Assembly (NCBI RefSeq): GCF_012689525.1
Contig: NZ_CP051516.1
Span: forward strand, 2,914,001 to 2,978,000
Reading direction: 5' to 3'
DNA: 64,000 nt
DNA from: Paraburkholderia aromaticivorans
Lineage (GTDB): Bacteria; Pseudomonadota; Gammaproteobacteria; Burkholderiales; Burkholderiaceae
In this document: positions 1-64,000 of the stretch, one piece after another
Layout of the letters: each line of letters begins with the position of its first letter
How positions within the stretch are numbered: position 1 is the first letter of the stretch
Translations under genes and position numbers: made by a program
The notes under the pieces: generated by a model
What the model was told of the DNA's origin: nothing
What the model saw: only the letters and a program-made list of their open reading frames with translations
Databases searched by the model: none

Positions 1-293
1 GCGATCGACCAATGCACGCCGTTCAGGGCGTCGGCGAGGGTCGGCACGACGTGCGCGGACGCCAGCACGTCGTCGGCTCCGCTCGCCATGGCGATGGCTT
101 CCGGATCGCTTTGCACGTGCGGCACGCGCGGCGACACCAGCACGAGTCGCGAGAAACCCATGGTTTTCAGCGCGCGCGCCGCGGCGCCGACGTTGCCCGG
201 ATGGCTCGGCTCGACCAGCACGAAGCGCGTCGAGGTGAAGCCGCCGCGCAGTTCGGCTACGGCAGGATCGGAGGAATGGTGGGTGTGGTCCAC
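1..293 (-). CDS. trmJ: tRNA/rRNA methyltransferase, TrmJ/SpoU family (5' part, runs off the window)
   Basis: The reverse strand reads from a GTG at 293 through a SPOUT-fold N-terminus: FVLVEPSHPGNVGAAARALK, followed by TMGFSRLVLVSPR and then AMASGADDVL. The substrate-loop pattern E-P-x-H-x-G-N-x-G-x-x-A-R-A is the signature of the TrmH/TrmJ class. These enzymes use S-adenosylmethionine to 2'-O-methylate RNA; TrmJ modifies tRNA position 32. Only about the first 98 codons are in the window. A TTG lies 15 bases upstream of the GTG and could be the start instead. The gene is divergent from suhB, an arrangement familiar from Burkholderia. TrmJ is preferred over other SpoU members by context, which is an inference. 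Confidence 0.85.
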   Translation of the reverse strand, partial: MDHTHHSSDPAVAELRGGFTSTRFVLVEPSHPGNVGAAARALKTMGFSRLVLVSPRVPHVQSDPEAIAMASGADDVLASAHVVPTLADALNGVHWSI

Positions 294-691
294 GATGGAA
301 TTCTGCAAGCTAAAGACGCGTATGGTAGCGCCAACGCCGCAGCCGGTCCGAAATGAACGCAGATGCGCATGCAGATGCGTGCGGCAATGCGCTTGCGAAT
401 GCCGGGCCGAGCCGCGTAAAACCTCGGTGGGTTGCCCGCCCACCCCGCAAACGCTGCCGCGGCGTCCGGACTCAGGTAAAATACCGATATTCGCGTCCTG
501 CTTTGCCGTCTAGCACAGCATGAACGCCTCGTTCTTATCCAATTCGTCTCCGTCGGCGGAATGCGCACCGGTTGTACCGGGCGAGCGTTCCGTGCTGTTT
601 CCGCGCCTTTCTCGAGGGCGCCCAATTAGCGCAGGTTAGCGCTTATTTACCGGCCAGCAGCCGTGCTGCCCCGGCACAAGGATCCAGTCTC
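294..691. other. Divergent intergenic region trmJ/suhB
   Basis: About 400 bases separate the divergent trmJ and suhB starts. No convincing gene is seen; reading frames that cross it lack ribosome binding sites or recognisable proteins. It presumably carries both promoters, but no consensus -35/-10 pair stands out clearly. Confidence 0.4.
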
Positions 692-1495
692 ATGCATCCC
701 ATGCTCAATATCGCTGTCAAGGCCGCGCGCCGCGCGTCACAGATCATCACCCGCGCGTCGCTCGATCTCGATCTCGTCCAGGTCAGCAAGAAACAGCACA
801 ACGATTTCGTCACGGAGGTCGACAAAGCGTCTGAAGCGGCGATCATCGACACGCTCAAGACCGCCTACCCCGATCACGCCATCCTCGCCGAAGAATCCGG
901 CAAGTCGGATAACGAATCCGAATACCAGTGGATCATCGATCCGCTCGACGGCACCACCAATTTCATCCACGGTTTTCCGTACTACTGCGTGTCGATCGCG
1001 CTGGCGCATAAGGGCATCGTGACGCAAGCCGTGGTCTACGATCCGACCCGCAACGACCTGTTCACCGCCTCGCGCGGCCGTGGCGCGTTCCTCAACGATC
1101 GCCGCATCCGCGTGGCCAAGCGCGACCGTCTGGCCGACGGCCTGATCGGCACCGGCTTCCCGTTCCGCGAAAAGGACGGCCTCGAAGCGTACGGCCGCCA
1201 GTTCGCCGAAATGACCGAAGCCTGCGCCGGCCTGCGCCGTCCGGGCGCCGCCGCGCTCGATCTGGCGAACGTCGCCGCCGGCCGGATGGACGGCTTCTTC
1301 GAGCAAGGCCTGAATGCGTGGGACGTCGCCGCGGGCAGCCTGCTGATTACGGAAGCCGGTGGCCTGGTCGGCAACTACACGGGCGATTCGGATTTCCTGC
1401 ACGTCGGCGAAATCGTCGCGGGCAACGCGAAGGTCTACGCGCAGATGATCCCGATCCTGTCGCGCTACAGCCGCACGCGTCAGCAATCGGCTTAA
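692..1495 (+). CDS. suhB: Inositol-1-monophosphatase SuhB
   Basis: A 267-residue protein of the Mg-dependent, Li-sensitive inositol monophosphatase family. SuhB dephosphorylates inositol-1-phosphate and, in E. coli, is also part of the rRNA antitermination complex. Visible motifs are the metal-binding EES box ([11 protein letters not shown]), [20 protein letters not shown], and [15 protein letters not shown] near residue 215. The start is placed at [15 protein letters not shown] because family members begin there; the frame stays open about 40 codons further upstream without family similarity. Length is normal for the family. It is followed by a hairpin terminator and then lplT. Confidence 0.95.
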
Positions 1496-1541
1496 GCCCT
1501 ACGAGGGCGGCGCCGGTTCGGCGCCGGCAAGCGGAACACAA

Positions 1542-1565
1542 AAAGCGGCTTCGGCCGCTTGTTTG
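1542..1565 (+). terminator. Rho-independent terminator after suhB
   Basis: The sequence AGCGGC-ttcg-GCCGCT followed by TTGTTTG forms a compact GC stem with a UUCG tetraloop, 46 bases after the suhB stop. A second GGCGCC hairpin lies just before it, around 1509-1527. Confidence 0.65.
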
Positions 1566-1704
1566 TTGGCGCGCCTGCATGCCGAGGGCGTTCGTGCTAC
1601 AAAGCGAAAGGCCGCGCCGGCGCACTTCATTGCCGGCTGCGTTTCGCGCGTTTTCGCTGCGCCCTGCTTTGCGCCTGACTTGCGCGCAGCTTCCGATCCG
1701 CTTC

Positions 1705-3002
1705 ATGAAAAAAGGCTTCTACACAATCATCGCGGCGCAGTTTGTTTCGTCGCTGGCGGACAATGCACTGTTGATCGCGGCCATCGCGCTGCTCTCCGTG
1801 ATTCGCTCGGCCGCCTGGGTCACACCGCTCCTACAGATTTTCTTCACCGTTTCATACGTGCTGCTCGCGCCGTTTGTCGGCGCATTTGCCGACTCGATGC
1901 AAAAGCGCCATGTCATGTTCATCTCCAACGCGTTGAAGGCGAGCGGCTGCCTGATGATGATCGCGGGCGTTCATCCGATGATTGCCTACGGCGTGGTCGG
2001 CTTCGGCGCGGCCGCGTATTCGCCGGCCAAGTACGGCATCCTCACTGAACTGCTGCCCGCGGAAAAACTCGTCAAGGCGAACGCGTGGCTCGAATCGGCC
2101 ACCGTGCTGTCGACCATCGTCGGCACGATGGTGGGCGGCGCGCTGATCAGCACCTTCGCCAATAAATTCGTCGCGCACGCGCATCTGCCGCTGATCCGCT
2201 CCTCCGCCGACCTCGCCATGTTCGCGACGATGGTGACTTATGCGATCGCTGCCGCGATCAACATCTTCATTCCCGACACTGGCGCGCGTTACGAAAGCCG
2301 CCTGAGCGAACCGAAGAAACTGGTCGGCGATTTCTATCATTGCTTCAACGTGCTGTGGGCCGACAAACTCGCGCAGATCGCGCTGTGGGTGACGACCCTG
2401 ATGTGGGGCGGCGCGGTCACGCTGCAATTGCTGGTGCTCAAATGGGCCAACGTGAATCTCGGGCTGTCGCTCTCGAAAGCGGCGGTCATGCAAGGCGTCA
2501 CGGGTCTCGGCATCGCGGTCGGCGCAGCGGCCGCCGCCGCGCTGATTCCGTTGCGCAAATCGCTGCGCGTGTTGCCGGTCGGCATCCTGACCGGCGCGGT
2601 GGCGATCGCCATGGCGGTCTACAACAAGGATCTGTTCCCTCCGGGCGCGGGCATTCGCATCGGCACGTACGTCCTGCCGTTTTACATTCTGCTCGCCTAT
2701 CCGCTGATGATCCTGCTGGGCGCGCTCTCGGGCTTTTTCATCGTGCCGATGAACGCGATTCTTCAGCATCGCGGCGCGACGCTGCTGTCCGGGGGCATTC
2801 GATCGCGGTGCAGAATTTCAACCAGAACCTCGCCGTGCTGCTGATGCTCGGCGTCTACGCGCTGCTGCTCACGGCGAAGATGCCGGCGCAGTGGATCATC
2901 GTGGTGTTCGGCACGTTCATCACCTTCATGATGTGGCTGGCAAAGCGGCGAAGCGCGGTGAATGAACGCACGGTGGATATGCGGGCCATGGTGGAAGAAT
3001 GA
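1705..3002 (+). pseudogene. lplT: Lysophospholipid transporter LplT, single-base frameshift
   Basis: This MFS-type inner-membrane protein flips lysophospholipids into the cytoplasm for reacylation. From ATG 1705 (MKKGFYTIIAAQFVSSLADN) the frame runs through typical LplT helices to GATLLSGG near 2795. There it shifts and ends early at 2844 with an unrelated tail. The expected sequence HSIAVQNFNQNLAVLLMLGV continues in the next frame to a stop at 3002. The break lies at a GGGGGC run (2791-2796), where one base fewer than needed is present. Repaired, the protein would be about 432 residues, normal for LplT. The lost part is the last helices. Either a genuine one-base deletion or a base-calling error explains it; the sequence alone cannot decide. 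Confidence 0.85.
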
Positions 3003-3173
3003 AACTGCCATGCAGGTGAAGCGGGCGCGGCACGGCGCGCTTGGGTTTGTCGCCGCGGCATGCAGTTCGCAATGCGCGCTTGCAACGCAGATTGGCCGTC
3101 CGGCCAGGGTCCGCTCGCCGCGCCGGCGGGTTAAACTCACGCCCTGAACAGCTAACGCAAGAAGATACCGAGG

Positions 3174-3254
3174 ATGGGCATTCAAACCGCAGCGGCCAAC
3201 GACGTCGCACAACACACGCCGATGATGCAGCGGTGTTTCCGCACCGCCCAGTAA
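3174..3254 (+). pseudogene. mutS: Original 5' end of mutS, cut off by the integrated element
   Basis: From ATG 3174 the frame encodes MGIQTAAANDVAQHTPMMQ, which ends in the T-P-M-M-Q leading into the MutS mismatch-binding domain (next expected residues QYLRIKADH). Instead it changes after ATGATGCAGC at 3231 to RCFRTAQ and stops at 3254. The continuation [20 protein letters not shown] is found 37.2 kb away at 40450, directly after an identical ATGATGCAGC. The native mutS promoter and ribosome binding site therefore now drive only a 26-residue peptide. Confidence 0.9.
3222..3239. other. attL: core ATGATGCAGC plus element-side arm GGTGTTTC
   Basis: The 10-base core at 3222-3231 recurs exactly at 40440-40449. 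To the right of the core (element side) lies GGTGTTTC (3232-3239), the reverse complement of GAAACACC found on the element side of the other junction. Rejoined, these would give an attP with inverted core-binding sites around the crossover region, as expected for a tyrosine recombinase. The chromosomal side continues the native mutS codons. Confidence 0.85.
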
Positions 3255-3280
3255 GGCTTTGCCGAAGATGTTGCACCGTG

Positions 3281-3289
3281 ACCTGCACT
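3281..3289. promoter_or_regulatory. Putative integrase arm-type site, left
   Basis: ACCTGCACT lies 50 bases inside the left junction. The same nine bases occur at 40290-40298, and the reverse complement AGTGCAGGT at 40258-40266, near the right junction. Three copies around one reconstructed attP are what arm-binding sites of a phage integrase would look like. A 14-base palindrome, ATATCGG-CCGATAT, sits nearby at 3384-3397. No gene is seen between here and 3562. Confidence 0.5.
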
Positions 3290-3561
3290 GCCGCTGTTCG
3301 ATTCCGCCGACCAGTTCAAATCGGCGAGCCATAATTGGACCGACCGGTGCACGGGCGTATGGACCGCGTCGGCTGGCTTTGATATATCGGCCGATATTCC
3401 GTCCCGCTGACACGATCGAGCCAGCATCGCGCTGAAAAACCCGCAACGCACTTGGGACTTTTCCGGAATGCCAACCGGCAACAATACGGAGCAGCCATGC
3501 GCGAGAAGACCCGTCGCAGCGCGGCGATGAAGTGCCCTACCCCACACAATTCCAAAAACAC

Positions 3562-3840
3562 ATGAAAACAACACTAGCATTTGCTGGACTGACCATCCTC
3601 GCCGCTTGCACGACGATCTCCGAAGTTACACCTGCCGGCGATGGACACTACACGATTACGACTCAAGTCCGCGGCGGCATGACGCCGTGGGGCGAAGTGA
3701 AAGCGTCGAGCCTGAAGCGCGCCGACGAGTACTGCACTCAACAAGGCAAGCAGATGCATCAGGTCGATATGCAGACGCATGGCGTCCGTGGGTGGACGCC
3801 GCAGGAGGCGGAACTGACGTTCGCGTGTACGTCCGGGTAA
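3562..3840 (+). CDS. Small predicted lipoprotein
   Basis: A 92-residue protein with a clear type II signal peptide, MKTTLAFAGLTILAAC, whose lipobox LAAC places the lipidated Cys at residue 16. The mature part (TTISEVTPAGDGHYTITTQVRG) is short and otherwise unrecognised; it resembles the many small envelope lipoproteins of Burkholderiaceae. ATG 3562 is chosen over the upstream in-frame GTG because it directly starts the signal sequence. As the first gene inside the element it may be a lysogenic-conversion gene; that is inference. Confidence 0.65.
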   Translation: MKTTLAFAGLTILAACTTISEVTPAGDGHYTITTQVRGGMTPWGEVKASSLKRADEYCTQQGKQMHQVDMQTHGVRGWTPQEAELTFACTSG

Positions 3841-3868
3841 CAAATTCGCTTAGGCTTACGGAGGCGAC

Positions 3869-4117
3869 ATGCAGAATGCCCCGCTTTTCCACGTCCTGCT
3901 GGATCATCTTGAGGCGATCGACACGCCGCCAATGGAAGTGCAGCGGTTCGTTGACCACTGGTCCAAACTGACACCGCACGGCCATCTTCCTTGCCCGGTG
4001 TGCTTCCTCAACGGTGAGGAACAGCCGCTCGTGCCATTGGATGCACAGGCCAATCTTGAACCGGTGATTTGCAAGGCGTGTGGCACGCGTTACGAGGTCC
4101 CAATCAATGAGAGGTAG
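3869..4117 (+). CDS. Small zinc-ribbon protein
   Basis: An 82-residue protein with two Cys pairs, CPVC near residue 42 and CKAC near residue 69, spaced as in a zinc ribbon. A good GGAGG ribosome binding site precedes ATG 3869. Function is unknown; phage elements often encode small zinc-binding proteins of this kind. The next gene begins 7 bases downstream, so the two are probably cotranscribed. Confidence 0.6.
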   Translation: MQNAPLFHVLLDHLEAIDTPPMEVQRFVDHWSKLTPHGHLPCPVCFLNGEEQPLVPLDAQANLEPVICKACGTRYEVPINER

Positions 4118-4123
4118 CGCGAC

Positions 4124-4468
4124 GTGACCGATTCCCGCGACGACATACGCGCTGAATTGCTCTGCTACCTCGTCGTCGCTCAACTTGTCGCGATGGCGCG
4201 CACCAGCGCATGGCTGCGCACCGACCACCTGGTTGAATCAGGGCGCATCTGGTGCAAGGCAAACAGAGTGCGCTCTGATTGGCAGGAGCGCGTCTCGCTC
4301 GGACAGATAGCGGTCGAGTTGGCACCGCAGGTTATGGAGTCGTCTGGCCTTACGAAGGAGCAGTCTTTGGTGCCGCTCTTTGTCGATGGCTGGATGCTCG
4401 ACTACGCATCACCTGTAGTTTGCGGCATCTACGGGGTATGCGCGGGCCGTCTGACGCGTTCGGCCTAA
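4124..4468 (+). CDS. Hypothetical protein
   Basis: A 114-residue protein starting at GTG 4124, seven bases after the zinc-ribbon gene. The N-terminal half (DDIRAELLCYLVVAQLVAMARTS) is hydrophobic and helical. No family is recognised. Close spacing to the preceding gene and consistent codon use support it; the start is uncertain. Confidence 0.45.
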   Translation: MTDSRDDIRAELLCYLVVAQLVAMARTSAWLRTDHLVESGRIWCKANRVRSDWQERVSLGQIAVELAPQVMESSGLTKEQSLVPLFVDGWMLDYASPVVCGIYGVCAGRLTRSA

Positions 4469-4473
4469 TCGCC

Positions 4474-4692
4474 CTATTGCTCAACATACATCCGCCACTC
4501 CGGAACCTGTTCGAAGAAGCTTTGACTCACGTTGGCCTGGTAACGGATTGGCGAGCTTGTGTTTCCGGCAGTCCCCGCGTCGCCGACCACCATAGGACTG
4601 GGATCGACGCTGGTGGCGCTCGACCACGCGGTCAGATCGTCCGCAAAGTCAGGCGCTTCCTCGCGCGGCACACGCACCTTGATCGGCTTCAT
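4474..4692 (-). CDS. Hypothetical protein, 72 residues
   Basis: A small acidic protein (MKPIKVRVPREEAPDFADDL at the start). Its ATG overlaps the stop of the upstream minus-strand gene by the classic ATGA four-base overlap, which suggests translational coupling. No family is recognised. It converges with the plus-strand gene ending at 4468. Confidence 0.45.
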   Translation of the reverse strand: MKPIKVRVPREEAPDFADDLTAWSSATSVDPSPMVVGDAGTAGNTSSPIRYQANVSQSFFEQVPEWRMYVEQ

Positions 4693-4850
4693 GGCATCCC
4701 CGACAAATGGTGAAAGACATCTGCCCAGACATCATACAAACAAGCGGCGCGCCGGCGCTCGCAGCATTCAGGTGCGAATGAGTCCAAAGTTTCTTCGACG
4801 GCCGCCGAAAAATCACGCATGAACGACGACAACCGCCTCCACCCGGCCAT
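4689..4850 (-). CDS. Hypothetical small protein
   Basis: The frame runs from ATG 4850, just after the stop of the preceding minus-strand gene, to a TGA overlapping the next ATG. Around residue 10 it reads SFMRDFSAAVEETLDSFAP. The frame is open further up to a TTG at 4910. Function unknown; support comes mainly from the tight three-gene arrangement on this strand. Confidence 0.35.
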   Translation of the reverse strand: MAGWRRLSSFMRDFSAAVEETLDSFAPECCERRRAACLYDVWADVFHHLSGMP

Positions 4851-4855
4851 CCTCT

Positions 4856-5047
4856 CTACAACGGAGCGATGGCACTCGAAATGACCGTACGTACCACCCG
4901 CCACGCGCAAGACAAGAAAAAGCCCAAAGACTTTTCCGTTGGCTCGCCCGAGCGGATGATGTCAGCGAGCATTTTATGCGGGACGCATATGTCGCCATGG
5001 CTCGCGACCCAGTCAATCTGGACGATCCAGGCTGACAACATAGTCAT
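4856..5047 (-). CDS. Hypothetical small protein
   Basis: A 63-residue frame beginning MTMLSAWIVQIDWVASHGDI, preceded by GAGG five bases before the ATG. It would be the first gene of a compact leftward trio (4474-5047). No family is recognised, and an opposite-strand frame also exists, so this is tentative. Confidence 0.35.
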   Translation of the reverse strand: MTMLSAWIVQIDWVASHGDICVPHKMLADIIRSGEPTEKSLGFFLSCAWRVVRTVISSAIAPL

Positions 5048-5243
5048 CGCGGCCTCAAATTCATGACCCTAAACATCTCCTCCGGCGCTCCGATGCGTAG
5101 CGCGGCAAGATCGAGGTCCACCGCGGCTTTTCCGCTCACCTACGCTACCCTTTATAACCGTAGCGCAGTATAAGAATTTGAAGGGATACGCTAAATTCGT
5201 GAGAATCTAGCGAAAATAAGTTATCAGACCAAAAGGGGAAACC

Positions 5244-6176
5244 ATGAACAAGGTGATGGCGGCAATCGGCTGCATCAGTGCGGCGGCGATGTTGTTGTCG
5301 GGATGCGGAAAGGATTCGGGGACTCAGTCATCAACCGGGAGCCAACAGGCCCCCACCGCTCCTGTAGCCGCCGCTCCAGCTCCGGCTCCGGCTCCTGCGC
5401 CCGAAGTGGTCACACCACCGCCCGCGACCCACAACTACTCTATGGTCGACAACGGCACTTACGGGTATGAGCCTGCTCTCAGTGAGGATGACGTTCGCAA
5501 AGGAACGGCAACTAAGCCATTGATTATGATGCGGTACGTTGGAAATAAAGGCGGTACGTACGTCATCGTTATTCTTGGGTCGGATGCAAATGACGTGAGC
5601 GTCGCTAACCGCGTCAGTTGCCAACCTCCTTGCGAGTTTGCCAAGTCTGAGACGGTTGCTGGCGATGCAGTGGTCAACACACAAACGGTGCGCGTCACGC
5701 CAGACTCCATCGTGGGAGCGATGCTCACCGATGCCATATCTGGGCAGCTCGTGCCATTCGGCCGGACCACGGCTGCACAGCAGATTATGCCGCCGCAAAA
5801 CGCGCCGAACGCACCGGCTCCCACGCCTGCCGCGCCCCCAACTCCCGAGGCTTCGGTTGGAACAGCCCAGCAGCCTCAAGGCGGGGACGCTCCATTACAG
5901 CAAACGAGCTTCGACTGCAATCAGGCTGGATCGATTCCGCAATATTTAATTTGCCACGACGTAGACCTTGCAGCATCTGATCGTGCTCTTGCCGGTCTTG
6001 TTGAAAAAGCTCGTGCCGCGGCGCAAGATCAGACGGGGTTTTCAGATCGCATCCGCAAGCAGTGGAACTTTCGCGAGAAAACCTGCAAGGACAAGGCGTG
6101 CCTCACGTCGTGGTATGCCTATGAGAACGATATTCTGACTAAGATCGCTCAGTCAGGGAATGTGGCTGCCAACTGA
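5244..6176 (+). CDS. Lipoprotein with C-terminal LprI-like (DUF1311) domain
   Basis: A 310-residue protein beginning with a lipoprotein signal (MNKVMAAIGCISAAAMLLSGC; lipobox LSGC). Next comes a Pro/Ala-rich linker, a central globular part, a second Pro-rich linker around residues 185-215, and a C-terminal domain. That domain has paired Cys residues, SFDCNQAGSIPQYLICHDVD and later EKTCKDKACLTSWY. The C-terminal pattern matches the LprI N-terminal family, named after a mycobacterial lysozyme inhibitor and common in exported proteobacterial proteins. An AAGGGG ribosome binding site precedes the ATG. The upstream region (about 5120-5215) contains several CGCTA/TAGCG repeats that may be regulatory. 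A role in envelope protection is inference. Confidence 0.7.
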   Translation: MNKVMAAIGCISAAAMLLSGCGKDSGTQSSTGSQQAPTAPVAAAPAPAPAPAPEVVTPPPATHNYSMVDNGTYGYEPALSEDDVRKGTATKPLIMMRYVGNKGGTYVIVILGSDANDVSVANRVSCQPPCEFAKSETVAGDAVVNTQTVRVTPDSIVGAMLTDAISGQLVPFGRTTAAQQIMPPQNAPNAPAPTPAAPPTPEASVGTAQQPQGGDAPLQQTSFDCNQAGSIPQYLICHDVDLAASDRALAGLVEKARAAAQDQTGFSDRIRKQWNFREKTCKDKACLTSWYAYENDILTKIAQSGNVAAN

Positions 6177-6814
6177 AAGCCGCAACCAGCTGTGCCGCCT
6201 GAAGGAACGCGTCTGCCGAGTTTGGGCTATATAGAAGTGATGCGGCACGTCCAACTGTACTTCGAACCTTGTCTGAAGCCCTATAGCAGACGCGATCAAA
6301 CCTATGCCTGCAGGGCCCTTTTCTTGTACGGTGTATCCCAAGCAGTTAGACCCGTCACAACGGGGGATCAGACAACGCATTCTGCAATCGAAGCATTCGA
6401 GCGGCGCATGACTCTGCGCCTTCACGCAGTCGGCGTTGTCATCGTGGTCGCCGTCGCGCTGCTTCGGCACTTCTGGGCCTGAGCCCCGCATGACCCGCAC
6501 CTGAGAAGATCGCGAGACCTCTGTGCGCCCACGGCTTAACGACTCGGCCGTGGTGAAACGGCCGGTCCACCATTTCCATGCAGAAGCCTTGCACATTCCC
6601 GCCAAGCTCGACCGTCCGGGCCATATCGCGGTCCGACTTCGAATGCAAGCTCGGAATCCGCACCGCTCATTTATCCAGTTCGCCAGCCACGTCCCAGACG
6701 ACATGGCGGAAAAATAGAGCGCGCCCTCTTGTTCGCGGCCCTGCTGCCGGAGTAGGATCGGCCGAGATTTGGAGGGTCGGCACTACGTCGGCCCTTTTCA
6801 CATAGAGGGCAGCG
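6177..6814. other. Gene-poor stretch
   Basis: About 640 bases without a convincing gene. The best candidate is a minus-strand frame from GTG 6663 to 6439 (DMARTVELGGNVQGFCMEMV within it), with moderate third-position GC but no clear ribosome binding site and no recognised family. A longer overlapping minus frame (6704-6153) looks non-coding. Confidence 0.3.
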
Positions 6815-7141
6815 ATGGACGAGCCGCAGATAGAACGCCCGATTGCTCGCTTTGCCCGCGACGCGATCAACATCCTGACGCCGCCACGCCCGGAAGCCTT
6901 CATGGCCCGGCTGGACTTCGAATGCCGCCGCGCCAGTTCCGAGATAATCGGCCACTATCCTGACGCCGACGGCATGGCGCTCGCCCAGCACGTCATACTC
7001 TCGCTCCGCATAGACGGCGACCTCCGGCTCGGCATCCGGACCGCGTTCATGTGGTTCACGGAGAAAATCCTAGACGACGAGATGGACGCCGCCCGCGTCC
7101 GGCTGCGCGACGCGTTGCTCGGGAGAATTCCGCATGGATGA
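6815..7141 (+). CDS. Hypothetical phage-type protein
   Basis: A 108-residue protein (MDEPQIERPIARFARDAINI...) of unknown function. It starts a three-gene operon in which each gene overlaps the next by a few bases (7134/7141 and 7553/7556). All three are similar in size and helical, a common layout for small phage accessory genes. Confidence 0.6.
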   Translation: MDEPQIERPIARFARDAINILTPPRPEAFMARLDFECRRASSEIIGHYPDADGMALAQHVILSLRIDGDLRLGIRTAFMWFTEKILDDEMDAARVRLRDALLGRIPHG

Positions 7142-7556
7142 GATTGAGGTCAGCAGGTACGCGCGCATGTTCGTCGGGGGCATCGCCGAGCGCACGGCCG
7201 CATCCGGCGAAGGCACAATCACCCGTCAGGAGGCCATCGCTCAAGACAAGCAGGCGTGTCTCGACGGCGCGGATGCGTTCCACACCGACGAGTTGGTTCG
7301 GTGGATGTACGACGCCCTGCCGATGTATGAAAGGCCAGTTGACGCTGCGGCGCAGGACGCGATCATCAGAGAGGCGTTTGGGATTTGCGCGCTCCTCGCG
7401 TACGAGGCGATCGCGTTCCATTCTGAGCACAACTACGGCCACGAGGCTCTACAGGACGATCTTGAGGCCATTGCCGCCGAGTTCGGCCTGTTCCTGCTCT
7501 GCAAGCCGGGGACCTTCGGAAAGTCTGCATCGGTCATACTCAGGCGGGCATCATGA
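7134..7556 (+). CDS. Hypothetical phage-type protein
   Basis: A 140-residue acidic, mostly helical protein (MDEIEVSRYARMFVGGIAER...). It overlaps its upstream neighbour by 8 bases and its downstream neighbour by 4 (ATGA), so it is translated as part of the same operon. No family is recognised. Confidence 0.6.
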   Translation: MDEIEVSRYARMFVGGIAERTAASGEGTITRQEAIAQDKQACLDGADAFHTDELVRWMYDALPMYERPVDAAAQDAIIREAFGICALLAYEAIAFHSEHNYGHEALQDDLEAIAAEFGLFLLCKPGTFGKSASVILRRAS

Positions 7557-7960
7557 GCGAGACAAAGGCCACAACGCCGCGCCGACCGTCGCTAGTCGCC
7601 GACGCTGAAATCGACCGCGTCGTCAGGCAATTCGCGTCGCGCACTCTATTCATACGCGCCGCGTGGCATCGTGGCGACGACGGCGCACAGAACCCACTAC
7701 AGACGATTGAGCGCAATGCGCGGGCCGCGAGCGCAACCGTCGCGCTCACGCCGCACGGCCGGGCGATGTTCGCGTACCTGCTACCGGACGAAACCAAAGC
7801 CTTCTCCGATCCGGGCACGGCGTTGTTCATGTGGGTCGCGTCGCAGACCCTTCAGATGACGCAGTCGATTGAGGAAGGCGAGCCAGAGGACGCGATCAAG
7901 CCGAAGATTGAAGCCATGCTCACTGATATCGTGGCCCGGCTCACCGGGGAAAAGTACTAG
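7553..7960 (+). CDS. Hypothetical phage-type protein
   Basis: A 135-residue protein (MSETKATTPRRPSLVADAEI...), third gene of the overlapping operon, with an ATGA junction to the previous gene. No domain is recognised; predicted helical and soluble. Confidence 0.6.
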   Translation: MSETKATTPRRPSLVADAEIDRVVRQFASRTLFIRAAWHRGDDGAQNPLQTIERNARAASATVALTPHGRAMFAYLLPDETKAFSDPGTALFMWVASQTLQMTQSIEEGEPEDAIKPKIEAMLTDIVARLTGEKY

Positions 7961-8289
7961 GAGCCCGGGCCGCACAAAAGAAGATGGCCACCCGAAAGCG
8001 GCCCGAATTTTGGATGATCTTGCAAGAGCACCCGGGAGCTATTCGGGCACTGGCTATATGGTTGCGTCACGAATTTGCAGCGTGCGCGCTCACCGTCGCA
8101 TCGCCAGATCAACGCGGCGGGGCCGCTGTAATCTCAGGAAGGTCAATGAGTCTCGTGTCGGAACCGCCCGTGAAGGCGGCGCGCACATTCGCAGGTTGGT
8201 CGTTAATCCTGCTCAAGAGCACGTCGATACACTCCATTCCGACTAGACAGCGAGCACGATACCCAGCGCGAGCCCTTGCGGCCCCCTCA
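7961..8289. other. Short region with a possible 42-codon minus-strand gene
   Basis: Between the convergent neighbours lies a minus-strand frame from ATG 8237 to 8109 (MECIDVLLSRINDQPANVRA...) that reads like protein. Its ribosome binding site is weak, and a plus-strand frame covers the same bases. A second minus-strand ATG overlaps the baseplate gene's stop (TAATG at about 8288) but ends after 15 codons. Nothing firm can be assigned. Confidence 0.3.
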
Positions 8290-9936
8290 TTACGAATTGC
8301 TCCAGGAGATCTGTTCAGAGTAATAGGTCGGGACGCTGCCCTGCGCCTGCGTAGTGCAGTCGGCAAAATTAGTCCCGCGATCATATTCAATAGACGTCAT
8401 GTAGTTGCCGAACGGCTCAAAGACGTGAGTCACAGAATGGGCGTAATAGAGCGACTGGATATTCCCGGCCGGGTTGTTCGGCGTGGCGCCGTAGCGGACC
8501 TTGACGTAGGTCCCGGCCTTGATGCGCTCATTCCCCTCAAGGTGCATCTCGCCATTCTCGAAAATGACGTTGTCCCGGTTGAGCGCGATCAGCAGATTGC
8601 GGCGGTCGTCAATCCAACTCAGGAATGAGGCTTGATTTGCAAAACGTCCGTCTCCAGCGGGCGTCCCGTTGCCGCTGTTCTTCTCTGCAAGACTGCCCTG
8701 CTGCGTCGCCACTTCCATTTTGCGCAGGCCATAGAGCGCCGGATTGACGTTCTGATAGTTCGTGATGTAGTACGGAACCGCGCCCTGCTGCAAGGCATAG
8801 GTCGCATACATTTTCGTCAGGTCGCCATAGTTCATATTGAACCGCGGCGCATCCACCCAAAAGTAATTTGCAACGTTCGCATCCGAGCGGCGCGCTGAAA
8901 TCGAAATGATCGGGTCCGTCGTGATTGATACGCAGTTCGCCGTCGGGGAAAGCTGGCTATCCGTGCTCACACCCGTCGTCACCGACGTCTGAATCGGCTG
9001 CAAAGGAGACCGTGAGACCGCCCCAAGGAACGGCGTAGGGCGATATACCGCGTACGGACCAGCAGGCCCCCAAGCGCCCGCGTCGCGGTCCTCAACGAAG
9101 AACTCGTTGAATGGGCCGATGTCGAGATATTCTTCGAGAAGCTGCTGAACGGTCCCACTGTTGAACGTGCCGAGCTGCACCGACATGAGGGCATCCGGGA
9201 CTTGGATATCCGTCGCAACTTCGGCCAATGCCGCGCCAGACGTCGCGCCCGCCTGCTGCATGCCAGAAATGTACTTGTTGACGATCTCGTTGAACACCTG
9301 CAGCACGAATTGCGTCGTGGTCTGCACATTGAGGTCTTCGCCGTACTTCGAGAAAAGCGGGAAGCTCGAAACCAGGTTCGCCACATCTGGCGTACACGGC
9401 ATGTTGAAAATCTGGATGATCTGCAAAATCTTGTGGTAGTCGTGGCCGGTCACATGAATCGTGCGGCGCGGCTTGCCGTCGGCGCCCATGCCCTGACTGC
9501 GCTCAATGTCCGCCACAAATCCGCGCATCATGATCGGAAGCTGCTGGCCGCCCGTTCCTGCATACTTGTAGGCGTCGCCAGCGAAGCGAATCTCGAACAT
9601 ATCCATCGGCTCGATCAGCGTGTAGAGCGTGTCATTAAGCCCACCCATGATCTGATCGACGAAGTCAATCGAGAACGCACCTGACGAGTCGCGCACGGAC
9701 TTTTGCACGCGCACAACAGAGCCCTCGCCGAGCCATGACGTGAGGTCATAAATGTTTGATGGCGAATCGGTCTGGCTCGGCGCCCCAGCGAGCCCCGAAG
9801 ACGACGTGGACGAAGACGAGACGGCGGTCGGCGCACCGCTGCCCGTCGTCGCCGACACGTTCCCCGTCGCGCTCGTGCGCGTCACCACCTTGTGAAGCAG
9901 CACCTGAATATTGGGCTTCCTGACGTTTACATACAT
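8290..9936 (-). CDS. Phage baseplate hub/late-control-like tail protein
   Basis: A 548-residue protein starting MYVNVRKPNIQVLLHKVVTR, with a GGGGAGC ribosome binding site. After a Ser/Thr/Gly-rich linker (residues about 25-60) it has a segment typical of contractile-tail hub proteins (gpD-, gp27- or gp44-like). That segment reads VVRVQKSVRDSSGAFSIDFV, then MDMFEIRFAGDAYKYAG, then IMMRGFVADIERSQGMG, then HVTGHDYHKILQIIQIF. The C-terminal half is rich in aromatic and Asn residues, as in structural proteins. In a phage it would sit at the tail-spike base. Here it is the last and largest gene of a leftward AlpA-led operon, and no other tail or head genes were recognised nearby. The family assignment is by pattern only. 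Confidence 0.6.
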   Translation of the reverse strand: MYVNVRKPNIQVLLHKVVTRTSATGNVSATTGSGAPTAVSSSSTSSSGLAGAPSQTDSPSNIYDLTSWLGEGSVVRVQKSVRDSSGAFSIDFVDQIMGGLNDTLYTLIEPMDMFEIRFAGDAYKYAGTGGQQLPIMMRGFVADIERSQGMGADGKPRRTIHVTGHDYHKILQIIQIFNMPCTPDVANLVSSFPLFSKYGEDLNVQTTTQFVLQVFNEIVNKYISGMQQAGATSGAALAEVATDIQVPDALMSVQLGTFNSGTVQQLLEEYLDIGPFNEFFVEDRDAGAWGPAGPYAVYRPTPFLGAVSRSPLQPIQTSVTTGVSTDSQLSPTANCVSITTDPIISISARRSDANVANYFWVDAPRFNMNYGDLTKMYATYALQQGAVPYYITNYQNVNPALYGLRKMEVATQQGSLAEKNSGNGTPAGDGRFANQASFLSWIDDRRNLLIALNRDNVIFENGEMHLEGNERIKAGTYVKVRYGATPNNPAGNIQSLYYAHSVTHVFEPFGNYMTSIEYDRGTNFADCTTQAQGSVPTYYSEQISWSNS

Positions 9937-9939
9937 GGT

Positions 9940-10023
9940 TTAATTGCTCCCCTGCAGCGACATGCTTATCTGATCGCCCCGCGCGACGACGAATGGCGCG
10001 GCCTTTTGTACGGTAGCCTTCAT
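9940..10023 (-). CDS. Very small protein (27 residues)
   Basis: An ATG at 10023 preceded by AAGGA at 7-base spacing opens a 27-codon frame (MKATVQKAAPFVVARGDQIS...) ending three bases before the hub gene's ATG. The ribosome binding site and tight packing suggest it is translated. Function unknown. Confidence 0.4.
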   Translation of the reverse strand: MKATVQKAAPFVVARGDQISMSLQGSN

Positions 10024-10074
10024 AGTCGAATCCTTGGATGCAGTTGACGAGCCGCACGTGGCGGCCCGGGCTGG

Positions 10075-10602
10075 TTATTTGGCCGACGGCGGCACGTTCT
10101 GCTTAATCAGTTGGTCGAGAGCTTGAGACGGCTTGAAAAATGTGAACGTGCTCTGTCCGCCACGGTTTGCGTTGAGCGCGCGGAAAACGCGGTAGCGCTC
10201 GGCGACGGCAGCGAGGAACGCGGCTTCGAGCGCTTGGATTTGCTTGTCGAGTTCAATAGCCAGCAGTTGATGCTCCTCGCGCTTCGCCTCGCTCTCTGCG
10301 TGGATCGCGCGTGCCTGCGCGGAATTCACGTCTTGATGGAGACGCGCAAGGTGAGCAGCGCCTTGGTCGATCAGTGCGCGAAGGTCTTTCGCGTCAGCGT
10401 CGGCCGATGCCTTGCGGATGCCGGCGACCTCTTCCGTGATCCTGTTGGCGCGGAAATCCGTAAGCGCCGCGGCGGATGCTGCCTCTGCTTCGGACTTGCG
10501 CACGGGCAGTTTCGAATGCGCGAAGTTTGCGGATTCGGCATTCTCAACCGCAGCAACGAGAGCGGCGCGGGCTTCAGCGAGTGCGTAGATAGCGTGGGAC
10601 AT
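10075..10602 (-). CDS. Coiled-coil phage protein
   Basis: A 175-residue, Ala/Glu-rich, almost wholly helical protein (MSHAIYALAEARAALVAAVE...). Heptad-like spacing suggests a coiled coil over residues about 5-145. The start at ATG 10602 is supported by AAAGGAG at 8-base spacing; the frame extends 10 codons further without support. It lies in the operon leading to the hub-like gene. It may be a structural or assembly protein, but no family is recognised. Confidence 0.6.
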   Translation of the reverse strand: MSHAIYALAEARAALVAAVENAESANFAHSKLPVRKSEAEAASAAALTDFRANRITEEVAGIRKASADADAKDLRALIDQGAAHLARLHQDVNSAQARAIHAESEAKREEHQLLAIELDKQIQALEAAFLAAVAERYRVFRALNANRGGQSTFTFFKPSQALDQLIKQNVPPSAK

Positions 10603-10628
10603 GGTTAAAGCTCCTTTGGACTCTGGCA

Positions 10629-10985
10629 TCAATTAAGCGTGGAATCGTCGCGCGAGTCGAAGACAGGGCGAGCCGGGATTGCGAAGCGTGTAGCGATCGC
10701 AGCGATGCGGCTATCACGAGCCTCTTTGATGGTTGCGGCGGCCTCGGCGATACGGTCGGACTCGATCTGCGCAAGCGCCTGCTGTGCGGCATGCTGGTCG
10801 GCCGCAGCGGCATCGAAGCGGCACTGTTCGTCTTCCAGCGCACGGAGTGCGGCACGTGCAGTCGTCGTGCTCTCGCCGGTAAGGAGCAGCGTGTTCAAAT
10901 CGAGTCGTGCGGCAGCGATCTTTTTCGAGAGTTCTTCTTTCGACACGGCGGCCTCCTGGCTGCGTTTCGTTGCGGGCTTATTCAC
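10629..10985 (-). CDS. Helical phage protein
   Basis: A 118-residue Lys/Ala-rich helical protein. GTG 10985 is chosen as start because it overlaps the AlpA gene's stop by 8 bases and has AAGGAG at 7-base spacing. The protein begins VNKPATKRSQEAAVSKEELS. Function unknown; its composition resembles the next gene (10075-10602), so the two may be related coiled-coil proteins. Confidence 0.55.
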   Translation of the reverse strand: MNKPATKRSQEAAVSKEELSKKIAAARLDLNTLLLTGESTTTARAALRALEDEQCRFDAAAADQHAAQQALAQIESDRIAEAAATIKEARDSRIAAIATRFAIPARPVFDSRDDSTLN

Positions 10986-11199
10986 CACCTTTCTCCTTTT
11001 TGGCCGCTTCGATGCGACCTTGAATCCATTTATCGACCAGACTCGATTGCCAGGCAACCGCCCGGCCAGTGATTTTTACGGACTTCGGAAAATCCCCGGC
11101 CTTCATCATTTGATACATCAGAGCGCGCGTCAGACCCGTGCGACTCATGACCTCTTCGAGCCGGATAAGGCGCTCTACTATTTCAGTGGACACATTCAT
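10978..11199 (-). CDS. AlpA-family DNA-binding regulator
   Basis: A compact protein of about 73 residues with the AlpA/MerR-like winged helix-turn-helix pattern: EEVMSRTGLTRALMYQMMKA, GDFPKSVKITGRAVAWQSSL, then VDKWIQGRIE. AlpA proteins activate prophage genes or act as excisionase-like factors. It is first in the leftward operon running to 8290. The ATG at 11199 is followed two codons later by a GTG (11193) with better spacing to AGGGAG, so the true start may be the GTG. Confidence 0.75.
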   Translation of the reverse strand: MNVSTEIVERLIRLEEVMSRTGLTRALMYQMMKAGDFPKSVKITGRAVAWQSSLVDKWIQGRIEAAKKEKGGE

Positions 11200-11379
11200 G
11201 CTCCCTTGGATGCCTCTGGAATAACTGCATGTTGTCGTCACGACTTTTGACGTGTCCACGGTGGTCCACGGCTGTCATCGATTTGCCTAGCAATTTCCGA
11301 CATAGCGCCCGCCGTACGCCTATGGATTGGTCGTGATTTGAGACTGGTTTCATCCCAACTCGCGCATAGGAGCGAACCG

Positions 11380-11979
11380 ATGGAACCCGATAAACCGAAA
11401 ACAGAACTCGTTGTGCTTGGCTCGCCCATTGCCACGAATGACGCCAACCTGTACCGCCTGAATGACCTGCACAAGATCGCTGTCGAGCGCGGGTTCGCTA
11501 CCAAGCATGACGACCCGCACGCATTCCTGCGGAAAAAGGAAACAAAACGCCTCATCTCGTCAATCGCAACAAAGGTGTCGGTGAATTCACCGACACCCGT
11601 CGTTAAGTCAGTAACGACGGGCCCGAACAGCATGCGCGGCAGCTACGGGCACCGCTATGTGCTTCTCGCGTACGCTGCACAGTTGAACGGCGACGTGTAC
11701 CTCGATGCGATGGTCGCGCTTGATTTGATGTCTTCGCAGAAGCCGGGCGAACAGCTCTCGGCGAGCGAAAAGTATTTCCGCGCCGAGCGCCTGTTCAATG
11801 AAGTGGTTGCGCGCGGAAGCAAAGCCGGGACCGAACTGAACGCGTGCAAGTACACGATTCCAGCGGCCACAGAAGCGCTTGATGAGTCCACCGTAGGGAT
11901 GCAACTGCAATTCCCAGGCTTTGCCCCTACGCCACTTCTCGCGACCGTCAAGGCCAAGCGCAGCAGCAAGCGCAAGTGA
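11380..11979 (+). CDS. KilA-N domain protein
   Basis: A 199-residue protein with the KilA-N pattern: NLYRLNDLHKIAVERGFATK near residue 24, HAFLRKKETKRLI, and GHRYVLLAYAAQLNGDVYLD. KilA-N is a DNA-binding domain of phage antirepressors and of P1 KilA. ATG 11380 is preceded by AGGAGC. The C-terminal part is basic (KAKRSSKRK). It is divergent from the AlpA operon, and the 180-base gap presumably holds both promoters. A regulatory role is inferred from family and position. Confidence 0.75.
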   Translation: MEPDKPKTELVVLGSPIATNDANLYRLNDLHKIAVERGFATKHDDPHAFLRKKETKRLISSIATKVSVNSPTPVVKSVTTGPNSMRGSYGHRYVLLAYAAQLNGDVYLDAMVALDLMSSQKPGEQLSASEKYFRAERLFNEVVARGSKAGTELNACKYTIPAATEALDESTVGMQLQFPGFAPTPLLATVKAKRSSKRK

Positions 11980-12049
11980 TGGCGCAATCGGGCTCCCCGC
12001 AGCGCCTTCGTGACCGCACGATCGAGTCATCACATACAGGAGATTTACT

Positions 12050-12805
12050 ATGTCTGACAGGCATGCGTCCGCACTCCGCAGCAGCCTCATTGCGGGCGGC
12101 AATCACAGATCACAGTCGGCTGTGCCCAACAATCCGCAGCGCACTATCAGCCGGTCCACGAAAGACGTGAGCCTTGGCATCGATTACCGCCACAATCCGG
12201 ACGAAGCAGCCGAGCGCGAATATGTGAAGCGCAAGACGGCGCTGAAACCGAACGGCACGGCATCGAGCACCGGAATGAATGCGGGCGCTTTCGACAAACT
12301 GCGGAGGCAGGTACGTGAGCATGTCGCAGAGCATGGCGAACTGACGAAGGCTGTCCCGCACACGCCGGGCGATTACAGCATCGAGCAGGCGTACGCCGAT
12401 CTGAAATCCGTACCGCTGCCCAGCAAGGCGCGCACTGCAGGCGCTTCGAAGGCGCTCGGGAAGGCTATGGGCAAGGTGGCGCGCTCCATGGGCGACACGA
12501 AGCTGGCGAAATCGCTGGAAGCGGGCTATGGCAGCGACAGCGCCAATCTGACGGGCGGCAGCGCACTGCGTCGCCAGGCTGTTTCGAAGCGCATCGCAAG
12601 CACGACCGTCGGCGGCGATCCGAAACCCGCGCCGAAGTCGACTTTGATGACGAAAAGCCAGTGTCAGGCCGCCGCACTCAAGGGCCTCGACACGGGCAAG
12701 CTCACGGCGTCGCAGTGCCAACACATCGATGTCGCGCTCAGTATGGACCGCCGCATTGACGACACCACGATGGCGACGCTGCGCGAACTCCACGAGGGCA
12801 ATTGA
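12050..12805 (+). CDS. Hypothetical phage-type protein, 251 residues
   Basis: Starts at ATG 12050 (MSDRHASALRSSLIAGGNHR) with CAGGAG at good spacing. Basic and Ala/Ser-rich with low-complexity helices in the middle (KALGKAMGKVARSMGDTKLA). No family is recognised. It overlaps the next gene by one base (TGATG), so the two are coupled. Confidence 0.6.
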   Translation: MSDRHASALRSSLIAGGNHRSQSAVPNNPQRTISRSTKDVSLGIDYRHNPDEAAEREYVKRKTALKPNGTASSTGMNAGAFDKLRRQVREHVAEHGELTKAVPHTPGDYSIEQAYADLKSVPLPSKARTAGASKALGKAMGKVARSMGDTKLAKSLEAGYGSDSANLTGGSALRRQAVSKRIASTTVGGDPKPAPKSTLMTKSQCQAAALKGLDTGKLTASQCQHIDVALSMDRRIDDTTMATLRELHEGN

Positions 12806-13014
12806 TGGCACGAAAATCAGTGCTTATTTGCCGGGTTGCGATGCCCAATCGCGAGCAGGCGCGCGCGGTAACTCAGAAGGCGATCGCATCCGGGCGTGCC
12901 GATGTTCGGGATGTTGCAGCGGTCGAAGCGAGTCTGAACACCCACGGCCACCGTCTGGCGCTGTTCGACGCGGGCAGTCTCATGCGATTGCAGAGAGCGG
13001 CCGCAGGACAGTAG
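12805..13014 (+). CDS. Hypothetical small protein, 69 residues
   Basis: ATG 12805 shares a base with the previous gene's TGA. The protein (MARKSVLICRVAMPNREQAR...) has no recognised domain. It is followed by a clear hairpin terminator that closes the operon begun upstream. Confidence 0.5.
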   Translation: MARKSVLICRVAMPNREQARAVTQKAIASGRADVRDVAAVEASLNTHGHRLALFDAGSLMRLQRAAAGQ

Positions 13015-13038
13015 CCGTGCGGATTCACTACAGTTTCG

Positions 13039-13061
13039 AGCCCGGTTATTCCGGGCTTTTT
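13039..13061 (+). terminator. Rho-independent terminator
   Basis: AGCCCGG-ttat-TCCGGGCT followed by TTTTTAA, about 25 bases after the stop at 13014. The stem is strong with a proper U-tract. Confidence 0.75.
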
Positions 13062-13181
13062 AACGTCCGCGCGGCTCTTTTGCACCGGCAAAAAAGCCTT
13101 ATTCGACAAAGGATTCTTGCCCCCTTCTCACCCGAGAGTCGTGATCACGAAATAGAGCCCTAGACACACACGGGGCAACGC

Positions 13182-14402
13182 ATGTCATACGCGGTACACG
13201 AGCCGATCGGGCGCACGATTCAACTGGCCGCCCCGATGCGCGTCGAAGATGTTCTCCTGCGCCAGAACGAAGCCTATCCCGATCTTCCGCCGTCGTTCCA
13301 TTGCCGTCCGCTGCTGGCCGACATCACTGCGGCCACGTGCAAGACAAACTTTCTGGCTCACAAGGGCGTGTCGTGCCGTGGTTGCATAGTCGGCATGATG
13401 CACGCGGCCGTGACGTCGCGCACCGCCATCGACGTTCTGAACGACGAGAGCCTAAATCGCCACGAACGCGCAATGGCAAAGAACTCGTTGGCGTGCGTAC
13501 GTTGCATGAAAGATAGCAGCAGCAATAAGCGCCTCCAAATGGGGATGCGATTGGTGCGCGCCGGCACGATCTGTGTGTCGTGCTGGAATCGCGAATCCGA
13601 ATGCAAGCGCGGTCTGAATTCCAAAAACGGACAGCCGCGTAAATGGGCAAGTTGCCTGAGGCCGACCAGCGTCGTTATCCGCAAAGACGGCAAGCTGAAG
13701 ACGGTCGATATCGGCATGACAACCGGGCCGTCGGAAGCCATGAGGCACGCCGAGCGCAGGAATTTCGATCTGGTTGAAATCTGGATCGACGGCGAGCGCG
13801 GGGAGGCTATGCCAGACGTTGCCCCGCTTTCAGTCTCGACGATCGTCGCATCGAAAGCATCGAAGCCGCGCAAGCAACGCACGACGCATCTCCGGGTCGA
13901 GACCGGCCGCGACTTCGAACTTGATGACGATGAAGCGGCAGAGCCGTCCGCGCCGGTCGCCGACACCGTAGCACCGATTGATGCAACCGAGTCCGTCAGC
14001 GAGCCCGCTGGTTCGGTTGCCGCCGCCCTCACGAATCACGAGACCGCCAAATCCGAATGGGCTGGCTGCTACGTCACAGACACCGACGGCACGACGACGT
14101 ACGTTTGTGACTATGCCCGACAGCACTCACTTACAGACTGGCAGGCCGCAGTGGCTCTCGGCGCATGTGACGCAGACTACGAAGACGGAGAGGCCGAAGT
14201 CACCACGGCACCGGCACCAGAGCCAGAACCCGTGAAGCGCGAGCCAGCATCGCGCCGCTTGACCGGCAAGCAGCAACGCAAAGCACAGAAGGCGGCACGA
14301 CGCGCCGAGCGCGCACGAAACCAAGCAGCATCCGCGCACCAAGTTCCGACTATCAAGCAAACGGCTGCCGCTTACATGGCCGTGCTTTTCGCTGGCGCAT
14401 GA
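13182..14402 (+). CDS. Cys-rich phage protein with zinc-finger-like N-terminus
   Basis: A 406-residue protein. The N-terminal 160 residues carry Cys pairs that look metal-binding: CHCRP-type Cys near residue 41, CRGC near 65-68, CVRC near 106-109 and CVSC near 131-134. A middle segment, DIGMTTGPSEAMRHAERRNF, precedes an acidic, low-complexity region. A basic tail rich in Gln, Arg and Ala (RRLTGKQQRKAQKAARRAER) follows. It starts the next operon and overlaps its follower by four bases. No named family is recognised. Confidence 0.6.
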   Translation: MSYAVHEPIGRTIQLAAPMRVEDVLLRQNEAYPDLPPSFHCRPLLADITAATCKTNFLAHKGVSCRGCIVGMMHAAVTSRTAIDVLNDESLNRHERAMAKNSLACVRCMKDSSSNKRLQMGMRLVRAGTICVSCWNRESECKRGLNSKNGQPRKWASCLRPTSVVIRKDGKLKTVDIGMTTGPSEAMRHAERRNFDLVEIWIDGERGEAMPDVAPLSVSTIVASKASKPRKQRTTHLRVETGRDFELDDDEAAEPSAPVADTVAPIDATESVSEPAGSVAAALTNHETAKSEWAGCYVTDTDGTTTYVCDYARQHSLTDWQAAVALGACDADYEDGEAEVTTAPAPEPEPVKREPASRRLTGKQQRKAQKAARRAERARNQAASAHQVPTIKQTAAAYMAVLFAGA

Positions 14403-14599
14403 ACGACATCAACGCACACAGGAAGCCTCGCGAGCGAGTCATCCACAACCGCGCAGGAATCACCGTGAAGGCAGTGTCGCGCGTCGAAACGCTCGACCTC
14501 TCGCGCGGAATAACGATCAACAGTCCGCGCGACTCCCGGCCTGTCACGGTTCGCCCGCTCATCGTCGCGGAGTGGGCAGAGAAGCACCGAGGCACCTAG
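14399..14599 (+). CDS. Hypothetical basic protein, 66 residues
   Basis: ATGA overlap with the preceding gene's stop. The protein (MNDINAHRKPRERVIHNRAG...) is small and basic. No family is recognised. Confidence 0.5.
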   Translation: MNDINAHRKPRERVIHNRAGITVKAVSRVETLDLSRGITINSPRDSRPVTVRPLIVAEWAEKHRGT

Positions 14600-14701
14600 C
14601 CGCAAACGTCCGCAGGCATTGGGCCTGTGGATAACTTTAGTAGCAAAACGTAATAAGGTGCGATGCCATTTAGCACCGCACCAATCAACCTGGAGAATCA
14701 A

Positions 14702-14965
14702 ATGCTTGGACGATCCCGTATCGCACTCGCTGGCGCAATCGGCGCAATGGCATCCGTTGGCTCACACATCGGCCGCACGGTGCGCGACGCTGGCGCATCG
14801 GTTGTTGGTCTGCCGGATCGCCTCGACGAGAACGGCGTACCGGTTCACGAGCGCATCCCGCGCACGAGCGGCAACGCTATCAGCGTGGCGCAGGGCAAGC
14901 GCAATGCTCTGAAGGCTCGCAACCGCAAGCGCAACAAGGCGTCGCACAAGAGGCCACGCCCATGA
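14702..14965 (+). CDS. Small protein with hydrophobic N-terminus
   Basis: An 87-residue protein from ATG 14702 (GGAG seven bases upstream) with a hydrophobic stretch (IALAGAIGAMASVGSHIG) and a strongly basic C-terminus (KARNRKRNKASHKRPRP). It could be membrane-associated or nucleic-acid binding; no family is recognised. It overlaps the next gene by four bases. Confidence 0.5.
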   Translation: MLGRSRIALAGAIGAMASVGSHIGRTVRDAGASVVGLPDRLDENGVPVHERIPRTSGNAISVAQGKRNALKARNRKRNKASHKRPRP

Positions 14966-15066
14966 TGCGCTACGACGAATGGCTGACAGCGAGCCTGGAC
15001 GAAGCAATGGGAGAGAATCGCCCGCTGACGACCGAGGAGATTCTGGAGCGCCAGCAAGACGAGTAG
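14962..15066 (+). CDS. Very small acidic protein (34 residues)
   Basis: The frame starts at ATG 14962 in an ATGA overlap with the previous gene and ends at TAG 15066. It reads MMRYDEWLTASLDEAMGENR followed by a Glu-rich helix. It is too short for domain assignment; the overlap is the main support. Confidence 0.45.
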   Translation: MMRYDEWLTASLDEAMGENRPLTTEEILERQQDE

Positions 15067-15253
15067 GAAAGTCGCCACACTAACGACTGACGGAAAGAAA
15101 GAGGCCGCCGCGTGCGGGCTTTTGCAAATCATCGCGAGCGTTGAATGCATCGCCTATATTGAGTGAGCCAACGCTAAGCAGCCGGCGCAAAGGCTATTGG
15201 AACGTCACATTGGGAGATTGTTTACTTCTGAGAACAGCTTAACGAGGTTAGCC

Positions 15254-16144
15254 ATGTTCAATACTGAAAGTTTGGAGCCGTACTTAATGCTTGTGATCTT
15301 AGTAGTGGCGCTGCACAGTTTCATTGGACGTGCGCTGACAGTGGCGAATCCAGGCGCGATTCGAGTCGTCTGCTATTTTTTTTCCTTGTCCGTCTGTGCA
15401 ACGCCGGTTGTTATCTTGGCAGCGATAGCGAGAAAGCAAATAGGTGAAGACGGCGCGGCGAAAGGCGATCTCGGACACTTTATTAGGGATTGGCTCCTAC
15501 CATTTTTTTTTGATGTCGGATCGGACTTTATCTTTCTGTCGGTGGCTGTGGCGTTGGTGATCGTACCTCAACTTGTGAGCTTCCTGCTTTGTGCGTCATT
15601 TGGTTGTGCGCATGCTCCGATATTTATATCACGTAGCATTGACGTGCTGTTTTGGGGTCTCGCCAAGGCTTGTTGCGTTGCCTCGGGCATTTTATTTTCA
15701 TTCACATTATTTTGTAGTATACGGGGATGGCCAATAATTCCAGAATTCATTCCGAGAATAAAAATATATAGAACCCCCGTGACAGACCTCACTACCTATA
15801 TTACGCTGAGCGCAGCACTCCTCCTTTACGCATTCCTTTTTCTATGGCTTAGATTCTGTTTCAATCTACGTTACCTACGTTACGTAAACGATTGCCTGCG
15901 TGTCCTACGTGACCTACGTGACCTACGTGACCTACCAATTTCCATACGCGTACTCATACGCTGCCATCGCTTTCTAAGTCCACCGGTCGCTTTAATAGTT
16001 GCCTTTGGCCAAGGTTTCCACGAAGTAGCAACTCGACACAACCCGCCCCCAACACCGGAAGACGAAGTTACGCCGGAGGAACTGGAAAGACTTCGTTTGC
16101 TGTACGAGGCCGCTCTCCTAGCTAGAGCCATGCAACGAAACTGA
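15254..16144 (+). CDS. Polytopic membrane protein in AT-rich DNA
   Basis: A 296-residue protein starting at ATG 15254 with GAGG upstream. About five or six hydrophobic helices are visible, for example YLMLVILVVALHSFIG, VVCYFFSLSVCATPVVILAA, FIFLSVAVALVIVPQLVSFL and LSAALLLYAFLFLWLRFCF. A charged C-terminal tail with PPPTPEDEVTPEEL follows. Base composition is clearly lower in GC than the phage genes on either side, pointing to recent acquisition. Residues about 216-226 are encoded by a perfect tandem repeat of a 9-base unit. No family is recognised. Its place in the cargo zone makes a role in superinfection or stress defence possible but unproven. Confidence 0.6.
   Translation: MFNTESLEPYLMLVILVVALHSFIGRALTVANPGAIRVVCYFFSLSVCATPVVILAAIARKQIGEDGAAKGDLGHFIRDWLLPFFFDVGSDFIFLSVAVALVIVPQLVSFLLCASFGCAHAPIFISRSIDVLFWGLAKACCVASGILFSFTLFCSIRGWPIIPEFIPRIKIYRTPVTDLTTYITLSAALLLYAFLFLWLRFCFNLRYLRYVNDCLRVLRDLRDLRDLPISIRVLIRCHRFLSPPVALIVAFGQGFHEVATRHNPPPTPEDEVTPEELERLRLLYEAALLARAMQRN
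15904..15930 (+). repeat. Tandem 9-base repeat in the membrane protein gene
   Basis: CCTACGTGA occurs three times in a row, followed by a partial fourth unit, encoding Leu-Arg-Asp repeats. Degenerate copies (CTACGTTAC) lie just upstream at about 15866-15882. Being nine bases, unit gain or loss would keep the frame. Confidence 0.7.
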
Positions 16145-16148
16145 CGCA

Positions 16149-16172
16149 GAGCCCACCGCGCGCGGGCTTTTT
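16149..16172 (+). terminator. Rho-independent terminator after the membrane protein gene
   Basis: AGCCC, a nine-base loop, then GGGCT and TTTTT, located directly after the stop at 16144. Confidence 0.6.
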
Positions 16173-16280
16173 CATTGCCGGTACCTATTTCAATGAATGA
16201 AGCGCACATTACATTATGCGGCGCATCCGTGACAACAGGCATGTATAGTAGGACAGGCCGGGGGAGGAGCGACTATTGCC

Positions 16281-17237
16281 ATGAACACGATACTGACAAA
16301 CGCTGTGCAATCCATACAGATCGGGATTGAGGACTATAAATCGGACGATCCGCGCAGGGTGCTTTCTGCTATCAGAAACATTACGGCGGGCGTGCTTCTG
16401 CTTTTCAAGGAAAAGCTGCGTCAGCTTTCGCCGCCCGGCTCCGATGAAGTGCTGATTAAAGAGAAAACGCAGTTGCGGCTTGAGGCAGGGCAAGTGGTGG
16501 TTAACGGGAAGGGAGCTAAAACGGTCGACGTTTGGCAGATTAAAGAGCGCTTCGAATGGTTCGGCATTACTACAGACTTTGCGAAGGTCGATAAGATCAT
16601 AGCAATTCGGAACAAGATCGAGCATTACCATGCTGACGAGTCAGCAGGTGCCGTAAAAGCGCTCGTTGCCAGTTCGTTTTTGATCATCCGCGATTTCGTC
16701 ACGTACGAGCTTAAATGCGAGCCGGTTGAGCTATTGGGCGCGGACACTTGGGATGAACTGCTCGCGGTTGCAGACGTTTATAACAAAGAACTTGAAGAGT
16801 GCAAGCACGCTATTGAAGCTATCGAATGGGGTAGTGAAGCAATGGAGGGTATGGCAAAGGAGTTGTCTTGCCCAAAATGTGAATCCGATCTAGTGAAGCC
16901 GGTTGACCCCGATGTCGACCCTGTTCAGCACATGGAATTTGTCTGTACGGCTTGCGGAAAGGTGTCGGAATTGTCGGATATGGTGGAGGAAGCGCTTGCC
17001 GAGCATTTCGCATACGACATCTATACGTCTCTCAAGGATGGTGGTTACTCGCCGGTCGCAACGTGTTGGGAGTGCGGACGGGAAACGTTCATTGTTGAAG
17101 ATGGAACCTGTGCGGCGTGCGGCGCATCGATCAAATACCACAACTGCGTGGTCTGCCATCAACCCCTCGGACCAGAAGAACAAGGGTTCAATGGCCTGTG
17201 CGGCTTGGACTACCATCAAGCAAGGAAGGACGATTGA
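16281..17237 (+). CDS. HEPN-motif protein with C-terminal zinc ribbons
   Basis: A 318-residue protein. The N-terminal helical part ([20 protein letters not shown], then [14 protein letters not shown]) leads to R110-N-K-I-E-H115 in the context [14 protein letters not shown]. This is the R-x4-6-H signature of HEPN ribonucleases, which are common toxin and abortive-infection effectors. The C-terminal half carries three or four zinc-knuckle pairs: CPKC, CTAC, CWEC with CAAC, and CVVC. The gene is lower in GC than its neighbours and stands alone between a terminator and a decayed region. RNase activity triggered by phage infection is a hypothesis. The motif is seen directly; the family name is by pattern. 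Confidence 0.6.
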
Positions 17238-17414
17238 GCTTGCTGGTCGCCCAGCGTAAGGGGGCGTAGCGCTCCCTACTCTTTGTCAGTCGTGGCGTGT
17301 ACGGCAAATGGAAAGCGAATCAATCGTGCGATACAGTGCGAACCTGTTCAGCACCAATAAATTGACCGCGAGGCCGCCATGTCCACTCAAGATCGTTTCA
17401 CCGGCAACGGATAA

Positions 17415-17811
17415 CGGCTCGGGGCGTCCCGCTCGAATCGCGCCGCGGTGCGGACGGCAAAGAGATCGCGCTCAAGCCGAAGGAGAAAGAGCCCCTGAAG
17501 TCGTGGAGCGGTTTGCGCGACGCGCTCAAGCAGGCGCAACTCGACCAGCTTACGAATGGCGACTGGCAAGCATCGTTGAAGGCGCTGAACGCGGCCTATG
17601 ACGATTTCGTGGCGAAGCACGGCAACATCCTCGACTACTCGACCATCACGCGCACCGACGACGAAGGCAACACGACCGAGACGAAGCGCTTCAAAAACGA
17701 TCCGCTCTTGCGCCTCGACGTGGACGGCCCGCTCGCCTACTCGCTGGAACACATCACGTCCGAAGGCGACATCATCAAGGCGCCGGTCCTGTCTGAGCGC
17801 GTGCTCGAACA
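17415..17811 (+). pseudogene. Fragment of a large phage helicase/methylase-type protein
   Basis: The frame reads KEIALKPKEKEPLKSWSGLR, then DALKQAQLDQLTNGDWQASL, NAAYDDFVAKHGNIL and DPLLRLDVDGPLAYSLEHI. This resembles an internal segment of the very large DEAD-helicase/methyltransferase (antirestriction-type) proteins of some phages and integrative elements. It has no proper start; just upstream a short frame (ATG 17379, MSTQDRFTGNG) ends after 11 codons. After about 17811 the similarity fades. It is therefore a remnant of a deleted gene. The family assignment is from memory of such proteins and is tentative. Confidence 0.45.
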
Positions 17812-18058
17812 CCGCCGTTCCATGATCCACGTCACGGGCCCGAAGTTCGACGCCAACGTAACCGAATGGCTCGCCTGCACGGCACTCATCTCCCGGCGCG
17901 AAACCGGAACCGTGACTGGGGAAGCGACGAAGAGGCGGTTAGAATCACCCATGCATCACGAAGCCCCGAGTTTTTTGGCGGCCTCCATGCGACACCGGTT
18001 GCGACCTTCTGCCGTCTCTTCATCGCACCCAGTGTCAGCCGACTAGTCACCGGTATGG

Positions 18059-18086
18059 AGCCCACCAAAGCATTCGGGGCTTTTTC
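18059..18086 (+). terminator. Possible terminator
   Basis: AGCCC, a 13-base loop, GGGCT, then TTTTTCT. It probably belonged to the gene whose remnant lies upstream. Confidence 0.4.
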
Positions 18087-18553
18087 TATTGGCAGTCGGC
18101 AGGTCTAGCGCCGCAAATAGGGAGCGCGGCATACAAGAAACCCGATGGGGGGCTGGCCCGGCCCTGGCGGAACAGAGGCACGGCGTAGTGGCCGTGTTTG
18201 GCATAGCGCCTACCGCGATGAAACAGTGCCCAAGTTGGGGGAACATGCGGAAGCGCGAGCCCCCTTGAGTAGACGGATGGTCACCGCACGTAGGCGCGAC
18301 AGTCTTCTCGGCACAGTCAAACCCACCGCTATTTTTTACGGGCAAGGTTCTTTTGTCTTCATCGAAGCGAGGTTTTGCAGTTGCATCACACCGCGCCGGT
18401 CAGGTCAGTCAATAGCGCCTACGTGAGCCGCTTCGCGTCGCCCGGCGAGGGCATGTGTGTGTTTCTGCAGAACAGACAAGCAGGTATGTGACACACGGGG
18501 CCGTCCGCCCCGTCGCGAAGCGACTCATGATAGGACGCCGGAGCGGCGAGCGG
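18087..18553. other. Gene-poor stretch
   Basis: About 470 bases with no supported gene. A GC-rich hairpin (ACGGGGC-N5-GCCCCGT, 18495-18513) lies downstream of the minus-strand antirepressor gene and might help end its transcript, although it lacks a U-tract. Confidence 0.3.
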
Positions 18554-18984
18554 CTACGGCCTCTGCGGTCCATTGACGAGTGTGATTACCCGGTGGCGCG
18601 GCGCTTCGTACGAAATGCGCTCGCGATCAAGGAAGTAGTCGCGCACCGCGTTGCCTTCGTCAGTGTGTTCAGCCATTGCGATCTTCTTCGCTGTTTCGAG
18701 CGCCAAGCGGTACTCAACAGGGGGCGTCCGGGCTTCGAACAAATTTGTTCGAAACGCTCAAAGTGTAGATTTTCAACGAATTTTAGTTGCCGGATGCGAT
18801 CCTGAATCCATTTGCGGAAATTTGCTTTTGTGCCGATTTTCGCGTGCAGTTCGCGCCCATCTACGACCTCGCACACGACGCCGCCGACCGTCCCGCGCTC
18901 GACATTGACGACGATCATTCCTGTCGCCTCCATCGGTTCCAGACTGCGCGGCGCATTGCGCGACGGCGCGTTATCGGTGGGCAT
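18554..18984 (-). pseudogene. AntA-type phage antirepressor, frameshifted
   Basis: From ATG 18984 the frame gives VDGRELHAKIGTKANFRKWI, then QDRIRQLKFVENLHFERFEQ, the AntA/AntB domain pattern. At about 18735 the sequence slips. The continuation PPVEYRLALETAKKIAMAEH and VRDYFLDRERISYEAPR is in another frame and runs to 18554. The joint is a five-base C run on the coding strand; one extra C would restore ...KPGRPPVEYRLAL. The antirepressor would inactivate the prophage repressor, so its loss could lock lysogeny. A sequencing error at the homopolymer is the alternative. Confidence 0.7.
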
Positions 18985-19402
18985 TTCTGTCGTCGCACCC
19001 TTCCTATAAGCCCAGTCGGGCGAGCCGCCGAAGCGCATGAACATGCAAAGTTAGGCGGCTCGATGTCTCTGACCGACCCTAAAACGTCATTCGACTACAA
19101 ACTTCTCAACGCCCGCTACCTTGCTGCTAACCGACATTCGCTGATGGCGGAACACCCAAGGTATCACGGTACTTGGAACGGAACGGTGTCAATTGATGCG
19201 CTCATGACAATCTCCTTTCGATAGAAGGGAGCCAGTTTGCATCTGGTCAACGGGCCTTGCATCGTACCCTCGCCAGATTTACGATCAAAGTTGTCGCGCG
19301 CTAACGATTCTTGCACGGCGGCGCAGCGGTGCAAGGCGGCCTTAACTGACGCCCAACTTTTAGTAGGCCATAACCGTAGGTGACCAATCAGGAACCCACC
19401 CA
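18985..19402. other. Intergenic stretch with two doubtful small frames
   Basis: A minus-strand ATG at 19205 has a strong AAGGAG at 7-base spacing but opens only 13 codons (MSASIDTVPFQVP, stop at 19164). This could be a truncated antirepressor start or an upstream peptide. A plus-strand frame 19063-19224 (MSLTDPKTSFDYKLLNARYL...) overlaps it. Neither is secure. The right end must contain the promoter of the Nudix gene. Confidence 0.3.
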
Positions 19403-19876
19403 ATGCCACAGCCTGGCCTGACTCAACGTAAAAGACTCGAGAGTGGGAAGCCCCTTCGACAGGTTGCAGCACTGCCCTACAGATTCTCCGAAAAGGGTAC
19501 CTTCGAATTTCTACTCATTACTGCCAGGTCAACCCGCCGCTTCATCGTTCCAAAGGGCTGGCCAAGTAAGCAAAGCAGAGATTGGCAGATGGCGGCGACT
19601 GAGGCGAGGCAAGAGGCTGGTATTACCGGAAAGGTCGCGAAGTCACCGTGCGGTCGCTACTTATACGAGAAGCGCATTGCAAATATTTACACAACAATTC
19701 GGGTTGATGTATATAGCTTGCGAGTCAAGATGGAGTTTAATGATTGGCCGGAAAAGACAGAGCGATCAAGGAGATGGCTTTGTGCGGAAGATGCCATCCT
19801 GCTTATCGATGAGCCGGGTTTGATCCCTATCATATGCCGCTTCTCGGACGTCATAAAAAGTAAGCGGAAAAACTAG
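19403..19876 (+). CDS. Nudix-fold protein, partner of the TIR-Nudix gene
   Basis: A 157-residue protein. After a strand-rich start (LRQVAALPYRFSEKGTFEFL) it has RFIVPKGWPSKQSRDWQMAA followed by TEARQEAGI, a Nudix box of the KGWP type. Against the consensus Gx5Ex7REUxEExGU, the first Glu is Ser, the Arg is Thr, and one of the three clustered Glu is Gln. Two of the clustered Glu remain, so hydrolysis is uncertain. Nudix enzymes split X-linked nucleoside diphosphates such as ADP-ribose or NAD. AGGA precedes ATG 19403. The DNA is AT-rich compared with the phage genes. The stop (TAG) shares its G with a GTG in the frame of the next gene, which suggests an operon. Confidence 0.75.
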   Translation: MPQPGLTQRKRLESGKPLRQVAALPYRFSEKGTFEFLLITARSTRRFIVPKGWPSKQSRDWQMAATEARQEAGITGKVAKSPCGRYLYEKRIANIYTTIRVDVYSLRVKMEFNDWPEKTERSRRWLCAEDAILLIDEPGLIPIICRFSDVIKSKRKN

Positions 19877-19944
19877 TGCGCGGATGGCTTCGCACAATAG
19901 TGCGGGGCTGCGTTTGCAGTCGTTTTCCAGTGGAGTTATATAGC

Positions 19945-20916
19945 GTGGCTGAACCACTCAAACCAAGAATATTTATTGGCTCGTCTAGCGAAGGGTCTGA
20001 CGTCGCGCACGCAATTCAAACGGGCCTTGGCAGCGGCGTCGAATGCACAGTTTGGGACCAAGGCACCTTCGAGTTAGGTAAATCAACACTAAATAATCTG
20101 TATGAGTTTATCGAAAAATTTGACTTTGCGATCTTTGTCGCAGCGCCAGACGATGAGGTTGAGGTTCGCGGAAAGCATTATTCATCCACCCGGGACAACG
20201 TTATATTCGAACTAGGCCTATTTATGGGCGGACTAGGGACAGATCGAGTTATCTTCATTACTGCTGGAAATATTAGGGAATTCAAACTCCCATCGGATCT
20301 TCAAGGCATTACTCACGCAACATACGAGTCAGAACGGGTGGATGGAAATATTGTTGCGGCGGTCGGGCCCGCTTGTTTGGCTATCCAACGCCATATAGCG
20401 AAAAAATCAAAGCTGCCCGGGCGAACGAAGGACTATGGCCTTAGCTATGTAGGAGCAATATGCTTCCGCAGCAAAGCGAAGCGGATTCAATACCTCCTTG
20501 TTTCATCTGACCGTAACAGAATTATTTTCCCTAAGGGCGACATGAAGTCCATTGACAGCGATGCAGCCGGAGCCGCTGGTAGAATTGCCAAGAAGGAGGC
20601 GGGAGTGCGCGGTCGAATAGTCGATGGAAAGTCTCGTTTTATACAATACTTCAATGATGAATATAATGCGGTTCACCGGATAGAAGTGTTCTTACTGGAT
20701 ATCTCAAGCATTCTCGAAGTAGGACATGGGTGGCGGAATCCTCAATGGTTCGATTTAACGGAATCAATCACTGCGCTGACAAGCGATCGTGATTACAATA
20801 CCAGCATTCAGCTGTCCCAAGCTATGGAATGGGCCGAGCAGCAGATTCGCAAATATGTCAACAATTTTTGTGGTGATTCAGGTGAGCAGAAGAGGAAAAA
20901 AAAGCAATCTCGGTAA
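19945..20916 (+). CDS. TIR (CAP12-type) domain fused to a degenerate Nudix domain
   Basis: A 323-residue protein from GTG 19945 (GGAG at 9-base spacing). The frame is open to GTG 19876, which touches the Nudix stop. Residues 8-110 match the TIR-like family of predicted nucleotide-binding proteins (PF10137, as in CBASS Cap12 and Pycsar TIR effectors): RIFIGSSSEGSDVAHAIQTG, then VWDQGTFELGKSTLNNLYEF, then RDNVIFELGLFMGGLGTDRV. E89 in FELG is the likely catalytic Glu for NAD cleavage. Residues about 160-300 form a second domain with a Nudix-like box, FPKGDMKSIDSDAAGAAGRI then AKKEAGV. There the Glu of RE and the first Glu of EE are lost, so it is probably a binding rather than a catalytic module. 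A defence role is inference. Confidence 0.8.
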   Translation: MAEPLKPRIFIGSSSEGSDVAHAIQTGLGSGVECTVWDQGTFELGKSTLNNLYEFIEKFDFAIFVAAPDDEVEVRGKHYSSTRDNVIFELGLFMGGLGTDRVIFITAGNIREFKLPSDLQGITHATYESERVDGNIVAAVGPACLAIQRHIAKKSKLPGRTKDYGLSYVGAICFRSKAKRIQYLLVSSDRNRIIFPKGDMKSIDSDAAGAAGRIAKKEAGVRGRIVDGKSRFIQYFNDEYNAVHRIEVFLLDISSILEVGHGWRNPQWFDLTESITALTSDRDYNTSIQLSQAMEWAEQQIRKYVNNFCGDSGEQKRKKKQSR

Positions 20917-20959
20917 ATACCTCCGAGCTTTTCGATTGCCTGAGCAGTGACTTAATAAT

Positions 20960-21315
20960 ATTGTTCCACTGTTGGGTTTGGCAGGTGGAAACGTTCTATG
21001 CATCCCGCATTTTTTAGCTACTTCGAGAGGCGCCGCGGCGCCTTTGACGTTCACGTCAATCGCTTCGAACGGACGATCGACCAGTCCGCTCGTGCCCAAA
21101 ATGCCGGCGAGATGGAATACAAGAGTTGAGCCGGCGACCGCAATTTGAGCATTTCCATGTCCAAGACGCTCGCACAGATGCTCCGCGCCCCTTCTCTATG
21201 GTGCAATGGTTCGTCGAAGTATCGCAAGCAAGCACGTCAAATCCGCGCTGCACAAAAGCTGCCACAACATGGCGTCCAATGAATTCAGTGGCTCCGGTGA
21301 CGACCGACTTCAGAC
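20960..21315 (-). pseudogene. Remnant of an NAD-dependent sugar epimerase/dehydratase
   Basis: On the minus strand, VVTGATEFIGRHVVAAFVQR, then GFDVLACDT (the Rossmann nucleotide-binding start of SDR epimerases), appears in one frame. LGTSGLVDRPFEAIDVNVKG, then AAAPLEVAKKCGMHRTF, appears in another. The pieces are in family order but separated by frameshifts and a deletion. It is a decayed copy of a polysaccharide-type epimerase gene, unrelated to the phage backbone. Confidence 0.6.
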
Positions 21316-22133
21316 TGACCTCCGGTGCCCGAAGTTGATTGTGCTTTTGATAGCGAGCTCGACTAATTCAGTGTGATTTATTATCCTAATTACCGACGCT
21401 TGTAAGTGTGCGCCTTTGCGCGTGCCTGCAACATTGTCGATTTTAGTGACTGTACATACATCACAGAAACAGCACGCGTGGATGATAGATCATCCGCTAT
21501 GAACGACGGCGCAACGCTCATCGTCGGCGACCGAATGGACGCGCACAAAGGCGAAGCGGATAGACGAATGTCCATCTGGTAGCCTAGCGGAATGACGCTT
21601 CATGGCCGGTCCCAGCCTGTCGGCGATCGGCTGTACTCGACCCATCCCAGCCGTTCGTTGCTGCACATGACCGATGGCTGTTAGCGAAGTGGAACGGTCA
21701 TTCCGCGCCGGCACTCGTCGACAAGTCATCTTTTGGTTTAGTGGACACGATACTCCCAAGCGCTTCAACGAAAATCAAGGTGAGTTGCCGGGCGCCTACG
21801 AAGCTGTGGCGGCGCACGTGATCTAGCGGAGTGAAGTACGCGGTCGTCAGATGTCGCTGGATGTGCTGTACAACCGGTGGGCTCCAGACGTTGCGTGGCG
21901 TCAGCTGATGCGACATGGTTTGAAGCACAGCCGTTTGCTGTCGCATTGCTTGCAAAAAAACGCGCTATAACCAAGGTAATCGCAAAGGCTGGGCAGTGCA
22001 TCATTTCGTCCGCCACGACGACCTCGTCGCGTATCTGAAGTCTGACCCGGATGTCGCGGAGCGCGTCAAAGCGCATCGTGCCATCAAGCGTCGAAAAGGC
22101 TCCCAGTTGGACCTGATCGCCGCATAGTTCGCA
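21316..22133. other. Decayed region with one C-terminal gene fragment
   Basis: Most of this stretch has only short broken frames. Near its end a plus-strand fragment (about 21970-22127; GWAVHHFVRHDDLVAYLKSD, then VAERVKAHRAIKRRKGSQ) reads like the C-terminus of a real protein. It stops at 22127, right before a strong terminator. No start or family could be recognised, so it is left as a remnant. Confidence 0.4.
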
Positions 22134-23006
22134 TCACCCGTCGCGCCACGGATTCGTTTCCGTGGCGTTTTTTTCTGGCGATGCCGAATCGCTGTCCGGA
22201 CCGTCGTTTTGCTTGCTCTCAGCATGCAACTGATTGGCAATGTCCAGGAGCCGTCGCAGTTCCTCCTCTGAACCCGCCTCCACTTCGATATTTCCGGCCT
22301 TCAATCGCAGCTTCCGGCCTGCACGGCCCTGTAGCCAAGCTGCAAGTGCTGCCCCGACAACGGGACCAATGATGGGGCCCGCTGTCTTGGTGAATTCAAT
22401 CAGCACCTGGAGGGGCCATACCTGTTCGAACACTGGACTGTGGAGACAATGAACTCTCTCACCACCGTTTGAGGTTGCGACCTGGTACGCGCGCTCAAAG
22501 TCTTCAGAATCCTTCCATTCTTTAGAGGCAATCTCGATCGTGACACGGATAAGGTTATTCGCAGAGGCCACCCGTTGCTTTCGCTTCAGCGAAGACCCGG
22601 CCGGTGCCACCCCCCAGACGCCGGTGCCTCGCGCGGCGTCCAAGTCGCCGCCGTCCTTGCTCTCAATATGCAACTGGTTGGCGATCACGATAAGCCGGTT
22701 GGATTGTGCCGCAGAAGTCGCCTCGGCTTCGCTATCCCCGGTCTTGAACCGTAGCGTTCGGCCCTCACCCCGCTCCAGCCAATCTCCCAGCTCTGCTGCG
22801 ACATGGGGACGTATCAGAGGCCCCACTGTTTTGGTGAATTCGATCAGAACGACATGAGGCAATTCGCCATCTGCCCGTGACTTTTCGAGACGATCAGTCA
22901 CATCGGCACCACCGTCGTCGATGGCGACCCGGCGAATGCGGGCTAAGTCATCCGAATCCTCGCTACCTTCAGCGCGAAGTTCGATAGTGACAAGCGTTGG
23001 GATCAT
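22134..23006 (-). CDS. Two-repeat protein resembling effector-associated constant component 1 (EACC1)
   Basis: A 290-residue protein from ATG 23006 (GGAGG at 8-base spacing). It consists of two similar halves. Repeat 1 has VLIEFTKTVGPLIRPHVAAE, then LGDWLERGEGRTLRFKTGD and NRLIVIANQLHIESK. Repeat 2 has VLIEFTKTAGPIIGPVVGAA, then LAAWLQGRAGRKLRLKAGN and RRLLDIANQLHAESK. Each begins with a strand-helix part (LVTIELRAEGSEDSDD / IRVTIEIASKEWKDSE). The layout resembles the EACC1 module predicted in bacterial conflict systems, but this is a by-eye comparison. A Gly-rich hydrophobic helix in each repeat might insert in a membrane. The last codons overlap a terminator hairpin for opposite-strand transcripts. 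It lies 1.2 kb from the TIR-Nudix locus. Confidence 0.6.
   Translation of the reverse strand: MIPTLVTIELRAEGSEDSDDLARIRRVAIDDGGADVTDRLEKSRADGELPHVVLIEFTKTVGPLIRPHVAAELGDWLERGEGRTLRFKTGDSEAEATSAAQSNRLIVIANQLHIESKDGGDLDAARGTGVWGVAPAGSSLKRKQRVASANNLIRVTIEIASKEWKDSEDFERAYQVATSNGGERVHCLHSPVFEQVWPLQVLIEFTKTAGPIIGPVVGAALAAWLQGRAGRKLRLKAGNIEVEAGSEEELRRLLDIANQLHAESKQNDGPDSDSASPEKNATETNPWRDG
22143..22174 (+). terminator. Terminator hairpin overlapping the end of the EACC1-like gene
   Basis: CGCCACGG-attcgttt-CCGTGGCG followed by TTTTTTT on the plus strand, 16 bases after the stop of the plus-strand fragment at 22127. The same bases encode the last residues (NATETNPWRDG) of the minus-strand gene. Confidence 0.75.
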
Positions 23007-23772
23007 GGTCGCCGCCTCCCCTTCCTCACTGATCAAACACGTTATATAACCCGCGAGAGGAAAGTGCCAGGCGCCGGTGCCTCGCTCTGTATCCGAGCCC
23101 ACGCTTCTGATGCACAGCTGTATCTGGTTCCGGTGCCCAAAAGCGCTTCGTCGCACCTTTCTCTAGCTCCCCCTTTGCGCGCGATGATCCTCTAGACCGT
23201 TAAAAGCCGGCATAATCCTCTGAATGAGCCGGGGCGCTTCAATGAATGACGCATCAATAGACAACCTTGACGTGATGCTTCTCGACCGACCGTTGCGGAC
23301 GGCGAAACCCAGTTTTCAGCGTTCGGCACAGGGTGGGCGCTTTGTTCTTTCGTCCTACCGGCCGGCGTAGCCATTCGGCAACTCGGAGCGACGGATCTTT
23401 TCGTATCGCAACTCCATTTGGCTTTTCAGTTCAATCGGTACCGGATTGTGGCTGCGGTAGTCGCCTTAGGTGCTCGAGAGGCTGGAAGACCATCGATTTT
23501 TCCGATATCTGAACGGCTTCGAACGCCTTCGACACCGCCGCCACGAGATTTTTTAACGTCTCTGAGGTGAGCGAAACCCGTCATTGGAATGGCGGCGACG
23601 CGCGTTGCGTGGGTGTCGCTTCATGGCCGAATTGAGTCCGCCCGGTCAGACCGTCATGCCGGCCCGTAGGAAGATTGCGACCGCCTGCTTTACGCATGCC
23701 TTCAATCGAGATGGAATTTTGCCCCCCTTTATGCAGGGACCCGAGCCACCGTCATCTTGCCGTGCGCGACCT
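23007..23772. other. Decayed intergenic region
   Basis: The EACC1-like frame stays open upstream of its start to 23156 but without clear meaning. On the minus strand around 23365-23560 two short frames look protein-like (NLVAAVSKAFEAVQISEKSM, then PVPIELKSQMELRYEKIRRS in a different frame), suggesting a broken gene of unknown family. Nothing else is supported. Confidence 0.3.
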
Positions 23773-24027
23773 TCATTGAAAATTCCGGGACGCCTTCGCC
23801 AGCGTGTCGGCACGGCGCTGCGTTGACGGACTTGCGCCAGATTGAGCGGCGCGGTCGGCGGTTGTCTTTACAGAGTGTTCTTCACGAACACTCTGTAAAT
23901 TCTTTGTGTAGCGATTTGCGCCCATACCGCCGTGGTGAGCAGCCTCAGTCCAATCCTGAGCAAGTGCCACGATTACAGCCAACTGCATCGTCGTAAGATG
24001 GCGGCGATGCTTGTTCTCAGACATCAC
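23773..24027 (-). pseudogene. Fragment of a ParB-domain-like regulator
   Basis: The frame begins VMSENKHRRHLTTMQLAVIV and later reads TTADRAAQSGASPSTQRRAD. The first part matches the region of phage/plasmid ParB-like proteins that follows the nuclease-like fold (S/EN-x-HRRHLT-x-x-Q). The preceding conserved domain is missing upstream, so this is a truncated copy. A perfect 14-bp inverted repeat interrupts its middle (23867-23899). Confidence 0.5.
23867..23899. repeat. Perfect 14-bp inverted repeat, 5-base loop
   Basis: TTTACAGAGTGTTC, a TTCAC loop, then GAACACTCTGTAAA: every base of the stem pairs. It lies inside the ParB-like fragment. It could be a terminator-like hairpin, a protein-binding site or the scar of a small inserted element. 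Confidence 0.8.
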
Positions 24028-24073
24028 AAATGCGACGGGTGGGACGAATCATCTCGCCCTTTCCAAGTGCCTG

Positions 24074-24136
24074 TTTTGATTGAATTATAGGAATTCCTGT
24101 AATTGAATTCCTTGAATTCCAAGAATTGAGTTACTG
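24074..24136. repeat. Cluster of GAATT repeats
   Basis: GAATT occurs five times at 9-14 base intervals (24082, 24091, 24105, 24114, 24123), including two full GAATTCC units, in otherwise AT-rich non-coding DNA. Its position upstream of the ParB-like fragment suggests a centromere-like or operator array, but no binding protein can be named. Confidence 0.5.
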
Positions 24137-24231
24137 GAATCACAGGAACTGGATGGGCGGGAGCTCGCTAACTCGGGCGGGGGATATGAACCGTCCACGC
24201 CCCTGCGCTCCTACTGTCAGAGGGTCAGCTT

Positions 24232-24441
24232 TTGTCTGCCCCCCCTCCTCTCAGCGGCCGGGACGGCGTAAGCACCAGTTACGCCGCCGCACCGAACGAC
24301 AACGGCGAGGCGGCCGTCTTCGGCTGGAATAACCGCATCGTCCTGACCGGCATCCGTATGGTGCGCGAGGAATGGGCGAAAGTCGTCACCGAAGCCGAGC
24401 GCCTGATTGCCGATGCACAGGCCGAGACCGCCGCGGCCTGA
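24232..24441 (+). pseudogene. Possible gene fragment
   Basis: A frame with good codon bias reads AAVFGWNNRIVLTGIRMVRE, then AKVVTEAERLIADAQAE. It has only a TTG start without a ribosome binding site, and it appears to be the C-terminal part of a longer phage protein. No family is recognised. Confidence 0.35.
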
Positions 24442-24499
24442 AGCGGCCGGAAGGCGCCAAGGGAATCCCACAGATTTGTGGAATCTCACTCAAGGCGAT

Positions 24500-24523
24500 A
24501 GATGGTCCAAATTTGGACCATCT
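24500..24523. promoter_or_regulatory. Perfect 24-base palindrome (operator candidate)
   Basis: AGATGGTCCAAA is directly followed by its exact reverse complement. It stands in a non-coding gap between gene fragments. The size and perfect symmetry suggest a binding site for a dimeric regulator. Confidence 0.55.
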
Positions 24524-24686
24524 CCCCTCCCCCTGATTTCCTGCCTGCCAACGGACCGGGACGCCAATTTTGGCGCTAGCCCAGTGTCAGTTCAGTCACA
24601 GCATGTCCGCGAGATCAATTGCGTAACCTTGCGGGCCGCTCGCTGGCCACCGATAATCGCCGCACCAATAAAAAAGAGGGGCCTCT

Positions 24687-24878
24687 ATGAAAGACGGTTG
24701 GCAGGCGCCATTAGCCGCACTGGTCGCGGTCATCGAAGGTGCGGTTGAACGTTCCGACAATAGGCCTGCCACCCCGGCTGATCGTTGGAGACCTAGCGCC
24801 GTGCAAATTCGCGGCCTGACCGGCTTCGCGCAGCAATCTAGACTCCGACTTGAGGTTGAGCATCCGTCGCGGCCCTAA
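24687..24878 (+). CDS. Hypothetical small protein
   Basis: A 63-residue frame (MKDGWQAPLAALVAVIEGAV...) with AGAGGGG 6 bases before ATG 24687. No family is recognised. The ribosome binding site is the main support. Confidence 0.35.
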   Translation: MKDGWQAPLAALVAVIEGAVERSDNRPATPADRWRPSAVQIRGLTGFAQQSRLRLEVEHPSRP

Positions 24879-24930
24879 ATGAGCATGCTGTCGTGCTAGA
24901 GTGCCGCGACGACCGAACGGGGGAACTGAC

Positions 24931-25188
24931 ATGTACAAGTTAATCACAGTGCGCGAAGCGGGCGATGATATTGGCGTTGACTTCGACTTGGAAGTGAACG
25001 GCGTAGTACAGCATTTTGCCGTCAACACTGAAGCGATTGAGGATTTGCTTGAAACTCGCGACAAGCTTCACGGCACAGAACTTACCAAAGGCTTTCACAA
25101 GGTCGCCTATCGAATTTGCGAGGTCGCCGCGCGCAAACACCGTCAGCCAAGCAATGCGCGCTTGCTGCTGACGACCAGCGATTTCTAG
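24931..25188 (+). CDS. Hypothetical protein, 85 residues
   Basis: From ATG 24931 (GGGGGAA upstream) the protein MYKLITVREAGDDIGVDFDL, then NTEAIEDLLETRDKLHGTEL, looks like a small folded domain with beta strands followed by helices. No family is recognised. The upstream in-frame codons lack support. Confidence 0.5.
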   Translation: MYKLITVREAGDDIGVDFDLEVNGVVQHFAVNTEAIEDLLETRDKLHGTELTKGFHKVAYRICEVAARKHRQPSNARLLLTTSDF

Positions 25189-25218
25189 AATCGTCGTCAA
25201 ATCGGGTGAAATGACAAA

Positions 25219-25560
25219 ATGAAAAAGACATTGCTTCTCGCGGCGATGCTGCTGACCGGATGCGCGAGCGTTTCGGATATTCATACAAGCAAAGCTGATC
25301 CGGATTGCGCCCACTCATGCTCGGCGAACTATTCCGAATGCCTTGGTAAGTTCACGCTCTTTCCAATTCAGGCGCAACACCAATGCACCGACGCTTTGCG
25401 CCTGTGTGTTGCCGCCTGCCCAGCGAGAGGAAGTGTGGCCGCGTCTCCGGTATCGAACCCATCGCAACGGCTCGCGAATCTTGACGACCTTTACAAGCGC
25501 GGTCTGATTAGCAAGGGCGAATACGATGCGAAGCGCGCCGAAGTACTAAAGGGTCTGTAA
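25219..25560 (+). CDS. Lipoprotein with C-terminal SHOCT domain
   Basis: A 113-residue protein with signal MKKTLLLAAMLLTGC (lipobox LTGC), five further Cys in the mature N-terminal half (CAHSCSANYSEC ... CTDALRLCVAAC), and a C-terminal SHOCT-type segment (LANLDDLYKRGLISKGEYDA, then KRAEVLKGL). SHOCT is a short oligomerisation module. It precedes the Rap1a-like gene closely. It is probably an envelope cargo protein of the element. Confidence 0.7.
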   Translation: MKKTLLLAAMLLTGCASVSDIHTSKADPDCAHSCSANYSECLGKFTLFPIQAQHQCTDALRLCVAACPARGSVAASPVSNPSQRLANLDDLYKRGLISKGEYDAKRAEVLKGL

Positions 25561-25595
25561 AGACTTTTGTGAATTGCGGGAACGTCGGGGGAAAT

Positions 25596-26000
25596 GTGGA
25601 AAAACGACAAGCAGCGGCGTTCGCGTTGGCTATGGTCTTTGTATCGCTTTCCGTCAATAGCTATGCCTCGCGCGGATGGGTCGGCAATGATCTGAAGGCG
25701 AAATGCGACGTGGCGCTTCGAGCGGTATCTGACCCGTCCGCTTGGGATACGAACATAGCGCTGTCTTCCGGGCAGTGTGCCGGTTATATCGCTGGTGTGA
25801 TCGAAGGCACGCGCGTAACGTCCATTCTCGACAAGGCGGGCAAGTATCCATATTGCATGCCGGAAACGACTACGCCGCTGCAAGACATTTCAGTTGTAGA
25901 GAAGTATCTGAACGATCACCCCGAACAATGGGATATGCCTGCTGGCCTTTTGATTGACCAAGCATTCTTGACCGCCTATCCGTGTTCGAAGGGTAAGTGA
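25596..26000 (+). CDS. Rap1a/Tai-family (immunity-protein-like) exported protein
   Basis: A 134-residue protein from GTG 25596 with an N-terminal signal (AAAFALAMVFVSLSVNSYA). The mature part shows the Rap1a pattern: Cys near the start (KAKCDVALRAV), SSGQCAGYIAGVIEGTRV, YCMPETTTPLQDISVVEKYL, HPEQWDMPAGLLIDQAFLTA and terminal YPC. Some members (Rap1a, Tai) are periplasmic immunity proteins against type VI amidase effectors; many others are of unknown role. No effector gene is visible next to it, so it would be an orphan. The frame extends to 25569 but the GTG has the better ribosome binding site. Confidence 0.65.
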   Translation: MEKRQAAAFALAMVFVSLSVNSYASRGWVGNDLKAKCDVALRAVSDPSAWDTNIALSSGQCAGYIAGVIEGTRVTSILDKAGKYPYCMPETTTPLQDISVVEKYLNDHPEQWDMPAGLLIDQAFLTAYPCSKGK

Positions 26001-26021
26001 AGGGAAATTCTTCGCGAGCTA

Positions 26022-27185
26022 GTGATATGCGTCATAAATAATGCAACTTAACGGCGATTCGCAAGTCTCCTTTACATAGAGGAGAACCCATGAGAATCGC
26101 GGCGAAAGTTGAACTGAGCGAAGCACAACGTAAACAGTTGGAGACGTGGGCGACTGGGCGAACGATTCCGGTTCGACTGGCCGAGCGTGCCAAGATGATA
26201 TTGCTCGCGGCGCAAGGCAAGACGGACAAAGAGATCGGTGCGGACCTTGGTATCTGGCGAGGCACGGTGGCACGCTGGCGCGGTCGCTTTATCGCTGATG
26301 GTGTGACTGGGATCGAGCACGATGAGACGCGGCCCGGGCGCAAGCCGAAGATCTCCGCGCGCAAGGTCAAGTCCATCGTAGCGCTGACGACGCAGCAGCG
26401 GCCGGATAACGCGACGCATTGGAGTACGCGCAGCATGGCAGCGGTGGCCGGTATCAGTGAAGCGAGCGTGCGGCGCATCTGGCAGGCGTACGGCCTCAAG
26501 CCGCATCGGGTAGAGAGCTTCAAGGTGTCGAACGACAAGCGCTTTGCCGAGAAACTCGAGGCCATCGTCGGGCTGTATCTCGATCCCCCGGAGCACGCCT
26601 TGGTCTTCAGTTGCGACGAGAAGTCCCAGATCCAGGCGCTTGACCGGACCCAGCCGGGCTTGCCGCTGAAGCGAGGTCGCGCTCAAACGATGACGCATGA
26701 TTACAAGCGCCATGGTGTGACGACGCTGTTTGCCGCGATGAATACACTCGATGGAAGTGTCATTGGCCAGTGCCAGACGAAACATCGTCATCAGGAGTGG
26801 CTGAGTTTCTTGCGCAAGATCGATCGCCACACACCCAAGAACAAGGAGTTGCATTTGATCGCCGACAATTACGCCACCCATAAGCACCCCGAGATAAAGG
26901 CGTGGCTGGCCAAGCACCCGCGCTTCCACATGCATTTCACCCCCACCAGTGCCTCTTGGCTCAACATGGTCGAACGCTTCTTCCGTGACTTGTCAGAGAA
27001 CCAGTTGCGACGTGCGGCCTTCCGCTCGGTACCTGAATTGGTCCGCGCGATCGAACAGTACGTGGAGAAGCACAACCGTGATCCGAAACCGTTCATCTGG
27101 ACGGCAAAGGCATCCGACATCCTGGCGAAAGTCACGCGTGCCAGGGCCAAGCTGAATAAGATGCAATCCGTTTGACGCACATCAC
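26022..27185. mobile_element. Intact IS630-family insertion sequence
   Basis: The element is 1164 bp with near-perfect terminal inverted repeats (left GTGATATGCGTCA, right read inward GTGATGTGCGTCA). It is flanked on both sides by TA (26020-26021 and 27186-27187), the target duplication typical of IS630/Tc1 elements. The transposase stop codon lies within the right repeat. Nothing suggests damage. Confidence 0.9.
26090..27175 (+). CDS. IS630-family transposase
   Basis: A 361-residue DDE transposase. It has an N-terminal helix-turn-helix (GKTDKEIGADLGIWRGTVAR), the catalytic core with FSCDEKSQIQALD (first Asp), HLIADNYATHKHPE (second Asp) and TPTSASWLNMVERFF (Glu). The length is full for the family. 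It is preceded by GAGGAG at good spacing. It is the only gene of the insertion sequence. Confidence 0.93.
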   Translation: MRIAAKVELSEAQRKQLETWATGRTIPVRLAERAKMILLAAQGKTDKEIGADLGIWRGTVARWRGRFIADGVTGIEHDETRPGRKPKISARKVKSIVALTTQQRPDNATHWSTRSMAAVAGISEASVRRIWQAYGLKPHRVESFKVSNDKRFAEKLEAIVGLYLDPPEHALVFSCDEKSQIQALDRTQPGLPLKRGRAQTMTHDYKRHGVTTLFAAMNTLDGSVIGQCQTKHRHQEWLSFLRKIDRHTPKNKELHLIADNYATHKHPEIKAWLAKHPRFHMHFTPTSASWLNMVERFFRDLSENQLRRAAFRSVPELVRAIEQYVEKHNRDPKPFIWTAKASDILAKVTRARAKLNKMQSV

Positions 27186-27367
27186 TAGATGCCGGCCCAC
27201 GACCCATGTACTCAATCGCTCAATTTCGTACGGATAGCGTTATCCTGCCCGAAATATAGGGGTATGCGCGTTTTGGACGTGTCAGATTATGGGCTCCCCT
27301 TTTCGTACACCTTCTCGAACCTCCCAAGATCTTCTTAGTCGCCGCAGGTCCAATAAAAGTCAGCAGG

Positions 27368-27670
27368 CTATTCATTGGTGAGAACATCCGTGAGCAGACC
27401 TCGTGACATCTCGGTCAACATCGCATCGAGCGCGGCGCGGCGGTCAGCGTATTCATGATCGGCACTGATCATGCGGTCAGCCGCGGCGTGAACATCGGCC
27501 ATCGATGGGCCGTGGTGAATCGGGACCGTCACTGGCACGACAAGCGACGCGATGAAGAGGCGCACACTTTCTCCATGGAAGGGGGTCACGTCCAATGTGA
27601 CCCCCCTCTCAGTCAGCATTTTGCGCAGCCGTGCCGTCGTCGCACTGCTCGCCCTTTCTGCTTCAGTCAT
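27368..27670 (-). CDS. Hypothetical phage-type protein
   Basis: A 100-residue helical protein (MTEAERASSATTARLRKMLT...) with GGAGG six bases before ATG 27670. It overlaps the end of the upstream gene, so both form an operon. No family is recognised. The 180 bases between it and the insertion sequence hold nothing evident. Confidence 0.5.
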   Translation of the reverse strand: MTEAERASSATTARLRKMLTERGVTLDVTPFHGESVRLFIASLVVPVTVPIHHGPSMADVHAAADRMISADHEYADRRAALDAMLTEMSRGLLTDVLTNE

Positions 27671-28415
27671 TGCGTACCTCCACTTCTTTAGCGCACTTGC
27701 GGGTCTCTACAAACCGCGCGGCAGCGTGCGCGCGACGCATTACCGCTTCATCGTCGTTCGCCTCGCCGATGGCGACCCCGGGCATGCAATGGACCACGAT
27801 CACGGCAGGACGAGGGCCCGCACCGTAATGCGCACCCAGTTCGATACGGGTCTGCATCGCGCAGTGCTCGCGCTCTAGCTTCTGCTTGCGTTCGAGCGCT
27901 TGGCTAAGCTGGTTCGCCGCTCGGCTCGCAGCGCCCATTTCCACCTTGCCAGTCTTGCGGGCCGCGTCATAGATGCTGTTCGTCAACGCTCGTAATTCGG
28001 TCGTGTGGCGGTCCAGAATTGCTTTCTCACGAATCGACACCTGCTGCTCGATCCACTCTATTTCGTCGGCTCCGTTGGGGAACTGAGGGCGTGCAGATCG
28101 GCCTTCGGATTGAGCGGCGTGAGCGGCCGGCGCGGCTGGCTGTTTTTCTGCTTGGTGACCGGTCACTATCCCCGCCCGTGTCCCGCTTCCTACGGCACTT
28201 TCTGTAAAATAAGAGCGCTCACCTGAAGGGCCTTTAGTGGTCACCCCAGCCACGCCGATGCCCAACTGCCAGCCCTCGGAAGCCTTGCGCTTCATCACCA
28301 GCGCCTTCGACACTTCAATAGAATCAGCGACTTGCTGAACACTGGCCACGCCACGCTCCCACCTGAACCTCGCAGCCCGCCACGCCTCTTCAGAGACTCT
28401 CGATTCCTTCGCCAT
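27663..28415 (-). CDS. Putative DNA-binding phage protein (small-terminase-like helix-turn-helix)
   Basis: A 250-residue protein. The first 50 residues (VSEEAWRAARFRWERGVASV, then QQVADSIEVSKALVMKRKAS) look like the helix-turn-helix start of small terminase-type or similar phage DNA-binding proteins. The middle part is long, helical and charged (SIREKAILDRHTTELRALTN). No large terminase follows, so if it once was a small terminase subunit the packaging module is gone. The assignment is tentative; it could equally be a regulator. Confidence 0.5.
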   Translation of the reverse strand: MAKESRVSEEAWRAARFRWERGVASVQQVADSIEVSKALVMKRKASEGWQLGIGVAGVTTKGPSGERSYFTESAVGSGTRAGIVTGHQAEKQPAAPAAHAAQSEGRSARPQFPNGADEIEWIEQQVSIREKAILDRHTTELRALTNSIYDAARKTGKVEMGAASRAANQLSQALERKQKLEREHCAMQTRIELGAHYGAGPRPAVIVVHCMPGVAIGEANDDEAVMRRAHAAARFVETRKCAKEVEVRND

Positions 28416-28639
28416 GGTTACCTCGCGGCATCTGTCATGCCCTCAATATGACCATCACGAACGGGTTCGGTCACCAAGAGGTCACCATCGGTAACCGGGA
28501 CAGAATATGCGCGCGGCGCATATGGTTGTGATGGAGAGCGCGCGACGCCGGTTTCCTGAAGTCTACCGACGCGCGGCCATCGTGCGACCAGGGTAGTAGA
28601 TGCGCTCGGATCAGCCCCGCATTAACCACTCCTTAGTCC

Positions 28640-29410
28640 CTAGGCGGTTCGCATAAAACTGTTTGTGTTCAGCCATCCCCTGAAGTTGGCGCAGAGCCGA
28701 TCTGCGACCACAAGCGCTCGTGCGATAACTTCCGCCAAACTCTCACTAGGCTCGGCGACAACGGGTTCGTGCCAAACCTCACCCAAGTAAGCATCGCCTG
28801 CCACATGATCAAATACATCTATCAGGAAAAGGACTTCCAAGCCGTCCCAGTTCAATGTCGGACAAATCTTGAGGCTGAAGCGATTTTCGATGCGTCGCTC
28901 AAACACAAATTGAATCCAATGCCCGCGCTCAGCCTTGCCCAGTCCTGGCTCGCCTGCGACATGCCGATAGTGGTCCGTTAATTCGGCCGACGTAAGTGCC
29001 AAGAAAAAGTCTGCGCGCAGTAGCTGCTCTCGCTCAAAATTCCGTCTGATGTTCAGCGACCGCCACATCGGTTGCAGGCGCTCGAAGTCCGCTTTTGTTT
29101 CGGCTCGGTGAATTTGCTCTGGCCAGCAGGATTCAAACACGTCCACCCACGTGGACGTGGGCAATCGTGCCAACTCAAGAGGGTATTCGTGCTGTTGAGC
29201 CTCAACGGGTTTATGTGCGCTGCTCGCGCTCGAAGCCGAACTGTCCGCGCGTGGATTAATGTGCGCGGCTAGGACATTCCAGTCCGCATACCCTCGAACA
29301 CGCGCAACGCATTCTTGGGCGACTGCAAGTGATATGTCGACGCCGACAGACTTCAGATAGCGGCGGAGGATAAATGCAGCCTGACTGGCTGTTGGTTCGA
29401 AGATGTCCAA
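28640..29410 (-). CDS. Hypothetical protein with glyoxalase-related N-terminal segment
   Basis: A 256-residue protein. Residues 1-50 (SQAAFILRRYLKSVGVDISL, then AVAQECVARVRGYADWNVLA) match a short helical segment found at the N-terminus of proteins annotated as glyoxalase-superfamily-related and in plasmid/phage proteins. The rest is acidic and Trp-rich without a recognised domain. It is a stand-alone minus-strand gene. No function is proposed. Confidence 0.55.
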   Translation of the reverse strand: MDIFEPTASQAAFILRRYLKSVGVDISLAVAQECVARVRGYADWNVLAAHINPRADSSASSASSAHKPVEAQQHEYPLELARLPTSTWVDVFESCWPEQIHRAETKADFERLQPMWRSLNIRRNFEREQLLRADFFLALTSAELTDHYRHVAGEPGLGKAERGHWIQFVFERRIENRFSLKICPTLNWDGLEVLFLIDVFDHVAGDAYLGEVWHEPVVAEPSESLAEVIARALVVADRLCANFRGWLNTNSFMRTA

Positions 29411-29643
29411 AACTCTCGCTCCTTGTGATGGCGCAAGGTCTTGGGCGATGCTGTCCTCGTTACACGCCCTGCCCCGCGCTCATTCAGATGCGATTGAAGA
29501 GGACCTTAGGCTAGCTCCGATTCACCATACCCAGTAACGGGTGAGGACGGCGCGCTGGAGCGGCGCGAAACGATTATAGCGACATGGTCGTTCGGCGGCG
29601 AGATAGCAAGTCCACTGACTTTGGCATTTCCCGAAGGAGTCGC

Positions 29644-30015
29644 TCATCGCTTGACGCGCTGCGAATGCTTCTGGAATCCAGCGCGCGGTTTCGTGTCATA
29701 CGGGCGAATCTCCTGTAGCCCGGCCATGACACCCCACACTTCCGCATAGGCGTCGTGCAGGTAATGGTCCTTGACGCTGTTTTTGAAGTTGCCGTAATCG
29801 ATTTCCATGAGCGCCTGAGCAATCACTGCGCTGACGAGGTCTCGACGGATGAATGCGCGGAACTGGTAATCGCGACCCGGCAGCGTAGTCACCTGCGTTT
29901 CCGGCCCAAAGGTCGCTTCTATGTCGCCGCGGCGACGCGCACGCACCATTAGGACGGTCGGGTCACGGTCGCTGTTGACGATTGACAGAAAAGCATTCGA
30001 AAGGCAAATCCACAT
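29644..30015 (-). CDS. Hypothetical conserved phage protein
   Basis: A 123-residue protein (MWICLSNAFLSIVNSDRDPT, then RARRRGDIEATFGPETQV) with TGAGG six bases before ATG 30015. Small proteins with this start occur in Burkholderia phage early regions as far as I recall; no function is known. It lies in the leftward early gene string. Confidence 0.6.
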   Translation of the reverse strand: MWICLSNAFLSIVNSDRDPTVLMVRARRRGDIEATFGPETQVTTLPGRDYQFRAFIRRDLVSAVIAQALMEIDYGNFKNSVKDHYLHDAYAEVWGVMAGLQEIRPYDTKPRAGFQKHSQRVKR

Positions 30016-30103
30016 GAGAAACCTCAGGGTGTGTTTATTCCCGGCGATGCACGAAGGCTCGCCGCAAGACGCGGAAATCGGATAGGTTGCAAAAGATCAG
30101 TGC

Positions 30104-30496
30104 TTACGCGCCCAAATCATCTAGGACCGACTTCGCGAGGTTGACTCCAAGTTGGGCCAGTTTCGCGACTTCAGCATCGGCAAGCTCAACGATCGCCAAG
30201 AACAAATTTCTCGCGATGCGATGCGCGGAAACCGCACGCGAGAGGCAGTCAACGACGCCGATCACGTCTTCAGAACGCGCATGCTCGCGGCACTCGACAA
30301 GCGCGTCATGGAGTGTTCGCCCGCCTAAACGCGCAAGGTCCGCCACGTCGCCGACCGCACACACGATGGACTCAATTCGAAAGAAATGACGCGACAGCAG
30401 GTCTACGCTCACCATAGCAGTCCGCAACGAACTGTCGGACCCGAGCAGGATGTGCGCGACGATTGAATTTTGATTGAGGGCTGAGGCTGCATGCAT
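30104..30496 (-). CDS. Hypothetical phage protein
   Basis: A 130-residue helical protein from ATG 30496 (MHAASALNQNSIVAHILLGS; GGAG at 6-base spacing). The frame continues upstream without support. It is divergent from the small regulator at 30611. No family is recognised. Confidence 0.55.
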   Translation of the reverse strand: MHAASALNQNSIVAHILLGSDSSLRTAMVSVDLLSRHFFRIESIVCAVGDVADLARLGGRTLHDALVECREHARSEDVIGVVDCLSRAVSAHRIARNLFLAIVELADAEVAKLAQLGVNLAKSVLDDLGA

Positions 30497-30541
30497 TGCT
30501 TGCTCCGGGTTTCGTGTTGTGTGCTGCGATGGAGTTAATTG

Positions 30542-30602
30542 TTGCACCCCGAATAATAGAGAGTCAAGCGATTTTTTGCACCCCATCTAATCATGCTAAA
30601 AT
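30542..30602 (+). promoter_or_regulatory. Divergent promoter region with duplicated TTGCACCCC
   Basis: TTGCACCCC occurs at 30542-30550 and 30576-30584. The second copy serves as a -35 (TTGCAC) 15 bases upstream of TAAAAT (30597-30602). Transcription would begin about 30609, one or two bases before ATG 30611, so the mRNA would be nearly leaderless. The repeated nonamer may be an operator. Confidence 0.4.
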
Positions 30603-30610
30603 TTCGCCCT

Positions 30611-30808
30611 ATGACGACGAAACCTGACATCAAGCGCGGTCGCGGACGCCCGACCGTCGATCCAGATACCGAACTGGTATCTAGTTCCCTGCGGCTTACC
30701 CGCTTGGACTGGGAGACATTCAAGTCGCTCGGCGGCGCAAAATGGCTACGCGAATTCTTGCGCCAGCATCGCGCCAAGCACGAACGAGCGAAGTCTCGCG
30801 ACGAGTGA
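30611..30808 (+). CDS. Small DNA-binding-like protein
   Basis: A 65-residue protein from ATG 30611: GRGRPTVDPDTELVSSSLRL, then TRLDWETFKSLGGAKWLREF. The GRGRP stretch resembles an AT-hook, and the following strand-helix segment resembles a ribbon-helix-helix fold. No ribosome binding site is visible, consistent with a leaderless transcript from the promoter just upstream. A similar C-terminal motif (GGAKWLRE) recurs as GGAGWIRD in the small protein at 31231, so the two may be related. Confidence 0.55.
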   Translation: MTTKPDIKRGRGRPTVDPDTELVSSSLRLTRLDWETFKSLGGAKWLREFLRQHRAKHERAKSRDE

Positions 30809-30891
30809 TCTACATGCGACGCTCGATGCGCGCCCCCTCAACCACCAGGAGCCACCCATGAGCAGATGATCAACTCTCATAGGGAAGCAGC

Positions 30892-31179
30892 ATGTCAGCA
30901 TCATCAGCGCCGAACGCGCCGGGCGTGTACATGATCGAAAACGCGGCGAACGGGCGCGTCTATATCGGCAAGACAAAGAATCTTGGCAAGCGCTTCGGGC
31001 AGCACGTCACGCAACTTCGCAAGGGTAAGCACCACAACACCAGGCTTCAAGCCGAATGGTCGGAATTCGGAGAACCTACTTTCACGTTTCGCGTTCACGT
31101 CCTCGCCGGGGAAAGTGAAATCGACCTGATCGAGCAAACCCTGATCGCCGAAAACATGGGCGACGGATGCTTTAACTGA
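30892..31179 (+). CDS. GIY-YIG nuclease-domain protein
   Basis: A 95-residue protein. GVYMIENAANGRVYIGKTKN holds the GVY...YIG core, followed by NLGKRFGQH (catalytic Arg region) and a Glu-containing C-terminal helix (EIDLIEQTLIAENM). This fits a minimal GIY-YIG nuclease of the homing or phage type that nicks DNA. AGGGAAG precedes the ATG. The neighbourhood of small phage early genes suggests a stand-alone phage nuclease, not an intron-encoded one. Confidence 0.8.
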   Translation: MSASSAPNAPGVYMIENAANGRVYIGKTKNLGKRFGQHVTQLRKGKHHNTRLQAEWSEFGEPTFTFRVHVLAGESEIDLIEQTLIAENMGDGCFN

Positions 31180-31230
31180 AATCCGCTCGGCAGCGATGGG
31201 CGGCCACCCATTGCCCCATCCGGCGAGGCC

Positions 31231-31362
31231 ATGACGCCGCGCCAAGTGCGCATGGATGACTCCCGCTGGGAGAAGTGCCGCAGGCTCGGCGGCGCTGGAT
31301 GGATTCGCGACCGCATTGACGAGGCCAATGATCCAGGGGATTCGCCAAAGCGTCGCAAGTAA
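31231..31362 (+). CDS. Small phage protein (43 residues)
   Basis: A frame from ATG 31231 reads MTPRQVRMDDSRWEKCRRLG, then GAGWIRDRIDEAN. The segment VRMDDSRWEKCRRLGGAGWI resembles short phage proteins with a ribbon-helix-helix-like fold. It is followed at once by a terminator, supporting it as the last gene of the short plus-strand operon with the GIY-YIG gene. Confidence 0.55.
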   Translation: MTPRQVRMDDSRWEKCRRLGGAGWIRDRIDEANDPGDSPKRRK

Positions 31363-31380
31363 CCGGCCGCAGAAACAGGA

Positions 31381-31407
31381 AAGCCACCAATTTGCGGATG
31401 GCTTTTT
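31381..31407 (+). terminator. Rho-independent terminator
   Basis: AGCCA...TGGCT with a loop of about 13 bases, then TTTTTC, about 20 bases after the stop at 31362. Confidence 0.55.
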
Positions 31408-31423
31408 CATGGGTGAGACGGAA

Positions 31424-31945
31424 TCACTGGAGCGTCGTCACCTGCCCCATCGAGAGCAGCCCCGCGGCCGCGATGCGAGTAGCGATGGCTTCCGCCTGCT
31501 CGCGCTCGGTCTCCGCTCTCAGAGAAACGCCGTAATGCGCCGCAAAAATCATGAACAGCAGGCCGCAGAGCGCGCGACCGTCGGCCGCCTTCGGAACTTC
31601 GAGCCCGCCCTCAATCATCGCCAGGAACGGCATCCCATCCGGCAGCGCCACACCGCGGCGGCCAGCGCCGAGCAGATCGGCCTTCTGCGTCGTCAGGTTC
31701 GCATCAATGAATCCGCCAAGCTGGACCAGCACGTCCCCGACGGCCGCCATTTCCATGCAGGTGCGCGCCATCAAATTACCGGCCGACTCTTCGGCGATCG
31801 CGATCGCTTGATGGTTGGCGTGCCCGGCAAGCTTCTGCTTGCAGACGCTGCGCAGACACCTTTGCAACACAACGACGTCCGCAGTCAGGCGCGTGGAGTG
31901 CCGACGAAGATCGGTCAGCGTGCCCGGGATTTTCTCAACTTGCAT
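31424..31945 (-). CDS. Hypothetical protein, 173 residues
   Basis: A helical protein (MQVEKIPGTLTDLRRHSTRL ... FLAMIEGGLEVPKAADGRAL) with a hydrophobic stretch (ALCGLLFMIFAAHYGVSL) near the C-terminus. No family is recognised. It lies downstream of the J-domain gene on the same strand. Confidence 0.5.
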   Translation of the reverse strand: MQVEKIPGTLTDLRRHSTRLTADVVVLQRCLRSVCKQKLAGHANHQAIAIAEESAGNLMARTCMEMAAVGDVLVQLGGFIDANLTTQKADLLGAGRRGVALPDGMPFLAMIEGGLEVPKAADGRALCGLLFMIFAAHYGVSLRAETEREQAEAIATRIAAAGLLSMGQVTTLQ

Positions 31946-31982
31946 GAAAATTCTTTGATGCCCGGCGAACCGGAAGATTTGG

Positions 31983-32648
31983 TTAGGTTGCCGTCTTCGG
32001 ACTAGCTGCGGCCAGCATCTCGTCGCGAGCAGCCTTTAGGGCGGATATGCTCGCGTTCGGTATCGAGGCGATCCCCCACGCCTTCGCGACCCTGGATTTC
32101 CAGGCGCGGACTGCCATAACACCGGCTGTTTGACTAATGTATTCTGACGGCAAGCACAGTTTTTTGATTTCAGACATCAGTGCTTCGCGCGTCATCGCCT
32201 CCTGATCAGCCGTAGGCGAGTTTTGCGGCGGCGTGGCTGCCTTCGTGCGCCTCGGCTTGACCTTCGGCCCAGTGTCGGCAGGCGGCGGCTTGAGCGGCTC
32301 ATTCTCGCCAGCAGCGGCAACGACAGCGGCAGCAGCACGGGCGGCAGCGACAGTTGCAGCCCATTCCGCAGCCAATTTCGTAGCATACTCAGCAAGTTCC
32401 GCCTCGGCGGCGGCCCTTCTTAATGCATCGTAAAATGACGACGCAAAACCATTTTTGCGGTCATACGCCTCACGTGCCGCAGGATCACCCAGGACCGCAT
32501 ACGCAGCATTGATCGACTGCATGACGGCCGTTGTGTCCTGTCCGGGGTTGCGATCAGGGTGAAACTCCAAGCACAGCTTGCGATACGCGGACTTGATGAC
32601 CGCAGGCGACGCGGTGCGCGCGATGCAGAGGATTTCGTAGTGGGTCAC
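31983..32648 (-). CDS. J-domain (DnaJ-like) phage protein
   Basis: A 221-residue protein with a complete N-terminal J domain: MTHYEILCIARTASPAVIKS, then AYRKLCLEFHPDRNPGQDTT (HPD motif at residues 30-32) and AAYAVLGDPAAREAYDRK. J domains stimulate the ATPase of Hsp70. A long Ala-rich helical stretch and a Pro-rich linker lead to a C-terminal helical part. There is no Gly/Phe or zinc region, so it is a type III J-protein, possibly recruiting host DnaK for phage replication. Confidence 0.85.
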   Translation of the reverse strand: MTHYEILCIARTASPAVIKSAYRKLCLEFHPDRNPGQDTTAVMQSINAAYAVLGDPAAREAYDRKNGFASSFYDALRRAAAEAELAEYATKLAAEWAATVAAARAAAAVVAAAGENEPLKPPPADTGPKVKPRRTKAATPPQNSPTADQEAMTREALMSEIKKLCLPSEYISQTAGVMAVRAWKSRVAKAWGIASIPNASISALKAARDEMLAAASPKTAT

Positions 32649-32706
32649 TTTGTTGGGCCGATGGTTGAATTGCCCCGGTCGAACGTCGAACCGGGGCGAT
32701 GGTCGA

Positions 32707-33339
32707 TTAGGCGTCGGCGCACTCGTCGCCGCTCACAGCCCACGGGCTCCACGAGCGCACAAGTTGACCGTCGTGCACGCCGTACTTCTCAATGCCGGGA
32801 ATCGGCGTCGCCGCACGAAGGATTTTCAATGCATATTCCTCACCTTCTGCGTGCATGCGCACATACCATCCGATCGTGTCGTACAGCGGACCCCATTCGC
32901 CCACGTACGGATCGTCTTCGCGCATCGCAATATCTTCAGCGGGCGACTCCATGCGGCTACCGATCATCCACAAACTCATATAGCCCTCGACGGCTTTCTT
33001 CGCGTGGTCAGAGTGAACGCCGCAAAGCGCGATGCGTTCGGCCACAGTGCCAACCTCATCGGACGCTTGCAGCATCTTGAACAGCGGTTCGATAAAGCGC
33101 TCCTTCTCGGCGATTGCGCTCTGAAGTGCTGCCAGCGCAGCGTCATACTTGACGTGGCGCGCACCACGCTTCACAGCACCCTTAATCAGCGAAATCACAT
33201 TCGACGCGGTGGCGTTCTCGGGAAGCTGCTCGCGACACACAGACAACCAGTACGCACGAGCGCTATGCTCTTTTGCGGCGGCGGCCTTCGCGCCAACGAT
33301 AATCTTGCGAGTCAGGGAATGCAGGTCTGATTTTTTCAT
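32707..33339 (-). CDS. Hypothetical phage protein, 210 residues
   Basis: A soluble protein (MKKSDLHSLTRKIIVGAKAA...) with a helical first half and a Trp/Tyr-rich second half (PYVGEWGPLYDTIGWYVRMH). No family is recognised. It lies in the leftward early region between a ribbon-helix-helix gene and the J-domain gene. Confidence 0.6.
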   Translation of the reverse strand: MKKSDLHSLTRKIIVGAKAAAAKEHSARAYWLSVCREQLPENATASNVISLIKGAVKRGARHVKYDAALAALQSAIAEKERFIEPLFKMLQASDEVGTVAERIALCGVHSDHAKKAVEGYMSLWMIGSRMESPAEDIAMREDDPYVGEWGPLYDTIGWYVRMHAEGEEYALKILRAATPIPGIEKYGVHDGQLVRSWSPWAVSGDECADA

Positions 33340-33407
33340 TGCTCGATAATCAAAAAATTAGTACAACTCCTGTTTTACAGGTTACCGATCCACCGGCGAC
33401 GCGTTAC

Positions 33408-33551
33408 TTATACGGTCTTCGCCTCGTGCTTTTCGAGAGACGCCTCGATGGCGCGGCGGATAAATTCTGCGAGTGACATTTCCAGCTTCTCGGCGCACGC
33501 CTTAGCGCGGTCGTTGATGGAATCAGGAATGTGGATATGTTTGCGTTGCAT
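33408..33551 (-). CDS. Small ribbon-helix-helix protein (47 residues)
   Basis: From ATG 33551 (GGAG at 8-base spacing): MQRKHIHIPDSINDRAKACA, then EKLEMSLAEFIRRAIEASLE. The strand-helix-helix pattern with a hydrophobic core is that of Arc/CopG-type repressors. The frame is open for 100 further codons upstream, but those overlap the putative promoter region and have no start signal. It is probably a phage early regulator. Confidence 0.65.
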   Translation of the reverse strand: MQRKHIHIPDSINDRAKACAEKLEMSLAEFIRRAIEASLEKHEAKTV

Positions 33552-33878
33552 CTTGCTTACTCCATTGGGTTGTTGTTGACACACCCGAATTGAGCCAGAA
33601 AAAGAAGCTGCAGAAAACTTCCCCGAAAGCAGAATATGCCCGTTTTCGTACAGCCTCTGCGCGGTGCGCAGAATAGATCTGCGGGAACCAGCACCAGAGG
33701 CATAATCGAACCATGTCAATAGATTCGAACTATATTTTTCGACCCGCTCAGAAACGTTCACGTCGTAATTTCGTACAGCGACCCGTACTGGCACCGCTGC
33801 GTCGAGGGCGTTAGCGAAGGTCGTCGCGGCGCTCAGCGGCTTCGCGCACATCCACGCGCAGGCGCTTCGGCGTTGCCG

Positions 33879-33993
33879 TCAGTTGCTTGCCAATTCATAG
33901 TCGTCCGGGTCGTAGTCGTATCCCTTCTCGAACTTGTGTTTCAGCAAGCGCAGGGATCGCCTCTTTGCGCGGGGTCAAACGTTTCTGTGCCAT
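33879..33993 (-). pseudogene. 37-codon phage gene with a one-base insertion
   Basis: From ATG 33993 the frame reads MAQKRLTPRKEAI and then shifts. Removing one C from the CCC at 33953-33955 gives LRLLKHKFEKGYDYDPDDYE and an end at TGA 33879. The rejoined 37-residue protein is coherent, with a basic N-terminus and an acidic, Tyr-rich C-terminus. It is the first leftward gene after the operator pair. This is the third homopolymer frameshift in the window. Confidence 0.5.
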
Positions 33994-34004
33994 GTTTTCG
34001 AGTG

Positions 34005-34067
34005 GTATCGCGCGCGGGCGATACATATTGGTTTGCGGTTGTTTGAGGTATCGTTCGCGGGCGATAC
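34005..34067. promoter_or_regulatory. Pair of repressor-type operators, GTATCG-N8-CGATAC
   Basis: Two copies of an imperfect 20-bp palindrome lie 43 bases apart, at 34005-34024 and 34048-34067. They share the outer GTATCG/CGATAC half-sites and a GCGGG in the spacer. They sit exactly between a leftward early gene (start 33993) and a rightward frame (start 34068), as in a phage control switch. The cognate repressor gene was not identified. Confidence 0.7.
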
Positions 34068-34301
34068 ATGTCCGCGAACCGGAGTTACGCTAAATCTGTT
34101 TCTGAAAATTCTTTTGAGGCACTTCAAGCCGTTCTGGCGAGTCGCCCTGACCACACCATTGGCGAGATGCCGCCAGAGCCGTGTGCGCGGTTCTGGCGGA
34201 GGGGGATGTTTAAGCGTGAGCAGCCGCTGCTGTTAAGACGTTCTCGCAGAGCGGGCCGCAATCCATTACATCGGACAAGCCGCCAACATACGGATGCTTG
34301 A
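34068..34301 (+). CDS. Possible small regulator, perhaps truncated
   Basis: The frame starts at ATG 34068, touching the second operator: MSANRSYAKSVSENSFEALQ, then AVLASRPDHTIGEMPPEP. The first 45 residues look like protein; the rest overlaps the opposite-strand gene ending at 34210 and looks like antisense. It may be the truncated N-terminus of a Cro- or CII-like gene cut by rearrangement. No helix-turn-helix is convincingly visible. Confidence 0.35.
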   Translation: MSANRSYAKSVSENSFEALQAVLASRPDHTIGEMPPEPCARFWRRGMFKREQPLLLRRSRRAGRNPLHRTSRQHTDA

Positions 34302-34512
34302 TGCCGTGCTCAACGCAGAACATGGCCAAGCCCTCATGATTCGGGCCGGGGTATCCGACGCGGTACGCCGAGGCGAGCGACGAAAGGAGGTGCGAAAACT
34401 CTTCGGGCGATTCCTTGATGGACGCCTTGATCCTGTCTTTGCTCCACTCGGTCCACTGGCAAATGCCGGCCAGATAGCGAAGGTCCTGCATAAGTTGTGC
34501 GGATACTTTCAT
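34210..34512 (-). CDS. Hypothetical phage protein, 100 residues
   Basis: From ATG 34512, one base after the helicase stop (MKVSAQLMQDLRYLAGICQW...). It is the last gene of the leftward replication operon. No family is recognised; small helical protein. Confidence 0.5.
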   Translation of the reverse strand: MKVSAQLMQDLRYLAGICQWTEWSKDRIKASIKESPEEFSHLLSSLASAYRVGYPGPNHEGLAMFCVEHGIKHPYVGGLSDVMDCGPLCENVLTAAAAHA

Positions 34513-34513
34513 G

Positions 34514-35479
34514 TTAGAAATTGTCCACGTCAAAGCCAACTTCGTCGAGTTGATACATGCGCGGATTGTTACCGCGCACCTCTACGTACTGCTGGCTCAT
34601 GCGATCAAAGCAGAACGAGAACACTCCTTCCCAGTCGCCGTGGCGCTGCTTTTCCAGTGACAGGAAGCAGTCCGGCTCCGCCATCACACGGTCGTATTCC
34701 TGGTTATCCTTCACCGTCAACTTGCCAAGTTCGACCGCCTCGCGCTTTTTGTTGCGCTGAACCATGAATACGTTGTCGGCGAGATCGGTGATCGCGCCCG
34801 TGCCCTTGATGTCGTTCTTTCCAAGGCGCGCGTATTCGTCGCCGGACTTGCGGACGTGTGCCACCAGGTGAATGTGAACGCCGGTGTCGTGCGCTACCTC
34901 GGTTAAAGTGTTGACGAAATTCTTCTGAGCGTTGTAGTCGTCTTCGCCGGCCACGACCTTTGTCAGATTATCGATAAAGAAATGGCCGATTCCGAACTTC
35001 TCGCGAGCATAGCGGATCACTGCAACCATTTTCTCCGGGCGCACATTGCCGACTTGATCGTAAAGCCAAAGTCTCCCATCGGTCCATGCGTGAAGGTCGC
35101 GGATGTACTGCACGCTCGGCTCCGAAGACCCCGACGCCTGACGTGACATGCGGCCCATAGTCTTGAACGGCTTCATTTCAAGCGAGCCCACACACACCTT
35201 CTCGCCCTGCTCGCAAAGATTTAACGCAACCTGGCTCGTCAACATCGATTTCCCGGAACCATTCGGGCCAGCCCATACCGTTACCTCGGACGGACGAAAC
35301 GAGAACAGATGTCCGGGTGCCTTTGGCCATCCGAGAGTCGGAAGCATCGGCGAGCCATCCGGCTGGTGGAACATGTGGATTACCTCGTCGCACCATGAAC
35401 TCGCCGGAACAACGGCGTGTTCGTCGTCAACTTGCAGGTACTTCGTCAGGTCCAACTTTTCACCGCGAATAACGTTCAT
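34514..35479 (-). CDS. Phage replicative helicase (RecA-fold, DnaB/Twinkle-like C-terminal domain)
   Basis: A 321-residue protein with RecA-fold ATPase features: Walker A WAGPNGSGKSMLTSQVALNL near residue 90, MKPFKTMGRMSRQ in the DnaB H1a region, GIGHFFIDNLTKV as Walker B, and HIHLVAHVRKSGDEYARLGK with the sensor-like His and Arg. It lacks the DnaB N-terminal primase-binding domain, as in many phage helicases. It is fourth in an overlapping replication operon (winged helix, O-like initiator, two small genes, helicase). It most likely unwinds the element's origin during phage replication. Confidence 0.8.
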   Translation of the reverse strand: MNVIRGEKLDLTKYLQVDDEHAVVPASSWCDEVIHMFHQPDGSPMLPTLGWPKAPGHLFSFRPSEVTVWAGPNGSGKSMLTSQVALNLCEQGEKVCVGSLEMKPFKTMGRMSRQASGSSEPSVQYIRDLHAWTDGRLWLYDQVGNVRPEKMVAVIRYAREKFGIGHFFIDNLTKVVAGEDDYNAQKNFVNTLTEVAHDTGVHIHLVAHVRKSGDEYARLGKNDIKGTGAITDLADNVFMVQRNKKREAVELGKLTVKDNQEYDRVMAEPDCFLSLEKQRHGDWEGVFSFCFDRMSQQYVEVRGNNPRMYQLDEVGFDVDNF

Positions 35480-35480
35480 A

Positions 35481-35924
35481 TCAGAATCCCAGTTTGATCA
35501 GTTCACGTTCATTCCAAACGTGCATTGTTGTCAGTTCAATATCTACCTCGCCACGCTCAAGACGCAAGCGGAGGCGCGTTACGTTCTCGGGCGTCACAGG
35601 GTTAGGGAGAGCCTCAAAACGCACGTAAGCGCCGCGCTTGTCGTCTACGTCCCAAAGCCACAATTCTTTCGGCCCGGCGTTGCGGATATGCTTCAGTTGG
35701 CGAAGGATGTCGGGGCCGCCACGCGCGAACACGATCACGTGAAGGCCGACACACCAGCGCCAGTCGTAGGAAGATTCTGGCTTGCCGTACACCACGAACC
35801 CGGTCGGCTCGTCTTCGATCTTCCCGACGAAAGACACCGCAACAAAATCCCTCGGATGCTCGCCACGCTCGCGCATTTCGAGAATGCGGCGCGCGTTGGC
35901 GGTCATCGGCAGAGCGGCAATCAC
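35481..35924 (-). CDS. Hypothetical phage protein in the replication operon
   Basis: A 147-residue protein. GTG 35924 is chosen as the start because it overlaps the previous stop (GTGA); it also fits the protein start VIAALPMTANARRILEMRER. The middle (FVVYGKPESSYDWRWCVGLH) is beta-rich. It ends one base before the helicase start. No family is recognised; conserved position suggests a replication accessory protein. Confidence 0.55.
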   Translation of the reverse strand: MIAALPMTANARRILEMRERGEHPRDFVAVSFVGKIEDEPTGFVVYGKPESSYDWRWCVGLHVIVFARGGPDILRQLKHIRNAGPKELWLWDVDDKRGAYVRFEALPNPVTPENVTRLRLRLERGEVDIELTTMHVWNERELIKLGF

Positions 35925-36421
35925 AGGTAAAGCTCCCCGGTTGAACTGCGCTTCATGCCTTCGGGTATTGGCGGCTCGAACGGTTTGCCCGTAGCTGTCC
36001 ACGCATCAAGGAATTGCAGGCGACGGCCAAGGAACGAATCCAGTGGCATCACGCGATGCGTTCCGTTGATTCCCTTCGATTTGCAGTGCTCGGCATAGCG
36101 GCGGATGCCATCGGTCATACCCACCGGGCTGCAACCCTCTTTAACGCGCGCAATCCATTCCTTGATGGCGCGAACACGGTTGACGCCACCAGGGCGCAAC
36201 GGGTAAAGCAGAACCGCAGAGTCAAAGCCCGTTTCAGGGAGTGGGACGCCTGGAGGCATGACGACATTCTCGGCGTCAATCTCAGGATTCAGAATGCTCG
36301 GGATGCTGCGAGTAGTTGCCAGCGCGGCAGCAATGGTTTTGCGCGATAACTCGGTCACGGTAAGCAGTCCTTCAAATTGATTACAATGTTTCGGTGCGAG
36401 GCGTGGTGCGTATCTACGCAT
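35921..36421 (-). CDS. Hypothetical phage protein in the replication operon
   Basis: A 166-residue protein (MRRYAPRLAPKHCNQFEGLL...). Its ATG shares a base with the stop of the O-like gene (TGATG) and its end overlaps the next gene. The C-terminus EGMKRSSTGELYL closely resembles the C-terminus of the upstream gene (GYTGRTASGELYV), hinting at a shared tail or duplication. No domain is recognised. Confidence 0.55.
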   Translation of the reverse strand: MRRYAPRLAPKHCNQFEGLLTVTELSRKTIAAALATTRSIPSILNPEIDAENVVMPPGVPLPETGFDSAVLLYPLRPGGVNRVRAIKEWIARVKEGCSPVGMTDGIRRYAEHCKSKGINGTHRVMPLDSFLGRRLQFLDAWTATGKPFEPPIPEGMKRSSTGELYL

Positions 36422-37464
36422 CAGACGTAAAGCTCTCCTGACGCGGTGCGTCCCGTGTATCCGGGCGGAATCGGGCGCTCGCCCGGTGCAGCCTCGTCCA
36501 CTATCGACCCACTGCGAAGCTGGCCGACATAGTTCGCGAAGTTCTCAGCCGCGAACAATGTCGCCGGGCGCAGATACCTCGCCATACCCGACTTCGCATT
36601 CGGACCGGTCCACTCCGCGAACTTGGCGTCGATCACCGCGCGGACCTTTTCGGGCGTCGATTCGGCCAAGCGTGCGCGAATGCGTTTGAGATTGGCGTCT
36701 ACCGGCTCGTAGGCGTGCCCGGTCTTCTCGTTCAGATATGCCAGAATGTCGTGAGCAACGTCAGACTTCGGCGGCTCGGCAGGCGGATCGTCAGCAGGCG
36801 GCGAATCAGCGGCCAGGGAAAACTCTGCCTGCACGGGTTCCGGTTCCGCGGAGCCGACATCGTCGGATTGCGAATCCGCGTCGTCAGGCTGCTTCTGCCA
36901 GACAAGGGTTTTAGGTTTACTCCCTTCCACTCCCTTCCCTTCCGTGAGCGAACACTCCGCGAGCACTCCGCTGGTGTTCGGCGAATGTTCGGCGAACACT
37001 CCGCGAACATTCGCCGACCCATCGCCGTCTGAGCACTGAGCGCTAGGCGAATGTTCAACGGACATTTCCGGTTTGGCGGACGGCTTCGAGTTGGCGGCAC
37101 GGTTCGCGCGACGCTTCTCAGCGGCGGCCGGAACCGTACCGTCGGGGCGCGGATGCTTGTACGTCGGTTGATCGATTTTCTGATGATGCCAGCCGGTCAC
37201 CTGCCAGTAAGACTCGCCATCGACTTCGTATTCCATGAGAAGGCCGGCCTTCACCAGTTCGGCAACCATTGCGGAAACATCGGTTGATGACACGTCATCG
37301 GACGGGAACACTTCAGCCTTAAGGCGCTTGGGGCTTGCCTGGTGGATTCCGGCGTCGTCGCAGAAATTCCAGAGACCAATAAACAGCAGGCGGCCCAAGG
37401 GCGTGACCGCCATGACCTGGTCTGCCGTCCAGAATTCGGGTTTAACAGTGCGGATGCGAGCCAT
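36421..37464 (-). CDS. Phage replication initiator, lambda O-like, with conserved phage C-terminal domain
   Basis: A 347-residue protein. The N-terminal 110 residues form a winged-helix-type DNA-binding region common in phage replication proteins (MARIRTVKPEFWTADQVMAV ... LGRLLFIGLWNFCDDAGIHQ). A long low-complexity Ser/Pro/Glu-rich linker (residues about 120-225) is followed by ILAYLNEKTGHAYEPVDANL, then KRIRARLAESTPEKVRAVID and FAEWTGPNAKSGMARYLRPA, then TLFAAENFANYV. That is the conserved phage C-terminal domain (Phg_2220_C type) that probably contacts the helicase. An iteron cluster lies inside the linker-coding part, as in lambda ori. Confidence 0.85.
   Translation of the reverse strand: MARIRTVKPEFWTADQVMAVTPLGRLLFIGLWNFCDDAGIHQASPKRLKAEVFPSDDVSSTDVSAMVAELVKAGLLMEYEVDGESYWQVTGWHHQKIDQPTYKHPRPDGTVPAAAEKRRANRAANSKPSAKPEMSVEHSPSAQCSDGDGSANVRGVFAEHSPNTSGVLAECSLTEGKGVEGSKPKTLVWQKQPDDADSQSDDVGSAEPEPVQAEFSLAADSPPADDPPAEPPKSDVAHDILAYLNEKTGHAYEPVDANLKRIRARLAESTPEKVRAVIDAKFAEWTGPNAKSGMARYLRPATLFAAENFANYVGQLRSGSIVDEAAPGERPIPPGYTGRTASGELYV
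36948..37056. repeat. Iteron cluster inside the replication gene (putative element origin)
   Basis: GCGAACACTCCGC occurs at 36948-36960 and 36992-37004. GGCGAATGTTC occurs at 36980-36990 and 37046-37056, and inverted as GAACATTCGCC at 37005-37015. Related GTGTTCGGCG and GAGCACTCCGC copies fill the gaps. The cluster codes for the unstructured linker of the O-like protein, where protein constraint is low. This matches the arrangement of the lambda origin within gene O. Confidence 0.7.
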
Positions 37465-37763
37465 TACGCAGCCTTGCCGTCGGCAACGTTGAGCGGCGTC
37501 GAATGGATGAAGTAATCGCAGCCGCTCTTAATCAGCTTGCGGGTCAAGTAACCGAGAGCGATCAGTTCGTTGAGGCGGTTATAGACGGTCTTCGAGCCGG
37601 CCGTGATACGCGCCTGCGATGTCACGGCAACCAGGTCCGGAATGGTCAGGCGGTAGCCCGGTTCGCGCGTCACCAGGTACAAGAGGATCGCCTTGCCCTC
37701 AAGACTGATACGGTTGTCTTCTGCGATGCGCTGAAGGTCAGCGACTTGAACAGCGTGGGGCAT
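37464..37763 (-). CDS. Winged-helix protein at the head of the replication operon
   Basis: A 99-residue protein starting after a very strong AAGGAGGG. Segments ISLEGKAILLYLVTREPGYR, then TSQARITAGSKTVYNRLNEL and IALGYLTRKLIKSGCDYFI, fit a small winged helix-turn-helix. Its stop overlaps the ATG of the O-like gene by one base. It may regulate or assist replication initiation. Confidence 0.7.
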   Translation of the reverse strand: MPHAVQVADLQRIAEDNRISLEGKAILLYLVTREPGYRLTIPDLVAVTSQARITAGSKTVYNRLNELIALGYLTRKLIKSGCDYFIHSTPLNVADGKAA

Positions 37764-37864
37764 ATACCCTCCTTAGATTGCGAGGGCGAGCAGTAATGCA
37801 GGTTTCGGGGTACAAGCGCGTCGTGTCGCTCGTCAAAGTGCTGGAAAAACGGAATCCAGCGGGA

Positions 37865-37870
37865 TATAAT
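37865..37870 (+). promoter_or_regulatory. -10 element (TATAAT) of a candidate small RNA
   Basis: A perfect TATAAT lies in the gap upstream of the replication operon, on the opposite strand. The -35 region (TGGAAA at the right distance) is poor, so an activator may be needed. Transcription would start near 37877. Confidence 0.4.
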
Positions 37871-37876
37871 CGCTTG

Positions 37877-37963
37877 TCATTAAGCACTACTGACCGCCTT
37901 CTTGCAGGTTTTTCGGTCAGATCGTCAGCCCTGAAGGTTTTGCCGACCTTCGGGGCTTTTTCT
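37877..37963 (+). ncRNA. Candidate phage small RNA, about 87 nt
   Basis: Between the TATAAT box and a strong terminator lies a short non-coding stretch. It holds one further stem (CTGACCG at 37890-37896 pairing with CGGTCAG at 37914-37920, with an inner CCT/AGG pair), an unpaired U-rich segment, and the terminator hairpin with its U-tail. This is the architecture of an Hfq-type small RNA. It runs divergently to the replication operon. No gene fits this interval. Conservation and expression are unknown. Confidence 0.45.
37927..37963 (+). terminator. Strong Rho-independent terminator
   Basis: AGCCCTGAAGGT (37927-37938) pairs with ACCTTCGGGGCT (37946-37957) apart from one T-G position, followed by TTTTTC. 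It ends the candidate small RNA. Confidence 0.8.
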
Positions 37964-38330
37964 TTGCCCCGCGGACTTCAGACTAGCTGGCTCACTATCG
38001 CAAGCCGTAGACGAACTATACCGACAGCCACCAAAAGTGGCAACGTGCAAAATCTCTCAAATCCCCGCCCAGCAAGGCTTTGCTGCATTTTACGCAGAAT
38101 GAATTAGCCAATTCCACGCATAACGCCATGATTTAAAAGCGTCTGTTTTTCGCGCAGAAATGAAAATAGCCTTCTGCTCGTACGGAAATATTTTTATTTC
38201 GAAGTGTCCGAAAACGGTCTGCGCAAATTCGGCCACTGTGCGACGCGCAGAGAGACGGTTATAGTTCTGCTCAGAAGGGCGGACCTGCAGGGGCAGGGTT
38301 CCGCCCTTTTTCGTTAACTGGACCGAACCC
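37964..38330. other. Non-coding stretch with a terminator-like leader
   Basis: No gene is supported. Near its right end GGGCGGA (38277-38283) pairs with TCCGCCC (38300-38306) followed by TTTTTC, forming a terminator 18 bases before the AlpA-like gene. A TTATAG-like -10 lies at about 38257. Together these suggest a short leader that could attenuate the AlpA-like gene or a second short RNA. Confidence 0.4.
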
Positions 38331-38795
38331 ATGACCGAGAACCCACTTTTTGCTGCCTTTTTTGCCGGCTTCAGGCCAGCCCGCCAGCGCGAGCGCTTCA
38401 GTCACACGATCTTCCGCGCGCTTGAGGCTCGCAACGAGTGCGCTATGCAGGACGTTGGCGGTGGATCGTCAGCACCATCGCCGGTCCGCGCTCCGCGCAC
38501 GCAACGCCGCACACCGGCGCGTAAACCGGCGAGCGAGGATGGCGACTCAGACTCTGAGCCTCGCCGGTCGCACGTCAGGCCACTATTTCTCGATCTGAAA
38601 GACGTTGCGGCGACGGTCTCCCTGTCCACCGGAGGCATTCAGGCACTCGTACGCGAAGGGAGTTTCCCGAAGCCTCGTGAATTGTCAGCTAGGCGGGTCG
38701 GCTGGCTGTTTTCGGAAGTCGAGCAATGGGCGATCAGCCGCCCGGTCGCTTCGATGTTGCCACCGGTCAACGCGGGAATAAGGAGCGCCGCATGA
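38331..38795 (+). CDS. AlpA-like regulator or excisionase next to the integrase
   Basis: A 154-residue protein. The C-terminal 60 residues (PLFLDLKDVAATVSLSTGGI, then QALVREGSFPKPRELSARRV, then GWLFSEVEQWAISRPV) are an AlpA-type winged helix-turn-helix. The first 85 residues are Pro/Arg/Ser-rich and disordered. ATG 38331 and ATG 38445 are both possible starts. Its location beside the integrase suggests excisionase or directionality control. A second AlpA-like gene lies at 10978, so the element has two. Confidence 0.7.
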   Translation: MTENPLFAAFFAGFRPARQRERFSHTIFRALEARNECAMQDVGGGSSAPSPVRAPRTQRRTPARKPASEDGDSDSEPRRSHVRPLFLDLKDVAATVSLSTGGIQALVREGSFPKPRELSARRVGWLFSEVEQWAISRPVASMLPPVNAGIRSAA

Positions 38796-38885
38796 AACAG
38801 CTTGATTGATGGACTTGGCTGTAGCCGCGACTTCACTGAGCGCAATTTCGCGCTGAGTGACGCATCGAAGACGCGGCGGCGAGTA

Positions 38886-40202
38886 CTATGCAGGCGCAAC
38901 CGCCAAGCCTTTAAGGTGATCGGCAGATAAACGCTCTAACTCTGCATCGAGACGAGTCAACCATTCGCGCCGCTCGGGGTCAAAGCGGTACAAGTTATAA
39001 ATCCCGCCGACCCCCGGCAGCATATGCCCGATGATCGCCTCACCTATTTCATGTGGGCAACCAAGGGCCGCCAATAAGGTGCGGACTGATCGGCGGCAGT
39101 CATGGGGCGACCAGTGAGTGACGGTCAGCCGGGCCCGGTCCCAGTTGTCGCGAATCTTGCAGTACGGTTGCCTGAAGAACACACTTTCGCTAATCATTTT
39201 CTGCTGCGTATGACCCGCGCCCTTCTCTGAGGGGAACAAGTAGCCGCCGCCGTACTGCTCCTTGCGCCGACGAACGATCTTTTCGGCGCGCCCGATAAGC
39301 GGCACGCGCAAATCCATCGCGTTCGCGTGGCGGGCATTTTTTGTCTTCGCCTTGGGTAGCGTCCAAATCAGACCAGCGGGCTCGTCGGCCACCTCTGCGC
39401 CGGTCATTGCCATGATCTCTGCGCCGCGTGTCCCAGTCCATAAGTAGAGCGCCAAGGCGTCCTCAACGAGGCGGCTGAAATTCGGCAGCCACGTCACCAA
39501 CTCACCCAGTTCATTCGCCGAGAGCACACGCTTTGCCGTCCCGATCTTCTCCCCGGCGATTTTCTTACCCTGGCTCTTGAGCTTGCCGCGGAGAATCTGA
39601 CGCCACCAGTTCATCGATGCTTCCGGCAGCAGCCCGCTATCCAGTGCATAGTCAAATGCTGCACCCAGTTCGCGCTTCAGGTTTTGGGCCTGCACCGGGA
39701 TCGCGGCGTACCCTTCAATAAGACTGAACGCGTCCCGGCGAGTCAGCGTGGCGGCGTCTTTTTCCGCCACAGGGCCCAGCATCGTATCGAACATGCGCTT
39801 TACCTCGTTCGCGCCCTTCAGCTTTCTGGCCTGCTGCACGTGGCCGCGCAGGTACGCCATAGCCACGTCTCGCACCGTCGGCGACGCGTGAGGTAACATC
39901 GAGTCCGCCGAAGGCGCTGCGCGGGCCGTGGTGCGCTCTGCTCGCTTTTCCTTGGCTGGGTCTCGGCCTGAGTCGCGAGCGGCGCGCAGCGCTTCCCATG
40001 CGGCCGTAGCGGCAGCGATCGACATCGACGGCCAATCGCCGATCTTGACTTGGCGAATCTTGTCGTCAACCGGCGAGCGGAAGCGATACGTCCAGGTGCC
40101 GGTAGTGCCGGATGTTCCGACAAGGCGAAAACCGGGGCAGCCCTCGATATTGATATGCTCCCCGGCCTTGAGGCTTTTTGCCGCGCGTAGGTCAAGTTTC
40201 AT
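38886..40202 (-). CDS. Tyrosine-family integrase
   Basis: A protein of about 438 residues. It has an N-terminal arm-binding domain of the P4-integrase class (LRAAKSLKAGEHINIEGCPG, then VKIGDWPSMSIAAATAAWEA), a core-binding helical domain, and the catalytic domain. The latter has the first Arg in LYLWTGTRGAEIMAM, H-x-x-R in HWSPHDCRRSVRTL, a His in IGEAIIGHMLPGVGGIYNLY, and a C-terminal Tyr in YNLY. All catalytic residues are present. The second ATG (40202) is preferred because GAGGG sits seven bases upstream; the frame begins at 40208. It is the last gene before the right junction and would act at the attachment site in mutS. Confidence 0.92.
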   Translation of the reverse strand: MKLDLRAAKSLKAGEHINIEGCPGFRLVGTSGTTGTWTYRFRSPVDDKIRQVKIGDWPSMSIAAATAAWEALRAARDSGRDPAKEKRAERTTARAAPSADSMLPHASPTVRDVAMAYLRGHVQQARKLKGANEVKRMFDTMLGPVAEKDAATLTRRDAFSLIEGYAAIPVQAQNLKRELGAAFDYALDSGLLPEASMNWWRQILRGKLKSQGKKIAGEKIGTAKRVLSANELGELVTWLPNFSRLVEDALALYLWTGTRGAEIMAMTGAEVADEPAGLIWTLPKAKTKNARHANAMDLRVPLIGRAEKIVRRRKEQYGGGYLFPSEKGAGHTQQKMISESVFFRQPYCKIRDNWDRARLTVTHWSPHDCRRSVRTLLAALGCPHEIGEAIIGHMLPGVGGIYNLYRFDPERREWLTRLDAELERLSADHLKGLAVAPA

Positions 40203-40257
40203 GGTCATGCCCTCGGTTGGTTGGTGTAGGTTTTCCCGACGACAGTAGTCTAGCCTC

Positions 40258-40298
40258 AGTGCAGGTTTTTGTGGAGACGGGTGTCAAGAACCTGCACT
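40258..40298. promoter_or_regulatory. Inverted pair of putative integrase arm sites, right
   Basis: AGTGCAGGT (40258-40266) and its reverse complement ACCTGCACT (40290-40298) face each other between the integrase start and the right junction. A third copy lies near the left junction (3281). Just beyond, ATGTAGTTGG occurs twice, starting at about 40309 and 40329. They may bind integrase or accessory factors and could also influence transcription into mutS. Confidence 0.5.
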
Positions 40299-40385
40299 TT
40301 CACGCAGAATGTAGTTGGACGCTGTTGGATGTAGTTGGGCAAATGAAGTGCGCGGGAAGCCCCGCCAGATATAGGAGTGAAGGGA

Positions 40386-43076
40386 TTGACAACGACGGAA
40401 GCGGCCACCAGCAAGGGCGGCGCGAAATCAGAAACACCAATGATGCAGCAGTACCTACGCATCAAAGCGGATCATCCGGGCACGCTGGTGTTCTACCGGA
40501 TGGGCGACTTCTACGAACTCTTTTTCGAAGACGCGGAAAAAGCCGCACGTCTGCTCGATCTGACACTTACGCAACGTGGCGCGTCGGCGGGCAATCCGAT
40601 CAAGATGGCCGGCGTGCCGCATCACGCGGTCGAACAATATCTGGCCAAGCTCGTGAAGCTCGGCGAATCCGTCGCGATTTGCGAGCAGATCGGCGACCCG
40701 GCCACGTCCAAGGGCCCGGTCGAGCGCAAAGTGATGCGCGTGGTCACGCCGGGTACGCTCACGGACGCCGCGCTGCTGTCCGACAAGAGCGATGTCTATC
40801 TGTTGGCCATGTGCGTCGCGCATAACCGTCGCGGCGTCGCGACCAGCGTCGGTCTTGCATGGCTGAATCTGGCGAGCGGCGCGTTGCGCCTTGCCGAAGT
40901 CGCGCCCGACCAGGTGGCGGCCGCGCTCGAACGCATTCGTCCCGCGGAAATTCTGGTGGCCGACACGCCCAGTGACTCGGCAAGCTGGACGCCGCCGGTC
41001 AATGCGGGCGCCCTCACCCGCGTGCCGGTCTGGCACTTCGACGTCACCTCGGGCACACAACGCCTGTGCGATCAGCTGGAAGTGGCGGGCCTCGACGGCT
41101 TCGGCGCGCATTCGCTGACCTGCGCATGCGGTGCGGCCGGCGCGCTGCTGCTGTATGCCGCGGCCACGCAAGGCCAGCAATTGCGTCATGTGCGCAGCCT
41201 GAAGGTCGAATACGAATCCGAATATATTGGGCTCGACCCCGCCACGCGCCGCAACCTCGAACTCACGGAAACACTGCGCGGTACTGAATCGCCCACGCTG
41301 TGTTCGCTGCTCGATACCTGCTGCACGACCATGGGCAGCCGCCTGCTGCGTCACTGGCTGCATCATCCGCCGCGCGAATCGGCGATTGCGCAGGCGCGTC
41401 AGCAGGCGATCGGCGCCTTGCTCGACGCACCGCCGGGCACGAGCGTCGACTCGTTGCGCGGCGCGTTGCGGCAAATCTCGGACATCGAGCGGATCACCGG
41501 GCGTCTCGCGCTGCTGTCCGCGCGGCCTCGCGATCTGTCGAGCCTGCGCGATACCTTCATCGCGTTGCCCGAGTTGCGCATGCAGCTCGCGGCCGTTGCG
41601 CCGAATGCGGATTCGCTGGCGCGCATCGACGCTTCGCTGGAACCGCCGCAAGCCTGCGTCGAATTGCTCAAGCGAGCGGTTGCGCAGGAACCATCGGCCA
41701 TGGTGCGCGACGGCGGCGTGATCGCGCGCGGCTACGATGCGGAACTGGACGAGCTGCGCGATATTTCGGAGAACTGCGGGCAGTTCCTGATCGACCTCGA
41801 GACACGCGAGCGCGCACGCACGGGCATCGGCAATCTGCGCGTCGAATACAACAAGGTGCACGGCTTCTATATCGAAGTCACGCGCGGCCAGACCGACAAG
41901 GTGCCCGACGACTATCGCCGCCGTCAGACGTTGAAGAACGCCGAACGCTACATCACGCCGGAACTGAAAACGTTCGAGGACAAAGCGCTGTCCGCGCAGG
42001 AACGCGCGCTCGCCCGCGAACGCTCGCTCTACGACGCGCTCCTGCAGGCGCTGCTGCCCTTCATCCCGGATTGTCAGCGAGTCGCCTCGGCGCTCGCCGA
42101 ACTCGATCTGCTGGCGGCCTTCGGCGAGCGCGCCCGCGCGCTCGATTGGGTCGCACCGACGTTCTCGGCGGACGCCTGCATCGAAATCGAACAGGGACGG
42201 CATCCGGTCGTCGAGGCGCAGGTCGAGCAGTTCATCGCTAACGACTGCGCGCTCACGCCGGAGCGCAAACTGCTGCTGATCACCGGCCCGAACATGGGCG
42301 GTAAATCGACCTTCATGCGGCAGACCGCGCTGATCGCGCTGCTCGCGTACGTGGGCAGCTATGTGCCCGCGCGGCGCGCCGCCTTCGGGCCGATCGACCG
42401 TATCTTCACGCGCATCGGCGCAGCGGACGACCTCGCCGGCGGCCGCTCGACCTTCATGGTCGAGATGACCGAAGCCGCCGCGATCCTGAACGACGCCACG
42501 CCGCAAAGTCTCGTGCTGATGGACGAGATCGGCCGCGGCACCTCCACGTTCGACGGCCTCGCGCTGGCGTGGGCGATCGCGCGGCATCTGCTCGCGCACA
42601 ACGGCTGCCATACGCTATTCGCCACGCACTACTTTGAATTGACGCAGTTGCCGGCGGAGTTTCCGCAGGCGGCCAACGTGCACCTGTCGGCGGTCGAGCA
42701 TGGGCACGGCATCGTGTTCCTGCACGCGGTCAGCGAAGGTCCGGCGAATCAGAGCTACGGTCTGCAGGTCGCGCAACTTGCCGGCGTGCCGAATGCGGTG
42801 ATTCGCGCGGCGCGCAAGCATCTTGCGCATCTCGAACAGCAGTCGGCCGCACAGCCCGCGCCGCAACTCGATCTGTTCGCCACGCCCATGCCGATGCTGC
42901 TCGAAGACTCTGACGACGAGCGTGACGGGAAGACGGAACCGGCGGCGTCGCCCGCCATGCAGGCGCTCGTCGAGCGTCTGCGCGGCATCGATCCGAACGA
43001 TCTGCGGCCTCGCGAAGCACTCGATCTGCTGTATGAACTGCACGAGCTGGCCGCCGCGCCGGATGCGGATCATTGA
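40386..43076 (+). CDS. mutS: DNA mismatch repair protein MutS with element-supplied N-terminus
   Basis: MutS recognises mismatches and small loops and recruits MutL. From the core onward the protein is typical: [20 protein letters not shown], then [20 protein letters not shown] with the mismatch-contacting Phe-Tyr-Glu. The ATPase has [20 protein letters not shown] near residue 632 and [20 protein letters not shown]. About 896 residues, complete. The first 18 residues ([18 protein letters not shown]) come from the element and replace the native MGIQTAAANDVAQHTP. TTG 40386 is preferred as start because AGGAG lies 8 bases upstream; GTG 40377 in the same frame overlaps that AGGAG. No consensus promoter is obvious in the 180 bases before it. 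The enzyme is probably functional, but its expression is now set by the element. Confidence 0.93.
40431..40449. other. attR: element-side arm GAAACACC plus core ATGATGCAGC
   Basis: GAAACACC (40431-40438) is followed by an A and the core ATGATGCAGC (40440-40449). This core equals the one at 3222-3231. To the right the native mutS codons continue. In an excised circle the two arms would flank the core as an inverted repeat. Confidence 0.85.
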
Positions 43077-44421
43077 CGCACACAGGCGCCCGCAGCGTCC
43101 GCGCAAACTTCGCGCGGCGCTGACCCTCGCCCTCACACTCATGGGTGGTGGCGTGCCGCTTGCGGGACTGCTCGCGGGGTTGTCAGGTTTCGCGTCGGCG
43201 GCCTACGCCGACACACCGCACTACACCTTCGCGGTCATCGCCAACACGATGCAGAGCGTCGCCGACGAAGCGCCCACGCAGCGGTTGCTTGAAGCGATCA
43301 GCCGCGAGCGCGACGTGTCGTTCATCGTGTACGACGGCAATCTGAAGGGCGCGAAAGAGGCTTGCCGCGACGCGCTTTACGAACGCCGCCACGCGCTGCT
43401 CGAAACGTCACGGCCCGCCCTCTTCTTCATTCCCGGCCAGCACGACTGGGCAGATTGCGGCACGGGCGAAGCCGGCGGCTTCGATCCGACCGAGCGCCTC
43501 GACCAGTTGCGTCAAACGCTCTTCGCCGACGCCACCTCGATGGGTCAGAACCCGATCGCATTGACGCGTGAAAGTGAAGTCTCGCGCTTTCGCCCGTATC
43601 GCGAGAACGTGCGCTGGCAAGTGGGCGATACCGTGTTCGTCGGCGTGAATGCGCCGAGTCCGAACAATCATTATCTGACCGCGGGCGGACGCAACGGCGA
43701 ATTTGAAGACCGCGTGATCGCCAATGCATTCTGGCTGGAACATGCTGGCGAATATGCGAAACGCCGCGATGCGCATGCGATCGTCGTGTTCATTCAAGGT
43801 GACCCGGACCCCGAGCGTTACGAACGGCCCGACCGCTTCGCGTGGCTGCGTTTTGCGCGCAACACCCGCCGCGACGGTTTTCTGGAATTCAAACGCAGCC
43901 TCGTGAAGCTCGCGCAGATTTTCCGTGGACCGGTACTGGTGATTCATTGCGACGACGAGCGTGCAAGCGCCGGCTTCGTGATCGATCAGCCGCTACGCAA
44001 TGACAAAGGAATGCTGGTCACGAATCTCACGCGTGTGGCGCTCGCGCCGCATGACCGTCTCAACCAGTGGATTCAGGTGGATGCGGACCTCGGCAGGAAA
44101 CCGCCGTTCCGCGTGAGTGTGCGCGATGTGCCGAAGCAAATGCCGATGCCCACCGCGCAACCCGTGTTGCCGCGCGATGAACCGGCTGCCTCGATGCCGG
44201 CTGTACCGGCGCTCGGACCCGCCTCGGAATTGCCGCCGCTGCTGCAGACGCCCGGAGAGTCGCAACTGGATCAGCAACCGCGCATACCGGCGGATCAGGG
44301 CGGCGGTGGCTACGGGCCGGCCACGTCGACACCGCCCGCCTCGGCTAGTCAGCCGCACACGCCGGGCGCTTCTTCAAGCGTGCCCGGCATGCCTGCAAGC
44401 TCAGTGCAGCGTGGGCCCTGA
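43063..44421 (+). CDS. Exported metallophosphoesterase-like protein
   Basis: A 452-residue protein overlapping the end of mutS by 14 bases. A long basic N-terminus precedes a signal-like hydrophobic segment ([20 protein letters not shown]) ending near AAYADTP. The body has phosphoesterase-type motifs: [32 protein letters not shown] (compare GNHD) and VLVIHCDDE. Several metal-binding residues are altered from the calcineurin-like consensus, so activity is uncertain. The last 100 residues are Pro-rich and disordered. It is a typical mutS neighbour in this group as I recall. Its 3' end overlaps that of slyD by 21 bases. Confidence 0.65.
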
Positions 44422-44943
44422 CTTGCCTTCTTCTTCGTCGTCCTCGTCTTCGTCGAGGACTTCGAGGCCGTCGGCGCCATGCGCGTGTTCGTGCTGGATT
44501 TCGTCTTCGGTAGCGGGACGCACGTCTCTCACCGTCAGCGCGAAACGCAGTGCCATGCCGGCGAGCGGATGGTTGCCGTCGAGCACGACTTTGTCTTCGG
44601 CGACATCGGTCACCACGTAGACCAACGAGTCGAGATCCTCGTCGCCTTCTTCCGGCGTGCCTTCGAATTGCATGCCGACTTCGAGCGATTCCGGGAAGCG
44701 ATCGCGCGGCTCGATCTTCACGAGATCAGGGTCGTACTCACCGAACGCGTCTTGCGGCTCGAGCTGGATCTGGGTCTCGAAGCCGGCCTCGTGGCCGTCG
44801 AGCTCTTCCTCGATCTTGGGGAACGTGCCATCATAGCCGCCGTGCAGATAGACCATCGGCTCGTCGCTTTCTTCGATCAGATTGCCCTGCGCATCCGACA
44901 GCTTGTAAGCGACCGACACGACGGTGTTCTTTGCGATTTTCAT
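44401..44943 (-). CDS. slyD: FKBP-type peptidyl-prolyl isomerase SlyD
   Basis: A 180-residue protein: MKIAKNTVVSVAYKLSDAQG, then NLIEESDEPMVYLHGGYDGT, and the insert-in-flap domain (AFGEYDPDLVKIEPRDRFPE). SlyD is a chaperone and prolyl isomerase that can bind nickel. The E. coli His/Cys-rich tail is replaced here by an acidic tail ([20 protein letters not shown]) with only a few His. The start at ATG 44943 fits the family. The divergent ROXA-type gene begins only 32 bases away; a TATAAT on the minus strand (about 44968-44973) in that gap is the likely -10. Confidence 0.9.
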   Translation of the reverse strand: MKIAKNTVVSVAYKLSDAQGNLIEESDEPMVYLHGGYDGTFPKIEEELDGHEAGFETQIQLEPQDAFGEYDPDLVKIEPRDRFPESLEVGMQFEGTPEEGDEDLDSLVYVVTDVAEDKVVLDGNHPLAGMALRFALTVRDVRPATEDEIQHEHAHGADGLEVLDEDEDDEEEGKSGPTLH

Positions 44944-44975
44944 TCGATTCTCCAGAATACAACTCACATTATACG

Positions 44976-46226
44976 ATGCCCAAGCGGCCCACTGACCACC
45001 CGGCCGACGCAGCTTCGGCACGGAATTCGTCGCCGGCTTCAAAGCCGGCTGTTCCGGTTCTCCCGCCTTCGCCAGACACGCCGACACCGCTGCTCGGCAA
45101 TCTGACGCCGTCGCAATTCATGCGCCGCTACTGGCAGAAAAAGCCGCTACTGATTCGCCAGGCGATTCCGAACGTCGAAGCACCGCTTTCACGCGACGAA
45201 TTTTTCGAGCTGTCCGATCAGGACGAAGTCGAAGCACGCCTGATCACGCATTTCCGCAATAAATGGCAGCTGGAACACGGGCCGTTCGCGCCTGACGAAC
45301 TGCCTTCGGTGAAGCAGCGCGCATGGACACTGCTCGTGCAAGGCGTCGATCTCCACGACGATCGCGCGCGCGCCCTGCTCGACCGTTTCCGCTTCGTGCC
45401 GGACGCGCGTCTCGACGACCTGATGATTTCCTATGCAAGCGACGGCGGCGGTGTAGGCCCGCACTTCGATTCCTACGATGTGTTTCTTTTGCAAGTAAAA
45501 GGCAAGCGCCGTTGGCGCATCAGCGCGCAGAAAGATCTGACACTGCAAGCCGGTTTGCCTTTGAAAGTTTTACAGAATTTCCAGCCCGAAGAGGAGTGGC
45601 TGCTCGAACCGGGCGACATGTTGTACCTGCCGCCGCACATCGCGCACGACGGCATCGCCGAAGGCGAATGCATGACCTGTTCGATCGGCTTTCGCGCCCC
45701 TTCCGCGAGCGAATTGACCGCGCACTTCCTCTATCATCTGGCCGAGCGCGGCGAGTCGGCGGGTCAGCCGGGTGCGCTTTATCGCGATCCGCAGCAACCT
45801 GCCGTCGAGCGTCCGGCCGAGCTCCCCGCGGCGTTGGTCGAAAGGGTTGGCGCAATCCTTGCTGGCATCAAATGGAATGAGCAGGATATTGCGTCGTTCC
45901 TTGGCACGTATCTCAGCGAACCCAAGCCGAGTGTCGTCTTTGATCCGCCGCAAAGGCCGCTTAATGAAGCCCGTTTCATCAGTCAGGCATCGAAGTCGGG
46001 TATTCGGCTGGACCGCAAGACTAATTTGTTGTACAACCGCCGTTTTTTCTTCGTAAATGGAGAGGAAACATCATTCAACGGCGCAAAAAAGTGGTTGATT
46101 GACCTCGCAGATTCCCGTTGTTTGAGTGCGAAACGCTTTGTAACACTCTCACACGATTCGTCGGTGACAGCACGGCTACACGAGTGGTATTGTGCGGGCT
46201 GGATACAAGTGGGCGAGCTTGCGTAA
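44976..46226 (+). CDS. JmjC-type ribosomal oxygenase (YcfD/ROXA-like cupin)
   Basis: A 416-residue 2-oxoglutarate/Fe(II) oxygenase. After a disordered start the ROXA pattern appears: LTPSQFMRRYWQKKPLLIRQ, then SYASDGGGVGPHFDSYDVFL with the H-x-D iron ligands near residues 163-165, then DMLYLPPHIAHDGIAEGECM with the distal His near 221. The C-terminal dimerisation and winged-helix parts follow. In E. coli YcfD hydroxylates an Arg of ribosomal protein uL16. It is divergent from slyD with a 32-base gap, so their promoters must overlap. Confidence 0.85.
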   Translation: MPKRPTDHPADAASARNSSPASKPAVPVLPPSPDTPTPLLGNLTPSQFMRRYWQKKPLLIRQAIPNVEAPLSRDEFFELSDQDEVEARLITHFRNKWQLEHGPFAPDELPSVKQRAWTLLVQGVDLHDDRARALLDRFRFVPDARLDDLMISYASDGGGVGPHFDSYDVFLLQVKGKRRWRISAQKDLTLQAGLPLKVLQNFQPEEEWLLEPGDMLYLPPHIAHDGIAEGECMTCSIGFRAPSASELTAHFLYHLAERGESAGQPGALYRDPQQPAVERPAELPAALVERVGAILAGIKWNEQDIASFLGTYLSEPKPSVVFDPPQRPLNEARFISQASKSGIRLDRKTNLLYNRRFFFVNGEETSFNGAKKWLIDLADSRCLSAKRFVTLSHDSSVTARLHEWYCAGWIQVGELA

Positions 46227-46318
46227 CTCTGCCTGCCTGCTATACCGTACAGTGAAATTTTGTATGAGAAAGACAACGTATTGACCCCGGATTTATGGAT
46301 TGTCAGTACGAAAGTGCA

Positions 46319-46324
46319 TATAAT
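46319..46324 (+). promoter_or_regulatory. -10 element (TATAAT) upstream of the Ala-rich lipoprotein
   Basis: TATAAT at 46319-46324 in the 230-base gap before the lipoprotein gene. The -35 is weak. Transcription from here would give a leader of about 125 bases. Confidence 0.45.
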
Positions 46325-46458
46325 TTCCGCCCAAGCCGTAGGGAAGATTCGAGCTCGTCAAAAGAGCTTCTCCACCAGCGGCCCAGGTCGGTGTTGGAGC
46401 ACATTACCGGTTTTATTTTGCGCTGTTGCTTACCTTTAAACCATAAAAGGACGTGATC

Positions 46459-46734
46459 ATGAAGAAATCCCTCCTCGTAGCATCCCTGTTGGCAGCTGTG
46501 GCACTGGCTGCATGCAACAAGAGCAACGACCAAGCCGCTGCCCCGGCTAGCGACGCAGCTGCTGCTTCGGCACCGGCTGCTGCAGCTTCGGATTCGGCTG
46601 CTGCTGCTTCGGGTGCTGCTGCTGCTGCGAGCGACGCTGCTGCTTCGGCTACGACCGCTGCTTCGGACGCAGGCGCTGCTGCTTCGGACGCTGCTGCTTC
46701 GGCTGCTGCTCCGGCTTCGGGCGCAAGCCAGTAA
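46459..46734 (+). CDS. Ala/Ser-rich small lipoprotein
   Basis: A 91-residue protein with signal MKKSLLVASLLAAVALAAC (lipobox LAAC) and a mature part made almost only of Ala, Ser and Asp in repeats such as ASDAAASA. The DNA consists of GCTGCTGCTTCG-like repeats. Such Ala-rich lipoproteins are common in Burkholderia; their role is unknown, perhaps a surface or periplasmic spacer like Lpp. A strong terminator follows. Confidence 0.8.
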   Translation: MKKSLLVASLLAAVALAACNKSNDQAAAPASDAAAASAPAAAASDSAAAASGAAAAASDAAASATTAASDAGAAASDAAASAAAPASGASQ

Positions 46735-46805
46735 GCTGTCGCATAGGGTTCGCCTCTGGGCGAAAACTGCATCGGGAAATCATCGCGATTTCCCGGGCAG
46801 TAAAG

Positions 46806-46839
46806 CAAAACGCCACGGGTTCACATCCGTGGCGTTTTG
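46806..46839. terminator. Bidirectional terminator between lipoprotein and helicase genes
   Basis: AAAACGCCACGG, an eight-base loop, then CCGTGGCGTTTT. The perfect stem with A-tract and T-tract can stop transcripts from both converging genes. Confidence 0.9.
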
Positions 46840-46878
46840 TCATTCAAGCGCCGCTTTTTACAGCGGCGCTGATTGATT

Positions 46879-49158
46879 CTAATCGGCCTGTTGCGCCGGC
46901 GTCGCGCTCTCTTCGAAGAACTCGCGTACCACCTCGATCTCACGTGTGCGTTTGAATGGCGGCAGGCTCTGCCAGATACGCCGCCCATACGGTTTGTCGA
47001 CGAGACGCGTGTCGCAGATCATCAGCACACCGCGATCGGTCTCAGCGCGAATCAGACGGCCTGCGCCCTGCTTCAGCGTGATGACGGCCTGCGGCAACTG
47101 ATGCACGGCAAATGGGCTCAAGCCTTTCTTGGTGAGCGCATCGAGTCGCGCCGACAGCACCGGATCGTCGGGCGGCGCAAACGGCAGCTTGTCGATCACC
47201 ACCAGCGACAATGCGTCACCGCGCACGTCCACGCCTTCCCAGAAGCTCTGGCTACCCACCAGAATCGCGTTGCCGTACGACCGGAAGCGATCCAGCAATT
47301 CGGTGCGGCTCGCATCGCCCTGCACGAGCAGCGGATAGTCCCAGCCGCGCGCGTCGATCGTGTCGCGCAGCTTGGCCGAGATGCGGTCCACCGCGCGCAG
47401 CGTCGTGCACAACATGAAGACGCCGCCGCCCGATGCTTCGATCGCCGGTAACGCGGCATCGAACACGGCGTCGGTGAACATCGGCGAGGACGGCTGCGGC
47501 AAATTGCGCGGCACGTACAGCAGCCCCTGCGTCGGATAGTCGAAGGGACTGGGCAGCGTCATCGAACGCTTCGCGTTCAGGCCCATCTGAGCGGCATAGT
47601 GCGTGAAATCGCCGCGTACCGACAGCGTGGCCGACGTGAAAATCCACGCACGCGGCACGCCCGCGCGTTGCTTCGCGAAGATCGGCGCGACCGACAACGG
47701 CGTTTCGTGCAACTGCACGGTATGCGAGAAGACTTCGATCCAGCGCACCTTTTCGTTCGGGTCGGCGCGCTCGGTTTTGCCGCCGGCAGAGGCGCCGTCA
47801 GCGGCTTCGCGCTCCGTCTGCGTGGGCGGCGTAGTCCAGCCGGCCAGCACGCCTTGCAGCTCGCGTGCGCGACGCAAGCACGCGCCGATCGATTCCGCTC
47901 GCTCGGCCTGACCCGCCAGCGCGGACGCCAGCGCATCGAGTTCGGTTTCGAGCGTTTCGAGCGCGGGGAACAACGGATGATCATCGGGCAACTGGCCGAT
48001 CGACAAGCGCACCGAATCCTCCTTGAAGGCAAGCCGCACATCGCGCGCGGCGCGCTCGAGCGTGGCGCCCAGCTTGACCCAGTCGACCGTTTCACGCGCA
48101 TTGCCCAACCCTTCGGCCACCGAATCGCGCGCGAGCTCGAGAAACTGCGTAGTCGAAAGCGTCTCGCCGAAAAACAGCGTGGCCGTCTCGGGCAGCTGAT
48201 GCGCTTCGTCGAAGATGACGGTGTTGGCGGTGGGCAGCAACTCGGCCATGCCCGTATCGCGCAACATGATATCGGCGAAAAACAGATGGTGATTCACCAC
48301 CACGATATCCGCCTGCTGCGCCTCGCGGCGCGCCTGCATTACAAAGCAGTCCTTGTAATGCGGACATTCCTGGCCGAGACAGTTTTCGCGCGTGGACGTG
48401 ACCATCGACCACACCGCAGCCGTTTCCGGCACGCTCGCCAGTTCGGCCTTATCGCCGGTGCGCGTGATCTTGGCGAAGCGCACGATATCCTGCAGATACG
48501 AGGTTTCCTGACGCGAAGGCAGACGGCCGTTATCCGCGGTGCGCTGCAGATAGTAGTGGCACAGGTAATTCGCGCGGCCCTTGAGCATGGCAACCGACAC
48601 CGGCACCGCGAGCGCATCGCGCACGGTCGGAATGTCGCGCTGAAAGAGCTGATCCTGCAAATGCTTCGTGCCGGTGGAGACGATCACCTTGCCGCCCCAC
48701 AGCATGGCCGGCACCAGGTATGCATAGGTCTTGCCGGTGCCGGTGCCGGCTTCGACGATCAGCGTGTTTTCGCTGCCGTCGAGGGCGCTCGATTCGGCGC
48801 TCTCAGCGGCCCCGCCGGCGGCGTCGGCACTAGCCCCCTGCAGACGCCGCGCCGGACGCTTCTGCGCCTCGAACATGGCCGGCTCGGGCATTGCGCGACC
48901 CGATGCTTCCATGGCGGCGGCCACGGCGCGCGACATTTCGATCTGCGATGCGCGCGAGCGGTAGCCGTCGATCTGACGGGCCAGCAAACCGTTGTCGGCG
49001 AAGATCTCGTCCAGTTCGACAACGCGGCGCGGATTCAGCGACGCGCTTAGTGCGGACGCGGCAGGACGCGGCGCCGGTGTAGCGGCTCCAGATGCGTCGC
49101 CCGGCGTGGCACGGGATGAAGTTTCAAGCGGTGAATTCAAGGCAAGCGTTTCCTGCAA
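46879..49158 (-). CDS. DinG/YoaA-type ATP-dependent DNA helicase
   Basis: A 759-residue superfamily 2 helicase of the XPD class. Walker A VEAGTGTGKTYAYLVPAML is at residues 136-144. The iron-sulphur Cys are in NYLCHYYLQR and CLGQECPHYKDC, and the Walker B DEAH box is in VIFDEAHQLPETATL. Motif VI is QAVITLKQGAGRLIR with the Arg. These enzymes unwind R-loops, D-loops and forks. Compared with relatives, about 45 Ala/Ser/Gly-rich residues (84-130) are inserted before Walker A. The start is a TTG at 49158 without a clear ribosome binding site; a later start near LNPRRVVELDEIFADNGLLA (residue 41) is possible. Confidence 0.88.
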   Translation of the reverse strand: MQETLALNSPLETSSRATPGDASGAATPAPRPAASALSASLNPRRVVELDEIFADNGLLARQIDGYRSRASQIEMSRAVAAAMEASGRAMPEPAMFEAQKRPARRLQGASADAAGGAAESAESSALDGSENTLIVEAGTGTGKTYAYLVPAMLWGGKVIVSTGTKHLQDQLFQRDIPTVRDALAVPVSVAMLKGRANYLCHYYLQRTADNGRLPSRQETSYLQDIVRFAKITRTGDKAELASVPETAAVWSMVTSTRENCLGQECPHYKDCFVMQARREAQQADIVVVNHHLFFADIMLRDTGMAELLPTANTVIFDEAHQLPETATLFFGETLSTTQFLELARDSVAEGLGNARETVDWVKLGATLERAARDVRLAFKEDSVRLSIGQLPDDHPLFPALETLETELDALASALAGQAERAESIGACLRRARELQGVLAGWTTPPTQTEREAADGASAGGKTERADPNEKVRWIEVFSHTVQLHETPLSVAPIFAKQRAGVPRAWIFTSATLSVRGDFTHYAAQMGLNAKRSMTLPSPFDYPTQGLLYVPRNLPQPSSPMFTDAVFDAALPAIEASGGGVFMLCTTLRAVDRISAKLRDTIDARGWDYPLLVQGDASRTELLDRFRSYGNAILVGSQSFWEGVDVRGDALSLVVIDKLPFAPPDDPVLSARLDALTKKGLSPFAVHQLPQAVITLKQGAGRLIRAETDRGVLMICDTRLVDKPYGRRIWQSLPPFKRTREIEVVREFFEESATPAQQAD

Positions 49159-49204
49159 AATCCGGCTCGCGCGGCGCGCGCCCGGCGCCTGCCAGGCCGC
49201 GAAC

Positions 49205-49423
49205 TCAGGCGCGTGCGTCCGGTTCGAGCTGCAATTGCAGCAAGATGATGGTGTCCTTGACTTTGAGTTTGCGCTTTTTCAGGCGCTGCAACTCGAAGTC
49301 GTCGATGCCGGGCTCATCCGACATTCGGTCGATCAAGCGATCGAGCCCACTATGCTCCGATTCCAGTTGCAGAATGCGGTCGCGAAGTGTGTCCGCGTTG
49401 ATGACGTGATGTTGATCGCGCAT
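49205..49423 (-). CDS. DUF465/YdcH-family small coiled-coil protein
   Basis: A 72-residue protein: MRDQHHVINADTLRDRILQL, then ELQRLKKRKLKVKDTIILLQ. The charged helical hairpin ending in KKxKLxxKDxI is the DUF465 signature. Function is unknown in most species. It lies just upstream of the helicase gene on the same strand. Confidence 0.85.
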   Translation of the reverse strand: MRDQHHVINADTLRDRILQLESEHSGLDRLIDRMSDEPGIDDFELQRLKKRKLKVKDTIILLQLQLEPDARA

Positions 49424-49549
49424 GCTCGCCTCCTCTCGTCTACGGCGCGGGCTGTGTGTGCAGTCCGATGCCTGAGGTTGCTGTCCGGCTTAAAACGCGG
49501 TACGGCGGCTATGGCCCTGCCACTCACGCTCAGGGCCCCTTCAGCACGC

Positions 49550-50509
49550 TTACTGCTGTTCTTGTTGCTGCTTTTGCTGCTCTTCCTGTTGCTGCTGTTT
49601 CAACGCGTCCTGACGCTTCTGCTCGGCTTTCTCGGCCGCCTGCTTCTGACGCGCCTCCACGTCGGCCTTGTGCTGCGCGGCGTCCGTCTGCTTCTTCTCG
49701 AAACTCTCCTGCTTCTGCACGCGCTCCTGCGCCTTCTGCGCGCCTTGCGCACGCGCCTCGTCGAGCTTGCGCTGGAAGTCGCCCTGCTTCTGATCGTACG
49801 CCTGCTGGTTGGCCGCCGCCTGCGACGGGCTGATGCCGCGCTGCGCCTGATCCAGCGCGTGCTGACGCAGTTTGTCCTGATAGGCCTGCGCATTCGCGCT
49901 GCGCTGCGGCGCCTCGGCGGCACGCTGCGCCTGATCGATCTGATGCTGTTTCTGCTTGTCCTCGTACGCCTGCGCGTTGCGTGCGTCGTCGGCGGCACGC
50001 TGCGGCGCGCTCGCTTCGTCCTGCGCGCGCTTGATTGCGGCCTGTTCGTCACGCACACGGGCGCGCTGCGTACGCTGTTCGCCGTCGAGCGCGAGCTGTT
50101 CCTTGCGAATGTCGGCCTGCACCGAGCGCACGCTGTCGCGCGCCTTGTTCAGGCAGGAGTTGACGAAAAATTTGCTGTAGCAGTCGTGTTGAGCGACGCC
50201 GTAGCGGTAGTTGTTCTGCTCGGTGCGCTGATCGAGGACTTTTTGCCGCGCGTCGAAATCGCTATCCGGCGCTGCCGCGTTGCCGGCGCTGTCCGTGCCG
50301 TCGGCGTTCGTGGCGCCCTGCACCGTCGTGGCCTGCGCGCCCGACGCGGCGGCCACCGTCAAGGCGCCTGCGGGCCGCGCGGCGCTGCTGCTCGCCGGTG
50401 TCACCGATTGCGCCAGTGCCGGCGTGGACACCGCCAGCGCGACGGCCAGCACACACGACGCGCACGACGCGAGAAACACCCCACGAGAGAGGAACGCGGA
50501 CCTGACCAC
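49550..50509 (-). CDS. Exported Gln/Ala-rich coiled-coil protein
   Basis: About 319 residues from GTG 50509, chosen because it directly precedes a signal peptide (VFLASCASCVLAVALAVSTP, then ALAQ); the frame is open to 50650. The mature part is Ala/Ser-rich, then has two Cys (HDCYSKFFVNSCLNKARDSV). After that come repeated helices such as RNAQAYEDKQKQHQIDQAQR and SANAQAYQDKLRQHALDQAQ, ending in a Lys/Gln-rich tail. The family is unnamed; it looks like a periplasmic coiled-coil protein of Burkholderiaceae. The repeats make the length variable between strains, by inference. Confidence 0.7.
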   Translation of the reverse strand: MVRSAFLSRGVFLASCASCVLAVALAVSTPALAQSVTPASSSAARPAGALTVAAASGAQATTVQGATNADGTDSAGNAAAPDSDFDARQKVLDQRTEQNNYRYGVAQHDCYSKFFVNSCLNKARDSVRSVQADIRKEQLALDGEQRTQRARVRDEQAAIKRAQDEASAPQRAADDARNAQAYEDKQKQHQIDQAQRAAEAPQRSANAQAYQDKLRQHALDQAQRGISPSQAAANQQAYDQKQGDFQRKLDEARAQGAQKAQERVQKQESFEKKQTDAAQHKADVEARQKQAAEKAEQKRQDALKQQQQEEQQKQQQEQQ

Positions 50510-50858
50510 GGAGCGCGGCGCCGATACGAGCGAAGAGAGCGAAGAACGTGGCAAACCCGGTGCCAAACCCGGCGACAAAAACGGCGGCAGTTGTGACAAG
50601 CGAGAGACCAAGCGGGAGCCCAGGCAGTTGAGGGACAAGGAGATCGGCAACGTCGTAGAGGGTCAACGGAACATGCCCGAAATTCTATCACCCTGCGGTT
50701 GAGCCCTTTTGCATTTATGGCAAAATGCCCCGCTCCAGCAACCTGGTCGCAGCGCGCACGCTTGGCGTGCGCCGACGTGCCTCACGTGGCCGTCACGTGC
50801 CCTCACGTAGCGTCAGCGCGCGGCCCCCGAACTGAGTCCGCAGGAACATCAAGACCTT

Positions 50859-53207
50859 ATGACGGAAACCGTAGCACTCAAGATCGTACAGCGCATCGCC
50901 GCCGAACTGTCCGTCCAGCCGCGCCAGGTCGCGGCCGCGGTGCAACTTCTCGACGAAGGAGCGACTGTTCCGTTCATCGCCCGCTACCGTAAGGAAGTGA
51001 CCGACAATCTCGACGACACGCAACTGCGTAACCTCGAGGAACGCCTGCTGTATCTGCGCGAGCTGGAAGACCGGCGCGCCACGATCATCGCCAGCATCGA
51101 CGAACAGGGCAAGCTCACCGACGAGCTGCGCGCCGCGATCGAAGGTGCCGACAGCAAGCAGGTGCTGGAAGACCTGTATCTCCCGTACAAGCCGAAGCGC
51201 CGCACACGTGCGCAGATCGCCCGCGAAGCCGGCCTGCAGCCGCTTGCTGACGCGTTGCTGGCCAATCCCCTGCTCGACCCGCAAACCGAAGCCGCGGCTT
51301 ACGTGGACGCCGAGAAAGGCGTCGCCGACGTGAAAGCCGCGCTCGACGGCGCGCGCGACATTCTCTCGGAACAGTTCGGCGAAACGGCCGATCTGCTCGG
51401 CAAGCTGCGCGACTACCTGTTCAACCAGGGCGTGCTGTCGTCGAAAGTGGTGGAAGGCAAGGAAAACGCCGAAGAAGAGAAATTCCGCGACTACTACGAC
51501 TACTCGGAAACCCTCCGCACCGTGCCGTCGCATCGCGCGCTGGCGCTGTTCCGCGGCCGCAATGCGGGCGTGCTGATGGTCAAGCTGGGGCTGGGCGAGG
51601 AACTCGACGCGCAGGTGCCGCATCCGGGCGAAGCGCTGATCGCGCGCCACTTCGGCATCGCCAATCAGAACCGTCCGGCCGACAAATGGCTTGCGGATGT
51701 GTGTCGCTGGTGCTGGCGCGTGAAGGTGCAGCCGCACATCGAAAACGAACTGCTGACCAATCTGCGCGACGACGCCGAGCACGAAGCGATCCGTGTGTTC
51801 GCGCGCAACCTGAAGGACTTGTTGCTCGCGGCGCCCGCCGGACCGAAGGCCGTGATTGGGCTCGATCCGGGCATGCGCACCGGCGTGAAAGTCGCGGTGG
51901 TCGATCGGACCGGCAAGGTGCTCGCCACCGACGTGATCTACCCGCACGAGCCGCGCCGCGACTGGGACGGCTCGATCGCGAAACTCGCGCGCATGTGCGC
52001 GCAGACGCAGGCTGAACTGATCAGTATCGGCAACGGCACGGCGTCGCGTGAAACCGACAAGCTCGCGAGCGAACTGATCGCGCGTCATCCGGAGTTCAAG
52101 CTGCAGAAGATCGTCGTGTCCGAAGCGGGCGCGTCCGTGTACTCGGCCTCCGAACTCGCGGCGAAGGAATTCCCCGACATGGATGTGACGCTGCGCGGCG
52201 CGGTGTCGATTGCGCGCCGTCTGCAAGACCCGCTCGCCGAGTTGGTGAAGATCGATCCAAAGGCGATCGGCGTCGGCCAGTATCAGCACGACGTGAATCA
52301 GCGCGAGCTGGCCCGTTCGCTCGACGCAGTGGTCGAAGACTGCGTGAACGCGGTCGGCGTGGATGCGAATACCGCGTCGGTCGCCCTGCTCGCGCGCGTG
52401 TCGGGTCTGAATGCCACGCTGGCGCGCAATATCGTCGACTATCGCGATGCGAACGGTCCATTCCCGTCGCGCGCGCATCTGCGCAAGGTGCCGCGTCTGG
52501 GCGACAAGACGTTCGAGCAGGCTGCCGGGTTCCTGCGCATCAACAACGGCGAGAATCCGCTCGACCGCTCGTCGGTTCACCCGGAAGCGTATCCGGTCGT
52601 CGAACGCATGCTGGCCAAAATCAGCAAGCACGTGGGTGAAGTGCTGGGCAATCGCGACGCATTGCGCGGCCTCTCGCCGGCGGAATTCGTCGACGATCGT
52701 TTCGGCCTGCCGACCGTGCGCGACATTCTGCTCGAACTCGAAAAGCCGGGCCGTGATCCGCGTCCCGAGTTCAAGACCGCGACGTTCCGCGAAGGCGTCG
52801 AAAAGGTCAGCGATCTGACGCCGGGTATGGTGCTCGAAGGCGTCGTGACGAACGTGGCGGCATTCGGCGCGTTCATCGACATCGGCGTACATCAGGACGG
52901 TCTGGTGCACGTGTCGGCCTTGTCGACGAAGTTCATCAAGGACCCGCATGAAGTCGTCAAGGCCGGCCAGATCGTCAAGGTGAAGGTGCTGGAAGTCGAC
53001 GTGAAGCGCCAGCGTATCGCTTTGACGATGCGGATGGACGACGAGGTCGGTGTAGCGGCGGCACGCAGCGGTGGCGGCGCTCAGCAGGATCGTGGCGGCG
53101 CGGGTCGTTCGGGCGGCGGTGGACGCGGCGCGCAGCAACAGCGCTCGCGTGAGCCGGAATCGGGCGGCGCGATGGCGGCTGCGTTCGCCAAGCTCAAGCA
53201 GAAGTAA
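50859..53207 (+). CDS. tex: Tex, S1 RNA-binding transcription accessory protein
   Basis: A 782-residue protein starting [20 protein letters not shown]. The N-terminal helical region has [20 protein letters not shown]. The YqgF-like RNase H fold has [20 protein letters not shown]. Helix-hairpin-helix motifs ([20 protein letters not shown] and [20 protein letters not shown]) follow, then a C-terminal S1 domain ([20 protein letters not shown], then [15 protein letters not shown]). Tex binds nucleic acid and RNA polymerase. A Gly/Arg/Gln-rich tail follows the S1 domain. Length is normal. Confidence 0.95.
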
Positions 53208-53292
53208 TTTTCTCCTGCGTTAGAGGCGCGTGATTCGCTCACGCGCTTGTCGAGCGCTGCACGGCGCTCAATCGCTCGATCAAGCTGCAAGT

Positions 53293-53324
53293 AAAAAGCC
53301 CACGTATTCGCGTGGGCTTTTTTT
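53293..53324. terminator. Terminator after tex
   Basis: AAAAAGCCCACG, TATTCG loop, CGTGGGCTTTTTTT. Symmetric A- and T-tracts allow action on both strands, between convergent tex and kup. Confidence 0.9.
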
Positions 53325-53367
53325 CGCACTCCCTACATGCGGAGCGCTCGAACATCAGCGGCGGCGC

Positions 53368-55254
53368 TCAAATCTCGATCTTGGTCCCCAACTCCACCAC
53401 CCGATTAGCCGGAATACTGAAGAAGTCCGTCGGCTTTGCGGCATTCTGATGCATCCATGCGAACACACGTTCGCGCCACACCGACATGCCCGGCAGTTGC
53501 GTCGGCACCACCGTTTCGCGCGCGAGGAAGAATGACGTGTCCATCATCTCGAAGGTCATGTCACGGGTGCGGCCGACTTCGAGCAGCACCGCCTTCACGT
53601 CCGGCGTTTCATTGAAGCCGTAGGCCGCCTTGACGAGATACAGGCCACCGTCGATATCCTTGACCGTAACACGCTCCGAGTCGTTCACGTACGGAATATC
53701 GCGCGTCACGAAAGTCAGGAAAATGGTGCGCTCATGCAGCACCTTGTTGTGCTTCAGATTGTGCAGCAGGCTCACCGGCACGAGCGAATCGCTGCCGGTC
53801 AGATAGATCGCCGTGCCCGACACGCGATGCGGCGGATGCGCGAGCAATCCCTGCAGGAACGGCATGAGCGGAATACCGTCCGCGGCCGTGCGTTCCTTGA
53901 CGATCATGCGGCCCTTGAACCAGGTCATCAGCAGGAAGAACAGCAACGCGCCGATGCCAAGCGGCAACCACCCGCCTTCTTCCACCTTCAGCAAATTCGC
54001 GCCGAAAAATCCTAGATCGACCGTCATGAACACGCCGATGATCAGCGCCACCAGCAGCTTGTTCCAGTTCCACACGTTCACCATCACGACGCAGGCGAGA
54101 ATCGTGGTGATCACCATGGTGGCCGTCACCGCGATACCGTACGCGGCCGCGAGATTGTCCGAGCTCTTGAAGGCGATCACGATGCACAGAATGATGAACA
54201 GCAGCATCCAGTTCACCACCGGCACATAGATCTGGCCGATCGCCAGCTCCGACGTGTGCAGGATCTTCATGCGCGGCACATAGCCGAGCTGGATCGCCTG
54301 GCTCGTGAGCGAATAAGCGCCGGAAATCACAGCCTGCGAGGCGATCACGGTCGCGACGGTCGAGAGCACGACGAGCGGCAGCAACGCCCAGTCCGGCGCG
54401 AGCAGGAAGAACGGATTTTCGATGGCCTTGGGATCGTGCATCAGCAGCGCGCCCTGGCCGAAGTAGTTCAGCACCAGCGACGGCATCACCAGGAAATACC
54501 ACGCCATGCGGATCGGCTTCGCACCGAAGTGGCCCATGTCGGCGTACAGCGCTTCGGCGCCGGTCAGCACCAGCACGACCGAGCCGAGCACCACGTAGGC
54601 CTGCAGCACATGCGCTGCCATAAAGGTGTAGGCGTAATACGGGTTCAACGCGCGGATCACATTCGGCGACTGCAGGATATGCCACAGGCCGAGCACCGCG
54701 AGCACGATGAACCACACCACCATGATCGGACCGAACAGCCGGCCGACCATCGCCGTGCCGTGCCGTTGAATCCAGAACAGCAGCACGAGGATCACCATGG
54801 TGAGCGGCAGCACCAGATGCGACAGATGCGGCGCGGCGATCTCCAGACCCTCGACTGCCGAGATCACCGAAATGGCCGGCGTGATCACCGCGTCGCCATA
54901 GAACATGCAGGCACCGAAAATGCCGAGCATCACCAGCAAGCCGGCCATTTTCGACTTCTCGTCGAGCGAGCGCAGCGCCAGCGCCATCAGCGCGAGCACA
55001 CCGCCTTCGCCGTTATTGTCCGCGCGCATCACGAACAGGACATATTTGATGCCGACCACGATCACGATCGCCCAGAACAGCAGCGAGATCACACCCAGAA
55101 TTGATTGATCGGTCAGCGGAATGCCGTGAGAAGGGCTGAAGGCTTCTTTCAGCGAGTACAACGGGCTCGTGCCGATATCGCCGAACACCACTCCGATCGC
55201 AGCGAGAGCGAGGGAAGGCAGAGGCTGTTTGTGCACGTGATTGTTATCTGTCAT
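53368..55254 (-). CDS. kup: Low-affinity potassium transporter Kup
   Basis: A 628-residue inner-membrane K+ uptake protein. The family start is clear: [20 protein letters not shown], then LYSLKEAF. About twelve transmembrane helices follow (for example [39 protein letters not shown]). The C-terminal cytoplasmic part is [20 protein letters not shown]. Length and motifs are normal. It stands alone between terminators. Confidence 0.95.
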
Positions 55255-55452
55255 AAACGCGAGGAAATCCGTTCCCTGAGCCGAAAAACGATCGCCATTC
55301 TAAACTGCCAGCATGGCGCCGCCCGGCTTGTTGTGGATACACCACGTGATGGTCCGCGCAGTGTAGCACTGCGATATAAGCGCGTCTGCTTCGCGAGCCG
55401 CATTGCCGGCAGCGGCGATGCGCGGTTTGCGAAGCGCACGCACGGCCCGCAC

Positions 55453-55487
55453 ATAAAAAAACGGAGCCCAATGGGCTCCGTTTTGCG
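55453..55487. terminator. Terminator downstream of the phosphoribosyltransferase operon
   Basis: AAAAAACGGAGCCC, AATG-type loop, GGGCTCCGTTTT. It lies about 60 bases after the minus-strand phosphoribosyltransferase stop and would end the leftward purA operon. Confidence 0.85.
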
Positions 55488-55545
55488 AGACTACGCAAGG
55501 TACGGCGCGAGGTACGACGCAACACGTACGGCGCCGAAGTGCGCA

Positions 55546-56136
55546 TCACTCCCCCGACGACTCCTGCGCTTGCTGCATACCGCGCTTGATCCACGCGCCG
55601 AGGTTATGCGGACGAACCGTGTCCCATTCCTCGAACGGCTGATGGATCCACGGATTGGTGGGCAGATACTGCACGTGATAGTCGGGCTTCACCTTCGAGC
55701 AGCCCTTGTACCAGAGCACTGCCGAACGCACCGCGGTGATCGCCGGATAACGCTCTTTCAGATGCTGCTGAACACGCGCGAGCGTCACGCCCGAGTCGAC
55801 CAGGTCGTCGACCAGCAGCACGTTGCCGTGCAGTTCGCCGCGCGTCATGGTGATGTATTGCGCGATGTCGAGCTCGCCCTGCTCCGTGCCGGCCGCTTCA
55901 CGATACGAACTCGTGGCGAGAATCGCCAACGGCAGATCGTAAATGCGCGAGAGCTGATCGCCGACGCGCAGACCGCCGCGCGCGAGGCACAAGATCTTGT
56001 CGAACTTCCAGCCCGACTCGTGCACCTGCAACGCCAACAGTTCAATCAGCCGGTGATATTCGTCCCAGCCGACCCATAGGTTCTTGTCGTCGTTGCGCGG
56101 ATCTTTCATCGCAATCATGGGTACACCTTGCACCAT
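55546..56136 (-). CDS. Purine phosphoribosyltransferase (hypoxanthine/xanthine-guanine type)
   Basis: A 196-residue protein with a PRPP-binding loop, VLLVDDLVDSGVTLARVQQH, and the earlier FDKILCLARGGLRVGDQLSR. These salvage enzymes join PRPP with a purine base. It begins three bases after the purA stop, so both genes of purine metabolism form an operon. The start may be ATG 56136 or, seven codons in, ATG 56118; both have an AAGG upstream. The exact base specificity cannot be read from the sequence. Confidence 0.88.
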   Translation of the reverse strand: MVQGVPMIAMKDPRNDDKNLWVGWDEYHRLIELLALQVHESGWKFDKILCLARGGLRVGDQLSRIYDLPLAILATSSYREAAGTEQGELDIAQYITMTRGELHGNVLLVDDLVDSGVTLARVQQHLKERYPAITAVRSAVLWYKGCSKVKPDYHVQYLPTNPWIHQPFEEWDTVRPHNLGAWIKRGMQQAQESSGE

Positions 56137-56139
56137 GGC

Positions 56140-57516
<1,377 letters not shown>

Positions 57517-57701
57517 CTACCTATGTTCGCGGAACCTTCCGAATTTTTCCGTTTCCGCTCAACGGTATGCACGTTATGTTGGGTATTGCGAAAGTAGCGC
57601 GGCCGGTGGCCGCGCCGCGTTTTAACGACACGTTCGACGCCGTCTGACATGCCCCGAGGATCGCCCTTGGGCGGGTCTAACAGAAAACTAAAGGAGCGCG
57701 C

Positions 57702-58853
57702 TCAGGCGCGCGGTTCGACGACCCAATTACCGTTGCGCTCGACCAACACGCGGTCGAATGCGAATTCGTCCAGATCGTGTTCATGGCCGGGCAGCGCCTG
57801 AATCACGATTTCGCCGGCATCGCGCAACGCGGCGACGCTCACGCGCAGTGCTTCGTCGTGCTGCCACGGCGCGAGAATCGCGCTGCTACGCGCTTCGACC
57901 GGCGAAATCCGCGCCACTTCGCGCAAATCGAGCGAAAAGCCGGTTGCCGCCCGCGCACGGCCGTACGCCTGGCCCACGTGGTCGTAACGGCCGCCACGCG
58001 CTACCGCGTTCGGCACGCCGTCCACATACGCCGAGAACATCACGCCGCTGTGGTAAGCATAGCCGCGCAGATCGGCGAGATCGATCATCACTTCGGCGCC
58101 GTCCACCTGGCTCGCGAGGAACGCGAGGTCGTCGAGCGCGCGGGCGATGGCCGGCGCGTTCGGCAAGCGTGCGCGGGCTTCGTCGAGCACCGAGGCGTCG
58201 CCGTACAGCGTGGGCAGCGCGCGCAAGGCTTCGCGGATCACCGGCGTAAGCTTGGCCGTCAATTCGACGAGACGCGGCACGTCCTTGCCCGCCAGCGCGT
58301 CGTAAAGCGACTGCCCGAGTTCGGCCGCGGCCGGCTCGGCTTCGATCAGCGCCGCGAGCACGCCCGCGTGGCACAGATCGAGGCGCACTTTCGCGAGGCC
58401 GGCCAGACGCAGCGCGTCGAGCATCAGTTGCTGAATTTCCAGGTCCGCTTCGAGGCCGGCGTGACCGTAGATTTCCGCGCCGATCTGGATCTGCTCGCGC
58501 GTGGCATGCAGGCCGCGCGGACGCGTATGCGCGACGTTGCCGGCATAGCAAAGACGCGTCACGCCCTGGCGATTCAGCAGATGCGCGTCGATGCGCGCGA
58601 CCTGCGGCGTGATGTCCGCGCGCAGACCGAGCGTGCGCCCGGACAGTTGATCGACCAGTTTGAAGGTCCGCAGATTCAGATCGTGTCCGCCGCCGGTCAG
58701 CAGCGACTCGATGTATTCGAGCAACGGCGGCATGACCATCTCGTAGCCGTACGAACGGAAACGGTCCAGCAAATGGCGCCGCAATTCTTCGATCTTGCGG
58801 GCTTCCGACGGCAGCACGTCGGCAATATTTTCGGGAAGTAACCAGGTCGACAT
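57702..58853 (-). CDS. hisZ: ATP phosphoribosyltransferase regulatory subunit HisZ
   Basis: A 383-residue HisRS-like protein that forms the first histidine-biosynthesis enzyme with short-form HisG. Class II synthetase motifs are visible: [40 protein letters not shown] and [20 protein letters not shown]. It is shorter than HisRS and lacks the anticodon-binding domain, as expected for HisZ. In this group it lies between the hfl genes and purA, apart from the main his operon. Confidence 0.95.
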
Positions 58854-59117
58854 CGATACAGTCCTACGACGTTGAACACGGCGGCTGGGTGCGCCGGTAA
58901 GTGAGTGTGAATGGCGGGCGGCGGCTCGATTTTGGCGGCCATCGCGGGCGTCTGAATTGCTTGCAACGACCGCATCCGGCTTTTGGCCGCAGGGCGATGC
59001 ACGACCCGGCGTTCAGAGCACCGCGGACAATGGCGGCGGGTCGCGTCCGGCCGCGGGTGATCGCGGGCTGATCGCACGCGCCGTCGGACCGCGAGGCCGC
59101 CGGCAAAACAAGCCCCT

Positions 59118-59309
59118 TCAGGTCACGACAAACAGCAGGATCAGCCCGAGCACCATCACGATCAGGCCGCCCACGCGAATCTGATGCGGCGGCCGTTCCG
59201 CTATTTTACGGAACGTGTCGCGCCAGGCGCTCGGAAAAACGAAGGGAAACATTCCCTCGATAATCAGCATCAACGCGATCGCGAGCAGTAACGAGCCGGC
59301 TATATCCAT
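59118..59309 (-). CDS. DUF2065 small inner-membrane protein
   Basis: A 63-residue protein with two transmembrane helices (LLLAIALMLIIEGMFPFVFP and VGGLIVMVLGLILLFVV) separated by WRDTFRKIAERPPHQIR. This is the DUF2065 layout, regularly found downstream of hflC, as here (gap 44 bases). Function unknown, possibly associated with the HflKC complex. Confidence 0.88.
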   Translation of the reverse strand: MDIAGSLLLAIALMLIIEGMFPFVFPSAWRDTFRKIAERPPHQIRVGGLIVMVLGLILLFVVT

Positions 59310-59353
59310 GCGAATTAAAGGGCCGCGATACGGATGCCGCGGCGTTCCGGTTA

Positions 59354-60256
59354 TCAGGGTTTGCGCGGGACCGCGGGAGCGTCCGGGGCGGCGCCGCCGG
59401 TCGGGCTACGCATGAAGCGGAAGAACTCGTTGCTCGGATCGACCACGATCACGTCGCCCGGCTTGAAGGTGTTCTTGTACGCCTGCATGCTTTGATAGAA
59501 CTGATAGAACTGCGGGTCGCTGCCGTAAGCATCGGCAGCGATTTGCGCTGCCTTGGCATCGCCTTCGCCCTTGATGGTCTGCGCCTGACGATAACCGTCC
59601 GCGAGAATCGCCTGTTGCTGGCCGACCGCGTCTTCCTTGATCTTGTCGGCTTCGGCGGTGCCCTTCGCGCGTTCGTCGGCCGCGACTTGCTGGCGCGCGG
59701 CGATCATGCGTTTGTAGACCGAATCCGCCATCGACGCGGGGAAATCGACGCGCGTCAACTGCACGTCGACCACCGACACGCCGAGCGATGCCGCCGCTTT
59801 GTCCATCGCGGCGCGCGCTTCGTCGGCGACGGCCTGTTGCCTCGCGAGCGCGTCGGACAGCGTGACTTTCGCGAACGCATCGCCGAGCGCGCTGCGCGAC
59901 AGCAACGCGAGCCGGTCCGGCAGGCTCTGCGCATCGCCTCGGGTTTCAGCGAGCAGCTTGAGCGGATCGGTCACGCGGTATTTGAGGACCGGGTTCGCCA
60001 GCAGATCGATTTTGTCGGACGTCACGTAGCGGTCTTCGTCCGGTGCGTCGAGCGACTGGATGCGGTTATCGACCAGCGTGACCGTTTGCAACGGCGGCGG
60101 CAACTTTACATGTAGACCAGGTCCGAGCAGGCTCGGCGCCTCGTCGCCATGCGAGGACAGCACGGCCATGTGGCGCTGATCGACGACGAACACCATCGAC
60201 GAAGCGGCGAACAGCACGATGACGACAGCCACGACGAGCGCAATGATCTTGTTCAT
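59354..60256 (-). CDS. hflC: HflC, protease modulator
   Basis: A 300-residue SPFH/prohibitin-family protein: N-terminal anchor MNKIIALVVAVVIVLFAASS, then VFVVDQRHMAVLSSHGDE, VTDPLKLLAETRGDAQSLPD, VDVQLTRVDFPASMADSVYK and the coiled coil RMIAARQQVAADERAKGTAE. With HflK it forms a periplasm-facing membrane cage that restrains the FtsH protease. It starts 12 bases after hflK. Confidence 0.95.
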   Translation of the reverse strand: MNKIIALVVAVVIVLFAASSMVFVVDQRHMAVLSSHGDEAPSLLGPGLHVKLPPPLQTVTLVDNRIQSLDAPDEDRYVTSDKIDLLANPVLKYRVTDPLKLLAETRGDAQSLPDRLALLSRSALGDAFAKVTLSDALARQQAVADEARAAMDKAAASLGVSVVDVQLTRVDFPASMADSVYKRMIAARQQVAADERAKGTAEADKIKEDAVGQQQAILADGYRQAQTIKGEGDAKAAQIAADAYGSDPQFYQFYQSMQAYKNTFKPGDVIVVDPSNEFFRFMRSPTGGAAPDAPAVPRKP

Positions 60257-60268
60257 GATGTGCGCTCC

Positions 60269-61660
60269 TTATTGAACGTCGTCTTCGCGCATACGGCTGC
60301 GGAAGGAGTCGCGTGAACGCAGCGCGTCGCTGCTGGCTGCGGCCTGGCTGGCCGGTGCGGCAGATGCCGAGGCCGCGGCGCCGGTTGCGGACGCAGACGG
60401 TGTAGCCAAAGGCGACGCGGGACTGCTCGCCGCTTGCGGCACGGCAGCGGCTGCGGCGCCTGCGGTCGCACCTGAGGCAGCGGCCGCGTCGGCGACCCGC
60501 TGGCGAGTCTGCTCGACCAGCTTGTCGAGCGGCAGATACAGCACGTTGTTGCCGCTCTTGCTGTCCACATACACCTTGGTCGTATTCGAATAGATCTGCT
60601 GCATGGTGTCCAGGTACATGCGCTCGCGAACCACAGCGGGCGCTTTCGAGTACTGCGCGTAGACCTGCTTGAAGCGCTCGGCGTCGCCTTGTGCCTGGGC
60701 CACTGTCTTGTCGCTGTAGGTTTTCGCTTGGTCGATCTGGCGAGCCACGTCGGCTTGCGCGCGCGGCAGAAGATCCGCGGTATAGGCTTCGGCATCGCGT
60801 TTCGCACGGTCATTTTCCTGACGGACTTTCGCGGCGTCGTCGAATGCGGCCTGCACCCGGTCGGGCACCTGCACGCCCTGGATCGTCACACCGGTCACGG
60901 CGAGTCCGGATTGATATTCATCCAGGGACTGCTGGATCGCCGCCATCAGTTGCTGGCGAATTGTTTCGCGATCCTGATAGAGGATGTCATTGGTGCTGCG
61001 CGCGCCGACGATGCTGCGCACCGCCGCCTGGGCCGCCTGCATCACGCCCTGATCGGGATCGACGCTGCGGAACAGGTAGTCGGTCGGCTTCTTCACCTGG
61101 TATTGCACCGCGAAGCGCACGTCGACGATATCCGCGTCGTGCGTGAGCATCGACGCGTCTTTCACATTCGCGAGCCGCACCACATTGTTGCGGCCGACTT
61201 CCACCTGGCGGATCTGGCCGATATTAACGAGTTCATGCGCTTCGAACGGAAACGGCAGACGCCAGTGCACACCTTGCCCCGCCGTGTAGCGATACTTGCC
61301 GAACTGCATCACCACGCCGGCCTGGCCGTCCTGCACGACGAACACGCCGCTGCCGAGATAAATGGCCAGCAGCACGCCGATCACGATGCCCACGCCGATG
61401 CGTGCGCCACGACCGTTGTCGGGACGGCCGCCGCCCGCACCGCCGCCCTTGCGGTTGAACACGCGGCTCAAACGGCGGTTGAAATCGCGCCACATCTCGT
61501 CGAGATCGGGCGGGCCCTCACCGTCTTTGGTCGGCGGACGCTTGGGCTCGTTGGGACGTTGCCGGTCGCCATTGCCGTCTCCCCGGCCCCAGCGCGGATC
61601 GTTCAGTGACAGCATGGCGCGCATGCGCAGCCAGATACTCCGCTCGTTGTAATCGTTCAC
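60269..61660 (-). CDS. hflK: HflK, FtsH protease modulator
   Basis: A 463-residue SPFH protein. A Gly/Arg/Asp-rich cytoplasmic start (LNDPRWGRGDGNGDRQRPNE, then DLDEMWRDFNRRLSRVF) precedes the membrane anchor GVGIVIGVLLAIYLGSGVFV. The SPFH domain includes VVRLANVKDASMLTHDADIV and VDVRFAVQYQVKKPTDYLFR. A coiled coil and a long Ala-rich tail follow. It forms an operon with hflX upstream (49-base gap) and hflC downstream. Confidence 0.95.
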   Translation of the reverse strand: MNDYNERSIWLRMRAMLSLNDPRWGRGDGNGDRQRPNEPKRPPTKDGEGPPDLDEMWRDFNRRLSRVFNRKGGGAGGGRPDNGRGARIGVGIVIGVLLAIYLGSGVFVVQDGQAGVVMQFGKYRYTAGQGVHWRLPFPFEAHELVNIGQIRQVEVGRNNVVRLANVKDASMLTHDADIVDVRFAVQYQVKKPTDYLFRSVDPDQGVMQAAQAAVRSIVGARSTNDILYQDRETIRQQLMAAIQQSLDEYQSGLAVTGVTIQGVQVPDRVQAAFDDAAKVRQENDRAKRDAEAYTADLLPRAQADVARQIDQAKTYSDKTVAQAQGDAERFKQVYAQYSKAPAVVRERMYLDTMQQIYSNTTKVYVDSKSGNNVLYLPLDKLVEQTRQRVADAAAASGATAGAAAAAVPQAASSPASPLATPSASATGAAASASAAPASQAAASSDALRSRDSFRSRMREDDVQ

Positions 61661-61709
61661 CTGTGTTCGTTCACCAGAGTAGACAGCGGGTCAGTGCAAT
61701 TGGAACGGG

Positions 61710-62924
61710 TCAGTGCCCGAGTTCTGAGACCTTGTGGTCGTCGCGCGGTGCTGCCGTCCGGTCTTCTTCCGAGAGATCGACCAGCGTTTCGGGAAGAGGT
61801 TCGGCAGTAGCGATTTCAGCGATGGCAGCGCGCAGTGTGTCCAGCCCTTGCCCCGTGCGCGCGCTCAAAAAGACGCGCGAAATATTACCATACTCATCCC
61901 TTTCAACCGCATCCCCACGGGCCGCCAGCTCCGGCACCGCGTCGATCTTATTAAAGACCAGCACCTGCCGGATCGTGTCCGCACCGATTGCGTGCAACAC
62001 CTCGTTGACCTGATCGATCTGGTCAAGCCGCACCGCGCTCGATGCATCGACTACGTGCAGCAGCAAGTCGGCGTGAATGGTTTCCTCGAGCGTGGCGCGA
62101 AACGCCGCCACCAGCTGGTGAGGCAGTTCGCGGATGAAGCCGACCGTATCCGACACCACCACCTGCCCCGCTTCGTCGCCGAGATAGACGCGCCGCGAGG
62201 TGGTATCCAGCGTCGCGAACAGCTGGTCGGCGGCGTACGCCTGAGCCTTGGTGAGCGCGTTGAAGAGCGTGGATTTGCCCGCGTTCGTGTAGCCGACCAG
62301 CGACACGGACATGGTCTGATTGCGGCTGCGCGCGCGACGCTGCGTGCCGTGCTGACGGCGCAGTTTCTCCAGCCGCGTCTTGAGCGCCTTGATGCGCTCG
62401 CCGATCAAACGACGGTCGGTTTCGAGCTGCGTTTCGCCAGGGCCGCGCAAACCGATACCGCCTTTTTGCCGCTCCAGGTGGGTCCATGCGCGGATTAGCC
62501 GCGTCGACAGATACTGCAGTTGCGCGAGTTCCACCTGCAGCTTGCCTTCGTGGCTGCGGGCCCGTTGGGCAAAAATGTCGAGAATCAGACTGGTGCGATC
62601 GATCACGCGCCGATTAAGCGCTTGCTCCAGATTGCGCTGCTGCGCAGGCGCCAGAGCGTGATTGAAAATGACGAGTTCGATGTCGTTCGCCTCACACGCA
62701 AGACGCAGTTCTTCAGCCTTGCCGCTGCCGACGAACATCTTGGCATCAGGACTGGACCGGCGCCCGGTGAGGGTGACTAAGGGATTCGCGCCCGCGCTTT
62801 GCGCGAGCAGGCTGAGTTCTTCTAGGCTGGCTTCGAAATCGATCTTACCGAAGTCGATGCCGACAAGCGCTGCATTGATCAAATTGGAGGGTATCAAAAT
62901 GAGGCGGCCGGAAGTAATCGCCAA
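61710..62924 (-). CDS. hflX: GTPase HflX
   Basis: A 404-residue ribosome-splitting GTPase. The N-terminal HflX domain has NAALVGIDFGKIDFEASLEE and IRAWTHLERQKGGIGLRGPG, then ETQLETDRRLIGERI. The G domain has G1 VGYTNAGKSTLFNAL, G3 VSDTVGFIRELPHQLVAAFR and G4 FNKID. The start is uncertain: TTG 62924 opens the frame, but the family similarity begins near TTG 62885 and no good ribosome binding site is seen for either. It follows hfq by about 30 bases, the usual order. Confidence 0.94.
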   Translation of the reverse strand: MAITSGRLILIPSNLINAALVGIDFGKIDFEASLEELSLLAQSAGANPLVTLTGRRSSPDAKMFVGSGKAEELRLACEANDIELVIFNHALAPAQQRNLEQALNRRVIDRTSLILDIFAQRARSHEGKLQVELAQLQYLSTRLIRAWTHLERQKGGIGLRGPGETQLETDRRLIGERIKALKTRLEKLRRQHGTQRRARSRNQTMSVSLVGYTNAGKSTLFNALTKAQAYAADQLFATLDTTSRRVYLGDEAGQVVVSDTVGFIRELPHQLVAAFRATLEETIHADLLLHVVDASSAVRLDQIDQVNEVLHAIGADTIRQVLVFNKIDAVPELAARGDAVERDEYGNISRVFLSARTGQGLDTLRAAIAEIATAEPLPETLVDLSEEDRTAAPRDDHKVSELGH

Positions 62925-62954
62925 CGGGCGACGTTACGCCGGCCGCGACGGGGG

Positions 62955-63191
62955 TTAGGACTGTTCAGAATCCGGGTGGAAATTCACCGGACGGGCTGGC
63001 ACGACTGTCGAGATTGCGTGCTTGTAGACCATCTGGGTGACCGTATTCCGGAGCAACACGACGTACTGGTCGAACGATTCGATGTTCCCTTGAAGCTTGA
63101 TGCCGTTGACCAGGTAGATCGACACAGGCACATGCTCTTTACGCAGTGCGTTCAAAAACGGGTCTTGTAACAATTGCCCTTTGTTGCTCAT
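62955..63191 (-). CDS. hfq: RNA chaperone Hfq
   Basis: A 78-residue Sm-like protein: [20 protein letters not shown], then [40 protein letters not shown] and [11 protein letters not shown]. All RNA-binding residues of the proximal face (QDPFLN, YKHAIS) are present. It hexamerises and pairs small RNAs with mRNAs. ATG 63191 is preceded by ACGGAG. The upstream in-frame extension is not part of the family. It lies between der and hflX as usual in beta-proteobacteria. Confidence 0.97.
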
Positions 63192-63344
63192 AGCAAACTC
63201 CGTATTTTTTTGCAGGTTGACTAAATTGACGAGGAAGAAAAAGAGATCCACCGTCAACCGCTACACTATAGCCGATTTTCATTTTTGCGCGGGAGGCCTG
63301 GCCAGGCGGCCAAAGCCAGCACACACGCGGGTTTCAGCCTGGAT

Positions 63345-64000
63345 TTAGCCTTTATCCGCGTAAGGGTTCGTCGACGATCTGAACTCTATGCGCAATGGAG
63401 TCCCAGTCAGCTTGAAAGTTTCCCGGAAGCGGTTTTCCAGGTAGCGTTTGTACGTTTCGGTGATCGCGTCGAGCGCGTTGCCGTGAATCACGATAATCGG
63501 CGGATTCTGTCCACCTTGGTGCGCGTAACGCAATTTCGGACGCACCGGACCGCGTCGGCGCGGCTGCTGGAACTCGACGGCATCGATCAACGCGCGCGTG
63601 AGCTTCGGCGTCGGCAGCTTGGCCATGGCGGCTGCGTAGGCATCGTCGACCGAGCGCATCAACGGGCCGATCCCTGTTTTTTCCGCGGCGGAAATGAAAT
63701 GGAATTTGGCGAAGTCGAGAAATTTTAGTTTGCGCTCGAGGTCCGCCTTGGTGCGGTCGCGCACATGCGGATCGAGACCGTCCCACTTGTTCACGCCCAC
63801 CACCAGCGCGCGGCCCTGCTCCACCACGAAGCCGGCAATGTGCGCGTCCTGTTCCGAAATGTCCTGGCGCGCGTCGAGCAGCAGGATCACGACGTTGGCG
63901 TCGGAGATCGACTGCAGCGTCTTCACCACCGAGAATTTCTCGATCGCTTCGAACACTTTGCCGCGGCGGCGCAAACCGGCCGTATCGATCAGCGTGTACG
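63345..64000 (-). CDS. der: Ribosome-assembly GTPase Der/EngA (3' part, runs off the window)
   Basis: The C-terminal portion of the double GTPase: the second G domain from [20 protein letters not shown], through [20 protein letters not shown] and [20 protein letters not shown] (NKWD guanine specificity), then the KH-like domain ending [14 protein letters not shown]. Der acts in 50S subunit maturation. The first G domain and part of the second lie beyond 64000. Confidence 0.95.

Follow-up and report, generated by a model that had tools for sequence, protein, structure and literature searches.

Organization of the Locus

Two adjoining open reading frames lie on the plus strand at 19403..20916 of the window (the whole 64,000-nucleotide stretch of Paraburkholderia aromaticivorans DNA that was analysed). 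As first described, they encode a stand-alone Nudix protein (ORF1) followed by a protein in which a CAP12-type TIR domain is fused to a second, Nudix-like domain (ORF2); this assignment was borne out by the Pfam match to PF10137, by fold comparison and by phmmer. The features of the pair are as follows:

19403..19876, plus strand: ORF1, stand-alone Nudix protein of 157 aa, with AGGA at 19390-19393 ahead of ATG 19403
19945..20916, plus strand: ORF2, TIR-pseudo-Nudix protein of 323 aa from GTG 19945 (346 aa from GTG 19876)
19966..20328, plus strand: CAP12-type TIR domain of ORF2 (Pfam match), with Glu in NVIFELGLF
20440..20862, plus strand: C-terminal domain of ORF2 (residues 166-306) with a Nudix fold and a degenerate box, assigned from sequence and fold comparison and from relatives
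20536..20604, plus strand: degenerate Nudix box of ORF2, G198 ... R213-I214-A-K-K217-E218-A-G220
20788..20805, plus strand: RDYNTS motif, residues 282-287, which opens the long C-terminal helix and is invariant in 10/10 family members

Both ORFs are in the places given by the initial annotation, but the GTG at 19876 is probably 23 codons too early as the start of ORF2. GTG 19945 is more likely, because it is preceded by GGAG at 19932-19935 and because four of the nine other members of the fusion family (P0046, P0047, P0051 and P0054) start no more than three residues from this point. Four others (P0048, P0049, P0050 and P0053) have longer, dissimilar N-termini, which counts against this start, and P0052 is a fragment. 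ORF1 is thus a small gene adjacent to the effector gene and ahead of it, ending at 19876 with ORF2 probably starting at 19945. No plus-strand ORF of at least 100 aa was found from ORF2 to the minus-strand ORF at 22134-23156, and the unit is therefore taken to consist of two genes. Promoter and terminator scans at the locus did no better than shuffles. Both genes were correctly described as AT-rich cargo, with a GC content of 0.50 for ORF1 and 0.47 for ORF2, versus 0.58 for the surrounding element and 0.63 for its right flank.

The minus-strand ORF at 22134-23156 encodes 340 aa in two halves that look similar by eye, contains a 38-nt direct repeat and matches no Pfam family above cut-off. It may resemble effector-associated constant components.

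The Carrier Element

The pair is carried by an integrated element:

3235..40433: integrated phage-like element of 37.2 kb, with an empty site in relatives
38886..40208, minus strand: integrase of the element (phrog_1, 8.4e-35)

The ends of the element were not shown by a repeat search and were found by comparison with relatives. The site is empty in five of the seven relatives compared (L036, L037, L038, L039 and L040), where the match to the left flank runs up to 3234-3243 and gives way at once to sequence that corresponds to the window from 40434 on. In L035 the site is occupied by an integrase-like stretch (64% to the integrase of the window), and L041 matches on the right side only, within the stretch fetched. 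Because the site is empty in five relatives and holds another integrase-like stretch in L035, it may be an integration hot spot. Both ends of the element carry ATGATGCAGC. The element sits at the 5' end of a putative mutS gene, which we take to be mutS from its product, and the ORF from 40377 owes its first codons to the element.

The 20 element ORFs scanned with PHROGs include the integrase, replication genes, a tail-lysin-like protein and a transposase-like gene; none had a capsid or terminase hit. The locus had been placed in a prophage. The mobile-element carriage stands, but with no capsid or terminase among these 20 ORFs the carrier is better called an integrated phage-like element.

Three other plus-strand ORFs of the element were observed. 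That at 16281-17237, ≈2.2 kb upstream of the pair, matches the PADLOC candidate PDC-S64 (1.7e-52) with weak zinc-ribbon hits, and is a candidate second defence gene. The ORF at 17513-18046 is a DarB-like antirestriction remnant (phrog_10089, 7.8e-24) that matches ≈105 of 4647 profile positions. The transposase-like ORF at 26090-27175 (PHROGs transposase family, 3.2e-6, with better hits of unknown function) is probably an insertion sequence inside the element.

The TIR Domain of ORF2

ORF2 matches PF10137 (CAP12-PCTIR_TIR) with an E-value of 3.2e-31 and 108.2 bits, compared to a curated cut-off of 24.7. The motif Glu (E89, counted from GTG 19945), which had been noted in FELG, is present, and lies in an F-E-(L/I/M)-G motif in all nine fusion-family members that have the TIR part. 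The PADLOC PycTIR model also matches (E 8.2e-34), while the scores with the NCBIfam Cap12 equivalogs are 119 and 101.4, the cut-offs being 450. The CAP12 effectors known so far are associated with depletion of NAD+, a link that also appears in the NCBIfam model name. Other CAP12-type TIR genes, on plasmids, encode proteins of 256-276 aa that are annotated as nucleotide-binding only (L043, L044 and L045).

The Pseudo-Nudix Domain of ORF2

Pfam listed no Nudix family for ORF1 or ORF2 at E ≤ 1. When the nine other members of the fusion family were scanned, PF00293 was above cut-off in three (P0050, P0051 and P0054), below it in P0046 and not listed for the remaining five. Residues 170-280 of ORF2, however, match DIPP Nudix enzymes in a phmmer search of PDB sequences (E 1.9e-7). 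Structure prediction, which the initial annotation had proposed as a check, was run on both proteins and gave a Nudix fold for ORF1 and, by fold comparison, for the C-terminal domain of ORF2, whose model is of modest confidence (pLDDT 71.2, pTM 0.53) and has a helix at 284-322.

The consensus frame of the Nudix box is R-E-U-x-E-E-x-G-U, in place of which ORF2 has R-I-A-K-K-E-A-G-V. In all ten members the first Glu is replaced by I, L or V (position 214) and the second by Lys (217), and the third is kept, in agreement with the earlier statement that the fused domain had lost most of its metal-binding Glu. Random decay of the box is ruled out by the presence of the same replacements in 10/10 members. 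R192, K197, G198, H244, R264, W268 and the RDYNTS motif (282-287) are invariant in the family. On the profile alignment, with positions counted back from its printed end, H244 falls on DIPP1 His91 and R264 on Arg115, and R282 lies opposite Lys133, presumably a ligand contact. DIPP1 Glu66 faces either R213 or the I/L/V position (HMMER places a one-residue gap beside Glu66), neither of which is Glu, and by position count on the same alignment the Lys of ORF2 faces Glu69; we assume that Glu66 and Glu69 are catalytic. The substrate-binding Arg41 of DIPP1 has no conserved counterpart in the ORF2 family.

In some of the binding modes reported for DIPP1, His91 contacts a phosphate, and Arg115 stands at the end of a loop to which a part in substrate binding is ascribed (PMC7619153). 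The literature searched yielded no usable account of ligand contact by Arg115 or Lys133. The pocket residues K217, H244, R264 and R282 are all invariant, and a conserved pocket combined with a putative loss of hydrolysis would fit a sensor.

By both sequence and fold, the pseudo-Nudix domain is nearest to DIPP and diadenosine-polyphosphate hydrolases, and the RppH-Ap4A structure 7sp3 is among the fold matches. NrtR is absent from the first 50 VIA-align matches of ORF2, and NrtR-ADP-ribose structures (3gz8) stand lower in the Foldseek results.

The Stand-Alone Nudix Protein

ORF1 was predicted with confidence (pLDDT 94.6) and matches DIPP Nudix enzymes in the phmmer search of PDB sequences (4e-5); its nearest relatives are the DDP1/DIPP, MutT1 and ApnA hydrolases. 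Its box, T-E-A-R-Q-E-A-G in the region 19556-19621, keeps E67 and E71 and has Q70 and so retains two of the three Glu, as had been stated. Of 68 candidates from a protein search, 44 (ORF1 included) reached E ≤ 0.001, and E67 and E71 are kept in all 44 rows. Position 70 is Glu in 33 rows, Gln in 8 (including ORF1) and Asp in 3. Since Gln is found there in 8/44 rows, Q70 alone is not a sign of decay, although it may lower the activity of ORF1. The nearest relative, P0002, matches PF00293 with 19.8 bits, just under the cut-off of 21.1. Relatives were also found in 514 plasmid records, all at <60% identity and mostly from Rhizobium, Agrobacterium and Sinorhizobium.

The two Nudix domains of the locus share their nearest solved relatives: DIPP1-3, DDP1, Ndx1, and human and worm Ap4A hydrolase. 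These hydrolases differ from ORF2, which has no Glu facing DIPP1 Glu66 and a Lys facing Glu69. The ligand had been suggested to be ADP-ribose or an NAD-like nucleotide, which is not supported as written, both domains being nearest DIPP/diadenosine-polyphosphate hydrolases; the ligand class would more probably be of the DIPP/ApnN type, with ADP-ribose as a less likely candidate in view of the lower-ranked NrtR-ADP-ribose structures. A tree of 85 rows places the ten fused domains in one group (100/100) on a long branch, while ORF1 (P0001) and P0002 group together (fork 100/98) inside the stand-alone proteins, the long branches leaving deep and exact placement unsure. On the strength of this separation we reject the idea that both domains arose by recent duplication of a single Nudix gene. 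ORF1 and P0002 are 56-58% identical, compared to 70-71% for the fusion partners ORF2 and P0046 (71% over the C-terminal part).

Distribution of the Fusion and of the Pair

The fusion family comprises ten proteins (P0045-P0054), nine with a TIR domain and one fragment. It was collected with a search that sees only relatives with common exact five-residue words; when queried with the C-terminal region of P0045 or P0047, it gave 4/193 and 8/393 candidates, respectively. Since homologues with the same domain order exist, we reject the possibility that these are chance ORFs.

The fusion was found in none of the 397 other genomes of the family sample and in none of the 143 others of the genus, and a ten-row profile found nothing at E 1e-15 in 398 other order and 368 other class genomes (the four samples overlap). 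The full-length profile is matched by 24 of the 144 genomes of the genus; in the 23 besides the own genome the match is confined to the TIR part, within positions 3-165 of 316. At the phylum level, a match at E ≤ 0.001 (Nudix domain) occurs in 71 of the 398 genomes sampled. Among the best 30 of these loci, a TIR hit within the fetched stretch occurs only at the own locus, and matches beyond the best 30 score <33 bits, compared to 272.8 for the own protein. Likewise, no TIR was found in 31 other Nudix loci, most fetched with 1.5 kb on each side. Pattern scans with the C-terminal domain in genome contigs (93 and 139 matches) and viral contigs (33 and 13) gave no confirmed relative; the claim of rarity is limited, because such contig scans look for exact matches to short patterns and possibly do not cover the own genome. 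With tblastn, ORF2 had no match in phages, and ORF2 and P0054 matched 36 and 39 plasmid records, respectively, none covering >80% of the query.

Only one further genome of the family sample (L004, G331) has a match at E ≤ 0.001; it encodes, at L004:739-1935, a 398-aa protein with an intact Nudix box, no TIR hit and an N-terminal half of hydrophobic appearance as judged by eye. The Nudix part of this protein matches the PADLOC candidate PDC-S07 (1.2e-6), as does that of L002 (3.2e-5), and the protein resembles the Cap16 plan.

The exact ORF1 protein is on 5 contigs and the exact ORF2 protein on 7. P0002 and P0046 are each on a contig of 12,424 bases, and because of this equal length they are very likely on one contig. 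The co-occurrence elsewhere that the initial annotation had asked about was therefore found probably once: the pair is seen here and, probably, one more time. No ORF1-type partner was found for the eight fusion proteins P0047-P0054 (longest contigs 1,685 to 187,921 bases): in the word-limited search, no remaining ORF1 relative agrees with any of them in the length of its longest contig, the one contig listed per cluster, and some of these contigs are short. This counts to some degree against an obligate pair. ORF1 could also be a passenger, because its stand-alone relatives are common and the 31 other Nudix loci have no TIR.

Relation to Known Systems

A genome-wide search with PF18144 (SMODS) gave no match, in agreement with the earlier observation that no cyclase partner was seen; three of 14 control genomes match, two of them over cut-off. 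A Cap16-type or CBASS locus is accordingly rejected. The 12 window proteins scanned with PADLOC gave no hit for a Pycsar cyclase or for Thoeris ThsA/ThsB. No annotated cyclase was found within 4 kb at the four plasmid CAP12-type TIR loci viewed of 36, where plasmid annotation is incomplete.

Like ORF2, CBASS Cap12 (TIR-STING and related) has a CAP12 TIR with the same kind of Glu and a second, putatively sensing domain. In ORF2, however, that domain is Nudix and not STING, no SMODS cyclase was found in the genome, and the equivalog scores are far under 450. Pycsar PycTIR has a TIR of the same Pfam family, but the domain fused to it in ORF2 is Nudix, and the 12 window proteins scanned gave no Pycsar cyclase hit. 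CBASS Cap16 is an immune effector bearing a NUDIX domain, as ORF2 may be, and is listed as a membrane effector (PMC10419184). Here, in contrast, the TIR is N-terminal to the Nudix domain, the box is degenerate in all members found and no SMODS cyclase was detected. Cap16 is reported to remain toxic when its NUDIX domain is mutated (PMC10419184), so that an effector is not necessarily switched by the NUDIX domain that it carries. NrtR, in which a Nudix fold serves as an ADP-ribose sensor for a fused HTH (PMC9503650), differs in having HTH and not TIR as its output, and ORF2 is nearer to DIPP/ApnN hydrolases in sequence and fold. The locus had been called a candidate undescribed system, and we found no description of a TIR-Nudix fusion among the matches listed in the literature searched, mostly open-access papers.

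Discussion

We tentatively propose, at somewhat less than even confidence, that the locus is a two-gene abortive-infection unit composed of a NADase TIR gated by a dead Nudix domain and of ORF1 as a ligand hydrolase. ORF2 would be a latent NAD-hydrolysing TIR effector with the dead Nudix domain as its switch, the DIPP/ApnN-type pocket binding a polyphosphate-linked nucleotide or other NDP-X compound without cleaving it. An increase in this ligand during infection would lead to its binding by the C-terminal domain, assembly of the TIR domains and depletion of NAD+; in other proteins, oligomerization raises TIR activity (PMC10937652). ORF1, with its two of three box Glu, would hydrolyse the same ligand class and thereby set the threshold. 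We infer NADase activity, ligand gating, ligand class, the role of ORF1 and anti-phage function as the best explanation of the locus. The earlier interpretation is, overall, partly supported.

That ORF1 is a ligand-clearing brake is plausible, its main rivals being a direct-binding antitoxin or a passenger. As a passenger, ORF1 would be an unrelated metabolic Nudix protein and ORF2 a solo TIR defence protein whose C-terminal domain is a protein-sensing or oligomerization module. This reading, which we consider rather unlikely, draws on the wide occurrence of ORF1-type genes (514 plasmid records), the lack of TIR at the 31 other Nudix loci and the four viewed plasmid loci with a CAP12-type TIR gene and no annotated cyclase within 4 kb. 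The invariant pocket residues of the pseudo-Nudix domain argue against it, as does the probable presence of ORF1 and ORF2 relatives on one second contig. Alternatively, ORF1 might bind the Nudix domain of ORF2 (Nudix-Nudix) and hold the TIR off until infection removes or modifies ORF1, with catalytic residues being irrelevant. ORF1 lies directly ahead of ORF2, and antitoxin genes often precede their toxin genes; the common nearest solved relatives of the two Nudix domains and the greater divergence of ORF1 and P0002 (56% identity, compared to 70% for the fusion partners) are also consistent with such a toxin-antitoxin pair. We nevertheless regard it as unlikely: E67 and E71 are kept in 44/44 rows, suggesting selection for catalysis, and eight fusion proteins lack a partner in our search.

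The pseudo-Nudix domain might also be specifically a receptor for dinucleoside polyphosphates (Ap4A-type ApnN), making ORF2 an alarmone-switched effector without a cyclase, with ORF1 clearing the basal level. We hold this to be quite doubtful. Here the trigger would be made by enzymes of the stressed host or by phage ATP-dependent DNA or RNA ligases; T4 DNA and RNA ligases are listed as ApnN makers (PMC7705103), and this would give a route to the signal without a cyclase. A variant would have an ADP-ribose-type ligand that feeds forward from the TIR's own product. Finally, NAD-capped RNA could be the substrate: the TIR would strip off its nicotinamide and the Nudix parts would bind or remove what is left of the cap, the target then being phage or host transcripts and not free NAD+. 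Bacterial TIR proteins do remove nicotinamide from NAD-RNA, with the Nudix enzyme NudC completing decapping in vitro (PMC10937652), and another Nudix enzyme, RppH, removes Ap4N caps (PMC7705103), its Ap4A complex 7sp3 being among the ORF2 fold matches. An RNA-cap module is nonetheless very improbable, since Pfam recognized no RNA-binding domain in ORF2 and the fused Nudix is without two box Glu. Moreover, NAD+ depletion is the outcome linked to known CAP12 effectors.

Known triggers of TIR effectors are cyclic nucleotides and direct contacts with phage proteins, and the TIR-dead-Nudix architecture is a new variation on this theme. If the proposed gating by a dead Nudix pocket is true, it would represent a new trigger chemistry, based on nucleotides joined to a partner through phosphate, and a defence unit that needs no enzyme of its own to make the signal. 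Alarmones such as Ap4A, the biological roles of which are described as elusive (PMC7705103), might in this way be tied to phage defence. As judged from its sequence, the locus is a candidate anti-phage system, perhaps with a trigger of a new kind.
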